This document shows positions 1 to 64,000 of a stretch of 64,000 nt of DNA, piece after piece. A program made the position numbers and the translations under genes. The stretch comes from Carboxylicivirga sp. M1479 (lineage in GTDB: Bacteria > Bacteroidota > Bacteroidia > Bacteroidales > Marinilabiliaceae). The stretch is from positions 124,001-188,000 of the forward strand of contig NZ_VKDE01000016.1 in assembly GCF_007097485.1 (NCBI RefSeq). The letters run 5' to 3'. Under the pieces are notes generated by a model. It was not told the DNA's origin, did not search any database, and saw nothing but the letters and a program-made list of their open reading frames with translations. Position 1 is the stretch's first letter; each line of letters starts with the position of its first letter.

Positions 1-667
1 TGAGAAGTGAGCGGTGAGTGCTGAGAACTAAACAAACAAATTGCACAGCAATGAATCCGTGTATATCTATTAGCACCATGCACATCGTTAATCCATTTTA
101 ATCTGCGCAATCTGCGGACAAAATAAGAGAAGTGTAAGATAAGTTAGTAAGTCCTGACCTCAGCAACGCAGATGGGTACCTTTCAATTGAAATGAGCGTG
201 GAAGGAAAAGTTGTTTGAGCCCGATTTTTCGGGAGAGTTCTTTTCATTCAGCGAATAAAATTTAGAAAGGTCATCGAGTGCTGCAGTCTTGCTCTTCTTT
301 GTATACTTTCTTGTAGCAAGACAAGAAGAGTATAAGCCCCTGCGGCTTGAGCAGAAAGAGATAAGAGACGCTACGCTGATAGATAAGAGACCGCAACAAG
401 TTGCTTTGAAATAAGAGAAAAAGAGAAGAGAAGTGAGCGGTGAGAGATGAGTGCATAAATTGCACAGCAATGAATCCTTTAAATTATAGAAGCTGTAAAT
501 CGTCTTGATACTTGATACTAACATCTTGATACTAATTTTTAACCAAGCTGCCAATCAATAATCCTTTTAAATCCGTGCAATCTGCGAACAAGAAAAGAAC
601 GAGTCCCGATACCTCGAGAAGCTGTAAATAAACATCATAAATCATCATTCAACCATCATATATCCAA
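1..667. repeat. Gene-free region with duplicated degenerate repeats
   Basis: No convincing gene. Two related blocks (about 1-120 and 425-592) each hold, in the same order, a GAAGTGAGCGGTGAG-like purine tract, the string TTGCACAGCAATGAATCC and an AATCTGCG(C)AATCTGCG-like tract. The last also recurs at 27.5, 29.5, 33.6, 45.3 and 46.5 kb. An inverted repeat GTCTTGCT/AGCAAGAC lies near 285-345. The final 45 bases before the ABC transporter are a G-poor CATCAT/AACCATCAT tract ending at its ATG. The long minus-strand reading frame here has no family features and is treated as spurious. Confidence 0.5.
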
Positions 668-2434
668 ATGAACAACCTCATATTCTCAACAATAAAACGC
701 ATACTACAAGTACTCCCTCCCGGGTATAAAAAGAAAAGTGCCAAAATGATGCTTCTGCTTTTTCTCAACTCGATTATGGAAATGCTTGGCTTGGCAGCCT
801 TCCTACCGCTCTTCTCTGTAATATTGCAGGACGGTGTCATACAAACACATCCTATCATTAGTGAAGTATATAATATGGGAGGCTTTGCAAGCGAAAACCA
901 GTTTATCCTGTTTTTAGCCGGTTTTATAGTGTTTGCCATTATTTTTAAGAATGTGATGAGTCTATTCATCCTTAAATCACAAGCTACCTTTTCGCTCTCA
1001 CTCTACCAATATTTTGCTATCAGAATACACAAGCTCTATTATAGTAAGGGATTTCCTTTTTTCAAAAATAAGAATAGCAATGAAATCATGCGTGATGTCA
1101 ACCAAATTCCTCAATGGTTTTCAAACCAAATAGTATTAGCTATTTTCACTTTCTTAAATGAACTATTCGTGCTATCCTTTATCCTTACCAGCCTTATTAT
1201 TTATGATTGGAAAGCAATTGTAATGTTAACTTTTACCATCTTACCTATCTTTTTACTTTTTTACGGCTGGGTTAAGAAAAGAACCTCAAAAATTGAAAAG
1301 GAAGCAAATGAAGTTCACCCATTACTTGGAAAAAGCATATTTCAAAGCATATTCGGTTTTATTGATGTAGAGGTGACAAATACCCAAGATCGCTTTCGCA
1401 ATAAAATAGCTTATTACATTAACAAGCTTGTTACTATCAGTATTAAACGAACCTTATATCAACAATCGCCTACCAAGGTAATTGAAGCAGGCATGGTTAT
1501 TACTATTTTTGCCATTACAGCCTACGGACTCTATTTTTTACCCGACCGAGCTGGCTTGGCTGCCTTATTAGGACTCTTTGCCTTGGCAGCCTATCGCATA
1601 CTCCCATCCGTTAATCGGATTATGATTGCCCTTATCAGCATTAAAGGGTATCAATATACTTTTGACACAATCTTACAGGTAAAAGATTACAAGACAGAAC
1701 TTAAGGAACATTCACAAATAAAGTTCAATTACAACCTTACTTTAAGGGATATTTACTTTAAATTCCCAGATGCCAAAGAAACTCTTTTGAATGAAATCAA
1801 TCTAACAATTAATAAAGGTGAGTCCATTGGCTTCATTGGCCCATCAGGCGCCGGTAAAACAACACTGATGAACCTAATGTTGGGTTTTTGGTCGCCTACA
1901 AGGGGACAACTGAAGGTTGATGAAACATTAATAAATGAAAACACCCTCCCATCGTGGCGCGACCATATCGGCTATGTGCAGCAAGAGGTATACCTGTTGG
2001 ATGGTACCTTGGCTGAAAATGTGGCCTTTGGTTTGGAGCATAAACAGATAGATACTGATAAGCTTGAAAAAGTACTTAAGCAGGCTAGTTTATGGGAATT
2101 TACCCAGGAACTACCCGATAAATCCAACACCATGATTGGTGAACGAGGAACAAAGCTTTCCGGTGGTCAACGACAGCGTGTTGGTATAGCACGAGCCCTG
2201 TATTCTGGTGCTTCCATCTTATTCTTTGATGAAGCCACATCGGCACTAGACACGCAAACAGAAAAAGATATTACCGAATCGATACGTAACCTGACTGATG
2301 GCGACCTGACCATTGTTGTGATTGCTCACCGCATCAGTACACTTAAATACTCCAACCGCATTATTGAAGTTGATGAGGGGCAAATAAAAGCGGAAATGAA
2401 ATATCAGGATCTTATTAAACGTGAGATTAATTAA
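668..2434 (+). CDS. ABC transporter, lipid-linked oligosaccharide flippase type (MsbA/PglK-like)
   Basis: Predicted inner-membrane half-transporter with a fused ATPase, 588 aa. An N-terminal membrane domain has hydrophobic stretches near residues 26-50, 80-102, 155-205 and 270-320. The C-terminal nucleotide-binding domain has Walker A GPSGAGKTT at about 391, the signature LSGGQRQR at about 497, Walker B ILFFDEATSALD shortly after, and an H-loop in IAHRIS. Being first in a polysaccharide locus that has no Wzx-like gene, it probably flips the lipid-linked repeat unit, as PglK does in Campylobacter glycan loci. The substrate is inferred from context only. A drug or lipid A exporter of the same fold cannot be excluded. 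The next gene follows after 24 bases. Confidence 0.85.
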   Translation: MNNLIFSTIKRILQVLPPGYKKKSAKMMLLLFLNSIMEMLGLAAFLPLFSVILQDGVIQTHPIISEVYNMGGFASENQFILFLAGFIVFAIIFKNVMSLFILKSQATFSLSLYQYFAIRIHKLYYSKGFPFFKNKNSNEIMRDVNQIPQWFSNQIVLAIFTFLNELFVLSFILTSLIIYDWKAIVMLTFTILPIFLLFYGWVKKRTSKIEKEANEVHPLLGKSIFQSIFGFIDVEVTNTQDRFRNKIAYYINKLVTISIKRTLYQQSPTKVIEAGMVITIFAITAYGLYFLPDRAGLAALLGLFALAAYRILPSVNRIMIALISIKGYQYTFDTILQVKDYKTELKEHSQIKFNYNLTLRDIYFKFPDAKETLLNEINLTINKGESIGFIGPSGAGKTTLMNLMLGFWSPTRGQLKVDETLINENTLPSWRDHIGYVQQEVYLLDGTLAENVAFGLEHKQIDTDKLEKVLKQASLWEFTQELPDKSNTMIGERGTKLSGGQRQRVGIARALYSGASILFFDEATSALDTQTEKDITESIRNLTDGDLTIVVIAHRISTLKYSNRIIEVDEGQIKAEMKYQDLIKREIN

Positions 2435-2458
2435 GGGATAGATTTTATATTATTAGGA

Positions 2459-3646
2459 ATGGACATACTCAAACTCATAGGAAGAGAAAAGCAGCTCTTT
2501 ACCCAAGATATAGAAAACAAACAGGAGGAGCTGAAGCGCATTGTTGCCTCTTCTACTTTTTTGGTGATTGGTGGTGCCGGATCCATTGGACAAGCAGTTA
2601 CTAAAGAAATTTTTAAACGCAATCCACTTAAACTACACGTTGTCGACATCAGCGAAAACAACATGGTGGAGCTGGTGCGCGATATACGGAGCTCATTTGG
2701 GTACATCAAGGGCGATTTCCAAACCTTTGCTTTAGATATAGGTTCTGTTGAGTACGATGCCTTTATTGAAGAAGATGGACAATATGATTACGTACTAAAC
2801 CTCTCAGCATTGAAACATGTGCGAAGTGAGAAGGATCCCTTTACTTTGATGCGTATGATTAATGTGAATGTGTTTAATACGGAAAAAACCATTCAGCAAT
2901 CAATTGAAAATGGGAGTAAGAAATATTTTTGCGTGTCTACTGATAAGGCAGCGAACCCAGTTAATATGATGGGCGCTTCCAAGCGAATCATGGAGCTATT
3001 TTTAATGCGCAGAAGCAAGCAAATAACTATTTCAACTGCCCGATTTGCCAACGTCGCTTTTTCAGACGGATCTCTATTGCATGGCTTTAACCAACGCATA
3101 CAGAAAAGGCAGCCCATTGTTGCTCCTAAAGATATCAAGCGTTACTTTGTAATACCACAGGAATCGGGTGAATTATGCCTGATGTCTTGTATCTTTGGAG
3201 AGAACAGAGATGTATATTTTCCTAAGCTGAGTAAAAACTTACATTTGATTACTTTTGCCGACATCGCCATTAAATATTTAAAAGATATTGGGTACGAACC
3301 TTATTTATGCGACAGTGAAGAAGAAGCACGCCAACTAGCAACTACCTTGCCTCAGCAGGGACAATGGCCATGTTTATTCACAACAAGTGACACCACAGGT
3401 GAAAAGGATTTTGAAGAGTTCTACACCGATAATGAAGTCTTGGATATGGAGCGCTTTGCCAACCTTGGCATCATAAAAAATGAATTAAAAACTGATGATG
3501 ATAAGTTAACTCATTTCACTGATACCATTCATCAATTAAAAGTGAATAAACGTTGGACAAAGCAGGATATTGTGCAATTATTTCATGAAATGATACCTAG
3601 TTTTGGACATAAAGAAACCGGAAAGTACCTTGACAGTAAAATGTAA
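2459..3646 (+). CDS. legB: Nucleotide-sugar 4,6-dehydratase, LegB-like
   Basis: Short-chain dehydrogenase/reductase of the polysaccharide-biosynthesis CapD/PglF type, 395 aa. The dinucleotide-binding motif GGAGSIGQ is at residues 38-45. The active-site stretch STDKAANPVNMMGASKR (about 160-176) has Met where classical SDRs have Tyr, as in PglF/WbpM-type dehydratases, with the Lys kept. In the legionaminic pathway this enzyme would convert GDP-GlcNAc to the 4-keto-6-deoxy sugar. The assignment to LegB rather than a UDP-sugar dehydratase rests on the gene order that follows (aminotransferase, acetyltransferase, synthase, epimerase, guanylyltransferase, cytidylyltransferase). The stop overlaps the next start by one base (TAATG), so the two are probably translationally coupled. 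Confidence 0.8.
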   Translation: MDILKLIGREKQLFTQDIENKQEELKRIVASSTFLVIGGAGSIGQAVTKEIFKRNPLKLHVVDISENNMVELVRDIRSSFGYIKGDFQTFALDIGSVEYDAFIEEDGQYDYVLNLSALKHVRSEKDPFTLMRMINVNVFNTEKTIQQSIENGSKKYFCVSTDKAANPVNMMGASKRIMELFLMRRSKQITISTARFANVAFSDGSLLHGFNQRIQKRQPIVAPKDIKRYFVIPQESGELCLMSCIFGENRDVYFPKLSKNLHLITFADIAIKYLKDIGYEPYLCDSEEEARQLATTLPQQGQWPCLFTTSDTTGEKDFEEFYTDNEVLDMERFANLGIIKNELKTDDDKLTHFTDTIHQLKVNKRWTKQDIVQLFHEMIPSFGHKETGKYLDSKM

Positions 3647-4794
3647 TGGAGAAATTTAAGAAATTATGCAGCTTCATACGCGAAGCTTACTCTGCACCTG
3701 AAGGATTTATCCCCTTGCATGAGCCTCGGTTTATAGGTAATGAAAAGACCTATGTGAATGATGCCATCGACTCTACCTTTGTTTCTTCCGTTGGGGAATA
3801 TGTGAATCGCTTTGAAGAGATAATGTGTGAGATTACTGGTGCTAAATATGCAGTAGCTACTGTCAACGGCACCTCAGCTTTGCAAGTAGCCTTATTATTG
3901 GCTGGCGTTGAGTCTGGTGATGAAGTAATTACCCAAGGACTTTCTTTTATTGCTACAGCCAATGCCATTAGCTATTGTGGTGCTCAAGCTGTTTTTTTGG
4001 ATGTTGATAAAACAACAATGGGACTCTCCCCTGCTGCTTTAAAAAGCTTTTTGGAGGATTATGCACAGCTCAAAGATGGTGTTTGTTATAATACTAAAAC
4101 AGGGAAAAAATTAGCAGCCATTGTACCCATGCATACTTTTGGTCATCCGGTTGATATAGATAGCATTATTACCATAGCCAAAGAGTATAATATACCTGTA
4201 GTTGAAGATGCAGCCGAATCTTTAGGAAGCTATTATAAAAAACAGCACACTGGTACATTTGGCGTATTGGGGGCATTCAGTTTTAATGGAAATAAAACAG
4301 TTACGTGTGGTGGTGGTGGTGCCATCGTCACCAACGATATGGCTCTGGCCGAAAAAGCCAAACACATGACTACCACAGCCAAGGTGCCACACCCCTATGA
4401 ATATACACATGATATGGTGGGCTTTAACTTTAGGATGCCTAATTTGAATGCTGCCATGGCCTGTGCTCAGTTGGAAAAACTAGAGGAATTTGTGGATAAT
4501 AAAAGAGCATGGGCTAAGAGCTTAAGTGGCTTTTGCCTTGAGAATGATATTGACTTTATTACCGAACCACAAGGCACCGAATCCAATTACTGGTTGAATG
4601 CCTTATGTCTCGTAAACAGAGAGCAACGTAATGGGGTCTTGGAATTTATGAATAAACAAGGTGTGATGTGTCGCCCAATATGGACACTGTTATTCAAAAT
4701 GCCGATGTATGCCCATTGTTACCGAGATGAACAGATAAATTCACAATGCCTCGAAGATCGTATTGTTAACATACCTAGTAGTGTGATAATATAG
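3646..4794 (+). CDS. legC: PLP-dependent sugar aminotransferase, LegC-like (DegT/DnrJ/EryC1 family)
   Basis: 382 aa, the usual length for DegT-family aminotransferases. The PLP-binding lysine is in SFNGNKTVTCGGGG (K217), with the conserved VVEDAAESLGS stretch before it. It would aminate the 4-keto sugar made by the preceding dehydratase. The start is fixed by the TAATG overlap with the upstream stop. A G-poor spacer of CTCAACCTTAA-like repeats (4795-4871) separates it from the acetyltransferase gene. The family call is firm; the exact substrate is inferred from the operon. Confidence 0.87.
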   Translation: MEKFKKLCSFIREAYSAPEGFIPLHEPRFIGNEKTYVNDAIDSTFVSSVGEYVNRFEEIMCEITGAKYAVATVNGTSALQVALLLAGVESGDEVITQGLSFIATANAISYCGAQAVFLDVDKTTMGLSPAALKSFLEDYAQLKDGVCYNTKTGKKLAAIVPMHTFGHPVDIDSIITIAKEYNIPVVEDAAESLGSYYKKQHTGTFGVLGAFSFNGNKTVTCGGGGAIVTNDMALAEKAKHMTTTAKVPHPYEYTHDMVGFNFRMPNLNAAMACAQLEKLEEFVDNKRAWAKSLSGFCLENDIDFITEPQGTESNYWLNALCLVNREQRNGVLEFMNKQGVMCRPIWTLLFKMPMYAHCYRDEQINSQCLEDRIVNIPSSVII

Positions 4795-4871
4795 TTTAAG
4801 GTTAAAACTAAGTTTAAGTACCCTCAACCTCAATCTTAAACTTTGTCTCAACCTAAACCTTAATCATAATC
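4795..4871 (+). repeat. G-poor degenerate CTCAACCTTAA spacer
   Basis: About 75 bases made of imperfect CTCAACCTTAAT/CTTAAACTT words with only about four G residues, ending directly at the ATG of the acetyltransferase gene. Closely similar spacers lie at 6532-6626, 7737-7774 and 8819-8851. Confidence 0.6.
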
Positions 4872-5489
4872 ATGAAACAACCCATAATCCTAATTGGTGG
4901 CGGTGGCCATTGCAAGGCTTGTATTGATGTTATTGAGCAGGAAGGCAAATATGAAATTGCCGGTATTGTCGACCAAAAGGAGAAAGTCGGGCAAAAGATA
5001 CTCGGCTATACGATTATTGGCTGTGATGATGATTTACCAGAGTTATTCAATACCTATAAACAAGCCATTATCACGGTTGGTCAGATACGTTCAGCCAAAG
5101 TGCGAATACTGCTATTTGAAAAGCTAAAGACCATAGGTTTTCAGCTACCAGTCATTATATCGCCCCTCGCCTATGTGAGCTCTTCAGCCCATATTGAAGA
5201 AGGAAGCATTGTGATGCATCATGCTCTGGTAAATACGGAGGCCCACGTTGGACAGAATAATATCATCAATAGTAAAGCGCTGATAGAGCATGAATCAACA
5301 ATTGGCAAGCATAATCATATCTCCACGGCCTGTCAACTAAACGGACAGGTAAAGGTGGCTGATGAGTGTTTTATCGGTAGTGGTTCTACCATTGCCAATA
5401 ATGTGTCTATTGTAAGTAATGTGATTGTACCAGCAGGTACCAACGTATATAAAAATATTAATAAAGCGGGTATATATATCCGACGATAA
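4872..5489 (+). CDS. legH: Sugar O/N-acetyltransferase, NeuD/PglD family (LegH-like)
   Basis: 205 aa. The N-terminal Rossmann-like domain carries LIGGGGHCKACIDVI, typical of the NeuD/PglD group, and the C-terminal part is a left-handed beta-helix of hexapeptide repeats (about 100-190) with an internal IINSKALIEHESTIG turn and a catalytic-type His in that region. In the pathway it would N-acetylate the 4-amino group. Length matches the family. It sits between legC and legI, supporting LegH; a sialic-acid O-acetyltransferase is the main alternative. Confidence 0.82.
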   Translation: MKQPIILIGGGGHCKACIDVIEQEGKYEIAGIVDQKEKVGQKILGYTIIGCDDDLPELFNTYKQAIITVGQIRSAKVRILLFEKLKTIGFQLPVIISPLAYVSSSAHIEEGSIVMHHALVNTEAHVGQNNIINSKALIEHESTIGKHNHISTACQLNGQVKVADECFIGSGSTIANNVSIVSNVIVPAGTNVYKNINKAGIYIRR

Positions 5490-5517
5490 ATATCATCCCA
5501 ACCTTTGACATACTACT

Positions 5518-6531
5518 ATGCAGACACTTATAATAGCCGAAGCAGGCGTCAATCATAACGGTGATATTGAACTGGCTAAGCAACTGGTTGAAGTTGCTGC
5601 GGACTGTGGAGCCGACTATGTGAAGTTTCAAACCTTTAAAGCAGAAAACTTAGTCTCCAAAACAGCTGAGCAGGCTGAATATCAAAAACAAAATACTGGG
5701 ATGGTTGAAAGCCAGTACGACATGCTCAAAAAATTGGAGCTGTCAGCTACAGATCATCAGATCTTGATGGAACATTGTAAAAAGCACGGTATAAAATTTC
5801 TGTCTACCGGCTTTGATCAGGAGAGTCTTCTTTTTCTAGAAAGCATAGGAATGGAGTTGTGGAAAATTCCATCTGGAGAGTTAACGAACTTACCCTATCT
5901 TGAATATATGGCATCTCAAGCTCAGCCGCTAATTTTATCTACCGGTATGGCCAGCAAGCAAGAAATAGCCGATGCGATAGAAGTGTTGTGCAGCAAGGGT
6001 AAAAGCAAAGAAGAAATTACTGTTTTACATTGTACCACCGAGTACCCTACCCCTATGGGAGAAGTGAACCTGAAAGCCATGCACGACCTTGAAAAAAGCT
6101 TTGCATGTCGGGTGGGATACAGTGACCATACCAAAGGTATTGAAGTGCCCATTGCGGCTGTAGCATTGGGAGCTACCGTTATTGAAAAGCATTTTACCTT
6201 GGATAATAGTTTACCGGGACCAGATCATAAAGCATCATTGGAGCCGATGGAATTCAAGGACATGGTCAAGGGTGTTCGCAATATTGAAAGGGCGCTAGGT
6301 ACAGGGATTAAAGCCCCTACGCTTTCAGAACTAAAAAACAAATCCATTGCCAGAAAATCCATACACTTGCAAGGTAATTTACGTGAAGGACATATATTAA
6401 CAGCCGATGATCTGGAAATGAAACGACCGGGTGATGGCATTTCACCCATGAAAATGAATGAAGTGCTAGGTAAAACAGCTTGCAGGGAATTAAAAGCCGG
6501 TAGCATGCTTAAATGGGAGGATCTCGTATAA
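5518..6531 (+). CDS. legI: Legionaminic/N-acetylneuraminic acid synthase
   Basis: 337 aa NeuB-family synthase that condenses phosphoenolpyruvate with a mannosamine-type sugar. The N-terminal TIM barrel shows IAEAGVNHNGD, KFQTF, WKIPSGELTNLPYL and HCTTEYPTP. The C-terminal SAF (antifreeze-like) domain spans about 280-337 with ARKSIHLQGNLREGHIL. Placement beside NeuC-like and NeuA-like genes and a 4,6-dehydratase/aminotransferase pair favours a nine-carbon diamino acid (legionaminic) rather than sialic acid. Confidence 0.9.
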   Translation: MQTLIIAEAGVNHNGDIELAKQLVEVAADCGADYVKFQTFKAENLVSKTAEQAEYQKQNTGMVESQYDMLKKLELSATDHQILMEHCKKHGIKFLSTGFDQESLLFLESIGMELWKIPSGELTNLPYLEYMASQAQPLILSTGMASKQEIADAIEVLCSKGKSKEEITVLHCTTEYPTPMGEVNLKAMHDLEKSFACRVGYSDHTKGIEVPIAAVALGATVIEKHFTLDNSLPGPDHKASLEPMEFKDMVKGVRNIERALGTGIKAPTLSELKNKSIARKSIHLQGNLREGHILTADDLEMKRPGDGISPMKMNEVLGKTACRELKAGSMLKWEDLV

Positions 6532-6626
6532 ACGAACAGGTAAACCTAATCAAAATCTCAACCTTATTCTAAAACTAGACCTTAACCTCAATCTTATCCT
6601 AAATCTCAACCTTTCTGAAAAAACGT
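6532..6626 (+). repeat. G-poor degenerate repeat spacer
   Basis: Spacer of CTCAACCTTA/AACCTCAATCTTA words, strongly depleted of G on the coding strand, between legI and legG. Same flavour as 4795-4871. Confidence 0.55.
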
Positions 6627-7751
6627 ATGAATATAGCCGTATTAACCAGTTCAAGAGCCGACTATGGCATTTATCTGCCCTTGTTAAAGGCATTACAGGC
6701 AGATGAGAGCATACACCTCCATATCATTGCTTTTGGTACCCACCTCTCTCCTTTTCATGGCCATACCCTTGACCAGATTAAAAAGGATGGTTTTGAAGTT
6801 AATTACCGTGTAGAGTCCATGTTAGCAGGTGATTCTGCCAATGCGGTGGCAACTGCCATGAGCCTCACATCATTGAAGTTTGCTGAGTTTTGGAAAGACC
6901 ATAGGCAGACCTTTGATTGGGTTCTTTGCCTTGGTGATCGTTATGAGATGTTTGCAGCCGTAATGGCTGGCATACCCTATGGAATTAAATTTGCTCATTT
7001 GCATGGAGGGGAGCGCACGCTTGGCGCTATCGATAACATCTTTCGCCATAGTATTACCCTGGCTAGTTCATTACACTTTGTGGCTACTGCCGAATTTGGG
7101 GCAAGAGTTAAGGAATTGATTGAAGATAAAAATGAGGCTGAGAATAAGGTTAAGGTGGTTGGGGCCTTAAGTCTGGATAATCTTAAAAACATGAAACTGC
7201 TTTCGATAGAAGACTTTAAAGAGAGGTTTACTATTGACCTGTCTAAACCAACCATACTAAGTACGTTTCACCCTGAAACTGTTAATCCTGAAATGAATAA
7301 AGAGTATGCTGAAATTATATCCCGAAGCTTTAGTGAGATATCAGAGAGGTATCAAATAGTAATTACACTACCTAACGCTGATACGGAAGGTACTGTAATT
7401 CGCACCTCCTTCTTGAAGCTTGAAAAACAACATCCCGATAGAGTAATATGCGTTGAAAACTTTGGTACATTAGGCTACTTCTCATGTATGAAACATTGTA
7501 GCATGTTAATAGGTAACACATCCAGTGGTATTATTGAAGCCGCCAGCTTTAATAAGCGGGTCATTAACCTGGGTAATCGCCAAAAAGGACGTGCCTGTGG
7601 CGATAACGTAATGCATACTCCCATTGATGAAACAGCCACCACAAAGGCGGTCAACACAATTGAAGAGTTGAAGGTATACAGAAGTACTAACCCCTACGAC
7701 CGGGGAGGAGCAGTCGAATCAATCATCTTAACCCTCAAATCTCAACCTTAA
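6627..7751 (+). CDS. legG: Hydrolysing UDP/GDP-sugar 2-epimerase, NeuC/LegG-like
   Basis: 374 aa. NeuC hallmarks are visible: TSSRADYGIYLPLL at the N-terminus, CLGDRYEMFAAV, HLHGGERTLGAIDN with FRHSIT, and GNTSSGIIEA near the C-terminus. The enzyme would remove the nucleotide while inverting C2, giving the mannosamine-type substrate of the synthase. The last residues (ILTLKSQP) are encoded by DNA of the CTCAACCTTAA repeat type that continues into the spacer, so the repeat seems to have invaded or created the 3' end of the gene. Confidence 0.88.
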   Translation: MNIAVLTSSRADYGIYLPLLKALQADESIHLHIIAFGTHLSPFHGHTLDQIKKDGFEVNYRVESMLAGDSANAVATAMSLTSLKFAEFWKDHRQTFDWVLCLGDRYEMFAAVMAGIPYGIKFAHLHGGERTLGAIDNIFRHSITLASSLHFVATAEFGARVKELIEDKNEAENKVKVVGALSLDNLKNMKLLSIEDFKERFTIDLSKPTILSTFHPETVNPEMNKEYAEIISRSFSEISERYQIVITLPNADTEGTVIRTSFLKLEKQHPDRVICVENFGTLGYFSCMKHCSMLIGNTSSGIIEAASFNKRVINLGNRQKGRACGDNVMHTPIDETATTKAVNTIEELKVYRSTNPYDRGGAVESIILTLKSQP

Positions 7752-7774
7752 CCTCTGTCTTAATCTCAACCACC
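7752..7774 (+). repeat. G-poor degenerate repeat spacer
   Basis: Short continuation of the CTCAACCTTAACCTC repeat that begins inside the end of legG (from about 7735) and stops at the ATG of the next gene. Confidence 0.5.
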
Positions 7775-8818
7775 ATGCATAACTTCCAACAACATATCAT
7801 ACACCAAAACGAAAGTATATTAAAAGCCTTTGAACTCTTAAACCATGTGCCCGAAACACTGACGTTATTTGCAGTGAATGAAGCACAACAAATGGTAGGA
7901 ACCTTGACCGATGGTGACATACGACGTGCCTTTTTAGCCGGTAAAACCACCAACGATCAAGTAAAGGACTTTATACACACCAGCTTTATATCAATTGGTG
8001 AGCAAACCACACCCCAAGCAATCAACGACATGAAAAAACGGGGTATCCACCTGCTACCTTGCTTAGATGACAAGGGCTGCATCACCAGGCTTATTGACTT
8101 GAAAAAAACAAAGACGATACTACCAATGGACGCGGTGATTATGGCCGGTGGTAAAGGTGAACGCTTACGGCCACTAACCAATAACACCCCCAAACCCATG
8201 TTGCCATTGGGTGGTAAGCCCATTATTGAGCACAATATCGACCGCCTGATCACCTATGGTGTGCAGAATATTTATATATCTGTTAATTACCTGGCCGAAC
8301 AAATTGAAGCCTATTTTGGCGATGGCTCATCCAAGAGTATTAATATTCAGTACCTCCGCGAAGACCAGTTTTTGGGTACCATTGGAGCCCTGAGCATGGT
8401 GAAGCATTTTAAAAACCCCCATGTATTGGTTATGAACTCCGACTTATTTACCGATGTTGATTTTGAGGATTTATACCTTAATCATCAGGAGAAAGGTGCC
8501 GAACTATCGGTGGCTTCTATCCCCTATACGGTCAATATTCCTTTTGGTATTATGGTTCGCGAAAACGGTCAAATTACTGGATTAAAGGAAAAACCCAGTA
8601 ATACGCACTATGCCAATGCAGGTATATATTTAATTAATAATAAACTAATTAATAATATTCCTAAGGATACTTTTTATAATGCCACTGATTTGATTGAAGA
8701 TACCATTAAAAGAAAAGGTAAGGTTATTGATAATCCTATTACAGGTTATTGGATTGATATTGGGCGCCATGATGAATACAACAAGGCCAAAGAAATAATG
8801 AAACACCTCAAACCTTAA
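7775..8818 (+). CDS. ptmE: Sugar-1-phosphate guanylyltransferase with N-terminal CBS domains, PtmE-like
   Basis: 347 aa. Residues about 1-120 resemble a CBS pair (TLTDGDIRRAFLAG is a typical CBS stretch). Residues about 122-347 form a nucleotidyltransferase domain with VIMAGGKGERLRPLT and PKPMLPLGGKPIIEH, and a metal-site NSDLFTDVDF. In Campylobacter the homologous PtmE makes the GDP-linked amino sugar that feeds the legionaminic route. The same CBS-NTP transferase architecture and the neighbouring genes support that role here; the CBS pair may sense a nucleotide. Its C-terminal KHLKP is encoded within the start of the next repeat spacer. Confidence 0.83.
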   Translation: MHNFQQHIIHQNESILKAFELLNHVPETLTLFAVNEAQQMVGTLTDGDIRRAFLAGKTTNDQVKDFIHTSFISIGEQTTPQAINDMKKRGIHLLPCLDDKGCITRLIDLKKTKTILPMDAVIMAGGKGERLRPLTNNTPKPMLPLGGKPIIEHNIDRLITYGVQNIYISVNYLAEQIEAYFGDGSSKSINIQYLREDQFLGTIGALSMVKHFKNPHVLVMNSDLFTDVDFEDLYLNHQEKGAELSVASIPYTVNIPFGIMVRENGQITGLKEKPSNTHYANAGIYLINNKLINNIPKDTFYNATDLIEDTIKRKGKVIDNPITGYWIDIGRHDEYNKAKEIMKHLKP

Positions 8819-8851
8819 CCTCCACCTTAATTTTACCCTCAATCTCAAACC
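8819..8851 (+). repeat. G-free pyrimidine-rich spacer
   Basis: Thirty-three bases without a single G on the coding strand, of the CTCAATCTC type, ending at the legF ATG. Confidence 0.5.
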
Positions 8852-9550
8852 ATGCTAATAACAAACACCCTCTTTATCATACCTGCTCGCGGAGGCTCCA
8901 AGGGACTGCCCGGCAAAAACACCAAGCTGCTCAATGGCAAGCCGCTTATACACTATTCCATTGAAGCAGCCCTTGAGCTAACCAAAAAGGAAAACATTTG
9001 TGTGACAACAGATGATCAGGAGATTATTCGTGTGTCCGAACAAACTGGCATAAAAGTGCCGTTTATCCGACCGGCTGACCTGGCCACCGATACGGCCAAT
9101 ACCTGGCAAGTGGTGCAGCATGCCGTTAATTGGTACAAAGAAAAGGGAAAAACTTTTGAGACAGTGATTTTGTTGCAGCCGACTTCCCCTTTTCGCAGGG
9201 CCAAACACATTGGCGAAGCCTACAACTTAATGGATGAAAAAACCGAAATGCTGGTATCGGTTAAAGAAACCAAATGCAACCCCTACTTTAACTTGTTTGA
9301 AGAAGACAATAAAGGTTTTATCCATCAATCAAAAAAAGCTAATTTTACGCGCCGGCAAGATTGCCCGGCTATTTACGAGGTAAACGGCGCCATCTACATC
9401 CTCAACCTAAGCCTCAGTCTCAACCTTAATAAGCCATGGGATTCTGAAAAAATCAAAAAGTATGTAATGAGTTCCGAGGATTCAATCGATATAGATACGA
9501 AGTGCGATTGGGAGAATGCAATTAGCTTTACAAGAGGATTAACATCCTAA
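8852..9550 (+). CDS. legF: CMP-legionaminic acid synthetase (acylneuraminate cytidylyltransferase)
   Basis: 232 aa. CMP-sialate synthetase motifs are present: IIPARGGSKGLPGKN near the N-terminus, LLQPTSPFR mid-protein, and SIDIDTKCDWENA at the C-terminus. It activates the nonulosonic acid with CTP. Residues about 184-195 (ILNLSLSLNLN) are encoded by DNA (about 9398-9432) that is the same CTCAACCTTAA-type repeat seen in the spacers upstream, in frame and apparently replacing rather than lengthening family sequence. The following genes are visibly more AT-rich. Confidence 0.87.
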   Translation: MLITNTLFIIPARGGSKGLPGKNTKLLNGKPLIHYSIEAALELTKKENICVTTDDQEIIRVSEQTGIKVPFIRPADLATDTANTWQVVQHAVNWYKEKGKTFETVILLQPTSPFRRAKHIGEAYNLMDEKTEMLVSVKETKCNPYFNLFEEDNKGFIHQSKKANFTRRQDCPAIYEVNGAIYILNLSLSLNLNKPWDSEKIKKYVMSSEDSIDIDTKCDWENAISFTRGLTS

Positions 9551-9566
9551 ATATAAAATACCTACA

Positions 9567-10916
9567 ATGAATAATGATTTTTTTAAAATATATAAAGCAT
9601 TAGACGCTTTTGAAACTAAAGAAAATTTAAATCTTTTAAACACAAAATATGGTAATATATGGCCTCTTTTAAAAATTGAAGTTTATAAATCTTACTTTAA
9701 GGATTATAAGAAACTAAAATACAGGCCTATGATATGGAGGATCGTAGGAAACTTTAAAAGAGCCGTAACTTCCTTTTATAAAAGCAATAAACAGCTTCCT
9801 CCTAACAATATATTTAAGGAAACCGATGAATTGTGGGTCTCTAGCATTGGTAGACGGGTTAATGGTTATAATAAATTCACAGATCCATTTTTTAATGAAA
9901 TGTCATCGTCAAAATCATTGATGATTGAAAGAAGTGGTGATAATCCTCTGTTTTATAGTAATGTACATGTGAAAAGTAATAGCCGTATTTTAAACTATGA
10001 ATCAAGTTATAATTTCTTCAACTTGTTATTTATAATAAAGAATACATTATCTTTTTCGAAAGTTCTTAAAGAAGTTAAGATAGAAAGAGTGTCTAATAAC
10101 TATCCTAGTATTCAGATTTTTAACTTGCTTGTTTGTTATAGCTATTTTGTCAATTGGTATAATTTTTACATATATTTCTTTTCTAAATTTACAACCTTAA
10201 AAAGGATTTATTATACTGGAAATGGTACGCCTGACACTTATGCTTTAAATGCTGCTGCACACAAATTAAATATTGAAACTATTGAATTTCAACATGGTGT
10301 CATTTCTAAAAATGGTATTGATTACAAGTATAGAGTTTTAAATGACAACATCTTAAAGTTGGTACCATCTAAAATTTATGTTTATTCAGCTGAAGCAAGA
10401 GAAATCTTAAAAAATAACACAAAAGGAAAGGTTACAATTGAGCTGATTGAAAATTTTGCACTTACTAATTGGAAAAATAATGAAAGTAAATTAGGAACAA
10501 AGACTTCAATATTGCTTACACTACAAAATGTTATTTTTCCACAGGATCATTTTATTTATCTTTTTTTCAAATACATAAATGAAAAATTTCCAGAAATGGA
10601 AATCATCCTTAGACTACATCCAAGCCATCAGTATGTTAAAGTAGGATTTGAAGAAATATTAGAAAAACTGAAGATAAAATTTGTTTGGGATAACAATGCG
10701 ATGATATATGATTCTTTATCAAATGCAATACTTAATATCACTGCTTTTTCAAGTACTGTAGAGGATGCAATAAATTTGAAAGTCCCGTCATGGCTTATCT
10801 CAAATGAAGGGAGTATGTTATATGAGCAACATATTAAAACAAATCCTCTAGTAAAATCAATCCTTACAATTGAAGATGCTTCATTAACTTTTAATAGTAT
10901 TTACAATAATTATTAA
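9567..10916 (+). CDS. Putative glycosyltransferase, family not recognised (candidate nonulosonic acid transferase)
   Basis: 449 aa, strongly AT-rich coding sequence. No standard glycosyltransferase family was recognised with certainty. The region YYTGNGTPDTYALNAAA followed by IEFQHGVISKNGID resembles the second-half motif of GT-B-like capsule enzymes (KpsS, CDP-glycerol transferase and polysialyltransferase types carry a QHG-like motif). Later segments ILRLHPSHQYV and NITAFSSTVEDAINL also fit a GT-B C-terminal domain. Sitting directly after legF, it is a natural candidate for adding legionaminic acid; that is inference from position. It abuts the next gene with no spacer. Confidence 0.5.
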   Translation: MNNDFFKIYKALDAFETKENLNLLNTKYGNIWPLLKIEVYKSYFKDYKKLKYRPMIWRIVGNFKRAVTSFYKSNKQLPPNNIFKETDELWVSSIGRRVNGYNKFTDPFFNEMSSSKSLMIERSGDNPLFYSNVHVKSNSRILNYESSYNFFNLLFIIKNTLSFSKVLKEVKIERVSNNYPSIQIFNLLVCYSYFVNWYNFYIYFFSKFTTLKRIYYTGNGTPDTYALNAAAHKLNIETIEFQHGVISKNGIDYKYRVLNDNILKLVPSKIYVYSAEAREILKNNTKGKVTIELIENFALTNWKNNESKLGTKTSILLTLQNVIFPQDHFIYLFFKYINEKFPEMEIILRLHPSHQYVKVGFEEILEKLKIKFVWDNNAMIYDSLSNAILNITAFSSTVEDAINLKVPSWLISNEGSMLYEQHIKTNPLVKSILTIEDASLTFNSIYNNY

Positions 10917-11582
10917 ATGAAATCAATTATTAAGCGTATAAATAAACTACTTTACATTCAAAAAAAATGTAAAAAAGCCAGATGCAGTATGATTGCTACT
11001 GCGTACTTTTTTATTCGAAATAAGTTATTCTACAAAAAAAACATACTACAACACCCTAATACAAAGATCTTTGGTGTCCAAAATATCATTAGCCCCAAAG
11101 GACTTGAAATAGGCATGAACTATGTTGGTTTTACACATAATAAAGATGTTACCTTATTAAATATAAATGGGACACTAAATTTAAAAGGCTTTTACACAAT
11201 AGGTATTGGATGCAGGTTTGATATTGCACCTAATGCTATTGTACAGATAGGATCTGGTGGGTATATAAATCCTTTTTCCAAAATCATTATTAATAATGGA
11301 TTACAGATAGGGGATAATTGCATTATTTCTTGGGAGTGCCAATTTTTAGATGAAGATTTTCATACAATAAGTTATGAGGGAAAAAGAAACAAAAACAATT
11401 CTATAGTAATTGGTAATAATGTTTGGATTGGTTCTGGGGTGAAAATTCTTTCAGGAAGTATAATTCCTGACAACTGCGTAATTGCTGCATACTCTATTAT
11501 AAAAGGACAATTCGATGAAAAAAACTGTTTGATTGGAGGACATCCTGCAATAATCATTAAAAGAAATATACATTGGAATTAA
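10917..11582 (+). CDS. Left-handed beta-helix acyltransferase (WcaF/WbbJ-like)
   Basis: 221 aa, AT-rich. After about 60 basic N-terminal residues it shows hexapeptide-repeat sequence and the Maa/WbbJ-type C-terminus IGNNVWIGSGVKILSGS followed by NCVIAAYSI. Such enzymes O-acetylate sugars of surface polysaccharides. It starts at the base after the preceding stop codon and overlaps the following gene by ten bases. Confidence 0.78.
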   Translation: MKSIIKRINKLLYIQKKCKKARCSMIATAYFFIRNKLFYKKNILQHPNTKIFGVQNIISPKGLEIGMNYVGFTHNKDVTLLNINGTLNLKGFYTIGIGCRFDIAPNAIVQIGSGGYINPFSKIIINNGLQIGDNCIISWECQFLDEDFHTISYEGKRNKNNSIVIGNNVWIGSGVKILSGSIIPDNCVIAAYSIIKGQFDEKNCLIGGHPAIIIKRNIHWN

Positions 11583-12388
11583 AAATAAAACTTTCAGTTA
11601 TTACGGTAAATCTAAATAATGTCAATGGACTTAGAAAAACACTAGACAGCGTTGCAAGGCAAACTTTTGCCAATTATGAACATCTAATAATAGATGGAGG
11701 AAGCTCAGACGGCAGCATTGATGTAATTAAAAAATACAAGAAACGCTTTAATGGCATTGAGAATGGATTGTATTGGGTAAGTGAGACAGATAAAGGAATT
11801 TTTAATGCGATGAATAAAGGGATTCGAAAAGCTAAAGGTGAGTACTGTCTCTTTCTGAATAGCGGAGATTGGCTGTTGAAAAAGGATGCCATATTCAAAA
11901 TGTTTGAGAATAGTAATGGCGAAGATATTGTTTATGCAGACATATTAACTGATAAAAACGAAAGATGGACTTACCCTAATTCTTTATCATTCTTTTACTT
12001 TATTAATAACTGTATAGGGCACCCTGCTACATTTCACAAAAGAGACTTGTTCGAAAAAAATGGTTTGTACAACGAGAATCTAAAGATTACTTCCGACTAT
12101 AATTTTTTTATTACGGCGATAGTTAAAAATAATGCAACATATAGGCACGTTTCTCTGTTTTTTTCATGTTTCGATACCGGGGGAATAAGTCTAAATAATG
12201 TATCTTTAAAAGAGAGTGAAAAGAGATATATTTTGCAAAAACACTTTCCTGATCAGTTTGATGATATAATTACTTACAGAAAAAATTTAGCGGAATTGTT
12301 TTTTTATAGGAGTAGTAAAATTATTCAACTAATTAAAAAAATTCAGTTACATAAGTTTTATAAAAAAATTCGAAAAAATAATTTCTAG
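11573..12388 (+). CDS. Family 2 glycosyltransferase (WcaE-like)
   Basis: 271 aa. GT-A fold with LSVITVNLNNVNGL at the N-terminus, IIDGGSSDGS, SETDKGIFNAMNKGI and CLFLNSGDWL (metal-site region). The only plausible start is TTG at 11573, overlapping the acyltransferase gene by ten bases: the conserved N-terminal strand begins a few codons later and there is no nearby in-frame ATG. Cytoplasmic, adding a sugar to the lipid-linked unit; donor unknown. Confidence 0.83.
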   Translation: MELKIKLSVITVNLNNVNGLRKTLDSVARQTFANYEHLIIDGGSSDGSIDVIKKYKKRFNGIENGLYWVSETDKGIFNAMNKGIRKAKGEYCLFLNSGDWLLKKDAIFKMFENSNGEDIVYADILTDKNERWTYPNSLSFFYFINNCIGHPATFHKRDLFEKNGLYNENLKITSDYNFFITAIVKNNATYRHVSLFFSCFDTGGISLNNVSLKESEKRYILQKHFPDQFDDIITYRKNLAELFFYRSSKIIQLIKKIQLHKFYKKIRKNNF

Positions 12389-12390
12389 TG

Positions 12391-13578
12391 ATGTTGAATC
12401 TAGCTTTCTTTTCCCATTCAAATATTTCCCCTTCCGAAACATTTATATATGATTTGGTTGAAGGATTAAGCCTGTGTACTGATGTTAGTGTTAATTATGT
12501 ATCGGGCAAAAGAGAAGTGTTACATACTAATCTAAAAATTAATAAATATACAACAGGCTATTCTGATAAATACCAAGTTACTGCATTGCGACTTCATAAA
12601 CTTGGCCAAATAAAAGGCGCCAAAGGTGATGAATGGCAAATGCGTTTTATCCAAAGAGTGGCATTACGTCAACTAAAAAACACTATGTTACCCAATTTTG
12701 ATGTGGCTTATGTGGAATATGCTACTTCGGGCGTTTTGGTGATGGATTATCTGCAACTGCAACAAATTCCTTTTGTTGTACATGTGCATGGGTACGATAT
12801 AACAACTTGTTTAAATGACAAGGCCTATGTCAAAGAATTAAAACGACTGTTTGCTTTAGCTCAGGGCTTTATCGCCGCAAGTCATTATATGAAAAGACGC
12901 CTTATACTTTTAGGTTGTGATGAAAACAAAATAAAAGTAATAAGGTTGGGGGTTTCAAGTAAAGGGATAGTACCATTAAATTGGGATACTCGTAAACTGC
13001 AAAATCCATCCATAGTTTATCTTGGCAGGTTCACAGAGAAAAAGCACCCAATGGCACTACTATATGCGTTTCGTATTGTAAAAAACAAAATTCCAAATGC
13101 AACGCTAACCATGATTGGCGGAGGTCCATTAGAGAAGGAAGTTAAACAGCTAATTACTCAATTAAGTTTAGAAGAATCTGTGGCCCTTAAAGGAGTATTA
13201 TCACGCGAATTTAGTTTTCCAATCTTAAACAAACATTGGATTTATGCACAACATAGCGTTACCTCTGTCAATGGTGACACTGAAGGGTTTGCTATTAGCC
13301 TGGCTGAAGCGGCACTTCATGAATTACCAGTTGTATCTACCTACCATAATGGAATTCCAGAAAACGTTATAGATGGTAAAACTGGTCTTTTGGTTAAAGA
13401 ATATGATTATGAAGCAATGGCTGAAAAAATAATACTCCTCATAGAAAATCCTGATATTGCAGAAAAAATGGGTAAGGCAGGTAGAAACCATATTTTGCAA
13501 TTATGTGAGCCTAAAAAACGAATTAAGGAAATAAAAGAGTTGCTTTATCAAGTTGCTAATAATAACCTCATAAAATAA
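12391..13578 (+). CDS. Family 4 glycosyltransferase
   Basis: About 395 aa. GT-B enzyme with VVHVHGYDITT, IVYLGRFTEKKHP, ATLTMIGGGPL and the donor-site region GFAISLAEAALHELPVV. A GTG at 12388 overlaps the previous stop (TAGTG), but the ATG three bases later is the more likely start. Substrate unknown. It lies in the AT-rich glycosyltransferase block. Confidence 0.83.
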   Translation: MLNLAFFSHSNISPSETFIYDLVEGLSLCTDVSVNYVSGKREVLHTNLKINKYTTGYSDKYQVTALRLHKLGQIKGAKGDEWQMRFIQRVALRQLKNTMLPNFDVAYVEYATSGVLVMDYLQLQQIPFVVHVHGYDITTCLNDKAYVKELKRLFALAQGFIAASHYMKRRLILLGCDENKIKVIRLGVSSKGIVPLNWDTRKLQNPSIVYLGRFTEKKHPMALLYAFRIVKNKIPNATLTMIGGGPLEKEVKQLITQLSLEESVALKGVLSREFSFPILNKHWIYAQHSVTSVNGDTEGFAISLAEAALHELPVVSTYHNGIPENVIDGKTGLLVKEYDYEAMAEKIILLIENPDIAEKMGKAGRNHILQLCEPKKRIKEIKELLYQVANNNLIK

Positions 13579-13584
13579 AAAGCA

Positions 13585-14733
13585 TTGCAAGCTAAAATTC
13601 TTTTAATATTCGGCACACGCCCTGAAGCCATTAAAATGGCACCTTTAGTTAAAGCTTTTGAAACAGACAACACTTTCAATTCAAAAGTCTGTGTTACTGC
13701 TCAGCACCGCGAAATGTTGGATCAGGTATTAAATATCTTTGATATTGAACCTGATTATGACTTAAACCTGATGAAAGCTGGTCAGGATTTATACGATATT
13801 ACGTCTCGTGTTCTATTAAGCCTACGCGAAGTATTAAATGACTTTAAACCTGATTTGGTTTTAGTACATGGCGATACAGGCACCAGCACCGCCGCTGCCT
13901 TGGCTGCCTTTTACAAGCAGATACCGGTTGGCCACATAGAGGCAGGCTTGCGAACCAACGATATCTATTCTCCCTGGCCTGAGGAAATGAATCGTCAGTT
14001 AACCGGGCGTTTAAGTACCTTTCATTTTGCACCGACTCCCTGGTCAAAAGAAAACCTCTTAAAAGAAAATATACATGATAATGGTATTTGTGTAACCGGC
14101 AATACCGTTATTGATGCACTTAATTTGGCTTTAGATAAGATAGAGCACTCCGCACAGTTAAAACACGATATTTTGTCTTTATTGGAGGGTTATGTACCAA
14201 ATATCGAAAGCAAGCTGAGGAGCAAAAAGTTGGTATTAATAACCGGGCATCGTCGTGAGAATTTTGGGGATGGCTTTGTACACATGTGTGAGGCCATTAA
14301 AGAAATTGCAACACAGCAACCCGAATCACTCATTATTTACCCAGTACATTTGAATCCCAATGTGCAAAAGCCGGTTAATGAAATACTGGGTGATATTGAC
14401 AATGTGCATTTAATTCCGCCATTAGAATATCTGCCTTTTATCTATTTAATGAGCCGGTCACACTTTGTATTAACCGATAGCGGCGGCATACAAGAGGAAG
14501 CACCAGGCCTAGGCAAGCCCGTACTGGTGATGCGCGATACCACCGAACGCCCTGAAGCTGTGGAAGCCGGCACAGTGAAATTGGTAGGTACCAATAAGGA
14601 TCTGATCATCAAAGAATCATTAGCGCTTTTAAATAAGCAAGAGGTCTATAATCAAATGTCAAAGGCACATAACCCTTATGGCGATGGTGAGGCCTGTGAA
14701 CGGATAATTAAGTTTTTGAAAGAGAGGTTGTAG
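13585..14733 (+). CDS. wecB: UDP-N-acetylglucosamine 2-epimerase (non-hydrolysing), copy 1
   Basis: 382 aa, standard WecB length. Motifs: [81 protein letters not shown]. It converts UDP-GlcNAc to UDP-ManNAc for the WecC-like dehydrogenase downstream. The start is TTG in this copy; the near-identical copy at 35852 uses ATG at the matching position. It is the first gene of a 3.07 kb block duplicated at 35852-38920. Codon composition is closer to the leg genes than to the AT-rich transferases around it. Confidence 0.92.
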
Positions 14734-14962
14734 TTTTCAATCCCCCGACATAAAATAATCTTTTCAAAACTAAATAACCTACCCCCTTTTCTAAGGGGGA
14801 TATTTAACTTTATTCTAGTCCAGTATATTGATTTTGATATATAATACTAATAGTTTCTGGAGGAAGTAAGTGCTTTCCCCCTTCCCGAAGTGTCGGGACA
14901 CGTGGAGAAGGGGGTGTCAAAAAATCATTCAAATAATACATAAGTATTTGGGGGATTGAAAA
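14734..14962. repeat. Palindromic C-run/G-run spacer upstream of DUF559 copy 1
   Basis: Holds TTTTCAATCCCCC near 14736 and its inverse GGGGGATTGAAAA near 14950 as outer arms. Inside are CCCCCTTTTCTAAGGGGG and a second palindrome CTTTCCCCCTTCCC...GGAGAAGGGGG with the inner pair CCCGAAGTGTCGGG. The same sequence is at 37001-37229. It resembles the REP-like units of the 27-46 kb region in general design, though not in sequence. Confidence 0.7.
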
Positions 14963-15073
14963 ATAAAAGATTCACATTACAACAATAAGCTAAAGAATTT
15001 TGCGAGTGAACTACGTAATGATTCAACCGATGGTGAAATTATTTTATGGAAAGAGGCACTTAGAGCTCGTAAA

Positions 15074-15361
15074 ATGTATGGCTACCAGTTTAATCGCCAG
15101 TTTGCAATTGATAACTACATAGTTGATTTTGTATGTCGTAAATTGAGACTTATCATCGAGGTTGATGGTTATTCACATCAGTTTAAGACAGAAAAAGATA
15201 AGCTTAGAGATAATAAGTTAGAGCAACTAGGATATCAAGTCCTACGAATTGATGAATATGATATTAAAAAAGACCTGAATAATGTTATTAGGTTTATTGA
15301 AACAATTGTTGCTGAACTTGAGGAGAAATATAATCTCAGTAGTAATAATCTTGAACGATAA
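15074..15361 (+). CDS. DUF559 endonuclease-domain protein, copy 1 (start codon mutated)
   Basis: 95 aa from the first ATG. The frame is open further upstream and matches the 131-aa copy at 37230 codon for codon, but the ATG used there is ATA here (14963-14965). This copy either starts at 15074 and lacks about 37 residues, or uses a rare codon. The visible core (FNRQFAIDNYIVDFVC, LIIEVDGYSHQ) is the PD-(D/E)XK-like nuclease core of DUF559, related to very-short-patch-repair-type folds. Function is unknown. It is wedged between wecB and wecC with palindromes on both sides, suggesting a small selfish or repeat-linked gene. Confidence 0.7.
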   Translation: MYGYQFNRQFAIDNYIVDFVCRKLRLIIEVDGYSHQFKTEKDKLRDNKLEQLGYQVLRIDEYDIKKDLNNVIRFIETIVAELEEKYNLSSNNLER

Positions 15362-15363
15362 TT

Positions 15364-15449
15364 AAAATAGGTTTTTCCCCTTTGGAGAAAGGGGCTCTTA
15401 TAAAAGCAATTGATAATTTATACCCGATTGGGGAATTGAATAATACAAC
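15364..15449. repeat. Palindromic spacer downstream of DUF559 copy 1
   Basis: Carries TTTTTCCCCTTTGGAGAAAGGGG and GGGGAATTGAATAA, a shorter version of the flank found upstream. Equivalent sequence is at 37626-37717. Confidence 0.55.
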
Positions 15450-16652
15450 ATGCAAACACCAAAAGTATCAATCATAGGCATGGGCTATATTGGCCTGCCA
15501 ACAGCCGCATTAATAGCCAATAAACAAATTGAAGTTAATGGTTATGACATTAACCCACATGTGGTAGAAACCATCAACAAGGGAGAAATACACATTATTG
15601 AACCTGGTCTGCAAGAGATGGTTCAAGAAGGTGTTAAAGACGGCTTTTTAAAGGCTAGCAGCCAATTACAAGAGGCAGATGTATACTTGATAGTGGTGCC
15701 CACCCCATTTAAAGGCAATAATGAACCTGATATTTCCTTTGTGGAAGCTGCCACACGCAATGTACTTCCCTTATTAAAGGAAGGTGATTTATTTATCATT
15801 GAATCCACTTCACCAGTGTTGACCACGGAGAAAATGGGACAACTCATTGTTAGTGAAAGACCTGAATTAAGTGATAAAATACACATTGCCTATTGTCCCG
15901 AACGTGTGCTGCCAGGCAAAGCATTGGAAGAAATGGTGGTGAATGATAGAGCCATTGGCGGTGTTGATGAAAAATCCACTCAAAAGGCATGTGAATTTTA
16001 CAGTTTGTTTGTAAATGGTGCATTACACCGAACCAATGCCCGTACGGCTGAGATGTGTAAGCTGGTGGAAAACTCCTCGCGTGATGTACAGATTGCCTTT
16101 GCCAATGAGTTGTCCATTATATGTGATAAAGCCGGTATTAATGTGTGGGAATTAATAGAATTAGCCAATAAGCACCCACGTGTTAACATTCTACAACCCG
16201 GATGTGGTGTTGGTGGTCACTGCATTGCTGTTGATCCCTGGTTTATCGTAAGCGACTACCCCGAGCAGGCACATGTGATTCGCCAGGCACGAGAGATTAA
16301 CGATTACAAAGCCGATTGGTGTGTGGAGAAAACCTTAAAAACAGCATTGGAGTTTGAAGTGAAACATGGCCGTCAGCCAGTTATTGCCTGTATGGGATTG
16401 GCTTTTAAACCAGATATTGACGATTTACGAGAGTCGCCAGCTAAATACATTACTTCGAAAATTGTAGCTGAGGCACGTGGCGAAGTACTAGTTGTAGAAC
16501 CACATATTCATGAACATGCCAGCTTTAGTTTGACAGAGCAAAAAGATGCTCTAGTACAGGCAGATATGATCGTTTGGTTGGTACGTCATACTGATTTTCT
16601 TGATACAACTACAGATAAGCTTGAATTGGATTTTTGTGGAATATATAGATAA
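15450..16652 (+). CDS. wecC: UDP-N-acetyl-D-mannosamine dehydrogenase, copy 1
   Basis: 400 aa UDP-glucose/GDP-mannose dehydrogenase family enzyme. The N-terminal NAD site is SIIGMGYIGLPTAALIA. Further motifs are VPTPFKGNNEPDISFV, ESTSPV, AYCPERVLPGKALEEM, and the catalytic cysteine in NILQPGCGVGGHCIAVDPWF. It oxidises UDP-ManNAc to UDP-ManNAcA. Pairing with wecB supports WecC over other members. A second copy is at 37718. Confidence 0.92.
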   Translation: MQTPKVSIIGMGYIGLPTAALIANKQIEVNGYDINPHVVETINKGEIHIIEPGLQEMVQEGVKDGFLKASSQLQEADVYLIVVPTPFKGNNEPDISFVEAATRNVLPLLKEGDLFIIESTSPVLTTEKMGQLIVSERPELSDKIHIAYCPERVLPGKALEEMVVNDRAIGGVDEKSTQKACEFYSLFVNGALHRTNARTAEMCKLVENSSRDVQIAFANELSIICDKAGINVWELIELANKHPRVNILQPGCGVGGHCIAVDPWFIVSDYPEQAHVIRQAREINDYKADWCVEKTLKTALEFEVKHGRQPVIACMGLAFKPDIDDLRESPAKYITSKIVAEARGEVLVVEPHIHEHASFSLTEQKDALVQADMIVWLVRHTDFLDTTTDKLELDFCGIYR

Positions 16653-16658
16653 CTGCAA

Positions 16659-17996
16659 ATGAATATTCTTTTTATTGCATATCAGTTTCCCCCTCTAAAT
16701 GTTGGCGGAAGTCATAGACCTTTAATGTTTGCTAAATATTTACCAGAATACGGAATCACTCCTACTATTATTACACTAGATCAGAGAGATTATTCGGTAG
16801 TATATACAAAGGTAAATAGAGACAATAATCAATTGAAAGAACTTTCTGACGATACTCATATTTGTCAAGTGAAATCAGACAATCTTATCAGAAAAAGAAG
16901 TAATCGTTTTATATCAAGGTTTCCTGAATTTTTTAATGAAGCATATTACTGGCGCAAAGATTTCTACAAAAAAATTTCAATCTTAGTTAGTAAAAAGAAA
17001 TATGATGCAATTTTTGTTACGGCGCCTCCCTTTAGCATACTTAAGTTGGCAAAAAAAACCTCAAAAAAATTTGATGTACCATTAATAGTAGATCTAAGAG
17101 ATCATTGGTCTTTATGGATGACAACACCATATAAAAGTTACCTTCATTATTTATTAGTAAAAAACTCAGAAAAGAGGGTGTTACAAGCTGCTGAATCAAT
17201 TATTACAACATCACTTGTAACACAATCAGATTTAATTAAACATCATCCTTCAATACGTAAGAGCAAATTCAATTATATACCCAATGGCTTTGATAATCAA
17301 ATTTTAGAAAATGAAAAAATAGTATTTAATACTAAGTATGAAATAAATATTGGGTATGTTGGTAGTTTCTATTATGATCCTGAGTCTAGAGACATGATGT
17401 TCAAAGAAACAAAAAAGAAAACTTTGCTTAAGAAATTACAATATACACCGCGCAAAGAAGATTGGTTGTATAGAAGTCCGTATTTCTTTCTAAAAACAAT
17501 TAAGCAGATTATTAAAAATAATCCAGATTTTAAAAACCGAATAAAAATATCGTTTGCTGGTAAAAAAGAAAACTGGTTACTACAAATGGTTGATGATTTT
17601 GGTTTAAGCGACATAGTTAATCATGTTGGTTGGTTAGATAAACAGCAAAGTGTTGAATTTCAGAAGAAATGTGACTTTTTGTTATTAACGTCTTCAAAAG
17701 TAATTAATGGAAAAGATTACTCTATCGCAGGTAAAACTTTTGAATATTTAAAACTTCTTAAACCAGTTCTCGGGTTTGTTACTAATAGTGCACAGAAGGA
17801 TCTTCTTGAACAATTAGGTAATAGTCTATTATTAGATCCTGACGACCACATTGAATCATCTAAAAAACTAGAACAAGTTTTTAATCAGAATACTGAATTT
17901 ATTTTAAATAAGAAATTTGCTAAACAGTTCGAAAGAAAGAAACAAACTCAGCAGCTAGCTCAAATAATAAAAAGCTGTAATAAAAGGTATCACTAG
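16659..17996 (+). CDS. Family 4 glycosyltransferase
   Basis: 445 aa, AT-rich. The N-terminal acceptor domain starts FIAYQFPPLNVGGSHRPLMFAKYL, a common pattern in Bacteroidota GT4 enzymes. VDLRDHW and NYIPNGFDNQI follow, and the C-terminal half contains KISFAGKKENWL and GKTFEYLKLLKPVLG. It would add a sugar to the repeat unit; donor and acceptor unknown. It follows the wecC stop by six bases. Confidence 0.78.
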   Translation: MNILFIAYQFPPLNVGGSHRPLMFAKYLPEYGITPTIITLDQRDYSVVYTKVNRDNNQLKELSDDTHICQVKSDNLIRKRSNRFISRFPEFFNEAYYWRKDFYKKISILVSKKKYDAIFVTAPPFSILKLAKKTSKKFDVPLIVDLRDHWSLWMTTPYKSYLHYLLVKNSEKRVLQAAESIITTSLVTQSDLIKHHPSIRKSKFNYIPNGFDNQILENEKIVFNTKYEINIGYVGSFYYDPESRDMMFKETKKKTLLKKLQYTPRKEDWLYRSPYFFLKTIKQIIKNNPDFKNRIKISFAGKKENWLLQMVDDFGLSDIVNHVGWLDKQQSVEFQKKCDFLLLTSSKVINGKDYSIAGKTFEYLKLLKPVLGFVTNSAQKDLLEQLGNSLLLDPDDHIESSKKLEQVFNQNTEFILNKKFAKQFERKKQTQQLAQIIKSCNKRYH

Positions 17997-18000
17997 TTGG

Positions 18001-19128
18001 ATGAATATATTTATAAACGGAAATTCATTAAAAGCGTTTACTTCTGGCACTCCACAACGGGGGCTAATAAAAGCATTGTGTTTATTACGCAGTGATGATA
18101 AATTCACTGTTTTTGTAAGTATGGATGCGGAAGCATTACAGCTTTCAGATTATTGGAATTCGCTAAGAAATATTAATAATGTTAATATTGTGAGTAATTT
18201 GAGTTCACAAAGAAATATTAATATCAAAAAGCTATTTGGAATCAAAAACTATCAATCTTGGCCCAAAGGATTTGATTTTTATTTGAGCCCAGGAATGCCA
18301 GAATACTTTAACAAAAAACAACAACCCAGTATTTCTACTGTTGCAGATTTATCAAGCATTAATGCTCCAGAAACAAGTAGTCTAAAATGGCATGGTAATC
18401 GTATCTTCAAAAATACTCTCAAATGGTGTATGAAGAGCAATTCGATGATAGGTGCTATATCAAACTTTACCAGAGATGAGTTAATTGAGAAATACCCTGC
18501 ACAGAAAGAGCTATTTTTTAGCTTACATAATGGAATTGAAGATTTCTGGTTCGATGATAAATATGAAACTAATGAGCTGACAAATAATTATAAAACCCAA
18601 AACTATTGGGTATGGTGGGGTTTTGGCAGTAACCGGAAAAATTTGGGACGCTTGCTAGAAGCCTACTCAGAACTTAAAACTGAAAATCATCCACTACCCC
18701 AACTGCTATTAATTGGTGAAATAGCAGCTAACCAACTTCCCGTAAAAGATCAAATTAACAATAGTACGTGTGTTGAACTGGTTCCTTTTCAAGAGGCTTT
18801 AAGTCTAAAAGAGTTGGTACGTAATAGTAAAGGCTTGCTGTTTCCCTCCTTATACGAAGGCTTTGGTTTACCAATCATTGAAACCTATTCACAAGGCCGC
18901 CCGGTATTATATGGTAACTGTACATCCATGCCTGAGGTTGCATCTGAATATGGTATACCTGTTGATTCCTTAGATGTTAAATCGATAAAAACGGGCCTTT
19001 TAAAAATGAGCCAATTCGAAATATCTAAAGAATACGAGGAACTGGTAAAAAAGTATGCTTCACAATTTACCTATCAAAACGCAGCGCAACAGCTTTCTAA
19101 ACTTATAGATCAACTTAGCACACAATAA
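18001..19128 (+). CDS. Family 4 glycosyltransferase
   Basis: 375 aa. GT-B fold with the C-terminal nucleotide-sugar site GLLFPSLYEGFGLPIIETYSQGRP and CTSMPEVASEYG, the classic E-x7-E stretch of GT4. The N-terminal domain is divergent. It is immediately followed (next base) by the family 2 transferase, so the two are probably co-translated. Confidence 0.82.
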   Translation: MNIFINGNSLKAFTSGTPQRGLIKALCLLRSDDKFTVFVSMDAEALQLSDYWNSLRNINNVNIVSNLSSQRNINIKKLFGIKNYQSWPKGFDFYLSPGMPEYFNKKQQPSISTVADLSSINAPETSSLKWHGNRIFKNTLKWCMKSNSMIGAISNFTRDELIEKYPAQKELFFSLHNGIEDFWFDDKYETNELTNNYKTQNYWVWWGFGSNRKNLGRLLEAYSELKTENHPLPQLLLIGEIAANQLPVKDQINNSTCVELVPFQEALSLKELVRNSKGLLFPSLYEGFGLPIIETYSQGRPVLYGNCTSMPEVASEYGIPVDSLDVKSIKTGLLKMSQFEISKEYEELVKKYASQFTYQNAAQQLSKLIDQLSTQ

Positions 19129-20091
19129 ATGCAATTATCCGTCATTATACCGACACTAGGTCGAAAAGAAGAAGTTTATAATACCTTATTCGATTTGGGC
19201 AAGCAAAATTTGGATCATCATATCTGGGAGTGTTTATTGATTGCTCAATCTGATACTGATTTAGATCGATTAAAAACAATTGCTACTCAACATCAAATAA
19301 ACTTAAGAGTTTTTTATTCTAAAGCGCCCAATGCCAGTTTAGCACGCAATATTGGGCTATTGGAGGCAAAAGGTGAGATTGTTCTTTTTTTGGATGATGA
19401 TTTGATAATTGAAAGCCAGGACTTTCTAGAAAGTCACCTTAAAAATTACGATGACAATGCATTACCAGGTGTTTATGGTCAGATTAAAGATCCTGGCATA
19501 GCATTACGCACATCACGGCATAAAAAAAGTTACCACCCCCGGGTGGGTTGGCTTTTTTTTCCACCCAACTTTAATACTAAATGTAAAGTTATTAATGGAA
19601 CATCCTGTAATCTATCTGTTCGTCGCTCTTTTGCATTCGCTGTTGGCGGAATGGATTATAATTTTGGGAAAGGCGCTCACCGGGAAGAAAGTGATTTTTG
19701 TTTGCGTTTAACTAAAAAATATGGTTCACTTATTTTTGATTCCCAAGCAGGTGTAATTCACTTAGGTGCAGCTGCCGGAGGGTGTCGCAATTGGGGCAAG
19801 AACGAAGGCATTCACCCTATTCATCATGTTTTTGGTGAGTGGTATTTTATACTTAGGGGACTGTTTAAGCATCATACTATTAAATGGTATGACTTACATT
19901 ACCATCTTGGAGTACTTTTCTTGCGCCAAATATGGAATAAAGCAAATAGGCAACACCCAATAGTTATACCTAAAGCAATTAGTAGAAGTGTTAAAGGTTT
20001 TTTCATGGCAATAGGTAAACTTAATTATCAACAAAAGCACTTATTGCCTGAAGCTTATAATTACAAGATACTCTTGGAATATGCCATTTGA
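19129..20091 (+). CDS. Family 2 glycosyltransferase
   Basis: 320 aa. GT-A N-terminus LSVIIPTLGRKEEVYNTL, ASLARNIGLLEAKGEIVLFLDDD with the metal-binding acidic triplet, and GTSCNLSVRR followed by GAHREESDFCLRL, where the catalytic base is expected. The C-terminal 90 residues are basic and may sit on the membrane. The gene overlaps the polymerase gene by 11 bases. Confidence 0.83.
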   Translation: MQLSVIIPTLGRKEEVYNTLFDLGKQNLDHHIWECLLIAQSDTDLDRLKTIATQHQINLRVFYSKAPNASLARNIGLLEAKGEIVLFLDDDLIIESQDFLESHLKNYDDNALPGVYGQIKDPGIALRTSRHKKSYHPRVGWLFFPPNFNTKCKVINGTSCNLSVRRSFAFAVGGMDYNFGKGAHREESDFCLRLTKKYGSLIFDSQAGVIHLGAAAGGCRNWGKNEGIHPIHHVFGEWYFILRGLFKHHTIKWYDLHYHLGVLFLRQIWNKANRQHPIVIPKAISRSVKGFFMAIGKLNYQQKHLLPEAYNYKILLEYAI

Positions 20092-21466
20092 ACAAATATC
20101 TAAACTAGGTCTTTGGGTGTTTTTATTCTTGGGTTTCTATTTTTACCAGAAGAATAAGTTCTACTCTTTATTTGTATTATTACTTATTTCATTTGGCTTA
20201 AATGCTTTTACCGCTTTAGCTGGTACACTTTGGTTCCCATACAAAGTGGTCATGTTTGCAACAAGCCTTTTCGCATTTAAGTATAGTAATAAGTATAACA
20301 AATCCACCATCCTTAAACCATATTATTTATTAATAGTACTTTCCTCTACGGTGGCATGGATTGCAACACCTAATGTCCCTGGAGTTACCTTTTTACAGGG
20401 GCCAATGATGCGCCCAGTTGTCCAAGCTTATACATATGTAACAATGGCCTTAATGGTGCCATTTATTACATCTGTTATTAATTCAGAGCATAGATTAAGT
20501 TGGAGCCTTAAAGCTTATTTTTTTTTAAGTGAGTTTATTATTGCTGTCGGCCTCATTCACTTTGTTTTCATTCTCCTTGGATTACCATTTTTACCAATAC
20601 TTCGCCCGGGTGGAGAGGCTAGTGAGTTTGCTGCTTTTGGTCTACAAGGTACGGTGGTTAATCGCATATATGGTCTATCTGGTGAACCCAAGACACTAGC
20701 TACATTTATTTTACCATACATTTTTATTAGTTTCTACAACTATATCGAAGGAAATTATAACAAAGGAAGGATATTTCATATAACTGCATTAGTTGTTTCC
20801 TTCATAGTAATGGTTTATACCTTTTCATCAGCCATCCTAATTTCAGCTGGCATTGGTCTAATAATTATACCATATTTATTTCGGCATCGTTTTGGCTCAA
20901 AGATTTTGCAATATACTGTAATCATTAGTATTGTGGGGTATGTATTCATGCAATCTGGCGATTCATTTACTGCACATTCTAAGACAACAAGTATTGAGAA
21001 TAAAGAAAGTTTAAGTATGATGGATGTTTTATATGAACGCTCCTTTGGTAGGGTTGAAAAAGAAAGTGAAGAGCGCTATGAGTCAGTTGCTCTTGATTAT
21101 ATGTATAACGTAGCACCAGAGTTTTTACTCACAGGTTTTGGATTAGGTATGTATAATTATCACTTACCACTACCTAAGCATGGCCGTGGTGTAGAGCCTA
21201 TAGATTCTGGTTGGGTGGTCATATTAATGGATTTAGGTCTTTTGGGATTTTTATTTTTCTTTTCAATTTATAATTATATCAATAAACTTAAAAACGACAA
21301 TAAATTTTATAATAATATCATCCTTAATAGTTATCTCATAGGCGGTATTGTTGGCTTTCTTACACATATTGGTAATAATGGTCTTTATCAAATATTCCTA
21401 TTCCTTGGACTTTCCATGGCAGCATATAACGTAATTATAGTATCACAATCAAAAAATGGAGCCTAA
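20081..21466 (+). CDS. O-antigen/polysaccharide polymerase, Wzy-like membrane protein
   Basis: 461 aa with about ten to twelve hydrophobic segments spread over the whole length, and a large loop (about 300-370) containing SFGRVEKESEERYESVALDY. The loop GLGMYNYHLPLPKHGRG precedes DSGWVVILMDLGLLGFLFF, a pattern often seen in O-antigen ligase/polymerase (Wzy_C) proteins. Such proteins join repeat units in the periplasm. Sequence conservation in the family is low, so the call rests on topology and position. Confidence 0.72.
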   Translation: MPFEQISKLGLWVFLFLGFYFYQKNKFYSLFVLLLISFGLNAFTALAGTLWFPYKVVMFATSLFAFKYSNKYNKSTILKPYYLLIVLSSTVAWIATPNVPGVTFLQGPMMRPVVQAYTYVTMALMVPFITSVINSEHRLSWSLKAYFFLSEFIIAVGLIHFVFILLGLPFLPILRPGGEASEFAAFGLQGTVVNRIYGLSGEPKTLATFILPYIFISFYNYIEGNYNKGRIFHITALVVSFIVMVYTFSSAILISAGIGLIIIPYLFRHRFGSKILQYTVIISIVGYVFMQSGDSFTAHSKTTSIENKESLSMMDVLYERSFGRVEKESEERYESVALDYMYNVAPEFLLTGFGLGMYNYHLPLPKHGRGVEPIDSGWVVILMDLGLLGFLFFFSIYNYINKLKNDNKFYNNIILNSYLIGGIVGFLTHIGNNGLYQIFLFLGLSMAAYNVIIVSQSKNGA

Positions 21467-21815
21467 TTTTATCTGTATAAACGTTCACTATTCAGATGGT
21501 CATTATCTTGAGTCTATTGAGTTGTCGGGAGTTTTATGAGGAAACCGGTATGCGGGAAGCGGTATGAAAGAAACCGGTATGACGGGAAATCGGTATGAAA
21601 GAAACCGGTATGACGGGAACACGGTATGTTGGTATTCGGATATGATGGTACTAAGGAATTATACCGGTACACCGGCAAACCGAAACACCATCAAACCGTC
21701 ATATTGCAACACCGATTACTGATTACCTCAAACCAAAAAAAAACGATATACCATCACACCAATGTTTTTCTGAAACACCTTAAACCGAATAACGGTACAC
21801 TACAAACCGATTACT
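21467..21815 (+). repeat. GGTATG-rich then CAAACC-rich degenerate repeat tract
   Basis: After about 70 plain bases, 21537-21645 is built of imperfect CCGGTATGACGGGAA units. From 21650 the sequence switches to roughly complementary CAAACCGTCA/CACACC words up to the ATG at 21816. A transcript could fold back on itself. A shorter GGTATG block followed by a CAAACC block comes after the gene. Confidence 0.7.
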
Positions 21816-22169
21816 ATGGGAAATTTCAAAGAATTAAAAGTTTGGCAAGAGGCAAAAGACCTTTCTGTTTCAGTCTATCGATTAACAAGTGATGGTAAAT
21901 TAGCTGCTGACTATGGTTTAAAAGATCAAATGCAAAGATCTGCTGTTTCTGTACCGTCAAATATTGCAGAAGGTGATGAGTTGGATACCAACAAACAAGC
22001 AGTACGTCATTTTTATATTGCTAAAGGATCTTGTGCAGAATTAGAAACACAGTTAATCATCGCCTATGAAATTGACTATATTGGAAAAGAAGTACTAGAT
22101 ACCCTTTCTGATAAATGCCAAAAGATATCAGCCATGCTTAGAAAACTAATTAATGCAAGAAGTAGTTAG
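21816..22169 (+). CDS. Four-helix-bundle protein, S23/23S rRNA intervening-sequence family
   Basis: 117 aa, the usual length. Family signatures are FKELKVWQEAKDLSVSVY at the N-terminus, LKDQMQRSAVSVPSNIAEG in the middle and HFYIAKGSCAELETQL. These proteins occur inside 23S rRNA intervening sequences and, as here, as stand-alone genes in surface-polysaccharide loci; their biochemical role is not known. Related Avd proteins assist diversity-generating retroelements, but no reverse transcriptase is seen here. The gene is enclosed by degenerate GGTATG/CAAACC repeats on both sides. Confidence 0.85.
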   Translation: MGNFKELKVWQEAKDLSVSVYRLTSDGKLAADYGLKDQMQRSAVSVPSNIAEGDELDTNKQAVRHFYIAKGSCAELETQLIIAYEIDYIGKEVLDTLSDKCQKISAMLRKLINARSS

Positions 22170-22347
22170 TACGGTATGTAGTTTACGGCTAATCGGTATG
22201 CGGTAAAAAACCGTCAAACCATAATACCGTCAAACCCCACACCGACAAACCGTCACACCACAAACCGATTTACAATCACACCGACATACCATCATACCCC
22301 AAACCCACATACCATTCATCCGTCAAACCGCAAACCGTTTTTTTACC
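22170..22347 (+). repeat. GGTATG then CAAACC degenerate repeat tract
   Basis: A short GGTATG part (22170-22205) followed by a CCGTCAAACC/ACATACC part to the ATG at 22348. On the plus strand G occurs almost only in CCG words. Same vocabulary as 21537-21815, so the S23 gene sits between two fold-back tracts. Confidence 0.68.
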
Positions 22348-23379
22348 ATGAAAATATTATTCCTATACACTGAATTAGCTGGCTACGTCATGAGTTGCTT
22401 TGGTGCCTTAGCTGCTAAAAATGTAGAAGTCCATGTTGTACGCTGGCCGGTCAATAAAGAAGCACCCTTTGAGTTTGATATACCCGAGGGTGTGACTATT
22501 TATGACAGAACAAACTATACAAATGATGGCTTGCTTGAATTGGTTAAAGAAATTAACCCAGATAAGATCATCACGAGTGGCTGGATTGATAAGGGCTATT
22601 TAAAAGTATGCCGTCAATTTAAAGGTAAGATACCAACGGTATTAACGCTTGACAACCACTGGTTTGGTAATACCAAACAGCAGCTTATGCGTTTATTAGC
22701 GCCTTTTTATATCAAACGTCACTTTTCGCATGCCTGGGTACCGGGTGAGCCACAGGCTGTTTATGCACGTAAACTTGGTTTTGGTAATAATATACATACT
22801 GGTTTTTATAGTGCGGACACCAATCATTTCAAAGATATATTTGCAACAAAACAACGCAGCACTGACTTACCCAAACGCTTTATATATGTGGGTCGTTATA
22901 TCCCTGCAAAAGGCTTAGACTTACTGTTTGATGCCTTTATTGAGATTCAGAATGAACAAGTTAGTGAATGGGAATTGTGGTGCTTGGGAGCAGGTGAACT
23001 TTACGACCAGCGCCCACTTCATCCTCAAATAAAACACCATGGTTTTGTGCAACCAGCTCAAATGAACTCATTATTGAATGAGACCGGTGTTTTTGTTTTG
23101 CCCAGCCGCTTTGAGCCTTGGGGGGTGGTGGTGCATGAGATGGCCGTGGCTGGCTTTCCCATGATATGCTCTTCTGCTATTGGATCGGTAAGCGACTTTC
23201 TGAAAGATGGTAAGAACGGTTATATTTTTGAAAATGAAAGTAAAGAAAGCCTTAAGCAGGCACTACGCAAAATAATGGAACTGGATCAGAAGCAACTCCA
23301 ACAAATGAGTAGTGCTTCACACCAATTAGGACTGCAACATACACCTGAAAAATGGGCGGAGACAGTAATTGGGATTTAA
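22348..23379 (+). CDS. Family 4 glycosyltransferase
   Basis: 343 aa. C-terminal domain with RFIYVGRYIPAKGLDLLFDA, the loop LPSRFEPWGVVVHEMAVAGF and CSSAIGSVSDFL, typical of GT4. The N-terminus KILFLYTELAGYVMSCFGAL resembles Bacteroidota members of the same group. It is isolated from its neighbours by repeat tracts, so it may have its own promoter or rely on read-through. Confidence 0.82.
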   Translation: MKILFLYTELAGYVMSCFGALAAKNVEVHVVRWPVNKEAPFEFDIPEGVTIYDRTNYTNDGLLELVKEINPDKIITSGWIDKGYLKVCRQFKGKIPTVLTLDNHWFGNTKQQLMRLLAPFYIKRHFSHAWVPGEPQAVYARKLGFGNNIHTGFYSADTNHFKDIFATKQRSTDLPKRFIYVGRYIPAKGLDLLFDAFIEIQNEQVSEWELWCLGAGELYDQRPLHPQIKHHGFVQPAQMNSLLNETGVFVLPSRFEPWGVVVHEMAVAGFPMICSSAIGSVSDFLKDGKNGYIFENESKESLKQALRKIMELDQKQLQQMSSASHQLGLQHTPEKWAETVIGI

Positions 23380-23830
23380 GGTCATTAGTTTAATGGCAGC
23401 GTAAATGAGTAGTCGTTATAAGTTAAACATACTGTGTTTTTAAAATAGGTTTTACTCATAAGAAACGAGCCATGAGAACAGTTTCTCACACAGGAGCATG
23501 ATTAATTTTGGCGAGTTCCATGTGGCAATTAAAAACAAAATATAAACACATGAAAACCTATCTATATGAATGCCGTGCTGTTCGGTTCATCAGCCATTGC
23601 AATATAGTGGGGAGCTTAAATACGAATTGTCAATCATTCCCCTCCCTAAATTTAGGCGGGGTGGTATTACTATATTAAAACCACCTCCCCTCGCCAAAGA
23701 CGAGGTACTCCTCCTTAGAAAGGAGGAGAGCTGATTGCCGGCATGTAAAATGTTTTACCAATGATCAACCCTACAACCTAAGACCCATTGACCTAACGAC
23801 CCAATCCCAACCCCTACAAACTAAAAAATC
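23380..23830. repeat. Gene-free spacer with structured element and REP-like hairpins
   Basis: Holds a minus-strand copy of the structured element (23456-23524) and a REP-like hairpin pair near 23685-23735 (CCTCG...CGAGG, then CTCCTCC...GGAGGAG) with CCCTCCCTAAATTTAGGCGGGG before it. Last comes a G-poor GACCTAACGACCC tract from about 23764 to the asnB ATG. No coding potential seen. Confidence 0.6.
23456..23524 (-). ncRNA. Copy 6 of the covarying-hairpin element
   Basis: Reverse-strand copy of the element described at 48218. The central hairpin is TGAGAA-ACTG-TTCTCA, a perfect six-pair stem. The 5' arm CACATGGAAC is intact; the 3' arm GTTTC is followed by TTATG, so the outer stem is interrupted. 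Confidence 0.4.
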
Positions 23831-25687
23831 ATGTGTGGAATAAACGGAATATTTTCTCATAATAAACAAACCTACATACCTCAAGTAGAATTGATGAACA
23901 AGGCCATGGAGCATCGTGGCCCCGATGATCATGGGATACACAGCGCCGACCATATCACCTTAGGGCATCAGCGCCTTTCAATTATTGATTTATCAGATGC
24001 TGGCCATCAACCGATGCATTCAGCCGATGCGCAGCTAACGATTGTCTTCAATGGTGAGATATATAATTTTGCCGAGATTAGGAAAGAGCTGAACTATCCT
24101 TTTCAATCACATAGTGATACCGAAGTTATATTGGCTGCCTGGCAGCAATGGGGTATTAAATGTTTAGATAGGTTTAATGGCATGTTTGCCTTTGCCGTTT
24201 GGGATCACACAAAAAATGAATTAACAGTTGTAAGAGACCGTTTGGGTATCAAGCCTTTGTATTATCACTACGACGGTCAACAATTGGTTTTCTCGTCCGA
24301 GATCAGGTCTTTGTTAGCCAGTGAGTTGATTGACCGTCAGATTGATACGGAAGGCCTCAATGATTACTTGCGTTACCAAACCGTGCAGGCTCCCAATACC
24401 ATCTTAAAAGATGTATGGATGCTTGAACCTGGTTCGTACATGATCATTTCACAAGGTAATACTGAACTTAAAAAAGACAGATGGTGGCACATTGATCACT
24501 GTCAAACAGAGGTGCCGGATAGCTACGAAGACTTAAAAGAAGAGGTGCGCCATCGTTTTTATCAGTCGGTGCAACGCCGCTTAGTAGCCGATGTACCTTT
24601 TGGAGCGTTCCTATCAGGAGGTATTGATTCCAGTGCTGTGGTGGGTGCCATGGCACACAGCTCCAACAGACAGGTGAAGACTTTTAATATTTCATTTGCC
24701 GAAAAAGAATTTAGCGAAGCTAAGTATGCAGCTCATATTGCTCAAATTCACCAGACGGATCATACCGAGATAAATTTAAGTCCCAATGATTTTCTGAATG
24801 AGCTGCCCAATGCACTCAATGCCATTGACCACCCATCAGGCGATGGTCCCAACACCTGGATGGTATCAAAGGTAACACGTGAAGCAGGTGTCACCATGGC
24901 TTTATCAGGCTTAGGTGGTGATGAGCTGTTTGCAGGTTACGCTATTTTTAACCGCATGGCAAAGCTGGATAAGAACCAAAGTCTTTGGAAACTACCCAAG
25001 AGTCTGCGACAATTAATGGGTGCTGGACTGCAAAAGGTAAAACCAGGTGTTGCTTCTGATAAGGTTAAGGCTATACTGAGTCAGACCAACTATGATTTTA
25101 CGTCGCAATACGCTATTTCACGTCAGGTTTTGTTGGATAACAGAGTGGGTGAACTGTTATCATCAGACATTTCAGGTCACCACCTTCCTGTGACTTTATT
25201 AAACCAGTTTAACCTTGGTGACAAGTCTTTACTCACTAAAGTATCCATCTCCGAGATAAGCACTTACATGCAAAATGTACTTCTGCGCGATAGCGACCAG
25301 ATGAGTATGGCCCATGCCTTGGAAGTACGTGTTCCCTTTCTTGATCATGAGCTGGTAGAGTTGTTGCTGTCAGTGCCTGATGCCATGAAGTACCCGCATA
25401 CACCTAAAAAGCTGTTGGTAGACTCCTTGTCTGACCTCTTACCTGATTACATAGTTAATAGACCCAAGATGGGTTTTGTATTCCCATGGAGTGAATGGCT
25501 GAAAAAGGATCTCTTTGAATTAGCTGATCACCATATTAAACAGTTGGCATTGCGCCCTTATTTCAATGCGGCAGCAGTTACAAACTTATGGGCCAAATTC
25601 AACAGCGGCGACCCATCGCTTACCTACTCACGCATATGGCCTCTTGTAGTCTTGAACCACTGGATGGAAACCAATCGGATATCATAA
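23831..25687 (+). CDS. asnB: Asparagine synthase-type amidotransferase (glutamine-hydrolysing)
   Basis: 618 aa. MCGINGIF provides the N-terminal nucleophilic Cys of class II glutamine amidotransferases, with HRGPDDHG and GHQRLSIIDLS. The synthetase domain has the PP-loop FLSGGIDSSAVVG, GLGGDELFAGY, and RDSDQMSMAHALEVRVPFLDHELVE-type sequence near the C-terminus. In polysaccharide loci such enzymes (for example WbpS) often amidate uronic acids rather than make asparagine. With wecB-wecC in the locus, UDP-ManNAcA or the polymer is a plausible acceptor; this is inference. Confidence 0.87.
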   Translation: MCGINGIFSHNKQTYIPQVELMNKAMEHRGPDDHGIHSADHITLGHQRLSIIDLSDAGHQPMHSADAQLTIVFNGEIYNFAEIRKELNYPFQSHSDTEVILAAWQQWGIKCLDRFNGMFAFAVWDHTKNELTVVRDRLGIKPLYYHYDGQQLVFSSEIRSLLASELIDRQIDTEGLNDYLRYQTVQAPNTILKDVWMLEPGSYMIISQGNTELKKDRWWHIDHCQTEVPDSYEDLKEEVRHRFYQSVQRRLVADVPFGAFLSGGIDSSAVVGAMAHSSNRQVKTFNISFAEKEFSEAKYAAHIAQIHQTDHTEINLSPNDFLNELPNALNAIDHPSGDGPNTWMVSKVTREAGVTMALSGLGGDELFAGYAIFNRMAKLDKNQSLWKLPKSLRQLMGAGLQKVKPGVASDKVKAILSQTNYDFTSQYAISRQVLLDNRVGELLSSDISGHHLPVTLLNQFNLGDKSLLTKVSISEISTYMQNVLLRDSDQMSMAHALEVRVPFLDHELVELLLSVPDAMKYPHTPKKLLVDSLSDLLPDYIVNRPKMGFVFPWSEWLKKDLFELADHHIKQLALRPYFNAAAVTNLWAKFNSGDPSLTYSRIWPLVVLNHWMETNRIS

Positions 25688-25785
25688 AGTAATTAGATAA
25701 ATAGGTCAATAGTTCATATCAAATTTACTATTGGCCTATGGTTCTATTAACCTAAAACCTATCTCCTACCGCCCTAAGGCCTATG

Positions 25786-27024
25786 CTACCGACCTAATAG
25801 TCTCCGATACTGCTCTTTTAACTTACTATTATTCACAAAGCCCTCTGCACGCTTTCGAGCTCCCTTGCACCACTCATTAAACTCTGGCTGCTCCATCTCC
25901 ACAAGGGCACTTAGCACCTGACACCAGGCACTACCCCCGGACTTCGAGCTTCGAGCTTCGGACATACTACTCTCTTCTCTCCTCTCACCATGTTCATCAT
26001 TGGACTTCGGACTTCGAGCAATGGACTCCAAAGAAATATCCCACCCACACTTATCTTTCTCCAACTCTCTCCACGGCGTTTGATCACTAATCAATACCGG
26101 TCGTCCCGCACTCAGGCTTTCCAGTATCACATGCCCAAAATTCTCCCCACGTGTAGGCATGTATAAAGCATGGTAATCTTGTATGGTCGTACCCACCAGG
26201 TCAGCCTCCACTGTTCCTTTGTGCTCTACCCTAATATTCTCAGGTAATTGATCCATAACAGCCTTACATTGCTGCCAGTATTCTTCGTTATAGATTTGTC
26301 CGTACAGGTCAAAGCTAATTGTACCCTTAAAGGCTTCTAACTCCGCCAATCGCTCCAAAGCAAACAAGGTATTCTTCTCCGGCGCTATACGTGCCAGGCT
26401 CACCAGCTTTAATTGACCTGGCTCCTTTTCTATTGTTTTAGTTGACGGTAAGTTCCTTTTCGGCAGGTTATCCGCTATTGATACATTTGATCTAGCACCT
26501 AAGACCTCTTTGATATCATTCTCTTCTTTTGTGTTAGTGGCATGAAACACCACCTTTTTATACAGTCCGGCCAGCTTCGCCAACTTTAGAAACAGACGTT
26601 TCTTCCCTCCTTTTACATCAATGGCACTGGGAGCCAGCATGCCCCTGCTTGCCACAATCACTTTTTGATTCTTCAATGCTTTAGCAATCATCAATGGCAG
26701 TATGGAGAATTTCCACGAGTACACACCGTTGATATAGATCACCTCAGGAGCGACCTCACTAATTAGCTGCTTAAAAGAGTGCTTGTTTTGATGGGCCACA
26801 TCAGAATAAAACACTTTTACTCCCTCCACGTACTCTTCCCAACAGTTACTTTTTACCGTATCGTAAGGTGTCGTCTCGGTGTAATCGGTATTCCGTGTCA
26901 CAATATAAAACTCATACTCCTCCTTTAGATACTCCACCATATTGGCCATGGAGCGCACCGGCCCCCCGGCTTTATAACCTGGTAAAAACCAATCGATAAA
27001 TATTAGTATTCTAGTTTTTTGCAT
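25786..27024 (-). CDS. Family 4 glycosyltransferase with repeat-derived in-frame insert
   Basis: 412 aa, on the opposite strand to the rest of the locus. The N-terminus IFIDWFLPGYKAGGPVRSMANM and the C-terminal YMPTRGENFGHVILESLSAGRPVL define a GT4 enzyme. Residues about 332-364 (between CGWDISLES and AWCQVLSAL) are a polar low-complexity stretch, SPKSNDEHGERREESS and following. Its DNA (25931-26029) looks like the degenerate spacer repeats (TTCGAGCTTCGGA and CTCTCTTCTCTCC words). The frame is kept, so the enzyme may still work with a surface loop added. Confidence 0.8.
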   Translation of the reverse strand: MQKTRILIFIDWFLPGYKAGGPVRSMANMVEYLKEEYEFYIVTRNTDYTETTPYDTVKSNCWEEYVEGVKVFYSDVAHQNKHSFKQLISEVAPEVIYINGVYSWKFSILPLMIAKALKNQKVIVASRGMLAPSAIDVKGGKKRLFLKLAKLAGLYKKVVFHATNTKEENDIKEVLGARSNVSIADNLPKRNLPSTKTIEKEPGQLKLVSLARIAPEKNTLFALERLAELEAFKGTISFDLYGQIYNEEYWQQCKAVMDQLPENIRVEHKGTVEADLVGTTIQDYHALYMPTRGENFGHVILESLSAGRPVLISDQTPWRELEKDKCGWDISLESIARSPKSNDEHGERREESSMSEARSSKSGGSAWCQVLSALVEMEQPEFNEWCKGARKRAEGFVNNSKLKEQYRRLLGR

Positions 27025-28144
27025 CTTGATATTTAACGAACTACAATATTACTTTATGCTTACTTTTAATGTTACAATGCCGATAGATAAATAACAATAG
27101 TTAAGGAGTTGAAAACGAACTTAACTATTAGTTCATTTACTAATCGGTATGAGGATCTTTTGTTTTTGCATGGTGTTGAGTGTTTGTGCGAAAGTAATAA
27201 AAGAAACGGATATAAAACAGTTTAACACAGAGACGCTGAGGCGCAGTTTTTTTACTTCCTAAGCATCTTCGAGATGCTAAGGAAGTTATACCTACGTGTT
27301 CTCCTTTAACTCTGTGCCTAACCCTTTCTTTGCCTTTTTTTCGGTGCATGGTTCTATTGTATAGGTATTAAATTGTGTATTTGCACCGATTTTATGCCCG
27401 TAACGTAACCCGGGGTGGCGTTGCCCTTACCCCGGGCTATTGATGTGGCAGGCCGCTGGCCAGCTAGTTACAGCTTGCTTACACCACCTCCCCACTCCTT
27501 ACTCACCTCTTTTTCCCTCAACGTAAATCCAATTCCATAGGAATAAATCAGTGTTAATCTGCGTAATCTGCAGTTCACCATGTTCTTACTTTCTTAGTGT
27601 GGCTTTATCCCCTTCAGGGGACAGTTTGTACCAGATATTTGATTTGTGCAGTTTCAGGGGTGTTAACAAGTATATACCACCTCCCCACTTCTTTGTCGTG
27701 GTACTCCTCCTAAAAATAAGGAGGAGAGCTGATTGGCAGCTTGGTGTAGTCTAAATTAATTTATAATCTCATTCTTTCCTATTGGTAGCTTGACTTAGGC
27801 CTGTAAGGCCGATATATATGAGGGTAGGTCGTAGGCCTACCCCACACCATACAATAAATTAGCTCTGAAGGAGCGGCACGTAATGGATTATCACCTGTTC
27901 CGGTGCATGGCATTGCAGTATAGATGATACGGCCTATATTTGCACCTTTTTTTAATGCCCGTAACGTAACCCGGGGTGGCGTTACCCTTACCCCGGGCTA
28001 TTGATGTGGCAGGCCGCTGGCCAGCTAAGTGCAGCTTGCTTATACCACCTCCCCACTCCTTTGTTACGCTTATTTGGTATAACAAAAGTGTATACTTGAT
28101 TAATATACTATAATAGCATATCTTTGTGATGTAAACTATATATT
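27025..28144 (+). repeat. Repeat archipelago, segment 1
   Basis: No gene. In order: an inverted repeat AATAGTTAAG/CTTAACTATT (27096-27129); CTCTGTG-type and CGGTGCA...TGCACCG elements (27342-27388); the hairpin CCCGGGG...CCCCGGG (27409-27436) with GGCCGCTGGCC; an AATCTGCG tract near 27550; a CCCCTTCAGGGG module (about 27595-27680); a complete CCACCTCC/GGAGGAG hairpin unit (about 27676-27745); an AGGCCTGTAAGGCC plus GTAGG...CCTAC module (about 27797-27845); and a second CCCGGGG hairpin (27970-27997). Confidence 0.7.
28096..28126 (+). promoter_or_regulatory. Bacteroidota-type promoter of the toxin-antitoxin pair
   Basis: TTG (28096-28098), a 20-base gap, then TATCTTTG (28119-28126), matching the TTG-N19-21-TAnnTTTG consensus. 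Transcription would begin a few bases before the ATG at 28145, giving a very short leader. Confidence 0.6.
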
Positions 28145-28375
28145 ATGAAAACTGTATCACTTAAAATAGACGATTCAATTTTTGGCGAGACGGAGAAGAT
28201 ACTTGCCCGGATTAAAAAACCAAGAAACAGGTACATTAATGAAGCACTTGAGTACTATAATAAAATTCAACGCCAACAAATTCTTGAAAAAAAACTGAAG
28301 AAGGAATCAGCTTTAGTTAAAGCAGAGTCGATGTACGTACTTAATGATTTTGAGGAGATGGATTATGGCGATTAA
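28145..28375 (+). CDS. Antitoxin, ribbon-helix-helix-like
   Basis: 76 aa. The N-terminal strand KTVSLKIDDSIF followed by two short helices (TEKILARIKKPRNRYINEALEYY) fits a ribbon-helix-helix DNA-binding antitoxin. The acidic C-terminus (LNDFEEMDYGD) probably wraps the toxin. It overlaps the MazF-like gene by 11 bases, the usual antitoxin-first order, so the complex is likely autoregulatory. The exact antitoxin family was not recognised. Confidence 0.75.
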   Translation: MKTVSLKIDDSIFGETEKILARIKKPRNRYINEALEYYNKIQRQQILEKKLKKESALVKAESMYVLNDFEEMDYGD

Positions 28376-28712
28376 ACAATTTGAGATTTGGATTGCCGAC
28401 TTAAATCCACAGTTAGGAACTGAACCGGGTAAAACCAGACCCGTATTGGTCATTCAAACAAATTTGCTCAATAAAGTTCCCCACCCTTCTACAATTATAT
28501 GTCCGCTTACAACCAACATTAAAACAGAATCTGACATATTAAGAGTTCACTTAACTAAAGGGACAGCTAATTTGTATCAGGATTGCGATGTAATGATTGA
28601 ACAAATGAGGGCTATAGACAATAAAAGGTTGACTAAAAGGGTAGGTATTTTATCTGACGAATTGATTGAATTGGTTCAGGAAAATATTAAAATAGTGCTC
28701 GACCTTGAGTAA
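28365..28712 (+). CDS. mazF: MazF/PemK-family endoribonuclease toxin
   Basis: 115 aa from the ATG at 28365, preceded by GAGGAG at a good distance; this start suits the family better than the upstream in-frame codon at 28344. MazF/PemK signatures: FEIWIADLNPQLGTEPGKTRPVLVIQ, ICPLTTNI and DVMIEQMRAIDNKRL. These toxins cleave mRNA at short sequence motifs. It lies inside the repeat archipelago, where a stabilising toxin-antitoxin pair is unsurprising. Confidence 0.88.
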   Translation: MAIKQFEIWIADLNPQLGTEPGKTRPVLVIQTNLLNKVPHPSTIICPLTTNIKTESDILRVHLTKGTANLYQDCDVMIEQMRAIDNKRLTKRVGILSDELIELVQENIKIVLDLE

Positions 28713-30108
28713 TACCTATGTGACAAATACCACCTCCCTGCTCCTTCGTCGCAGTAATCCTCCTAAAATTCAGGAGGAGAGCTGATTTGCAGCTTGGTGT
28801 AATTCGTATTAATTTGAAATAGAAAATCATATTATCTTCTGTTTGTAGACTAATTAAGGCCTGTAAGGCCGATATATATAAGGGTAGGTCGCAGGCCTAC
28901 CCCACACCATACAATAAATTAGCTCTGAAGGAGCGGCATGTGGTGGTTAGTCACCTGTTCAGGTGCATGGCATTATGGTATAGGTACGCCCACCAGTATT
29001 TGCACCAGTTTGATTGGCGTGGTGTTTAACCTGGGGCTACACCCCAGGCTATTTACGTTTCAGGCCTTTGGCCTTTGATTGACAGCTTGGTGTAATTTGC
29101 ATTAATTTGTAATTAAAAATCATAATATCTTCTGTTTGTAGACTAATTAAGGCCTGTAAGGCCGATATGTATAAAGGTAGGTCGTAGGCCTACCCCACAT
29201 CATACCATAAATTAGCTCTGAAGGAGCGGCACGTAATGGATTATCACCTGTTCCGGTGCATGGCATTGCAGTATAGATGATACGGCCTATATTTGCACCG
29301 ATTTTATGCCCGTAACGTAACCCGGGGTGGCGTTGCCCTTACCCCGGGCTATTGATGTGGCAGGCCGCTGGCCAGCTAAGTGCAGCTTGCTAATACCACC
29401 TCCCCATTCCTATGTCGTGGTACTCTGTTAAGCGTAGCGTCTCGCTACGTTTTTCACCTAGCAGATTTGTTTAGCAGCTTGCCTCACCACTCCTTACTCA
29501 CCTCTTTTTCCATCAGCGTAAATCCAATTCCGCAGGAATAAATCAGAATTAATCTTCGTCATCTGCGGTTCAACATGCACCATGTTCTTCCAATTTTAAT
29601 GTTCGTATTTCCTCCAGGAGACAATTAGTACCAGGTAGTTGATTAGAATCCTTTCAGGGGTGTTAAGCACTCAAACAGTATCACCTCACTTATTCATCGC
29701 ACTCCATCACAAAACTCCTTTGGGTGCCCTTGCACTTTCCATCGCTTGGGCTATGACTCTCCATCGTAGCTGCTTCGTAAGTGCTTCGTGTCCGCATCGT
29801 ATCCATGTACCCGATGCAGATACGATGCAGACCCCTTGCCGATACGATAAAGCCCCATCTGACAAGCAATAAACAGCCAAAAAAGAAGATTTTTATGAGA
29901 AAAAAGGCACAAAAACGCCATTTTCAGCTCCAAAACAGCTTTTCTACTAACGCTTAGGTCATAATGCTGTTCATTGAGACTGCACACTAGCTTTCTATGT
30001 GTTTAATCTACTGGCTATTACATATAACTGTAATATTACAGTAATTGCATCTCCCCCCTGGCAAGCCTTATGTTTGTTGTGAATCCCGGCCGGATTAAAT
30101 CAAAGCTT
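28713..30108 (+). repeat. Repeat archipelago, segment 2
   Basis: Holds a full composite unit (about 28726-29085): a CCTGC...GCAG/CCTCC...GGAGG hairpin pair, AGGCCTGTAAGGCC, GTAGGTCGCAGGCCTAC, GCTCTGAAGGAGC, and CCTGGGG...CCCCAGG (29030-29048). A second unit begins at about 29079 with CCCGGGG...CCCCGGG (29321-29348). Also present are a terminator-like hairpin CGTAGCG-TCT-CGCTACG-TTTTT (29433-29454), an AATCTGCG-like tract near 29550, and a perfect inverted repeat GCATCGTATC/GATACGATGC (29794-29828). No gene recognised. Confidence 0.7.
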
Positions 30109-30402
30109 ATGAATCAGATTAGAAATTTTGTACTGGGCTCAGCAGGTGCACTGGGACTGATGGAGATCAGCAACAGTGAGGTGCTACTGGAAGCCAATAG
30201 CGACCCCGAGAGCATGGCCATTAAAGCAGTGGTATCATTGCTGGCAGGTGCACTCACCTCTTTGCTCAGTCGCTTCATCAGAAGAAAGCCATCGTACCAG
30301 CACGGTGGCAGTGACTCCTCAAGGTCTGGCAAGCGCCGGCAGCGTACTGGCACGAAAAAAGCCAAAGGAGCAAAAACGAACAGGCGCCACAAAGAGCGCT
30401 AA
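30109..30402 (+). CDS. Small hypothetical protein with one hydrophobic segment
   Basis: About 97 aa from the ATG at 30109; an upstream in-frame ATG at 30070 would add 13 residues. It has two mildly hydrophobic stretches (FVLGSAGALGLMEI and AIKAVVSLLAGALTSLLSRFI), then a very basic tail rich in Arg, Lys and Ser. Size and layout recall small phage holin-like or membrane-anchor proteins, but no family was recognised. The stop codon TAA coincides with the target duplication of the MITE-like element that follows. It is the first gene of a cassette with DUF6266 and DUF5675 genes. Confidence 0.6.
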   Translation: MNQIRNFVLGSAGALGLMEISNSEVLLEANSDPESMAIKAVVSLLAGALTSLLSRFIRRKPSYQHGGSDSSRSGKRRQRTGTKKAKGAKTNRRHKER

Positions 30403-30554
30403 TACCAATTGTTTTTCAAAGTGAGCCTAAGCGAAGCTTTGAAATTACAATGGTAAATGCCGATAGTCTGTCCCGCTCTTTCGGCGGGATATCAATGAAG
30501 AGACTTAGTCAAACGCAGTTTGAGGTAAGGCTCATTTCATTGAACAATCGGAAT
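30402..30554. mobile_element. MITE-like element, type 2, copy A
   Basis: Left end TACCAATTGTTTTTC with AAAGTGAGCCTAA; right end, read inverted, TTCCGATTGTTCAATG with AAATGAGCCTTA. Flanked by TAA on both sides (30400-30402 and 30555-30557). The interior carries CCCGCTCTTTCGGCGGG, a perfect small hairpin. Too short to code for a transposase. Confidence 0.65.
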
Positions 30555-30583
30555 AATTTATTAACCCGTAAAACATTAAGAAA

Positions 30584-31219
30584 ATGGGACAATTTAAAAA
30601 AGGAATATTAGGCGGATTCTCCGGTAAAGTAGGAAACATTATTGGTAGTACCTGGAAAGGCATCACTTACATGCGTTCCTTGTCAGAAGCAAGTAATAAA
30701 ACACCCAGTGAGAAACAGATGATTGTGCGTGCAAGGTTTGCCTATGCCAGTCAGTTTTTACAGCCCCTGGGGCCAGTGCTGAAGGTGGGTTACCGCACCC
30801 AGACCAAGAAACAATCACCCCAGAATGCAGCCATGTCCATTTTTATGGCCGATGCCCTGAGTGGTGAGTATCCGGCTTACCGAACCGACTATGAAAAGTT
30901 ACGCATTGCCAAGGGTACCTTGCAGGTGGCAAACAGTCCGCAGGTACAGCTTGTAGGTGATGAGATTGAATTCACCTGGGACGACAGTGCCCTGAACCTA
31001 AAGGAACATGGTGATAACTATGCCGTGCTTCTGGCCACGGGTGAAGAGCTCTACCCCAGCTATTCTTTGACCGAGTTCAGGCGCGACAACAAAGGGGGCG
31101 TATTGGCTTTGCCCCATGGACCCTCAGGCTCCACAGCCCATTGCTACCTGGCTTTTGCCCAGGCCGAAGGCTCAGAAGTGAGCAATGACGTGTATGTGGG
31201 AAGTATTGTGTTACCATAA
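30584..31219 (+). CDS. DUF6266 family protein
   Basis: 211 aa. The N-terminus MGQFKKGILGGFSGKVGNII with GSTWKGITYMRS is the hallmark of DUF6266, a Bacteroidota family of unknown function. The rest is polar and beta-rich, with paired segments (VQLVGDEIEFTWDDS, AHCYLAFAQAEG) suggesting immunoglobulin-like strands. No signal peptide is visible. It lies between the small membrane-like gene and the DUF5675 gene, an arrangement suggestive of a conserved cassette; partners and role unknown. Confidence 0.75.
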   Translation: MGQFKKGILGGFSGKVGNIIGSTWKGITYMRSLSEASNKTPSEKQMIVRARFAYASQFLQPLGPVLKVGYRTQTKKQSPQNAAMSIFMADALSGEYPAYRTDYEKLRIAKGTLQVANSPQVQLVGDEIEFTWDDSALNLKEHGDNYAVLLATGEELYPSYSLTEFRRDNKGGVLALPHGPSGSTAHCYLAFAQAEGSEVSNDVYVGSIVLP

Positions 31220-31337
31220 CAGTGAATTTTGTAGAGGAAGTGGCCATGCTGCTTCCTTTACTTAAATCTTAGAAAAACACTCCATCCGGTGCATCGCACC
31301 TAACACTTAATTATTTAAATCTAAAAATCTATTAACC

Positions 31338-31784
31338 ATGTTTATCTATTTACAACGCTTCAACGAGAGTGAACACGACACTCTTGGTCTTTTATTTATT
31401 GATGATCTTTTTTGGGCCTTTACTCTGGAAGATGAGAATCGTATTAAAAAGCTTAGTGGTGAAACTCGTATCCCTGAAGGAACGTACCAGATTAAGCTAC
31501 GCACAGAAGGGCGCTTACACGAGCGCTACAAAAAACGTTTTCCAAAAATGCACCAAGGCATGTTACATTTACAAGATGTGCCCGGTTTTGAGTGGATATA
31601 TATTCACATAGGCAATGACGAAGATGATACAGCGGGCTGTATATTAGTTGGTGATGTAGTTAGTACCAATATTGAAGAACCAGGGCGACTGATGAAAAGT
31701 AGTCTGGCTTACCAGCGTATTTACTCCGTCATAACACAGGCCATGGAACGTGGCGAAGAAGTGTGGATCGGGGTTGATGAATAA
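31338..31784 (+). CDS. DUF5675 family protein
   Basis: 148 aa, full length for DUF5675. The central sequence FTLEDENRIKKLSGETRIPEG and the C-terminal IYIHIGNDEDDTAGCILVG recall the His...Ser/Thr-x-Gly-Cys active-site layout of L,D-transpeptidases, so a peptidoglycan-directed activity is conceivable. The family has no established function and occurs near phage-like genes in Bacteroidota. No signal peptide. The resemblance to a transpeptidase is my inference from the motif only. Confidence 0.75.
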   Translation: MFIYLQRFNESEHDTLGLLFIDDLFWAFTLEDENRIKKLSGETRIPEGTYQIKLRTEGRLHERYKKRFPKMHQGMLHLQDVPGFEWIYIHIGNDEDDTAGCILVGDVVSTNIEEPGRLMKSSLAYQRIYSVITQAMERGEEVWIGVDE

Positions 31785-31803
31785 AGTCGTGGTACAGGTA
31801 CTT

Positions 31804-31965
31804 ATACCAATTCTATTTTAAAGTGAGCCTTAAATTGTTTTGAATTATTTTAACTTCGACGAGGCGAAAAGTTGAGGCATAGCCGTATCTACGGCGATAT
31901 TTTTCAACGAAGTATAAGGAAAAAAGAGCGTAAGAATAAGGCTCATTTTAATGTAGTATTGGTAT
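31804..31965. mobile_element. MITE-like element, type 2, copy B
   Basis: Terminal inverted repeats of about 28 bases: left TACCAATTCTATTTTAAAGT continuing to GAGCCTTA, and the right end reads TACCAATACTACATTAAAAT inverted, continuing to GAGCCTTA. TTA is duplicated on each side. With copy A at 30402 it brackets the DUF6266/DUF5675 genes. The sequence from here to 32097 shows nothing else. Confidence 0.7.
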
Positions 31966-32097
31966 TATCGCCCAACGATCTAAAATGATAAAGTGAACAA
32001 CCCTGTATGGACATCACCTGTTTCACAACATAAAATAGATGGCCTGTTAATATCAGTATCTTAGTTATCTTCATTATGCCCGAATGATTCTGAGAAT

Positions 32098-33399
32098 TTG
32101 GATCGATGCCTTTTAAAAGCCGCAAAAGCAAGTTGTTACTTCAGCTTGGTAAGTAACTTAAGGGAGGCATTGGCCAGTCAGAGTCTGGTATGGCTTAACC
32201 CAGAACCGATCAAACCCATGTTATCAGATCTACACCTTATTGCGCAGGGTATCTGTCTGCGAAAAAATAATAAATGGAGCGACTGCCGTTCTTTTAATGG
32301 CATCATCAACCTACAGGAGCTATACCACAACGCACAGGAGACCTTGCTTGATTGGCTCAACCAATTAGAGCTTGAGCGAGAATCCTGGTCAACGGTAGCC
32401 CTTCGCTTGAAAAACCTTTGTGGTATAAAATCACGTTTGGACCAAAATATATGGCGCGTTCCCAAAGAAAATGATCAGACCACCATGGTGTGCTTTACCC
32501 ACGATCTGCTTTTTTACCTGATTCTTACACAGCTACTCGATAATGCCAGGCATTATTTTGTTGGTTACTGCCGTTGTCATGAGCATCCTTCCAATAGCCT
32601 GTTACGGCCTTACCTACGCATGAGTAATAAACAGCTACAAACTATAATAGCTCCCTATAGGGCCGATTTTCATTGGCTGGATGACTTACTCAACCCCTTG
32701 CCCGATGAGATGGAACAACTACTGCAATCCTTGGACGAGCTGAAGTCAAGCATGCCGGAAGATTCCCCGCTTGTTGCGTTGATCAACCGTTGGTTATGTG
32801 CTGAGCTGCAACGGCCGGCTACTCGTTTAGAGGAGCAGCAGAGCCTGCGCATCATCAAACAAGTTAAGCACTGTCTGGAGCTTATTCACCTGCACGATCA
32901 GTGGCTCGATCACCGCCAACTGGTCATCAGCATCATGCACTCGCGCCACGACCTCAGCTTTACATTTGAGAATTATCAAGGTATACTCAAGTACCACAAT
33001 GCCCAGCAAAGCATGAACTGCCAGGAGGAACTGGCCCATTGGAAGCAAGCACTAAAAGAACGCAAGCGAAGGCGCAGTAAGTTCTATGGTCCCACATTTC
33101 CCAACCGCAGCGTTTTTAACCATGTAATTACTCAATTGTCGTACCTGGCGCAAGAGCAGCCTTTAGTTCCCGATCCATCGCGCCTACTGGAATGGACTGG
33201 TCATCCCCACCAATATGTACACGCAATGGGCAACCTCATTAGCGATGGATTGTTTCAACTGAATAGTTGCAACGATAGAGCCCCTATTGTACAATACCTC
33301 AGTCAGTTTATAAAAGTTCGCAGAGTTGACAATAAAGGTTTTACCACCCTATCGACCTTACAGACCTATTTTAAAAAAGCACGGACAGGCGATCTGTAG
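32098..33399 (+). CDS. Hypothetical protein, 433 aa
   Basis: Not recognised. A TTG at 32098 is the first usable start in an open frame that begins at 32065; the next in-frame ATG is far inside. The protein is soluble, rich in Leu, Gln and His, and looks alpha-helical, with a basic patch LKERKRRRSKFYG near residues 320-332 and a C-terminal region (HVITQLSYLAQEQP to TLQTYFKKA) that could be a small helical DNA-binding or RteC-like domain. This is a weak impression only. The frame is long and uninterrupted, so the gene is probably real. Confidence 0.6.
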   Translation: MDRCLLKAAKASCYFSLVSNLREALASQSLVWLNPEPIKPMLSDLHLIAQGICLRKNNKWSDCRSFNGIINLQELYHNAQETLLDWLNQLELERESWSTVALRLKNLCGIKSRLDQNIWRVPKENDQTTMVCFTHDLLFYLILTQLLDNARHYFVGYCRCHEHPSNSLLRPYLRMSNKQLQTIIAPYRADFHWLDDLLNPLPDEMEQLLQSLDELKSSMPEDSPLVALINRWLCAELQRPATRLEEQQSLRIIKQVKHCLELIHLHDQWLDHRQLVISIMHSRHDLSFTFENYQGILKYHNAQQSMNCQEELAHWKQALKERKRRRSKFYGPTFPNRSVFNHVITQLSYLAQEQPLVPDPSRLLEWTGHPHQYVHAMGNLISDGLFQLNSCNDRAPIVQYLSQFIKVRRVDNKGFTTLSTLQTYFKKARTGDL

Positions 33400-35851
33400 T
33401 GCAGAAACTTACATTTATAACAAAAAAATTATTGGGAAGTACAAAAGGTATGTTGTTCATTGGAATGCCAGGCCTTGTTATACCACCTCCCCACTCCTTC
33501 GTCATGGTACTCTGTTAATCGTAGCGTCTCGCTACGTTTTTCACCTAGTAGATTTGCTTAGCAGCTTGCCTCACCACTCCTTACTCACCTCTCACCTTCT
33601 TTTGCTCTGCGGTAAATTCAATTCCGTAGGAATAAATCAGTGTTAACCTGCCTAATCTGCGGTTATAAAAGCACCTTGTACTTCCTTTCCTAATGTTCGT
33701 ATTTCCTACAGGGGACAGTTTGTGCCAGAAGTTTGATTTGTGTGCCTTAGGGGTGTTAACAAGTATATACCACCTCCCCACTCCTTTGTTGCGGCTCTCC
33801 TCCTAATATTCTATAGGAGAGCTGATTTGCAGCTTGGTGCAATTCGCATTATTTATAATCTCATTCTTTCCTATTGTAGCTTGACTTAGGCCTGTAAGGC
33901 CGATATGTACTAAGGTAGGTCGTAGGCCTACCGCACGGCATACAATAAATTAGCTCTGAAGGAGCGGCACGTGATGGTCAATCACCTATTCCGGTGCATG
34001 GTAAATACGGCCTGTAATTGCACAGTTTTTATTAACATGATGCATACCTGGGGTTTCACCCCAGGCTACTGATGTTAAAGAACTTTGGCCTTTGATTAGT
34101 AGCATGTAGTTCTCTGTGTTCTCCTTTTACTCTGCGGTAAAACTTTTCCTGTTTTTTCGGTGCATGGTTCTATTGCATAGGTATTAAATTGTGTATTTGC
34201 ACCGATTTTATGCCCGTAACGTAACCCGGGGTGGCGTTGCCCTTACCCCAGGCTATTGATGTGGCAGGCCGTTGGCCAGCTAGTTACAGCTTGCTTATAC
34301 CACCTCCCCACTTCTTCGTCGCAGTACTCTTCCTAAAATTCAGGAGGAGAGCTGATTGGCTGCTTGGTGTAATTCAAAATAACTTGCAAGAGCCTTACTC
34401 TTTTCTGTTGGTAGACTAATTAAGGCCTGTAAGGCCGATATGTATTAAGGTAGGTCACAGGCCTACCCGATGGAATACCATAAATTAGCTCTGAAGGAGC
34501 GGCACGTGGTGGATTATCACCTGTTCCGGTGCATGGCAATGCTGTATGGATAATACGGTCTGTATTTGCACCGATTTAATTCACATAACGTAACCCAGGG
34601 TGGCGTTGCCCTTACCCCGGGCTATTGATGTGGCAGGCCGTTGGCCAGCTAGTTACAGCTTGCTTATACCACCTCCTCACTCCTTTGTCGTGGTACTCCT
34701 CCTAAAATTCAGGAGGAGAGCTGATTGACAGCTTGGTGTAGTCCACATTAATCTGTAATTTGTATTTTCATTATCTCTATTAGTGTTTTGACTAAGGCCT
34801 GTAAGGCCGATAAGTAATAAGGTAGGTCGCAGGCCTACGTTCTCTGTGTTTTCCTTTGCTCTGCGGTTAAACTTTTCCTGTTTTTTCGGTGCATGGTTCT
34901 ATTGCATAGGTATTAAATTGTGTATTTGCACCGTTTTTATGTCCGTAACCTAACCCGGGGTGGCGTTACCCTTACCCCGGGCTATTGATGTGGCAGGCCG
35001 CTGGCCAGCTAGTTACAGCTTGCTTATACCACCTCCCCGCTCCTTTGTCGTGGTACTCCTCCTAAGATTCAGGAGGAGAGTTGATTGGCAGCTTGGTGAA
35101 ATTTGCGTTAACCTGTAAGCCCTATTATCTAATATTGGTAGTTTACCCTAGGCCTGTAAGGTCGATATGTACTAAGGTAGGTCGTAGGCCTACCCAACTC
35201 CATACCATAATTAAGCTTTGAAGGAGCGGCACATGATGGTTAAATACCTATTCCGGTGCATGGTATGGCGGTATAGAAACGCCACCTGTATCTGTACCGT
35301 TTTTATGGGTATGATGTATACCCGGGGTTTCACCCCGGGCTATTGATGTTACAGGCCTTTGACCTTTGATTGACAGCTTGTGCCTCACTGTGTTCTCAGG
35401 TTGCAAAACTCTGTGTTCTTCTTTTGCTCTGCGGTTAAATAAGCGCCGTGATTTTCCTTTCTTAGAGTGCCTTAGGGGTGATAACGGTATTTACACTACC
35501 TCGCCGCTCCTTCGTCGTGGTACTCCTCCTAAAAATCAGGAGGAGAGCTGATTGGTAGCTTGGTGAAATTGAAATTTATATTGTCATTAAAGTTGCCTCA
35601 GTGTCCACTTTAGTTCTGAAGTTAAATTTATTATTTGTCATTACGGTTGACGTCAGTATTCGCATTGTGCAGAAAAAAAGGTGTTGGCATATACTGATGC
35701 TAAAAGTCATAATGTTTTTTGTCTAAATTATAATGAAAGGTTTAAAGATAAATTGTTATTTTTCCATGATATACACTTATTTGAAAAAGGTGTCTTTAAT
35801 ATAAGGATTTTGGAAGTAGAATAATCAGTAAGTTGACTCTTAATAACAAAA
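33400..35851 (+). repeat. Repeat archipelago, segment 3
   Basis: About 2.4 kb without a gene. Contents include a CCACCTCC unit ending in the terminator-like hairpin CGTAGCG-TCT-CGCTACG (33520-33541), an AATCTGC-type tract near 33640, and composite units with CCTGGGG...CCCCAGG at 34047-34065 and CCCGGGG-type hairpins starting at 34225, 34594, 34954 and 35321. There are also CGGTGCA...TGCACCG elements (34158-34204 and others) and several AGGCCTGTAAGGCC modules. The last 280 bases are AT-rich unique sequence and presumably hold the promoter of wecB copy 2. Short frames that recur here are translations of the repeat. Confidence 0.7.
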
Positions 35852-37000
35852 ATGCAAAAAAGTATATTACTCATATTTGGTACACGCCCCGAAGCCATAA
35901 AAATGGCTCCATTGGTTAAAGCCTTAGAAGCTGAAAGTAGTTTTAAGTCAAAAGTCTGTGTTACTGCTCAGCACCGCGAAATGTTGGATCAGGTATTATC
36001 TATATTTGATATTGAACCTGATTATGACTTAAACCTGATGAAAGCTGGTCAGGATTTATACGATATTACGTCTCGTGTTCTATTAGGCTTACGTAGTGTC
36101 TTAGATAACTTTAAACCTGATGTGGTTTTGGTACATGGTGACACAGGCACCAGCACCGCCGCTGCCTTGGCTGCCTTTTACAAGCAGATACCGGTTGGCC
36201 ACATAGAGGCAGGCTTGCGAACCAACGATATCTATTCTCCCTGGCCTGAGGAGATGAATCGTCAGTTAACAGGACGATTAACTACTTTTCATTTTGCACC
36301 TACTCCCTGGTCAAAAGAAAACCTCTTAAAAGAAAATATACATGAAGATAGTATTTGTGTTACGGGCAATACTGTTATTGATGCCCTTCAGTTGGCTTTA
36401 GATAAGATAGAACACTCGGCACAGTTCAAGCAAGATATTCTGTCCTTGTTAGAGCGCTATATACCAAATATTGAAAGTGAGCTAGGTAGCAAAAAGTTAG
36501 TTCTAATAACCGGGCATCGTCGTGAGAATTTTGGAGAAGGTTTTGTACACATGTGTGAGGCCATCAAAGAAATTGCGACTCAGCAATCAAAATCACTCAT
36601 TATCTATCCGGTACACTTAAATCCCAATGTACAAAAGCCGGTTAATGAAATACTGGGTGATATTGATAATGTGCATTTAATTCCACCTTTAGAATATTTG
36701 CCATTTATCTATTTAATGAGTCAATCTCATTTTGTATTGACCGATAGCGGTGGTATTCAAGAGGAAGCACCAGGCTTGGGCAAACCCGTACTCGTCATGC
36801 GCGATACCACCGAACGCCCAGAGGCTGTGGAAGCCGGCACAGTGAAGTTGGTAGGCACCAATAAGGATCTGATTATTAAAGAAGCATTAGCGCTCTTAAA
36901 TAAGCAAGAGGTATACGATCAAATGTCAAAGGCACATAACCCTTATGGCGATGGCGAGGCCTGTGAACGGATAATTAAGTTTTTGAAGGAGAGGTTGTAG
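35852..37000 (+). CDS. wecB: UDP-N-acetylglucosamine 2-epimerase (non-hydrolysing), copy 2
   Basis: 382 aa with the same motifs as copy 1 ([49 protein letters not shown]). Differences from copy 1 cluster in the first 35 residues and near residues 85-95 and 190-210. ATG start. Here the gene stands outside the main locus with its own upstream region, so it may supply UDP-ManNAc under separate control. Confidence 0.92.
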
Positions 37001-37229
37001 TTTTCAATCCCCCGACATAAAATAATCTATTCAAAAATAAATAACCTACCCCCTTTTCTAAGGGGGATATTTTACTTTATTCTAGTCCAGTATATTGATT
37101 TTGATATATAATACTAATAGTTTCTGGAGGAAGTAAGTGCTTTCCCCCTTCCCGAAGTGTCGGGACACGTGGAGAAGGGGGTGTCAAAAAAATATTTAAA
37201 TAATACATAAGTATTTGGGGGATTGAAAA
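37001..37229. repeat. Palindromic C-run/G-run spacer upstream of DUF559 copy 2
   Basis: Nearly identical to 14734-14962: outer arms TTTTCAATCCCCC and GGGGGATTGAAAA, inner palindromes CCCCCTTTTCTAAGGGGG and CCCCCTTCCC...GAAGGGGG. Confidence 0.7.
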
Positions 37230-37625
37230 ATGAAAGATTCGCATTACAACAACAAGCTAAAGGACTTTGCGAGGGCACTGCGTAATGATTCGACCAATGG
37301 TGAAATTATTTTATGGAAAGAGGCACTTAGAGCTAGTAAAATGTATGGCTACCAGTTTAATCGACAGTTTGCAATTGATAACTACATAGTTGATTTTGTT
37401 TGTCGAAAATTGAGACTTATCATCGAGGTTGATGGTTATTCACATCAGTTTAAGACAGGAAAAGATAAGCTTAGAGATAATAATTTAAAGCAACTAGGAT
37501 ATCAAGTCCTACGAATTGATGAATATGATATAAAAAAAGACCTGAACAATGTTATTCGAGTTATTGAAACAATTGTTGAGGAACGTGAGAATATAATTGC
37601 CCCAAATAGTAATAACTTTGAATAA
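37230..37625 (+). CDS. DUF559 endonuclease-domain protein, copy 2 (intact)
   Basis: 131 aa with an intact ATG. The helical N-terminus KLKDFARALRNDSTNGEIILW leads into the nuclease-like core: YQFNRQFAIDNYIVDFVCRK supplies an acidic residue, and LIIEVDGYSHQ supplies the E-x-D pair of a PD-(D/E)XK-like fold. It is related to Vsr/MTES_1575-type domains. The biological role of DUF559 proteins is unknown. Palindromic C-run/G-run sequences frame the gene in both copies. Confidence 0.8.
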   Translation: MKDSHYNNKLKDFARALRNDSTNGEIILWKEALRASKMYGYQFNRQFAIDNYIVDFVCRKLRLIIEVDGYSHQFKTGKDKLRDNNLKQLGYQVLRIDEYDIKKDLNNVIRVIETIVEERENIIAPNSNNFE

Positions 37626-37717
37626 TAATAATGCACAGTACTTTTCCCCTTTGGAGAAAGGGGGTATTTAAATAGCAATTATAAATATGTACCCGATAGG
37701 GGAATTGAATAATAAAA
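37626..37717. repeat. Palindromic spacer downstream of DUF559 copy 2
   Basis: Carries CTTTTCCCCTTTGGAGAAAGG and GGGGAATTGAATAA as at 15364-15449. Confidence 0.55.
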
Positions 37718-38920
37718 ATGCAAACACCAAAAGTATCAATCATAGGCATGGGCTATATTGGCCTGCCAACAGCCGCATTAATAGCCAATAAACAAATTGA
37801 AGTTAATGGTTATGACATTAACCCTCATGTGATAGAAATCATCAATAAGGGAGAAATACACATAATTGAACCAGGTTTACAAGAGATGGTTAAGAAAGGT
37901 GTTAAAGAGGGCTTTTTAAAGGCCAGCAGCCAATTACAAGAGGCAGATGTATACCTGATAGTGGTGCCCACCCCATTTAAAGGCAATAATGAACCAGATA
38001 TATCGTTTGTGGAAGCTGCCACACGCAATGTTCTTCCTTTATTAAAGGAAGGTGATTTATATATCATTGAATCCACTTCACCCGTGATGACTACTGAGAA
38101 AATGGGGCAACTCATTGCTAGTGAAAGACCTGAATTAGTAGGCAAAATACACATAGCCTATTGTCCTGAACGGGTATTGCCCGGTAAAGCACTGGAAGAA
38201 ATGGTGGTAAATGATAGAGCCATAGGTGGTGTTGATGATAAAGCCACTCAAAAGGCTTGTGAATTTTACAGTTTGTTTGTAAATGGAGAATTACACCGAA
38301 CCAATGCCCGTACAGCTGAAATGTGTAAGCTGGTGGAAAATTCCTCACGTGATGTGCAGATTGCCTTTGCCAATGAGTTATCCATTATATGTGATAAAGC
38401 CAGTATTAATGTGTGGGAATTGATTGAATTGGCCAATAAGCACCCACGAGTTAACATTTTGCAACCCGGATGTGGTGTTGGTGGTCACTGTATTGCCGTT
38501 GACCCCTGGTTTATCGTAAGCGACTACCCCGAGCAAGCACATGTAATTCGTCAGGCACGAGAGATTAACGATTACAAAGCCGACTGGTGTGTGGAGAAAA
38601 CCTTAAAAACGGCTTTGGTATTTGAAGTGAAACATGGCCGTCAGCCAGTAATTGCTTGTATGGGATTAGCTTTTAAACCAAATATTGACGATTTACGAGA
38701 GTCGCCAGCTAAATACATTGCTTCTAAAATTGTAGCAGAAGCACGTGGCGAAGTACTAGTGGTTGAACCACATATTCATGAACATGCTAGTTTTAGCTTA
38801 ACTGCTCAAGAGGATGCCATTGAAAAGGCTGATATCATCGTTTGGCTGGTACGTCATACTGATTTTCTTGATAATAAAACAGGTAAGCTTGAATTAGATT
38901 TTTGCGGTGTCAGAAAGTAA
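37718..38920 (+). CDS. wecC: UDP-N-acetyl-D-mannosamine dehydrogenase, copy 2
   Basis: 400 aa, very close to copy 1, with the NAD site IIGMGYIGLPTAALIA and the catalytic Cys in QPGCGVGGHCIAVDPW. Only the last few residues differ clearly (CGVRK against CGIYR). It is followed by a strong terminator at 38997, so wecB-DUF559-wecC copy 2 looks like a self-contained transcription unit. Confidence 0.92.
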   Translation: MQTPKVSIIGMGYIGLPTAALIANKQIEVNGYDINPHVIEIINKGEIHIIEPGLQEMVKKGVKEGFLKASSQLQEADVYLIVVPTPFKGNNEPDISFVEAATRNVLPLLKEGDLYIIESTSPVMTTEKMGQLIASERPELVGKIHIAYCPERVLPGKALEEMVVNDRAIGGVDDKATQKACEFYSLFVNGELHRTNARTAEMCKLVENSSRDVQIAFANELSIICDKASINVWELIELANKHPRVNILQPGCGVGGHCIAVDPWFIVSDYPEQAHVIRQAREINDYKADWCVEKTLKTALVFEVKHGRQPVIACMGLAFKPNIDDLRESPAKYIASKIVAEARGEVLVVEPHIHEHASFSLTAQEDAIEKADIIVWLVRHTDFLDNKTGKLELDFCGVRK

Positions 38921-38996
38921 GCTCTTATAGTAAATTAGCAGATTTTCTCCATTCTCCATGTATAGAGCCACTTGAAAAAAACTTATTATATTTATT

Positions 38997-39050
38997 ACGG
39001 ATGACATCTATTGAAGCAGGACGCCAATATAGATGTCATCCGTTTTTTTT
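38997..39050 (+). terminator. Intrinsic terminator after wecC copy 2
   Basis: A perfect 15-pair stem ACGGATGACATCTAT/ATAGATGTCATCCGT with a 17-base loop, followed by eight T. Part of the arm (ATAGATGTCATCCG) recurs alone at about 40813 inside a repeat unit. The remaining sequence up to 39339 is AT-rich with no gene. Confidence 0.85.
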
Positions 39051-39339
39051 ACAGTATTTAGTCTCTGCAAGAAAACTCATGTTTTTCTCAAGCGCTTGAA
39101 TGGAAAAGTTAAATTTCAAGGCTTGGCCTTTTTGAAAATCAAAGAGTTTACTATTGTAAATGACTGTTTTCAAAAAGGGCGTAACGAAGAATTATAAATC
39201 ACGAATACTTCTAAAAGCATAACAAAGCATGATTAAATTGGACTTTTCGAGCAAGCACTATTTACTTGTTTTCAACAAATCAGGTGAATAAGAGTTATAT
39301 AAAGAGTATGTTTTTTCATGATAAAATAATAATATTGTA

Positions 39340-40488
39340 TTGATAGTTGTGCATTTACTTTTACTCACATATCGTTGGCTCATTCGCCCTTGCTGCATCA
39401 GCATTTTTATGCTTGCTATAAGCTTAACTGCCCAGTCGCAAGATAGCACCAATGTATTTGTGAAAACCCTGCATAGCATTGATTCATTGGTGACCGAATC
39501 ATTAAGTTCCGAAGGTGGTATTATTCCGGCTCCCATGTTTAATCCTACAATGGGAACAGGTATTGCCGTACTACCAGTATATGTCTATCGTTTGAAAGGT
39601 GTGCATCCCGAAACCAACCCTTCCACCTCCCAGGGTATTTTGTTTTTTAATTTGGCAGGGAACTTTTTAGTGGGTGCTAAGCAAACCTTATATTTTAACC
39701 GTAACAAATATTGGTTAGATGTTTATGCTGGCTACTCATCCATGAATTTTAAGCATTTTTACAATAATGGAGAAGATCAGGAAGAAGTACAGTTTGATGG
39801 TTTCATCTCTAGTATGTCCTTTGCTTTTAAGGTGAAGAATAATTTTTTTATTGGTCCCATGATGAGCAATAACTACCTGCGGGAGGAATTGCCCGACCGC
39901 TATAATCCCTTAAGAGTTAGTGAAGAGTATTATTGGTACCATGTGCCAGGTGTTAAGCTAGCATTTGATAGTCGTGATAACCTCTTTTACCCGGAGTCAG
40001 GTTGGTTCAATACCCTGACTTATGAAACAATGATCCATAACCCTGCCAATAATTTCAATTTCGATAAAGTTACTTTTGGGCTAGCCAATTATCAAGGTAT
40101 CAGTCAGAAGCGCGATATGTTAATTGCCTCGCGCCTATTCAGCCAATTAGGAATGGGTTTACTTCCTTTGCACGAGATGGCTTCTCCAGGTGCCTCACCA
40201 GTACTAAGGGGTTATATCACCGGTAACTACCTGAACTCGTCAATGGTGACCGTGCAAACCGAGTTGAGGTGGATGTACTCCGAAAAATGGGGCTGTGTTG
40301 GTTTTATGGGTTATGGATGGTTATTTGATGAACCACGTACTGCCCGAGATGGTATTACGCTCCCCTCCATTGGTGCAGGTATACGCTATCGCATCTTCCC
40401 TGAATTTAAAATAAACCTGGGCTTTGACGTTGCTGTGGGAAGAGATGGTAGCGCCAATGTGTACTTAAAAATGTCGGAGTCCTTTTAA
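39340..40488 (+). CDS. Outer-membrane beta-barrel, BamA/TamA C-terminal (surface antigen D15) type
   Basis: 382 aa. A TTG start gives a signal-peptide-like N-terminus (LTYRWLIRPCCISIFMLAIS, then LTAQSQD). The mature part is rich in aromatic-alternating beta strands and ends in Phe. SPVLRGYITGN carries the LRGY motif that corresponds to the conserved loop-6 (V/I)RG(F/Y) of Omp85 barrels, and SRDNLFYPESGWF matches the D15 strand motif with D..N..YP..G. It has a barrel only, no POTRA domains. Probable outer-membrane protein; role unknown. Confidence 0.75.
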   Translation: MIVVHLLLLTYRWLIRPCCISIFMLAISLTAQSQDSTNVFVKTLHSIDSLVTESLSSEGGIIPAPMFNPTMGTGIAVLPVYVYRLKGVHPETNPSTSQGILFFNLAGNFLVGAKQTLYFNRNKYWLDVYAGYSSMNFKHFYNNGEDQEEVQFDGFISSMSFAFKVKNNFFIGPMMSNNYLREELPDRYNPLRVSEEYYWYHVPGVKLAFDSRDNLFYPESGWFNTLTYETMIHNPANNFNFDKVTFGLANYQGISQKRDMLIASRLFSQLGMGLLPLHEMASPGASPVLRGYITGNYLNSSMVTVQTELRWMYSEKWGCVGFMGYGWLFDEPRTARDGITLPSIGAGIRYRIFPEFKINLGFDVAVGRDGSANVYLKMSESF

Positions 40489-41329
40489 GTTTTTCTTCTC
40501 AGTTCCTATTCTTGTCTTTTAAGAACTGTTTATACCAGGTGTTTTATTTAAATGGTTTCAAGGGTGTTAATTTCCAAGTATACCACCTCCCCACTCCTTT
40601 GTCGTGGTACTCCTTCTAAAACTCAGGAGGAGAGTTGATTGGCAGCTTGGTGCAATCCGAATTAAATCATAATCTTATTCTTTTCTATTGGTAGTTTACC
40701 ATAGGCCTGTAAGGCCGATATGTATTAAGGTAGGTCGCAGGCCTACCCTACACCATACCATAAATTAGCTCTGAAAGTGCGGCACGTAATGGTTATTCAC
40801 CTATTGCTTACATAGATGTCATCCGTTCTCCTTTGCTCTGTGGTTAAACTTTTCCTGTTTTTTCGGTGCAGGTTCTATTGCATAGGTATTAAAATGTGTA
40901 TTTGCACCGATTTTATGCCCGTAACGTAACCCGGGGTGGCGTTGCCCTTACCCCGGGCTATTGATGTGGCAGGCCGCTGGCCAGCTAAGTGCAGCTTGCT
41001 TATACCACCTCCCCACTCCTTTGTAGTGGTACTTCTCCTAAGGTTCAGGAGGAGAGTTGATTAACAGCACGGTGTAGTCCATACTAACCTGCAAGGCATA
41101 TTATCTCTTATTGCTAGTTTGACTTAGGCCTGTAAGGCCGATATGTATTAAGGTAGGTCGCAGGCCTACCCTACACCATACCATAAATTAGCTCTGAAGG
41201 AGCGGCACGTAATGGTTAATCACCTATTTCGGTGCATGGTAATGCAGTAATGGTGGTTAGGTCTGTATTTGCACCGGTTTTATGGGTATGATGTATAACC
41301 TGAGGTTGCACCCCAGGCTATTAACGTTA

Positions 41330-41431
41330 TACCATTTGTATTTCATAATGTCCAGGTATAATGCCGTTACATAATCAACGTGGCTTTAGAAATAAAATGC
41401 ACTAAAGGCATATTTTGATTAGTAAACGGTT
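41330..41431. mobile_element. MITE-like element, type 1, copy a
   Basis: 102 bases from TACCATTTGTATTTC to AGTAAACGGTT, inserted into a composite repeat unit at CTATTAACG|TTA|CAGGCC. TTA is present on both sides. The last base is T instead of the usual A. Confidence 0.75.
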
Positions 41432-41779
41432 TTACAGGCCTTTGGCCTTTGATTGGCAGCTTCTAGTTCTCTGTGTTCTTCTTAGTTCTGAGGTAATTCC
41501 AAATCATGTGCTTCATCTAACCTCTTTATTCTCACTACTCTCCTCTTTTTCTTAAGTGTTCTATTTTTGCTCTGTGGTTAAACTTTTCCTATTTTTTCGG
41601 TGCATGGTTCTATTGCATAGGTATTAAATTGTCTGTTTGCACCGATTTTATGCCCGCACCGTATCCCGGGGTGGCGTTGCCCTTACCCCCGGGCTATTGA
41701 TGTGGCAGGCCGCTGGCCAGCTAGTTGCAGCTTGCTTATTTATAGGTAGTATTTCACCCTTACCCTCTGCGCCCTTTTA

Positions 41780-41881
41780 TACCATTTGTATTTCATAATG
41801 CGCTGGTATAATGCCGTAACATCATCAACGTGTCTTTAGAAATGGAATGCACTAAAGGCGCATTTTGATGAGTAAACGGTA
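41780..41881. mobile_element. MITE-like element, type 1, copy b
   Basis: 102 bases, TACCATTTGTATTTC to AGTAAACGGTA, flanked by TTA on both sides. It differs from copies a and c at scattered positions (for example CGC for TCC near base 22) and so is an older or separate insertion. Confidence 0.78.
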
Positions 41882-42609
41882 TTAATAACAAGCACCACTC
41901 GAAACAGGGTTTCGAACTATTGAAAGTCAGTGATAGGAATCAATGTTATGCAATTGGAACGAAGTGGAAATCGTGAAGACCTATAAAAACTTACACATCT
42001 GAATCAATGGCGACCTTGGAAAAGGTAAGCCTGAAACAATAAATCCATCTCTGGTGCATAGTAATCACCTCTTTCAATAAGGTTTGCCTTCTTTTTAAAA
42101 GAAAGTGCCAGCCCGGCACAAGGGCAGAATAGAGATACTTTTAAACCTAGGCTTACTTATTATCACAAAATCAAATATACCACCTCCCTGCTTCTTCGTC
42201 GCAGTACTCCTCCTAAAATTCAGGAGGAGATTGATTGGCAGCTTGTGAGCTCTGTGTTCTCCTTTTGCTCTGCGGTAATTTGTTATACCACCTCCCCACT
42301 CCTTTGTTGTGGTACTCCTCCTAAAATCCAGGAGGAGAGTTGATTGGCAGCTTGGTGCAATCCGTATTAAATCATAATCTTATTCTTTTCTATTGGTAGT
42401 TTGACTTAGGCCTGTAAGGCCGAAATGTATTAAGGTAGGTCGCAGGCCTACCCTACACCATACCATAAATTAGCTCTGAAGGAGCGGCACGTGGTGGATT
42501 ATCACCTGTTCCGGTGCATGGTAGGGCCGTTTAGATACGCCCAACTGTATTTGCACCTTTTTTATGGGTATGATGTATAACATGGGTGCCCCCCAGGCTA
42601 TTAACGTTA

Positions 42610-42711
42610 TACCATTTGTATTTCATAATGTCCAGGTATGATGCCGTTACATAATCAACGTGGCTTTAGAAATAAAATGCACTAAAGGCATATTTTGATT
42701 AGTAAACGGTA
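42610..42711. mobile_element. MITE-like element, type 1, copy c
   Basis: 102 bases, almost identical to copy a, inserted at the same point of another composite repeat unit (AACG|TTA|...|TTA|CAGGCC). The uninterrupted site is seen at about 35345 (GATG|TTA|CAGGCC), so insertion and 3-base duplication can be read directly. Confidence 0.82.
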
Positions 42712-42828
42712 TTACAGGCCTTTGACATTTGATTGGCAGCTTTAAAGTCTCTGTGCTCTCATATTGAAAAAACGCACTCTCTACCAGAGCCAAAGGCGTA
42801 CATAAACAGTTAAGTTCTCATGAAAGAC

Positions 42829-43464
42829 CTAACGTATGAAATTTGTCCAGGCTTTCTTTTCCATAGCCGGTAAAGCTTCTTCTTTTTTAAAGCTGTTCAC
42901 TGCCTTGAGCAACCAGGCCATGTTGTTACCCAATACACGGGCTATCTGTACGCCTTCCTCATCGAGCTGCACATCTCCCGGCTTAGTGCCATGTACCACA
43001 TTCCAATAGTTGGCCGACGGTAAAAATAGTTCACTGTATTGCAGGTAGTTATAAATGGTATTAATGGCTGGCATACCACCCGTTCGGCGAACAGCAACAA
43101 TGCCGGCTCCCACCTTATGGCGAAACAATCCACCATTGGCTCCCGCCACATAAAAGGCACGGTCTAAAAACGCTTTCATGGTACCTCCAATATCAGCATA
43201 ATGCACAGGGGCGCCAAAGAGTAGGCCATCGGCCTGTTTCATTTTTTGAATCAAAGGATTCACATCATCATCAACGATAATACACCGCTCATCACGATTT
43301 TTGACGCAGGCATTACAGGCTGTGCACCCCTGTATCTTTTTATGCCCAATGCTCACGATTTCAGTGTCAATACCTGCTTTATTGAGCTGCTCGCAGATGA
43401 TGGAGAGTGCTAAATAGCTATTACCTTTTTTATGAGGACTTCCGTTGATGGCAATTACATTCAT
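42829..43464 (-). CDS. Flavodoxin-like NAD(P)H-dependent FMN reductase (iron-sulfur flavoprotein type)
   Basis: 211 aa. FMN-binding N-terminus INGSPHKKGNSYLAL, a cysteine motif CTACNACVKNRDERC as in iron-sulfur flavoproteins and related reductases, and the second flavin-contact region GLLFGAPVHYADIGGTMKAF. Members shuttle electrons or reduce quinones and other small molecules. Cytoplasmic. The substrate cannot be told from sequence. It lies next to an oxidoreductase gene on the same strand, with repeat DNA downstream. Confidence 0.85.
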   Translation of the reverse strand: MNVIAINGSPHKKGNSYLALSIICEQLNKAGIDTEIVSIGHKKIQGCTACNACVKNRDERCIIVDDDVNPLIQKMKQADGLLFGAPVHYADIGGTMKAFLDRAFYVAGANGGLFRHKVGAGIVAVRRTGGMPAINTIYNYLQYSELFLPSANYWNVVHGTKPGDVQLDEEGVQIARVLGNNMAWLLKAVNSFKKEEALPAMEKKAWTNFIR

Positions 43465-43551
43465 GAGTTTATTATTTTAATTAGTTACCTGAATACAAGT
43501 TCAAATTATATTATGATCGATTCCATGGTGTTTATGCTCGTTTTCAATTCC

Positions 43552-44544
43552 TTATTTTTGATAAAAATCCTGTACAATCTTTTGCATCACTCTATTAGTA
43601 CGAATCGCTGTTTCGCCGGTGCTAACACATGATCCAATACCCTGAAGTGATTCAACGACCTGCTTAATCAGGTTGTATTGAATATTCTCGGGATTGAGAT
43701 AAGGAAATTCAAGGTGCCCCGCATCGGTATGCAAAGAAATAGGTGTATGAGCAAATGCTGAAAAAACAATTCGCCCTTTAGTACCAACTACCTCAATAGT
43801 ATCCTCCTCGGTGTGTTCATTGCTGACAAAAGACCAGATGCCATTGCCCACCACGCCACTCTCAAACTGCATAGAGGCACTGACCGTATCTTCAACGTCG
43901 TAGTAACCACCCCTGTTGGCAGCCACCCCAAAAGCATTTTTTACCGGACCAAATACATAATCCAAAAAATCCAGTTGATGGGAGGCCAAATCAAAAAAGA
44001 TACCTCCACCGGATAGCTCGGCCTGCAAGCGCCAAATATTGTGTAAAGCATCTTTTTCATATGACTTCGCGGGTCGTATAAGGCGCATATTAACGTATAA
44101 TGTCTGCCCTATTACTCCAGTGTCGATTAATTCCTTGACTTTTAAAAAGCCTGGTAAAGTACGCCTGTAATAGGCGATGAATAATGGTACTCTAGTTGAT
44201 CGACTAACAGCTAACATTTGTTCTGCCTGTGCGGCATTGGCAGCCATGGGTTTCTCAACGTAGACAGGTTTGCCTGCTTCCATGCATCGAATGGCATACT
44301 CGGCATGTGAGCCAGGTGGCGTGGCTATGTATATGGCATTGATATCCGGATTGTTAATAACATCTTCTGCTTGATTGCTCCAGTGCGGAATTTTATGGCG
44401 ATTGGCATATGATTTAGCTTTTTCTCCATCTCTTCGCATGGCCATGTGCAAACTACTGCCCTCTACTTTATTAAAAGCTGGCCCGCTCTTCACTTCGGTC
44501 ACATTACCGCAACCAATGATGCCCCACTTGATGCGTTTTAACAT
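43552..44544 (-). CDS. Gfo/Idh/MocA family oxidoreductase
   Basis: About 330 aa from the ATG at 44544; the open frame extends 29 codons further but the family N-terminus is KRIKWGIIGCGNVTEVK. NAD-binding GIIGCGNV, then AIYIATPPGSHAEYA and the EKP motif in GKPVYVEKPMAANAAQA. The C-terminal domain has GGGIFFDLASHQLDFLDYVFG. These enzymes oxidise or reduce sugars, inositols and related compounds. Substrate unknown. It is co-directional with the flavoprotein gene, 87 bases upstream of it. Confidence 0.87.
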   Translation of the reverse strand: MLKRIKWGIIGCGNVTEVKSGPAFNKVEGSSLHMAMRRDGEKAKSYANRHKIPHWSNQAEDVINNPDINAIYIATPPGSHAEYAIRCMEAGKPVYVEKPMAANAAQAEQMLAVSRSTRVPLFIAYYRRTLPGFLKVKELIDTGVIGQTLYVNMRLIRPAKSYEKDALHNIWRLQAELSGGGIFFDLASHQLDFLDYVFGPVKNAFGVAANRGGYYDVEDTVSASMQFESGVVGNGIWSFVSNEHTEEDTIEVVGTKGRIVFSAFAHTPISLHTDAGHLEFPYLNPENIQYNLIKQVVESLQGIGSCVSTGETAIRTNRVMQKIVQDFYQK

Positions 44545-46688
44545 AGTTTTAATATTAATTTTTAATGAATGACAATGGATTCTTCTACTTAATGAATCGG
44601 TCTGTTGATCCAGAACCGTGAAACTTCTCACCTAACTAATGTACTGAATTATTCATAAAGGGTGCAAACAAAATTGTTTAAGGAACGATATTAGAGCATG
44701 GTTTATGTTTATCCGGGGATTACACCCCTAAAGGCCTTTGGCCTTTGATTGGCAGCTTATGAGTATCTGTGTTCTCCTTTGTTATGCGGTAAACTTTTCC
44801 TGTTTTTTCGGTGCATGGTTCTATTGCATAGGTATTAAATTGTGTGTTTGCACCGATTTTATGCCGTTAACGTAACCCGGGGTGGCCTTGCCTTACCCTG
44901 GGCTATTGATGTGGCAGGCCGCTGGCCAGCTAGTTACAGCTTGCTTATACCACCTCCCTGCTTCTTCGTCGCAGTATTCCTCCTAAAATCGAGGATGAGA
45001 GTTGATTGGCAGCTTGGTGCAATTTGCATTAACTTACTAACATTATTATCTATTGTAGCTTGTATTCCAAAGGCCTGTAAGGCCGATATGTATTAAGGTA
45101 GGTCGCAGGCTATTGATGTGGCAGGCCGCTGGCCAGCTAAGTGCAGCTTGCTTATACCACCTCCCCACTCCTTCGTCGCAGTACTCTTTTAAGCGTAGCG
45201 TCTCGCTACGTTTTATACCTAGTAGATTTGCTTAGCAGCTTGCCTCACTACTCCTTACTCACCTCTCACCTCTTTTTGCTTTGCGGTAAATACAATATTC
45301 CGCAGGAATAAATCAGTATTAATCAGCGCAATCTGTGGTTTAATAAGCACCACGTTCTTCCTTTTCTAGTTTGGCTTCATCCTCTTCCGCGGACAGTTTG
45401 TACGATATGTAATATTTGTATGGTTTCTGAGGTGTTAATTTTCAATTATACCACCTCCCTGCTTCTTCGTCGCAGTACTCCTCCTAAAATCGAGGATGAG
45501 AGTTGATTGACAGCTTGGTGCAATTTGCATTAACTTACTAACATTATTATCTATTGTAGCTTGTATTCCAAAGGCCTGTAAGGCCGATATGTATTAAGGT
45601 AGGTCGCAGGCCTACCCCACACCATACTATAAATTAGCTCTGAAAGAGTGGCACGTGATGGATTATCACCTATTCCGGTGCATGGTATTGCAGTATGGAT
45701 AATATGGCTTGTATTTGCACCGTTTTTATTGGCGTACCGGATACCTGGGGGTGCCCCCCAGGCTATTAATGTTTTAGGCCTTTGGCCTTTGATTGGCAGA
45801 TTGTGAGGCTCTGTGTTCTCCTTTGTTATGCGGTAAACTTTTCCTGTTTTTTCGGTGCATGGTTCTATTGCATAGGTATTAAATTGTGTATTTGCACCGA
45901 TTTTATGCCCGTAACGTAACCCGGGGTGGCGTTGCCCTTACCCCGGGCTATTGATGTGGCAGGCCGCTGGCCAGCTAAGTGCAGCTTGCTTATACCACCT
46001 CCCTGCTTCTTCGTCGCAGTATTCCTCCTAAAATCGAGGATGAGAGTTGATTGGCAGCTTGGTGTAATTTGCATTAACTTACTAACATTATTATCTATTG
46101 TAGCTAGTATTCTAAAGGCCTGTAAGGCCGATATGTATTAAGGTAGGTCGCAGGCCTACCCAACACCATACTATAAATTAGCTCTGACGGAGCGATACGT
46201 AGTGGATAATAACCTAATCCGGTGCATGGTAATGCTGTAAGGATAATACGGACTGTAATTGCACCGTTTTTATTGGCGTACCGGATACCTGGGGGTGCCC
46301 CCCAGGCTATTAATGTTTTAGGCCTTTGGCCTTTGATTGGCAGCTTGTGAGTCTCTGTGTTCCTTTTATTTGCGGTTAAATAAGCACCGTGTCCTACAAC
46401 CCTTTTCTCAAAACTCACCACTCAACTCCTTTTGCTCAGCGGTAAATATAATATTCCGCAGGAATAAATCAGCGTAATATGCAGTTAAATAAGAACCATA
46501 TTCTTCCTTTCCTAGTGTGGCTTTATCCACTTCAAGGAACGGTTTATACCACCTCCCTGCTCCTTCGTTGTGGTACTCCTCCTAAAAAAGTCAGGAGGAG
46601 AGTTGATATGCTACTTGGTTTTTTTAATCCCATTCGATTGTTCACACGATCAAAAGTTTTATTTTTATTGCCTAAACTGAATTGAACG
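44545..46688 (+). repeat. Repeat archipelago, segment 5
   Basis: No gene. A degraded unit near 44700; CCCGGGG-type hairpins near 44876, 45745, 45920 and 46290 (the 45745 and 46290 copies use CCTGGGG...CCCCAGG); CTGC...GCAG/CCTCC units near 44945, 45450 and 45995; a terminator-like CGTAGCG-TCT-CGCTACG hairpin (45194-45214); and AATCTG-type tracts near 45330. The predicted short proteins that recur in this segment on both strands are translations of the repeat units. The last unit ends about 80 bases before the phosphoesterase gene. Confidence 0.7.
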
Positions 46689-47642
46689 ATGATCGCATCT
46701 ACGGACAGCAGCAAAAATTGCCATTACGACATTATAGGAGATGTTCATGGTCATCACCTGGAACTGCAAAAGCTGTTGTTAAAGATGTCTTATACCATGA
46801 TCAATGGTGTGTGGACTCATGCCACTCGAAAAGCCATATTTGTTGGTGATTTCATCAATCGGGGACCGAATAGTAAGGGTGTTATTAAGCTGATTCGGGA
46901 AATGGTAAGCGCAGGTACAGCTATGGCCATATTGGGGAATCATGAAATGAATGCGATATTGTATTTTTCAAAGGATAAAGACGGTCAGGCATTGAGGGTG
47001 CCCGGCAGTAATAACTTGCGTCTAATGACCAAGTTAATGCACGAATACAATGGCCAGCAAGAAACCCTTTTGGATGATATCAAGTGGTTGCGAAGCTTAC
47101 CCTTGCATTTAGAGCTGGATGGTATCCGGGTTGTTCATGCGTATTGGAATCGCCATCATCTTATTAAGTTACAAAGTTTGTATAAGAAAGGGAGACTCAG
47201 GAAAAGCCGACTTAAGACCCTTTTGGAAGAAGACAATGACTTACAAATAGCGTTCTGGGAGACTTTGAAAGGTATCGAACTACAAATGCCCAACGATTTG
47301 GTGATTAAAGATTCGGATCAGGTTAAGCGAGATAATTTCAGAGTTAAATGGTGGGTAAAGCCTCATGGGCAGACCTTTCGCAACTTAAGCTATGGCAACA
47401 AATTTGAATTACCCGATTATACCATTCCCAATGAAATTATCAGTGATTATAAGGTTTATGAGCACACGGAACCCATTGTGTTTATAGGCCATTATTGCAT
47501 GGGCAAAGGCCCTATGCTGGCTTCGAACAATATTGGCTGTGTAGATGCTTGCATAACAACAGCAGGCCGTTTGGCAGCCTACCGCTATGAGGGTGAAGAG
47601 GTATTAACAGCGGCAAATTTTATTTTTGTATCAAAACTATAA
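46689..47642 (+). CDS. Calcineurin-like metallophosphoesterase (PrpE/ApaH-like)
   Basis: 317 aa. Signature blocks of the phosphoprotein phosphatase-type superfamily: DIIGDVHGHHLELQKLL (metal ligands D and H), FVGDFINRGPNSKGVI (GDxxxRGP), LGNHEMNAI (GNHE) and a later VVHAYW and GHYCMGKGP. The GDxxxRG variant resembles bacterial serine/threonine phosphatases and Ap4A hydrolases. Cytoplasmic; substrate (phosphoprotein or dinucleoside polyphosphate) unresolved. It marks the end of the repeat archipelago. Confidence 0.85.
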   Translation: MIASTDSSKNCHYDIIGDVHGHHLELQKLLLKMSYTMINGVWTHATRKAIFVGDFINRGPNSKGVIKLIREMVSAGTAMAILGNHEMNAILYFSKDKDGQALRVPGSNNLRLMTKLMHEYNGQQETLLDDIKWLRSLPLHLELDGIRVVHAYWNRHHLIKLQSLYKKGRLRKSRLKTLLEEDNDLQIAFWETLKGIELQMPNDLVIKDSDQVKRDNFRVKWWVKPHGQTFRNLSYGNKFELPDYTIPNEIISDYKVYEHTEPIVFIGHYCMGKGPMLASNNIGCVDACITTAGRLAAYRYEGEEVLTAANFIFVSKL

Positions 47643-47717
47643 CGGCAAAAATAGTTTAGTTGCATATGCTATCCATTTTGTTCTACCTCGGCCTCAGCCA
47701 GCAATAATGATGTGTAT

Positions 47718-48191
47718 TTATTGTTTCTTGGTAAAAAAGGCTACTACAGCAGCGGTTACCGCTCCCATCCTAATCGCACCAATCATACTTTGCTTAATAT
47801 ATGAATTGAGGTTAAAGAATTGTTCTGCAGCTTCTTGAGTCATGGTTTCCTGCTCAACAGTGTAAGCAATAATGTTCGTAAAATAATCGGGTGATAGGTA
47901 AACATGAGTCAGGTATTGCCCAACAGGACTTAGTAGAGAAACAATAACAGCAATGACCAAACCAGCCAAGAAACCCTCGGTCCAACTCATGACTCCACCC
48001 TGCCATTTTCGCTTATCCAACAAGGCCAATACATAAATAATGATGGCTGGAATGGCAAAAAAGTTGGTGAGTATATGGTGTCTGTCAATGCGTTCGTCGT
48101 GTAAACCAATTGATTTTTCAAAGACTGTCCATAGTAATATGGCGGCAAAAAAGATGATCCCCCATTTTAATTCAATTGCAATTTTTTTCAT
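47718..48191 (-). CDS. DUF4199 family membrane protein
   Basis: 157 aa with four hydrophobic segments: about residues 9-27 (WGIIFFAAILLWTVF), 43-60, 73-97 (GFLAGLVIAVIVSLLSPVG) and 138-154. The loop before the last segment and the pattern MSWTEGFLAGLVIAV match DUF4199, a Bacteroidota membrane family of unknown function. Upstream lies the four-copy structured element array, facing away from this gene. Confidence 0.78.
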   Translation of the reverse strand: MKKIAIELKWGIIFFAAILLWTVFEKSIGLHDERIDRHHILTNFFAIPAIIIYVLALLDKRKWQGGVMSWTEGFLAGLVIAVIVSLLSPVGQYLTHVYLSPDYFTNIIAYTVEQETMTQEAAEQFFNLNSYIKQSMIGAIRMGAVTAAVVAFFTKKQ

Positions 48192-48217
48192 GTGTTCGTA
48201 ATTTTGTTATTTATTGC

Positions 48218-48285
48218 CACATGGAACTCACCAAAATTAACCATGTTCTTGTGTGAGAAACTGTACTCATGGCTCGTTTCATGTG
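48218..48285 (+). ncRNA. Covarying-hairpin element, copy 1
   Basis: 68 bases. Outer stem CACATGGAAC/GTTTCATGTG (ten pairs, one G-U), inner stem CCATG/CATGG, central hairpin TGAG-AAACTGTA-CTCA. The G-U pair only works if this strand is the RNA. Could instead be a DNA-level palindrome. Confidence 0.45.
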
Positions 48286-48306
48286 TTTAAATTTTGTTTT
48301 TTATTG

Positions 48307-48375
48307 CTACATGGAACTCGCCAAAATCAATCATGCTCTTGTGTGAGAACTTATTCTCATGGCTCGTTTCATATG
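48307..48375 (+). ncRNA. Covarying-hairpin element, copy 2
   Basis: Outer stem TACATGGAAC/GTTTCATATG with one mismatch, inner stem TCATG/CATGG (a U-G pair replaces C-G), central hairpin TGAGAA-CTTA-TTCTCA (six pairs). Confidence 0.45.
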
Positions 48376-48397
48376 ATTATAATTTACTTTCATTTGC

Positions 48398-48477
48398 CAT
48401 ATGGAACTCTCAAGTAAATTTTATCATCCCACTGTGTGAAAATTTGGATACTCAAATTTACATGGTCGTTTCATGTG
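48398..48477 (+). ncRNA. Covarying-hairpin element, copy 3 (variant II)
   Basis: Outer stem CATATGGAAC/GTTTCATGTG (two G-U pairs). The central hairpin is AAATTTG-GATACT-CAAATTT, completely different in sequence from copies 1, 2, 4 and 6 but still a perfect seven-pair stem. Confidence 0.45.
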
Positions 48478-48522
48478 TTTAAATTTTGTTTTTATTGTCA
48501 CTACTTGTCCCGATTTATCGGG

Positions 48523-48587
48523 ATGGAACTCACCAAAATTAACCATGCTCCTGTGTGAGAAACAGCTCTCATAGCTTGTTGCGTGTG
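48523..48587 (+). ncRNA. Covarying-hairpin element, copy 4
   Basis: Central hairpin TGAGA-AACAGC-TCTCA is perfect; the 3' outer arm is degraded (GTTGCGT). A small palindrome TCCCGATTTATCGGGA lies just before the 5' arm. Confidence 0.4.
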
Positions 48588-49018
48588 TTTAGCATTTTTA
48601 CTGAGGCTCTAAAGTATCGTTGAATTCAATTATACTACAATAACAGTCCATCGAATAAAACATGCTTGTTAATTCAGCTTACTATTTTTTTATCAAACTA
48701 ATTTTTAAAACACATGAACATGGCGCTTGTTCAAATGCCAAACCAGAGTTTAGAGAGAACAGCTCTCTTTTGATAGATAAATAAACAAGTTTATTCAGTA
48801 TTTAGAATCCTTGAGTAGAAAGCAACAAAATCTAACAGAAAGATGCTGTCAACGAAGAGTAACGTTTGTACCTATCATATTTTGAATGGATTGTATATTA
48901 CCGATACAAAATCAAAGAGGCTTTAAAAGTAAATGGATGTCAAGTGCATTTTACTTGGATCCGAATAAATGCGCTTGGGATCAGAGGCAGATGGGTAGTT
49001 AAAGTGGCAGAAAAAAGT

Positions 49019-49076
49019 GGGTATCCTAAAATTACGAAAACACCTGTTTGATGTCTATCACAATTTTAAGATACCC
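49019..49076 (-). terminator. Terminator-like inverted repeat downstream of the 296-aa TPR gene
   Basis: Arms GGGTATCCTAAAATT and AATTTTAAGATACCC (15 pairs, one mismatch), with a 28-base loop. On the minus strand the stem is followed by a run of six T. It lies ten bases beyond the stop of the TPR gene. Confidence 0.55.
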
Positions 49077-49085
49077 GCTTATATG

Positions 49086-49976
49086 TTATTTAAGTAAAGC
49101 CGCCATCTGTGCCGCTTTTTCCTCCATTTTAAGACGTCGGTAAGAAACACTCAGGCAATTGATAATAGCCTTATCCTTGGGTGACATGGCGTGCGCCTTT
49201 TCAAGGTACGGCAATGCTTTATGGTATCCTTTCGCTATCTCCTCCATTTTTTTTGTGGAGTTATGATAGTCTACGCGAGTAGGGTTTTTCATAGCTTCGT
49301 AACGCTTGGTTTCCTTGCTATACAAGTAATCCGTTTGTTTAAAGTAAATCACACCCAGCTTTTTGATACTGTTCTTGTGATTGGTGCGCAAAGTCAATAC
49401 TTTCTCCAACTCAGCAGTTGCCTCTGTATATTTTTTCATACGCTCGTACGATGATCCCAAGAGGTAATGGTAATTATAGTTACCTGGTTCGTTGGCAATG
49501 GCCGTTGACAAACAGCTAACCGCCTTTTCGTACTGTGCTGAATTAAAATACAGGTATCCCAGTTTTTTGGTGAACTCAGCATTTCTTTCCGCGTACTTTT
49601 CCTTGCCAGCCAATAATTCCTTTTCGGCATCGCTAAAATTCTTAACTCCTGCGTAAGCATCGCCAAAAGCCAGATACAGATCAGCTTCGTCGTAAGCATT
49701 ATTTCTGGCCTTAGTTAGCAAATCCACTGCCTTGGAATACTTTTTTGCTTTAGCATAGTTATGGCCTGCCTTAAAATAGGAAAATGCGTCAGCAGATCCA
49801 TTTGCTTCATAAATGGCAGCCGCTTGCTCATACAATTCGGCAGCTGCCAGGTATTGCATCCTGCTCTCTTGAATAATGGCATCACTCTTAAGTACATCAG
49901 CATTTTGAGCCAATGCCGTTCCGATGCCCACCAGAGTGAACATCATCAATACAAATAATTGTTTCATCTGTTTCAT
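49086..49976 (-). CDS. Secreted tetratricopeptide-repeat protein
   Basis: 296 aa. Signal peptide QLFVLMMFTLVGIGTALAQ at the N-terminus (a second ATG nine bases in is an equally good start). The mature part is about seven TPR-like helical hairpins, for example AELYEQAAAIYEANGSADAF, YSKAVDLLTKARNNAYDEA, YEKAVSCLSTAIANEPGNYN and YTEATAELEKVLTLRTNHK. Probably periplasmic or surface-associated, acting as a protein-interaction scaffold. Partner unknown. A type II copy of the structured element lies directly upstream on the opposite strand. Confidence 0.83.
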   Translation of the reverse strand: MKQMKQLFVLMMFTLVGIGTALAQNADVLKSDAIIQESRMQYLAAAELYEQAAAIYEANGSADAFSYFKAGHNYAKAKKYSKAVDLLTKARNNAYDEADLYLAFGDAYAGVKNFSDAEKELLAGKEKYAERNAEFTKKLGYLYFNSAQYEKAVSCLSTAIANEPGNYNYHYLLGSSYERMKKYTEATAELEKVLTLRTNHKNSIKKLGVIYFKQTDYLYSKETKRYEAMKNPTRVDYHNSTKKMEEIAKGYHKALPYLEKAHAMSPKDKAIINCLSVSYRRLKMEEKAAQMAALLK

Positions 49977-49992
49977 TTAATTTTCTTTTTGT

Positions 49993-50071
49993 CAGATGGA
50001 ACTCTCAAGTAAATTTCATCATCCGCCTGTGTTCAATTTGGATAATCAAATTTACATGGTCGTTTCATGTT
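49993..50071 (+). ncRNA. Covarying-hairpin element, copy 5 (variant II)
   Basis: Upstream of, and antisense to, the leader of the TPR gene. ATGGAAC/GTTTCAT outer stem, central hairpin AATTTG-GATAAT-CAAATT (six pairs). Shares the CTCTCAAGTAAATTT segment with copy 3. Confidence 0.42.
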
Positions 50072-50135
50072 AAACTTGTTTTTGGGGTTAAGTGCAAAAA
50101 TAATCCAGAACCTTTAATAACCTACCATTTGACAC

Positions 50136-50167
50136 AAAAAAACCTGTGAAGCACGCTTCACAGGTTT
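50136..50167 (-). terminator. Intrinsic terminator of the 212-aa TPR-like gene
   Basis: Perfect 13-pair stem AAACCTGTGAAGC/GCTTCACAGGTTT with a two-base loop (or 12 pairs with a four-base loop), followed on the minus strand by seven T. Confidence 0.85.
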
Positions 50168-50207
50168 AAATATTTTTGAGTGTCCTTTAAAAGGCACCAA
50201 TTACTTA

Positions 50208-50846
50208 CTAGCTTTTTAGAAAAGTATCGATACCAGTTAGGATAGCCTGAGCATTTTTATTAGCTGCATCATACTCTAAGGCTTTTTTGGCAAAAGCACT
50301 TGATTCGTCCAATACTACTTTTGCTTTAGCTTTGATTGAGTCCCACTGATCGCGGTTACCATCAACACGAGAATTTAAGATCTCCTGACCTTTGGTATAC
50401 AAAGCATTACTTTCTTTTACATAGTAACCAGCCAACATTTTTTTCATGTGACCAACATACTTGCTAGCACCATACTCTTCAATACCAGCTAAAAGAACTT
50501 TCTCCATCTCTTCGTTCTTACCCATGCTCTTCAATGAAGAAGCTACGTAATAAGTAGAAACATCAGCTTTATAAGCTAAATTCTTTGACTCATTGTAATA
50601 TTTTTGTGCTTTTTCGTAATCTTTAATTTTACGTGCACTCGTTGCCGTATTATACACCATAGCGGCATCCATTTCTTCTTCTCCCCAAGCAGCAATTGCT
50701 TTCTCAAACAATTCCAATGCACCTTTGTAATTTTTTGCTCTTAATGCTTCATTTCCCTGATTTTTAAGCTCTACTGCACTTTCTTCTTGAGCTACTGCTC
50801 CTAAAGACATTAAAAACACGAGGGATAAAGTTGCTAAATACTTCAT
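50208..50846 (-). CDS. Secreted TPR-like protein
   Basis: 212 aa. Signal peptide KYLATLSLVFLMSLGAVAQ followed by EESAVELKNQGNEALRAKNY and ALELFEKAIAAWGEEEMDA, typical TPR openings, then KDYEKAQKYYNESKNLAY. The C-terminal 70 residues form long charged helices. Exported helper or scaffold protein, function unknown. It has its own strong terminator and sits downstream of the thr operon on the same strand; 108 bases of AT-rich sequence separate them. Confidence 0.8.
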   Translation of the reverse strand: MKYLATLSLVFLMSLGAVAQEESAVELKNQGNEALRAKNYKGALELFEKAIAAWGEEEMDAAMVYNTATSARKIKDYEKAQKYYNESKNLAYKADVSTYYVASSLKSMGKNEEMEKVLLAGIEEYGASKYVGHMKKMLAGYYVKESNALYTKGQEILNSRVDGNRDQWDSIKAKAKVVLDESSAFAKKALEYDAANKNAQAILTGIDTFLKS

Positions 50847-50954
50847 AATACTACTCTTTTAATCTTATTTTATTGATTCATTTCACTTCAACGGATGGTA
50901 AAAATAGTTTTTTTTTAAAAATATCTTAAAATTTAACTTCCTTTTTTAAAAAAA

Positions 50955-52265
50955 CTACACATTCCGTGTCTGGCTCAACAGTAACTTGGCTAATTCCTCA
51001 TAGCTGTTAGTAAGACTTTTTACTTGTTTTTCTCCTTTGAGAAATGCCTTTAAACGCTCTGGCTGATCAATGGTTTTTTTAATAATTGGCTCAACCACTT
51101 CGGGAAACTTAGCCGGATGAGCAGTAGCAAGAAATATGCCATGCTCATTATTCATCAGCTTTTTTTGCAATGCTTTGAAACCAATTGCACCATGTGGATC
51201 GAGTATGTATTGGTATTTATTGTACACATTATCAATTGTTTCAAACAACTCTTGATTGTTGATTGAAATACCTTCAATTACTTGTTTTATCAATTCCAGC
51301 TCATGCCCAAACAACTCCTGTATGCGGATAAAATTACTGGGATCACCCACATCCATGGCATTGGCAGGAGTAGCAATACTTGCCATGCTTTGATAATGAC
51401 CCGTTTGCAGGTATTGCGGCACCACATCGTTGAGATTGGTGGCGGCAATAAAGCGCTTAATAGGTAAACCCATGCGCTGTGCGATAAGGCCAGCTGTGAG
51501 GTTACCAAAATTTCCACTTGGCACACAAACAGCCAAATCAGTATGTCCGTATTGAACAGCCTGGGCATAGGCATAGAAATAATACACCATCTGTGGTAAA
51601 AAACGTGCCAGGTTAATTGAATTAGCCGAAGTAATGCTTATCGCTTCTTTCAATTGCTGATCCATAAAAGCGGTTTTGACCAGGCTCTGGCAGTCATCAA
51701 AACTACCATCTACTTCAATGGCCGTAATGTTTTGCCCCAAAGTAGTGAATTGCTTTTCCTGAACATCGGAAACTAGACCTTTAGGATACAAGACGAAAAC
51801 ATTAACACCATCGATCCCCAGGAAACCATTGGCTACCGCACTGCCCGTATCGCCCGAAGTGGCCACCAACACATTAATATCGCGACCATAATCTTTGGTA
51901 AAACGTGCCATAACGCGGGCTAAAAAGCGCGCTCCAATATCTTTAAATGCTAAGGTAGGACCATGGAAAAGTTCCAGTGCTGAAATATTTTCAGATACCG
52001 GTACCAGTGGTATCGGGAAATTGAAAGCGTCGTCGGTCAATTGCCTAAAGTCCTGCTCTGGAATAATTGGACAAAAGAAATGCTTCAGTGTCTCAAAACC
52101 AATCTCACCCAGGCTCATGGCCGGCAGTCGCTCCCAGAAATCATCCGGTAAAGCAGGTATTTCCTCCGGCATAAACAAGCCCTTGTCATCGGCCAAACCA
52201 TTGATAACGGCATTTTTTAAATCACTCTTAAGTGAGCTATTATTTGTACTATAATATTGCATCAT
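50955..52265 (-). CDS. thrC: Threonine synthase
   Basis: 436 aa. The PLP lysine is in ELFHGPTLAFKDIGARFLA (about residue 112), with VATSGDTGSAVANGFLG and the phosphate-binding SGNFGNLTAG also present. Converts O-phosphohomoserine to threonine, the last step of the pathway. Two adjacent ATG codons (52265 and 52262) are possible starts. The gene overlaps the upstream homoserine kinase gene by 17 bases, so it is translationally coupled to it. Confidence 0.92.
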   Translation of the reverse strand: MMQYYSTNNSSLKSDLKNAVINGLADDKGLFMPEEIPALPDDFWERLPAMSLGEIGFETLKHFFCPIIPEQDFRQLTDDAFNFPIPLVPVSENISALELFHGPTLAFKDIGARFLARVMARFTKDYGRDINVLVATSGDTGSAVANGFLGIDGVNVFVLYPKGLVSDVQEKQFTTLGQNITAIEVDGSFDDCQSLVKTAFMDQQLKEAISITSANSINLARFLPQMVYYFYAYAQAVQYGHTDLAVCVPSGNFGNLTAGLIAQRMGLPIKRFIAATNLNDVVPQYLQTGHYQSMASIATPANAMDVGDPSNFIRIQELFGHELELIKQVIEGISINNQELFETIDNVYNKYQYILDPHGAIGFKALQKKLMNNEHGIFLATAHPAKFPEVVEPIIKKTIDQPERLKAFLKGEKQVKSLTNSYEELAKLLLSQTRNV

Positions 52266-53478
52266 TTATTTTTTTTCCGGATAACAGTAATTGCATAAAT
52301 TCAGTTTGGTCAACAAAGCCATGAGCACCCTCCTGCACCGATATTTCGTCGTATACCTCCACCTGATCGGCTTTAGTACCTGGTCGGTAGATCATAAAAG
52401 GCACAGGGGTACGCGTATGTGTGCGTATTTCACAAGGCGTTGGATGATCCGGTAGAAAAGCCACACTCAGCTCCTCTTTGTGTTTTTGCAGATAGGCCAA
52501 TGCAGGTTTGACTACCTTTTGGTCAATATCCTCCAACGTTCGAATCTTTAAATCCACATCTCCCTCATGACCAGCTTCATCGGGCGCTTCGATGTGCAGA
52601 AACACATACTCACTGCCATTACTAAGGGCCTCAAAGGCCGCATTTGCTTTTCCTTCATAATTTGTGGTGTACAAACCAGTGGCTCCCTCCACAAAAACCG
52701 ATTTCAGTCCGCCCAATTGTCCCAAACCGTGTATTAAATCCACTGCCGAAATAACCACGCCATTGCCAATGCCATAGAGCTCTTTAAGGCTTGGCATATT
52801 GGGTTTAAAACCTGGAGACCAAGGCCATATCATATTAGCCACAGGTAAGCCACGGGCCTGTCGTTTGATATTAACGGGGTGGTTACTCAGTAACTCATTG
52901 GACGCAAACATCAACTGGCGTAAAAGTTTGACTGTATCGTTGCTTTCCATGGGCTTGGGTAGCACTGTTTCAACAAATTCTCCCGGTACATCGTGGGGCG
53001 GCGTACAATCCAAGCCCTCATTACCACCTTTCACCACCAGTACATGGCGATAACTTACACCAGTGTGAAACTGTACCTTTTCGCTTCCCAAATATTCGTT
53101 TAAAGCAACAATCAACTGGTTAGCCTCTTCGGTACTGATGTGGCCGGCTGAATGATTCAATAACTTGGCTTGCTCAACTGTCACCAGGTTACAACGAAAG
53201 GCCATATCGCCAGGCTCCAGCTTTACGCCCAGAGCAGCTGCCTCCAGAACACCTCGCCCCTGGTAGTATTTTTCCGCATCATAGCCCATAATGGTCATGT
53301 TGGCCACCTCACTGCCTGGGTGTAAGGAATCAGGCACTGTTTTTAAATAACCAGAGCGTGATAAACGGCACAACTCATCAATGTGTGGAGTGTTAGCCGC
53401 CATCATGGGCGTTTTTCCACCCAAAGACTGAATGGGCTCATCGGCAAAACCATCGGCCAGAATAACTAAATACTTCAT
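52249..53478 (-). CDS. thrB: Phosphoglycerate-mutase-like homoserine kinase
   Basis: 409 aa member of the cofactor-independent phosphoglycerate mutase (ApgM) family: KYLVILADGFADEPIQSLGG, KTPMMAANTPHID, DLIHGLGQLGGLK, and a metal-binding C-terminal FLPDHPTPCEIRTHTRTPVPF. Its place between thrA and thrC, with no GHMP-type thrB nearby, points to homoserine kinase activity, as has been assigned genetically for the homologous Bacteroides gene. A true glycolytic mutase is the alternative, less likely given the operon. Confidence 0.82.
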   Translation of the reverse strand: MKYLVILADGFADEPIQSLGGKTPMMAANTPHIDELCRLSRSGYLKTVPDSLHPGSEVANMTIMGYDAEKYYQGRGVLEAAALGVKLEPGDMAFRCNLVTVEQAKLLNHSAGHISTEEANQLIVALNEYLGSEKVQFHTGVSYRHVLVVKGGNEGLDCTPPHDVPGEFVETVLPKPMESNDTVKLLRQLMFASNELLSNHPVNIKRQARGLPVANMIWPWSPGFKPNMPSLKELYGIGNGVVISAVDLIHGLGQLGGLKSVFVEGATGLYTTNYEGKANAAFEALSNGSEYVFLHIEAPDEAGHEGDVDLKIRTLEDIDQKVVKPALAYLQKHKEELSVAFLPDHPTPCEIRTHTRTPVPFMIYRPGTKADQVEVYDEISVQEGAHGFVDQTEFMQLLLSGKKINDAIL

Positions 53479-53490
53479 TATAATAAGGGT

Positions 53491-55911
53491 TTATAGGTTA
53501 ACAACTTTAATGATATCGGCAAAAACACCTGCAGCAGTTACGTCTGCTCCGGCTCCATAACCTTTTATCTCCATGGGATGATCATAATAATAATCCGAGC
53601 GTAAGATGACCTTATTGTTACTGTCGGCCAAATTATAAAATGGATGTTCTGCATCGACCTCGATAAAGCCCACCTTGGCATGGCCAGCTTTGAGAGAGGC
53701 AGCATAACGAAGCACTTTACCCTTTGACTCGGCCTCATTGCGCCAGGCTTCAAAGGTGGCATCGTAGGATTTCACACGTTCAATAAAATCAGCCACCGAT
53801 TCATCCTTAAAAAATTCATCAGGTAAAAACGGACTAATCTCCACATGTTCCTGCTCCAAAGCATAATCACTCTCACGCGCTAAGATGAGTAGTTTACGTA
53901 ATACATCTGTGCCTTTCAAATCAATTCTTGGATCAGGCTCACTGTAGCCCTTCTCTTTGGCTTCAATCACCACGGCCGACAAGGGTTTTTCGGCACTCAC
54001 ATTGTTAACAATGTAATTGAGTGTGCCCGATAAAACTGCCTCCAATTGTAAAATACGATCGCCACTATTTACCATGTTACTAATGGTGTTTATAATTGGC
54101 AATCCAGCCCCCACATTGGTTTCAAACAGGTACTTCACCCCTTTTTGTCGCGCCGTTTTCTTTAAGGTTTCGTAGCGATCATAGGCCGATGAGCCAGCAA
54201 TTTTATTGGCTGTCACCACCGAAATATTATTTTCCAGTAAGCGTTGGTACTTCTCAGCAACGACAGCACTGGCTGTACAATCAACAAACACACTATTGGA
54301 GTGGTTATTGGCAATAATCTGTTCTACAAACTGATCGATATCGCCCTTGCTGGCATGTTGCAACACTTCAACAGCAGAGTCTAGTTCCAGCCCCCTGTCA
54401 TTGAAAATCATTTGGCACGAATTGGCCAAACCCGCCAAACGAATGCTCAAGTGTTCGGTTTTTAATAGTCGTTCAGACTGTCGTTCGATTTTCTGCAAGA
54501 GATTTTTACCCACCGTACCTACGCCCACCTGGTAAAGGTGAATTGCCTGAAACTTACTCAAAAAGAATGTCTCATGTACCACGTTTAAGGTCTTACGCAA
54601 ATCATTCTCATGAATCACAAATGAGATATTCAGTTCCGATGCCCCCTGTGCAATAGCGTAAATATTAATACCATTACGGCCAACAGCATTAAATAACTGT
54701 CCTGATACACCGGAAGTATGTTTCATGCCCTCACCAACAATGGCTACCACCGCCATGTCTTTTTCCAGAGTGATGCCATTAATCTCTTGACGGCTTATCT
54801 CCTTATCAAACTCACGAAGCAAGGCTAAACGGGCCCTCTCAGCATCCTTGGCAGCCAACACCACACTGATACTGCTTTCACTGGATGCCTGGGATATCAA
54901 AACAATGTTTATCGCTTCCTTGGCCAGGGCGCCAAACATACGCATGGAAATACCCGATATGCCTATCATACCATTACCCTGAAGCGTTAAAAGCGCCACT
55001 TCGCGAATGGATGACAAACCTTTCACATCTTGCTTTTCATCTTTCTGATGATCAATCAGTGTTCCGGGTGCCTCAGGGTTAAAGGTATTTTTAACCTTCA
55101 CCGGAATCTGTTTTTGTAAGACCGGTATTATGGTTGGTGGATAAATCACTTTCGCTCCAAAATGAGATAATTCCATTGCCTCAGAAAAGCTCAGGTGTTC
55201 TATGCAATAGGCACGACGTATAACACGCGGATCGGCCGACATAAAACCATCCACATCTGTCCATATTTCTAATATTTCAGCATCTAAACCTGCCGCTAGC
55301 AAAGCAGCCGAGTAGTCAGAACCTCCACGCCCCAAGGTGGTGTTATCACCTGCTGCATTGGACGCTATAAAACCTGGAAAAACACTCCTTGAGCCAATAC
55401 TGAACTTTAATTCGCCTATGGCTTGCATTGTAGGATTATTCAGCACATGGTGTCCATGGCCATTGAGTTCTGTTTTAATAAATTGCCGGCTATCATACAA
55501 CTTAGCATCTGTTAATAAATGACTTAAAATAATGGATGATAAACGCTCTCCACTACCCACAATGCTATCGTAACTTTTCGTGCTTAACTCTTTGGTCAGG
55601 CTAACTCCCTTTAATATTTGATGCAATTCTGTCCAAACGGGTTCTTGTTGTTTGATAACTTGCTCAAGAGCTTCCTTACTAAATAATTGCTGAATGATGG
55701 TGTTATGTAAAGAAACAATGTCATCCAGTGTATTTTGATAGCCAATGCCATCCTGAGCTTCTTCTGAAGCCTTGATCAATTGATCGGTCACCCCCGAAAC
55801 GGCTGACACCACAACCACCACAGATACCTTTTGGCTTTCAACTATCTGCTTTACCTGACGCATGGCATCTGCACTTCCCATGGAAGTACCGCCAAATTTT
55901 AAAACCTTCAT
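53491..55911 (-). CDS. thrA: Bifunctional aspartokinase/homoserine dehydrogenase
   Basis: About 806 aa from the ATG at 55911 (an in-frame ATG at 55920 would add three residues). The kinase half starts KVLKFGGTSMGSADAMRQV and includes GRGGSDYSAALLAAGL. Tandem ACT domains follow at about 310-455 (IGISGISMRMFG, GMKHTSGVSGQLFNAV). The dehydrogenase half has VGVGTVGKNLLQ, VTANKIAGSSAYDRY and the active-site ETNVGAGLPII stretch. Commits aspartate to the threonine branch. The ACT domains imply feedback control by threonine, in addition to the leader peptide upstream. Confidence 0.93.
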   Translation of the reverse strand: MKVLKFGGTSMGSADAMRQVKQIVESQKVSVVVVVSAVSGVTDQLIKASEEAQDGIGYQNTLDDIVSLHNTIIQQLFSKEALEQVIKQQEPVWTELHQILKGVSLTKELSTKSYDSIVGSGERLSSIILSHLLTDAKLYDSRQFIKTELNGHGHHVLNNPTMQAIGELKFSIGSRSVFPGFIASNAAGDNTTLGRGGSDYSAALLAAGLDAEILEIWTDVDGFMSADPRVIRRAYCIEHLSFSEAMELSHFGAKVIYPPTIIPVLQKQIPVKVKNTFNPEAPGTLIDHQKDEKQDVKGLSSIREVALLTLQGNGMIGISGISMRMFGALAKEAINIVLISQASSESSISVVLAAKDAERARLALLREFDKEISRQEINGITLEKDMAVVAIVGEGMKHTSGVSGQLFNAVGRNGINIYAIAQGASELNISFVIHENDLRKTLNVVHETFFLSKFQAIHLYQVGVGTVGKNLLQKIERQSERLLKTEHLSIRLAGLANSCQMIFNDRGLELDSAVEVLQHASKGDIDQFVEQIIANNHSNSVFVDCTASAVVAEKYQRLLENNISVVTANKIAGSSAYDRYETLKKTARQKGVKYLFETNVGAGLPIINTISNMVNSGDRILQLEAVLSGTLNYIVNNVSAEKPLSAVVIEAKEKGYSEPDPRIDLKGTDVLRKLLILARESDYALEQEHVEISPFLPDEFFKDESVADFIERVKSYDATFEAWRNEAESKGKVLRYAASLKAGHAKVGFIEVDAEHPFYNLADSNNKVILRSDYYYDHPMEIKGYGAGADVTAAGVFADIIKVVNL

Positions 55912-56030
55912 AATGTGCACTTTTGTAGATTCAAAAGATGAGATCTATTAAACCCTAACCCTCTGGATTAAAGCCTTTAATAAACTTGAAAAAATACAAT
56001 AATATAATATGACCTGATGATATGAAAAGA

Positions 56031-56087
56031 CTATACCCCCCAAGGGGTAATGGTAATAATTGTAATATTTGTAGTTGTATACATCAT
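56031..56087 (-). CDS. thrL: Threonine-operon leader peptide
   Basis: An 18-codon frame, MMYTTTNITIITITPWGV, between the predicted promoter and thrA: six Thr and four Ile codons in 18. This composition mirrors E. coli ThrL and indicates control by ribosome stalling when Thr or Ile is short. The end of the frame overlaps a six-pair hairpin TACCCC-CCAA-GGGGTA (56034-56049). A classical terminator further downstream is not obvious, so the exact mechanism is open. The frame is too short to have been called automatically. Confidence 0.75.
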   Translation of the reverse strand: MMYTTTNITIITITPWGV

Positions 56088-56120
56088 TGTCTTTTCGGTC
56101 ACGAATGAGTGAATCCATTA

Positions 56121-56150
56121 CAAAAATAGGGATATATAATTTAAATCAAA
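56121..56150 (-). promoter_or_regulatory. thr operon promoter
   Basis: On the minus strand TTTG (56150-56147), 18 bases, then TATTTTTG (56128-56121), close to the Bacteroidota TTTG/TAnnTTTG consensus. The leader peptide starts about 30 bases downstream of the likely transcription start. Confidence 0.6.
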
Positions 56151-56206
56151 ATTATAACCCCTATAATATATATAAATTATAACATGACATCGGTCACGTC
56201 ATCGTA

Positions 56207-57244
56207 CTACTTTTGTTTAAACGACTTTAATTCATTGGGTTTAATAATCCCCTTTTCGGTAATAAATGCCGTAATATAATGATTGGGCGTAATATCGAAA
56301 GCTGGGTTAAGACCATGTGATCCGGGTGAGGCCATTCGAATAGACTGCATTATCCCCTCTTCATTCGGTCCTTCATGATAGAGCAATTCTTCTTCATCGC
56401 GTTCTTCAATTATAATTTGCTCGCCATGTTCGGTATTAAAATCGATGGTGCTAAAGGGCGCCGCCACGTAAAAAGGAATATCAAAGGCCCTGGCTAGAAT
56501 TGCTTTTTCCAGGGTCCCAATTTTATTGGCCACATCGCCAGTGGCTGTAATCCTATCCGCCCCCGTAATCACCATATTAATTTGTCCCTTTGACATATAG
56601 TGAGCTGCAGCATTATCTGCAATGATGCGATGCTCCACCGCATTATGATGTAATTCAAAAGCCGTTAATCGGGCACCCTGGCCCCGGGGTCTTGTCTCAT
56701 CAATATACACAAATGGTTCTTTTCCTGCATCCTTTGCGGCATACACCGGCGACAAAGCAGAACCATAGTCCACAAAAGCCAACCAGCCAGCATTACAATG
56801 TGTTAGTATACGGCATTTATCATTTATCACGGTATTTCCATGCTGACCAATTGCACGACAAGCCTCTGCATCCTCATCGGCAATGGCCTGAGCCATTTCT
56901 AAAGCCTTTGCCACACTTTCCAATCCGGCATTATACACCTTTTCGCTTGCATAAAACAAATTAACAGCCGTTGGGCGTGTTGCTTCAATAAATAAACGGG
57001 CTTGCGTCCATTCCTTTTCCTCTTTATGAGATACAAAAGCCTGTGCCATGGCAAAACCTGCCGTGGCTCCAATAGCACCAGCACCTCTTACTGTCATGTT
57101 TCTAATGGCTTCAGCCGTATCCTGGTACGTATTAAAGTGTACAATTTCCAATTCAAAAGGCAATTTTATTTGGTTAATCATTGATACGGTATTCGTATCC
57201 TTATTATACCACACAGTGCGGTAATGTTGCTGCTCTATTATCAT
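56207..57244 (-). CDS. mtnA: S-methyl-5-thioribose-1-phosphate isomerase
   Basis: 345 aa, eIF2B-alpha-like fold. Motifs: IRNMTVRGAGAIGATAGFAMAQ, RPTAVNLFYA, LTHCNAGWLAFVDYGSAL, VYIDETRPRGQGARLTA, ITGADRITATGDVANKIGT. Methionine salvage step converting methylthioribose 1-phosphate to methylthioribulose 1-phosphate. No other salvage gene is adjacent. Divergently transcribed from the sugar-binding lipoprotein gene. Confidence 0.92.
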   Translation of the reverse strand: MIIEQQHYRTVWYNKDTNTVSMINQIKLPFELEIVHFNTYQDTAEAIRNMTVRGAGAIGATAGFAMAQAFVSHKEEKEWTQARLFIEATRPTAVNLFYASEKVYNAGLESVAKALEMAQAIADEDAEACRAIGQHGNTVINDKCRILTHCNAGWLAFVDYGSALSPVYAAKDAGKEPFVYIDETRPRGQGARLTAFELHHNAVEHRIIADNAAAHYMSKGQINMVITGADRITATGDVANKIGTLEKAILARAFDIPFYVAAPFSTIDFNTEHGEQIIIEERDEEELLYHEGPNEEGIMQSIRMASPGSHGLNPAFDITPNHYITAFITEKGIIKPNELKSFKQK

Positions 57245-57327
57245 TATGTCAATATTTATCCTGTTAACACATCATCATTAATAAACATGATGCTTTACTT
57301 TACTACTCAATTTTTGTAAATTAAATA

Positions 57328-57335
57328 CAAATTTA
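57328..57335 (-). promoter_or_regulatory. Possible mtnA promoter -7 box
   Basis: TAAATTTG on the minus strand fits TAnnTTTG; no clear -33 TTTG is seen at the expected distance, so support is weak. Confidence 0.3.
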
Positions 57336-57357
57336 TCCACCTTAAAAAAAATCCGGC

Positions 57358-58470
57358 ATGAAAAGAATCAACTATTTCCCCACGCACCATTGTCCTCAGA
57401 TATTAAGAAAAGGTGATCAGCAGCTTGCTGAAAAAGTAATCAGCAATAAATCTAACTACATAAATTCCTTTAAAACGAACTACTTAAGGTTTATTCCTTT
57501 ATTCTGCCTCATGCTTCTTTTTGCGCTTTCGGCTTGTGATATGAAACCCAAAGTGGGTTTTTTGATTGATAGCCTGGAGGTAGAACGCTGGAGTAAAGAC
57601 AAGGCTTTGTTTGAAGAAAAGGTGAATGAATTGGGTGGAATCCCATATGTTGAAGTTGCAGGTTCGGATGCCGATAAACAATTGGAACAAGCTAAAAAAC
57701 TTATAGAAGAAGGTGTGGATGTACTGGTCGTTGTTCCAGTGGATTTGGAAAAGGCAAGTGAAATAGTTAAGTATGCTCATGAACATTATGTGCCCGTAAT
57801 TTCTTACGACCGATTAATAAAAAACTGTAACCTGGATTACTATATCTCAACCGATAATATCAATATTGGAGAGCTTCAGGCCAACTATCTTACAAAAATA
57901 GCTCCCAAAGGAAATTATGTTCTTATTAGTGGACCAACCACCGATTATAATGCCTATCTACTTCATTTAGGTTGGATGAATGTGTTACAGCCCTTAATTG
58001 AAAAAGGTGATTTAACAGTTGTGCTTGATGAGTTTAGTAACTATTGGTTACCCGATGAAGCGTATCGAATATTAAGTCAATACCTGGCAGACAAAAATAA
58101 TGTAGATGCCATTATATGTGGCAATGACGCTTTAGCTTCAGGAGCATTGGCTGCATTAAAAGAACACAATAAAGACGGCAGGGTTTTATTGGCTGGTCAG
58201 GATGCCGATATACAAGCCGTTCGAAACATTGTAGCAGGCAATCAAACCATGACTATTTATAAACCCATTGAATCATTGGCTTATGCAGCAGCCAATGCCG
58301 CCATTAAAATATCTGACGGAGAAGCTCCATCGAATATGAATATCACTGTTAATAATGGCAAACGACTTGTCCCGGCTATACTACTGCAGGCAACCATTGT
58401 TAACCGACAAAACATTAAAATGACCGTTATACAAGAAGGCTATATAGGAGAGCAGGATATATTCAAATAG
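57358..58470 (+). CDS. Periplasmic sugar-binding lipoprotein (XylF/RbsB-like)
   Basis: 370 aa. A roughly 45-residue N-terminal extension precedes the export signal LFCLMLLFALSACD, with lipobox LSAC near residue 59; the true start may be later than 57358. The mature part is a type 1 periplasmic-binding fold: KVGFLIDSLEVERW, LIEEGVDVLVVVPVDLEKAS, VPVISYDRLI, DAIICGNDALASGAL and LAGQDADIQAV closely resemble xylose-binding XylF. No permease or ATPase gene is adjacent, so it may act as a sensor or with distant partners. Confidence 0.82.
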   Translation: MKRINYFPTHHCPQILRKGDQQLAEKVISNKSNYINSFKTNYLRFIPLFCLMLLFALSACDMKPKVGFLIDSLEVERWSKDKALFEEKVNELGGIPYVEVAGSDADKQLEQAKKLIEEGVDVLVVVPVDLEKASEIVKYAHEHYVPVISYDRLIKNCNLDYYISTDNINIGELQANYLTKIAPKGNYVLISGPTTDYNAYLLHLGWMNVLQPLIEKGDLTVVLDEFSNYWLPDEAYRILSQYLADKNNVDAIICGNDALASGALAALKEHNKDGRVLLAGQDADIQAVRNIVAGNQTMTIYKPIESLAYAAANAAIKISDGEAPSNMNITVNNGKRLVPAILLQATIVNRQNIKMTVIQEGYIGEQDIFK

Positions 58471-58475
58471 AAGTG

Positions 58476-58508
58476 AAAGCCATTTACACCATGTAAGTGG
58501 CTTTTTTT
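58476..58508 (+). terminator. Intrinsic terminator of the sugar-binding lipoprotein gene
   Basis: Thirteen-pair stem AAAGCCATTTACA/TGTAAGTGGCTTT (one wobble) with loop CCA, followed by a T run. Confidence 0.8.
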
Positions 58509-58522
58509 AGCACCATCAATTC

Positions 58523-58813
58523 CTATTCCAGGTGTACAACTCCCGATCCGGTATGCTTTTGCCTAAAATGTTTGTATAAGTATTCAAAGGTAAAAGAGGT
58601 TGCTTTTATACTTTTGGAAATAAACTTTTTATCCCAGAAGAACGGTTTTTTCAGACGACTTTCCTTTAGTTGGCGTATGGCCTGTCCAATGCGCTCAACT
58701 TTTGCACTCAAGCCTTTTTTAGCAGATCCGGAATAATGATACATCGGATCAAAAAATAAGTTCATAAACCATTCTGCCAGCATTTCAAGCAATGTACTAT
58801 ACCGTTCAGCCAT
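58523..58813 (-). CDS. Hypothetical protein, 96 aa
   Basis: Not recognised. The N-terminal ERYSTLLEMLAEWFMNLFFD looks like an amphipathic helix; the rest is basic (KKGLSAKVERIGQAIRQL, KSIKATSFTFEYLYKHFRQK). No signal peptide. It diverges from the 385-aa gene, with which it shares a 206-base AT-rich upstream region full of ACTTAA words, so the two may be co-regulated. Size and charge would suit a small regulator, but that is a guess. Confidence 0.55.
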   Translation of the reverse strand: MAERYSTLLEMLAEWFMNLFFDPMYHYSGSAKKGLSAKVERIGQAIRQLKESRLKKPFFWDKKFISKSIKATSFTFEYLYKHFRQKHTGSGVVHLE

Positions 58814-58939
58814 AACTTAATTTTTTACTTATTAATTTTTTAAATTCTCTGATGAGATTAGTGAATCAACAATGCAAATATCTTCTCATTTACAGCATTA
58901 TAGCAATTTATTAAGTAGTTTTTATTGTTTAAAAAATTT

Positions 58940-59015
58940 ACTTAACTCTATTAAGTGCTTAAGTTTTTACTTAATTAATTGCTTAATTTTTTGTAATTTC
59001 GCTTAACAATTAAGC
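58940..59015 (+). promoter_or_regulatory. Cluster of ACTTAA/TTAAGT inverted repeats
   Basis: ACTTAA-CTCTA-TTAAGT (58940-58956), GCTTAAG and ACTTAATTAATTGCTTAA in between, and GCTTAA-CAA-TTAAGC (59001-59015) ending four bases before the ATG of the 385-aa gene. More ACTTAA/ACTTAT words lie near 58815-58830, at the start of the divergent gene. The design suggests a multi-site operator, possibly for autoregulation. Confidence 0.5.
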
Positions 59016-59019
59016 ATTC

Positions 59020-60177
59020 ATGCATAACCCAAATTTTACATCTTACCAACAGCATGTGCACCCTGCAATACACCTATTGCAGCAGTGGCAAATGTTTATG
59101 AGTGGATTAGACCGGGTAATGTTGTTTTATCAATTGGATAACAAAGCACTATTTGAGGGCTTAGAATGGAACCAGCAAACACAACAACAATTAAGCACAC
59201 CCATTCAACTATCCAATGATACGATGCTTAAGCTCACACAAATTACCAAGGAAAAAAATACGCAACAGTGGACCAGTCCCGAGTTATTACCATTTGTTCA
59301 AGCGTCTAAATTAAGCTTAAGTCAATTAGACCTTTTTTCAGAAAATAACTATTTAGTCTTACTTGTTCCGTGTACGATTAACTCAAGATCTATTCTGTCG
59401 TATTTATTTTTCAGAAATGACTGCAGTAATTTTGGCATGAGTGATAGTCATACAACATTAGATACAAGCCACAAGGCAATTATTGGTAAAATGGCCAGTA
59501 GGTTTGCACAAATGACAATTAATAACTACCAAACAACCATTGAGCAAAACAATCAATTTAAACTACAAACACAAAAACTACTAGAACACAAGTACTTAGA
59601 GGATACTGAGTCGAAAGAAAGCTTTGCTTCATGGAAAAATCAATGGATGAGTACATACTTGTTGGAAGCAAGCAAAAGAGATGGCGTTAATTATGTTATA
59701 TCACAAGAAGCAGCATTTAAGTTGATTAATTTAGACTTGAGCTATAGTGTAACTCAAGAAATAATCGACAATGCAGTTATTTACATTTGTAATCTTTACA
59801 ACGTTCAACCAGGAGATGATGTTATTATCAAAGAATCATTATTGGTTATTCCACGAATAGAACAGCAAGAAACATCAGTACCAGCAACGGAGCCAATTAA
59901 TCGCCAAAGTAAAACCATTCTTTTGCTCGATCGTCTGGAAGAATCGGCTATCAGGTTACAGCAACAAGGACATAGTATCACCAGCTCCGATGTAGGTGCC
60001 AATATGCCTAAAGCAATAAGTGCTCCCGCAATTAGTGATGCTTTGCGTAAAAATAAAACACGCATTCTTAATTTATTTGAGCAATATCCTGAGCGCTGGT
60101 CAACGATAAGATCGTATTTTAAGCCGATAATTAATTTAAGCGCAAAAAAAAATCAATTCTTAAGAGCCAGTAGCTAA
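59020..60177 (+). CDS. Hypothetical protein, 385 aa, possible regulator
   Basis: Not assigned to a family. The N-terminal part (1-170) is mixed alpha/beta and could be GAF-like (NNYLVLLVPCTINSRSILSYLFF). A Gln/Asn-rich helical middle follows, then RDGVNYVISQEAAFKLINL. The C-terminal part is TILLLDRLEESAIRLQQQGH then SITSSDVGANMPKAISAPAI with SDALRKNKTRILNLFEQYP, which could hold a helix-turn-helix. A string of ACTTAA inverted repeats reaches to its start codon, which would suit autoregulation. All functional statements are inference. Confidence 0.6.
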   Translation: MHNPNFTSYQQHVHPAIHLLQQWQMFMSGLDRVMLFYQLDNKALFEGLEWNQQTQQQLSTPIQLSNDTMLKLTQITKEKNTQQWTSPELLPFVQASKLSLSQLDLFSENNYLVLLVPCTINSRSILSYLFFRNDCSNFGMSDSHTTLDTSHKAIIGKMASRFAQMTINNYQTTIEQNNQFKLQTQKLLEHKYLEDTESKESFASWKNQWMSTYLLEASKRDGVNYVISQEAAFKLINLDLSYSVTQEIIDNAVIYICNLYNVQPGDDVIIKESLLVIPRIEQQETSVPATEPINRQSKTILLLDRLEESAIRLQQQGHSITSSDVGANMPKAISAPAISDALRKNKTRILNLFEQYPERWSTIRSYFKPIINLSAKKNQFLRASS

Positions 60178-60228
60178 AATAATTGCCTACTATTACCTGC
60201 ATATATAACACAACAATGCATAAATAAA

Positions 60229-60260
60229 TTTGGCTATATAATAGAGATGCTCTATATTTG
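60229..60260 (+). promoter_or_regulatory. tRNA-Lys promoter
   Basis: TTTG (60229-60232), 20 bases, TATATTTG (60253-60260): a textbook Bacteroidota housekeeping promoter, about 24 bases before the tRNA. Confidence 0.75.
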
Positions 60261-60283
60261 CAATCGCAAAAGCAAAAAAGGAA

Positions 60284-60356
60284 GACTCAGTAGCTCAGCT
60301 GGTAGAGCAACGCCCTTTTAAGGCGTGGGTCCAGGGTTCGAATCCCTGCTGAGTCA
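60284..60356 (+). tRNA. tRNA-Lys (anticodon UUU)
   Basis: 73 nt cloverleaf: acceptor stem GACTCAG/CTGAGTC, D-arm GCTC-AGCTGGTAGA-GC, anticodon arm ACGCC-CTTTTAA-GGCGT, T-arm CAGGG-TTCGAAT-CCCTG, discriminator A. The anticodon TTT reads Lys codons. The 3' CCA is not encoded. Confidence 0.96.
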
Positions 60357-60364
60357 CCCAAATT

Positions 60365-60393
60365 AAAGCTCCGATTATATCGGGGCTTTTTTT
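60365..60393 (+). terminator. Terminator of tRNA-Lys
   Basis: Stem AAAGCTCCGAT/ATCGGGGCTTT (11 pairs, one wobble), three-base loop, then T run. Confidence 0.85.
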
Positions 60394-60460
60394 GTATCCA
60401 TATGTTTCGATCTTCTTCCACTACTAAAGATAATAATGGTTTATTAGGGTTCTAATGTAA

Positions 60461-60562
60461 TACCGTTTACGAATCAAAATGGGCCTTTAGTGCATTCCAT
60501 TTCTTAAGACACGTTGATTGTATTAAGGCAATATACTAGCGGATTATGAAATATAAATGGTA
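60461..60562. mobile_element. MITE-like element, type 1, copy d (inverted)
   Basis: Same 102-base element as at 41330, 41780 and 42610 but in the opposite orientation and more diverged; flanked by TAA on both sides, the complement of the TTA seen at the other copies. The rest of 60394-60674 holds only the palindromes listed below. Confidence 0.75.
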
Positions 60563-60623
60563 TAAGGGCGTTGAATTAAAAATAGCGTATTTATCAGAGA
60601 AGTAGTGTCATAATTTATTTGAC

Positions 60624-60670
60624 ATTACACTTGTAATAAGGATGAATTTTACATTAATTACATTTGTAAT
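60624..60670. promoter_or_regulatory. Two WTTACAnnTGTAAW palindromes
   Basis: ATTACACTTGTAAT (60624-60637) and ATTACATTTGTAAT (60657-60670), both with perfect six-base arms. Related sites lie upstream of pyrK (62443) and of the XRE gene. Possible binding sites for that regulator, but they lie downstream of pyrD, so their target here is unclear. Confidence 0.45.
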
Positions 60671-60674
60671 ATGC

Positions 60675-60702
60675 AAAAAGCCCGTCATACAACGAGCTTT
60701 TT
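60675..60702 (-). terminator. Terminator of the pyrKD operon
   Basis: Minus-strand stem AAAAAGCTCGT/ACGGGCTTTTT with a six-base loop (one wobble); nearly symmetric, so it may act in both directions. It lies 24 bases beyond the pyrD stop. Confidence 0.75.
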
Positions 60703-60726
60703 ATTCACTTTCAAGGTTTGTTTTAT

Positions 60727-61638
60727 TTATACTTCCATAGCGCCAATTAGGTCACTTACCTTACTGAAACCATTCTCCTGACAGTACTGCTCCAGGCCAA
60801 CTACAATCTTGTCAGTCACACAAGGATCAATAAAATTGGCCGTTCCCACTTGTATTGCAGAAGCACCAGCCAACATAAATTCGATGGCATCTGTCGTATT
60901 CATGATACCTCCCATCCCCACAATAGGTACTTTAACGGCTTGTGCCACTTGCCAAACCATGCGCAAAGCAATTGGTTTAACAGCAGGACCAGATAAGCCA
61001 CCTGTAATGGTAGATAAAATTGGTTTACGGGTTTTGGCATCAATGGCCATCCCCAATAAGGTATTGATAAGCGATATTGAATCAGCACCAGCACCTTCCA
61101 CAGCAGCGCCTATTTCCGCTATATTGGTCACATTAGGTGATAACTTTACCATTAAATGCTTTTTATACACCTTACGCACAGCCTCTACAACCGCAACGGC
61201 CGATGGACAACTGGTTCCAAAGGCCATACCACCTTCTTTTACATTAGGACATGAAATATTAAGCTCAATTCCAGGAATATGTTCCAGGTCATTAACAACT
61301 TCAGCCGTTTTAATGTAATCCTCAATTTTAGAACCAGATACATTCACAAACATATGTGTACCATAATCCTTAATACGTGGGTAGATATGTTCGGCAAAGT
61401 AATGAACCCCTTTGTTTTGAAGCCCAACAGCATTTAACATACCCTGAGGTGTTTCAGCCATCCTTGGGTAAGCATTCCCTTCGCGGTGTTCCAATGTTGT
61501 TCCTTTGACCATAACACCACCCAGGCGACTAATATCAAAGAAATCCATAAACTCTTCGCCATAGCCAAAAGTTCCAGAAGCTGTCATTACCGGATTCTTA
61601 AGCTCCAATCCGTTTAAATCGATCTTTAAATCTACCAT
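60727..61638 (-). CDS. pyrD: Dihydroorotate dehydrogenase, class 1B catalytic subunit
   Basis: 303 aa. FMN-containing barrel with [29 protein letters not shown], the active-site loop [13 protein letters not shown] (catalytic Cys), and [20 protein letters not shown] for phosphate binding. Oxidises dihydroorotate to orotate in pyrimidine synthesis; class 1B enzymes pass electrons through PyrK to NAD. It overlaps pyrK by seven bases. Confidence 0.94.
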
Positions 61639-62402
61639 TTTAAATATGTTGAGTCAAAAACAGGACCATCTGTACAGGTACACTTATGGCCATCTAAGGT
61701 ATCGGCTACACAGCACAAACAAGCGCCAAAACCACAAGCCATATGGTTTTCTAGGGATACTTCGCATTTAATACCATGGTTTTTAGCGTATTTAGCCACG
61801 ACTTTCATCATAGCCTCGGGACCACAAGTATAGATTTGATCTATTTCCGGACTTTGCGTTCGCATCACCGGATGATGAATTACAAAGCCTTTTGTACCGT
61901 GAGATCCATCCTCTGTTGTGGTGTATAATTGTCCAAGTTCACTAAAGGCATCCATGGCAATTAAACCTTCCTGCGTGCGTGCTCCTAACAAAAACTGAGG
62001 CTCAATACCATTGGCCACCAAGTGACGCCCCATATACAATAGCGGAGCAATACCGCAGCCACCACCTACTAACAAAACCCGTTTCTTTTCAGGAAGCGAA
62101 AATGAGTTACCTAAGGGATAAACCAAGTTACAGTTGTCACCTTCCTTTAATTGTCCCATTAAACGCGTGCCATCGCCAATTTCCTGAACCAATAGTTTCA
62201 TCGTATTTGCCTCCATATCAACATCGTGGATGGAAATAGGGCGTCTAAGAAAGGTATTGGGTCCATTATCTACCCGCACTTCAACAAACTGTCCTGGCAT
62301 CATCTCTGGCATTTGTCCCGGATGTTGGAGGGTCAAGATGACATACTCGTAATTTAAGCGTTCATTTTTAATGACCTTAAAATCGTCGATGTACTTCTTC
62401 AT
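61632..62402 (-). CDS. pyrK: Dihydroorotate dehydrogenase electron-transfer subunit
   Basis: About 256 aa from the ATG at 62402 ([13 protein letters not shown] is the family start; the open frame extends five codons further). FAD-binding [14 protein letters not shown]-binding [19 protein letters not shown] and the [2Fe-2S] cysteine cluster [20 protein letters not shown] with KCTCTDGP. Partner of PyrD. A perfect palindrome lies about 40 bases upstream of the start. Confidence 0.93.
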
Positions 62403-62442
62403 GTATCTTATAAACAATTAATAGTTCATCACTAAATAGTGC

Positions 62443-62456
62443 TTTACATTTGTAAA
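62443..62456. promoter_or_regulatory. Palindrome TTTACATTTGTAAA upstream of pyrK
   Basis: Perfect six-base arms around TT. It lies just downstream of the predicted pyrK transcription start, a position suited to repression, and matches the sites at 60624, 60657 and near the XRE promoter. Confidence 0.5.
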
Positions 62457-62471
62457 CACCTTAAAATTGGA

Positions 62472-62479
62472 CAAAGATA
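62472..62479 (-). promoter_or_regulatory. Possible pyrK promoter -7 box
   Basis: TATCTTTG on the minus strand matches TAnnTTTG; the -33 element is not clear. Confidence 0.4.
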
Positions 62480-62550
62480 CCAAAAACAATTGAATTATGA
62501 GAGATTAAGCCACTAGTTGCTAAGGAAACTGTACTAAACAACTTTAATTC

Positions 62551-62682
62551 ATGGCCCATATAGCATACAAACACCTATTATCAAGAGAAGATAGTAAAGA
62601 TGATCGACTATTGGCTAGATTTATAGAGAATGGTGTTAAGTGCAAGTTTATTAGAGTATATGCCTTGTATAAAAGTGCTTAA
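62551..62682 (+). CDS. Possible small protein, 43 aa
   Basis: Short frame opening MAHIAYKHLLSREDSKDDRL and ending YALYKSA, charged, with no recognised family, in the 450-base gap between pyrK and the XRE gene. It could be a decayed gene remnant. The rest of the gap (62683-62854) shows nothing. Confidence 0.25.
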   Translation: MAHIAYKHLLSREDSKDDRLLARFIENGVKCKFIRVYALYKSA

Positions 62683-62854
62683 AGCAGTTGAATTCGAAGC
62701 GACTGAGACATAAAGAGCCATACAGACCACTTATATCAAAGTTTAGTAAGAAATAATCAAGAACATGCCCTGTTATATATTACCTCAGCTATAAAGTTGT
62801 TTAACTATAGTGTAGATATACGATTTAATGCTGATATGTTACAGGCTTAAACAG

Positions 62855-63304
62855 CTACTCAGGTTTATACTCCGAAAATGATTTATCATTATAGAAAACC
62901 ACAATCCGCTCTATCGTTTTACCTTCAGGAGCGGGTAAAATTGGCACCTTAGTAACTGGAGTTGGTTTAGGAGCTACGTATTCAGCCACTTCCTCCTCTT
63001 TAAGCTCCTTTTTGGGCACTTTAAAGCTAGTTCTTGGCTTTTTATCAGCCATAGGGAAGCTTAATTGTTCCGTTGGCTTAAGTGCTTCTATTTGGCCATT
63101 AAGCATATTGCCCTTACCGGTTATTAACCAGTCGCCACTAATATGGGGGTAGCGCTGCAAAAGTTTATTTAGGAAGTCAAGGCTCGGTTTATTACGCCCT
63201 GATAAAATATGAGAAATACCAGATCGTTGTACCCCGATCGCATCAGCAAATTGAGATGGTGTTATATGTTCGTGCTGTATAATTGCTTCAATGCGTTCTT
63301 TCAT
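62855..63304 (-). CDS. XRE-family helix-turn-helix regulator
   Basis: About 149 aa from the ATG at 63304 (KERIEAIIQHEHITPSQFAD is the family N-terminus; an upstream in-frame ATG would add six residues). The HTH covers about residues 8-65: TPSQFADAIGVQRSGISHIL then SGRNKPSLDFLNKLL. A Pro/Lys-rich linker follows and a short C-terminal segment (TIERIVVFYNDKSFSEY). No S24 peptidase domain. Common type of small Bacteroidota regulator. Its own promoter overlaps TTACATTTGT-like sequence, suggesting autoregulation. Confidence 0.85.
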   Translation of the reverse strand: MKERIEAIIQHEHITPSQFADAIGVQRSGISHILSGRNKPSLDFLNKLLQRYPHISGDWLITGKGNMLNGQIEALKPTEQLSFPMADKKPRTSFKVPKKELKEEEVAEYVAPKPTPVTKVPILPAPEGKTIERIVVFYNDKSFSEYKPE

Positions 63305-63346
63305 AATTGACAACTTTAACATGGTGTATTGATGGCTGACTAACTA

Positions 63347-63421
63347 ATGACAAGTGTAATCAATACGCGTTGTATATATTTGTAATGATCAATTGTATTT
63401 ACCTGTGACAAATGTAATCAC
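63347..63421. promoter_or_regulatory. Operator-like sites upstream of the XRE gene
   Basis: Three related words: ATGACAAGTGTAAT (63347-63360), a TTTGTAAT half-site ending at 63386, and GTGACAAATGTAATCAC (63405-63421). The last contains the -7 box given in the next entry, so part of the similarity reflects promoter consensus rather than an operator. Confidence 0.45.
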
Positions 63422-63440
63422 TACAAACAATGAAAACAAA
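63409..63440 (-). promoter_or_regulatory. Promoter of the XRE gene
   Basis: Minus-strand TTTG (63440-63437), 20 bases, TACATTTG (63416-63409): exact match to the Bacteroidota consensus. Transcription would start about 100 bases before the coding start. Confidence 0.6.
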
Positions 63441-64000
63441 TACTACAGCTTTAAATAGTACTATTAATTCATAATAAACACAGCTTAAACACCTTTCTTC
63501 ATCTGCCATAGCCAAATAACAAAACACATACATAATTAATACCTTAATTAAGGCTCATAAACAACACTGTATTAGCACTATTAAGAATAAGGATAATTAC
63601 GGGGGCCAATTGGGGTTTACTTGCGCTAAGATACTTTTATAACACACAGTAATTGCGTAAAGCACTAATAGTCAGTCATTGTATTATGTGCTTAAGTAGT
63701 AGTTTATATGTATGCTGTATTATACTGGTTACCAGCGCATAAAAAGCTACATAAAGCATATATGATACGCATTTTGTATAAATATACATACTCATCCATC
63801 GGTGATTAAAGTAGTACTTTATTAAGACTGTATTAAATATTGGATTACAGTTAGTTAATGATAATATATAGGAAGGTGTATATGTCTGGTACATGACTGT
63901 AACTGGAAGGATGAGAACAATAGATCGCCTTAAACAAAAATACATCTATAAACATATATCATGTCTAATTAATTACAAGTGTGCAATGATCTTGTATATT
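63441..64000. other. AT-rich gene-free end of window
   Basis: No coding frame with family features and no RNA gene seen. One more TTACAAGTGT-like word lies near 63973. Confidence 0.4.

What the first reader, a model, noticed from the sequence alone, without database searches (positions are those of the whole stretch)
48218..48587. Tandem array of a small element with covarying hairpin: candidate undescribed structured RNA
Six copies in the window (48218, 48307, 48398, 48523, 49993 on plus; 23456-23524 on minus). All keep ATGGAACTC at one end and, where intact, GTTTCATG at the other, which pair as an outer stem. The central hairpin is kept while its sequence changes completely: TGAGAA/TTCTCA, TGAGA/TCTCA, AAATTTG/CAAATTT, AATTTG/CAAATT. 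An inner CCATG/CATGG stem changes to TCATG/CATGG. The wobble pairs (G-U, U-G) work on only one strand, so that strand is probably the RNA. In every case it faces away from the nearest gene start.
Basis: seen in the sequence. Interest (0 to 1): 0.75.

Follow-up and report, generated by a model that had tools for sequence, protein, structure and literature searches.

The report
Mini mobile elements inserted at start codons
These repeats are probably not a free-standing RNA gene but tiny mobile DNA elements, about 90-115 bases long, that have spread through one order of Bacteroidota bacteria and sit exactly against gene start codons or against each other, probably moved by RNA-guided IS110-type transposases.

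Summary
The six repeats are real (ATGGAACTC six times, 0.42 expected), but the unit is larger than described. It starts right after a CAT that is the start codon of a divergent gene, and ends at the next GTTTCAT. Of 111 units sampled in this genome, 50 abut the start codon of an ORF of at least 56 aa (all MK or MN), 28 another unit, 12 an IS110-type element (IS-A), 9 a second one (IS-B), 1 a contig end, 11 something else. Relatives have empty sites: no unit in 10 of 10 loci of the TPR-gene orthologue and in 12 of 13 loci of the gene beside the array. Units occur in 14 of 14 genus genomes and 27 of 149 in the order. IS-A has unit-like ends; IS-B sits at unit junctions. The base after CAT covaries with an internal base (107 of 131 pairs, shuffled maximum 66). 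Wobble pairs show no strand bias, folding is weak, and Rfam has no match. Best reading: a MITE-like mobile element with a start-codon target. What moves it is not proven.

The parts
48189..48191 (-). Start codon of the 157-aa gene 47718-48191 (reads CAT on plus), left edge of the array
   Evidence: the same gene begins MKKIA in 9 relatives read
48192..48282 (+). Unit 1, A form
48283..48372 (+). Unit 2, A form
48373..48474 (+). Unit 3, B form
48475..48584 (+). Unit 4, A form with an inserted CCCGATTTATCGGG hairpin; its right end is decayed (GTTGCGT)
49968..50068 (+). Unit 5, B form, inserted at the start codon (49965-49967) of the TPR-protein gene listed as 49086-49976
   Evidence: empty in 10 of 10 relatives with a clear orthologue
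23460..23549 (-). Unit 6, A form, next to an ATG that opens only a 42-aa frame

Best explanation
The repeats are a family of very small non-autonomous mobile elements (MITE-like, without ordinary terminal inverted repeats). Each copy was inserted at an ATGAA(A)(C) sequence and that sequence is present on both sides, so the gene's start codon and first codons survive and the element becomes part of the region just upstream of the gene. Because the outer end recreates ATGAAAC, further copies can land at the same point, which builds head-to-tail arrays. The most likely movers are IS110-type (DEDD, RNA-guided) transposases: IS-A in this genome has both ends like a unit. A second IS110-type element, IS-B, uses the unit junction as its own landing site. 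Shown: repeat family, start-codon position, empty sites in relatives, arrays of abutting units, covariation of the end base with an internal base, positions of IS-A and IS-B. Inferred: that IS-A (or a relative) moves the units in trans, that a guide RNA sets the target, and that the new leader is tolerated because the unit's end next to the gene is A-rich like leaders of this phylum (the last point recalled).
For: 111 sampled units: 50 at start codons of ORFs of at least 56 aa, 28 at another unit, 12 at IS-A, 9 at IS-B, 1 contig end, 11 other. Among ATGAA sites of the window outside the inside of ORFs of at least 100 aa, 21 of 66 are starts; 50 of 59 is far above that (p = 6e-17; not a random sample). 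In relatives' loci 30 of 44 units are at gene starts. Empty sites: 10 of 10 relatives at the TPR gene, 12 of 13 at the array gene. IS-A: in L065 it lies between two units; its tnp-side 50 nt are identical in 9 of 12 copies and one other version in 3 of 12, while the following units differ, so this unit-like end travels with it; its far end starts GT(A/G)TTTATAATTTTGTT as units do and follows a unit at all 3 places seen. Both IS-A and IS-B proteins match PF01548 and PF02371.
Against: IS-A's protein (99-aa query, E <= 1e-15) was found in no other of 149 order genomes, although 26 of the others have units, so the mover elsewhere is open. IS-A and units could both simply be at home at the same target. 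IS-A has no clear subterminal inverted repeats by reading. The only internal full-length IS-A copy (L065) is broken by assembly Ns and a repeat. Excess of start codons over other ATGAA sites is not explained by the target sequence alone.
Confidence: 0.65

Rival explanations
1. The units are mobile, but moved by something else; IS-A and IS-B are both only IS110-type elements that use the unit junction as a landing site, as others use REPs.
For: IS-B does this: all 16 IS-B ends are followed by NTGTTTA, 11 of 16 by an exact ATGGAACTC within 75 nt, 4 more by a decayed unit by reading, 1 (L049) by no unit seen; its far end follows a unit at all 5 distinct own-genome places found. IS110 elements are known to target REPs (PMC1525189, passages), and QMITE2 of Coxiella is a hot spot for IS1111 (PMC5896051, passages). 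Units occur in 26 order genomes where IS-A's protein was not found at the strict limit.
Against: IS-A's unit-like end stays with IS-A while the neighbours differ. An IS-A-like end (CATGGATGTTTCAT) also precedes units at 3 contig ends of the distant genome G104 (L235, L236, L238).
Confidence: 0.25
2. A structured RNA transcribed from the plus strand, away from the gene.
For: One covarying pair (107 of 131 Watson-Crick, shuffled maximum 66), kept in relatives (34 of 39), an inner hairpin in two forms, and a 10-nt stretch CANATGGAAC that could pair with GTTTCATNTG.
Against: No strand bias of wobble pairs (16 against 25; 4 against 7 at the covarying pair); weak folding on both strands; no compensatory pair by RNAalifold; slid controls match most inner-hairpin pairs; no Rfam family. 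Empty sites show that the copies are insertions.
Confidence: 0.06
3. REP-like elements moved by a Y1 (IS200/IS605 or RAYT) transposase, with hairpins and guide pairing at single-stranded ends.
For: Insertion right after a short fixed sequence, hairpins near both ends and internal complements to the end sequence resemble that family (recalled). The genome has 5 Y1 genes.
Against: The unit model finds nothing (E up to 10) in the loci of the 5 Y1 genes, about 1.5 kb on each side.
Confidence: 0.04

Closest known systems
IS110/IS1111-family elements with bridge RNA or seekRNA (PMC11208160, passages; PMC11187229, passages and the Discussion)
   Same: Short fixed target, fixed orientation, target-like sequence at the end; IS-A and IS-B carry DEDD_Tnp_IS110 and Transposase_20 domains; IS-A's non-coding stretch repeats its own terminus (11 nt).
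   Different: The units have no transposase gene; no guide RNA was shown; the target is a start codon.
Bacterial MITEs (review PMC10969869, passages), QMITE2 of Coxiella (PMC5896051, passages)
   Same: Short, gene-free, many copies, upstream or downstream of genes; serve as landing sites for IS110/IS1111-type elements.
   Different: No classical terminal inverted repeats here; strict start-codon position and tandem arrays; the QMITE2 passages describe 3' regions and variable direct repeats.
REP elements as IS targets (PMC1525189, passages)
   Same: Extragenic palindromic repeats that IS110-type elements enter at one fixed point.
   Different: REPs are shorter; no link to Y1 genes was found here.

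Membership tests
MITE of an IS110-type element | Short, no long ORF, many dispersed copies | tested here: met
   90-115 nt, at least 150 model matches in the own genome (capped)
MITE of an IS110-type element | Copies are insertions (empty sites known) | tested here: met
MITE of an IS110-type element | Both ends shared with an autonomous element | tested here: inconclusive
   tnp-side end clearly alike; far end alike over about 17-30 nt by reading; partner not found in other carrier genomes at E <= 1e-15
MITE of an IS110-type element | Moved in trans by that transposase | not testable with these tools
   Needs an experiment
IS1111 group | Subterminal inverted repeats of 11-13 bp, 7 bp left and 3 bp right extensions (PMC11187229) | tested here: inconclusive
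   Extensions ATGAAAC (7) and CAN (3) fit by reading, but no 11-13 bp subterminal repeat was seen; no systematic test was run
IS200/IS605 or REP-RAYT | Unit ends next to a Y1 transposase gene | tested here: not met
   0 of 5 Y1 loci
Known Rfam family | Match at the gathering score | tested here: not met
   Only a tRNA in the whole window; sub-threshold chance matches
Independent plus-strand structured RNA | Strand-biased wobble pairs and folding | tested here: not met

The most novel reading that the evidence does not exclude
Each unit carries its own guide: the internal CANATGGAAC is complementary to GTTTCAT|NTG, the junction of the target and the unit's own end, and N changes on both sides together. 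A 90-nt unit would then be a self-addressed minimal IS110-type element, ends plus a seekRNA-sized guide, that borrows only the transposase and is addressed to a very common gene start, ATGAAA.
Probability: 0.12. Interest if true: 0.85.

Novelty: new variant of a known kind. Interest (0 to 1): 0.55.

Why it matters
An element that lands on start codons without removing them changes the upstream region of dozens of genes in one genome, can stack in arrays, and is in turn the landing site of another IS110-type element. If an RNA guide sets this address, it is a natural case of a guide aimed at gene starts, and the covarying end and inner bases give a direct test. The searches made here listed no description of it; that library lacks preprints and most subscription journals.

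Tried and rejected
Plus-strand RNA: tested by wobble bias, folding z-scores, RNAalifold and Rfam; not supported.

IS200/IS605 and RAYT: no unit near the 5 Y1 genes. Integron attC sites: considered from memory only, not searched.

Promoter retention: the motif TAnnTTTG (Bacteroidota -7 box, recalled) is not enriched beyond the arrays: 8 of 78 flanks towards the gene, 11 of 78 on the other strand, shuffled mean 6.6, maximum 14. So a general claim that native promoters read through the units is not supported. Only at the TPR gene is a TATTTTTG seen by reading, also in several relatives.

Megablast of one window stretch against plasmids: no match.

A first count of the end-base pair included truncated hits and was replaced (131 units whose left end could be placed). 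The hairpin count parsed 89 regions (66 distinct) out of 140 distinct units; the rest were not parsed.

Sampling: the 111 units come from loci fetched because of the 17-mer, IS-end or listed model matches, not at random; a recount found no duplicates or partial hits among them. Classes rest on simple rules. For the p-value, two of the 11 'other' units (in L019 and L164) were set aside because they follow unit-like ends, hence 50 of 59. In one search, 45 of 83 diverse units were folded, the first ones in the list.

Full report
What is there. ATGGAACTC occurs six times in the window where 0.42 are expected, at the places given. Alignment of the six copies and then of 37 copies from the same genome shows that the conserved stretch starts about 30 nt earlier than described. 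It runs from a CAT, through (G/A/C)TGTTTA.., CA(C/T/G)ATGGAACTC, ATCATnCtCCTGTGTG, an inner hairpin and CATGGnTC, to GTTTCAT. The four array copies at 48192-48584 abut without gaps. There are two main right-hand forms, A and B, and left and right modules occur in different combinations (for example L019 and L022). Some copies carry an extra CCCGATTTATCGGG hairpin just before ATGG.

A widespread family. An exact 17-base piece occurs 33 times in the own genome, with none for the reversed control. A pattern scan of named genomes gave 13 stretches, from Carboxylicivirga marina, Plebeiobacterium sediminum, Natronoflexus pectinivorans and several Prolixibacteraceae, Bacteroidales and Bacteroidetes assemblies.

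Copies sit on start codons or on other copies. Of 111 distinct units sampled in the own genome, 50 abut the start codon of an ORF (shortest 56 aa, all MK or MN), 28 follow another unit, 12 follow IS-A, 9 follow IS-B, 1 is at a contig end and 11 are none of these by the rules used. In relatives' loci 30 of 44 are at gene starts, 8 after a unit, 2 at contig ends and 4 other. Among ATGAA sites of the window that are not inside ORFs of 100 aa or more, 21 of 66 are starts, so 50 of 59 is more than target sequence plus avoidance of genes would give (p = 6e-17; the sample was not random). In named genomes the abutting genes include ones whose first residues look to me like IspF and TrkA (recalled).

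Empty sites. Clear orthologues of the gene at 49086-49976 were found in 10 relatives (L098-L107); none of these loci holds a unit by the profile used. In nine of them the leader could be read straight into an MKQL or MKH start; in the own genome a similar leader is followed by ATGAAAC, the unit, and then ATGAAACAA again. For the gene at 47718-48191, 14 of 14 genomes have it, and units lie in the fetched loci of only two: the own genome with four and G004 with one, which sits at the same codon but has a different left end. So the copies are insertions directed to the ATGAA of the start codon, which is then present on both sides.

The insertion elements. About a third of the 33 exact copies lie within 300 bases of contig ends. 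One contig-end family is an IS110-type element, IS-A (PF01548 and PF02371). In L065 the order is gene, unit B, IS-A, unit B, unit A. The IS-A end beside its transposase start resembles the right half of a B unit and is found by the unit models; its last 50 nt are identical in 9 of 12 copies and of one other version in 3 of 12, whereas the units that follow differ. All 12 copies are followed by a unit. The far end begins GT(A/G)TTTATAATTTTGTT, as many units do, and follows a unit at the 3 places seen. The non-coding stretch of IS-A repeats GAAACATCCAT, its own terminus, and TACATGAAAC, its other end plus target (by reading), as a guide RNA might; this is a lead, not a test. The other family, IS-B, is also IS110-type: a relative with a frameshifted transposase lies in G005 between a start codon and a unit. 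In the own genome all 16 IS-B ends are followed by NTGTTTA, 11 of 16 by an exact ATGGAACTC within 75 nt, 4 more by a decayed unit by reading, and 1 by no unit that I could see; its far end follows a unit's right end at all 5 distinct places found. IS-B thus uses the unit junction as a landing site, as IS110 elements use REPs (PMC1525189, passages) and IS1111 uses QMITE2 (PMC5896051, passages).

Structure. The first base after CAT and the matching inner base form Watson-Crick pairs in 107 of 131 units (G-C, A-T, C-G), against a shuffled mean of 47.5 and a maximum of 66; in relatives 34 of 39. Relatedness of copies inflates such a count. The inner hairpin is present in both forms; pairs 4 and 7-10 beat shuffled partners, but slid partners do as well or nearly so at most of them, and the other pairs hardly vary. 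G-U pairs are not commoner on the plus strand than their mirror (16 against 25; 4 against 7 at the covarying pair). Folding is only modestly better than shuffles on either strand, and RNAalifold finds no compensatory pair. The pairing is better read as part of the element's mobility, or of a leader, than as a plus-strand RNA.

How it probably works. Inferred: an IS110-type transposase guided by an RNA joins the element to ATGAAAC; the copy of ATGAAAC at the gene side keeps the start and the A-rich end of the unit serves as the new leader, so insertions are tolerated. The displaced upstream ATGAAAC opens a short frame that ends within the unit or soon after (for example 13, 16, 23 or 27 codons). 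Arrays arise because each unit offers the target again. Against this: IS-A's protein was found in no other genome of the order sample at the strict limit used, so the mover elsewhere is open; and the Bacteroidota promoter motif is not enriched beyond the arrays.

Known or new. No Rfam family is reached at its gathering score. Literature searches listed related themes but, in the titles and abstract starts seen, no start-codon-directed IS110 MITE. Papers were seen as listings or passages, and for PMC11187229 also the Discussion.

Noticed in passing
window 27300-46600: Dense mosaic of other intergenic repeat families, up to 16 copies each, with conserved short palindromes such as AGGCCTGTAAGGCCGATAT.
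   Followed up: no
window 13606-16652 and 35873-38920: Long direct repeats of 89-94% identity over the 300 nt shown, apparently duplicated genes.
   Followed up: no
window 60456-60565: A 110-nt repeat beside the tRNA at 60284-60356, with inverted copies near 41327, 41777 and 42607.
   Followed up: no
units, e.g. window 48500-48525; L208, L206: A CCCGATTTATCGGG-type hairpin, in other genera CCCGAGTACTCGGG and others, is inserted at one point of many units, just before ATGG.
   Followed up: partly
L232-L247 (G104 contig ends): Several contig ends are inverted joins of two units, which look like assembly artefacts; three others show an IS-A-like end before a unit.
   Followed up: partly
L223 1964-2066: Genome G004 has a single unit with a different left end at the same start codon where the window has four, which could be an independent hit.
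   Followed up: partly
L079/L049 and L021: Sequences beside IS-B or a unit that end like units but differ inside, perhaps a third form.
   Followed up: no
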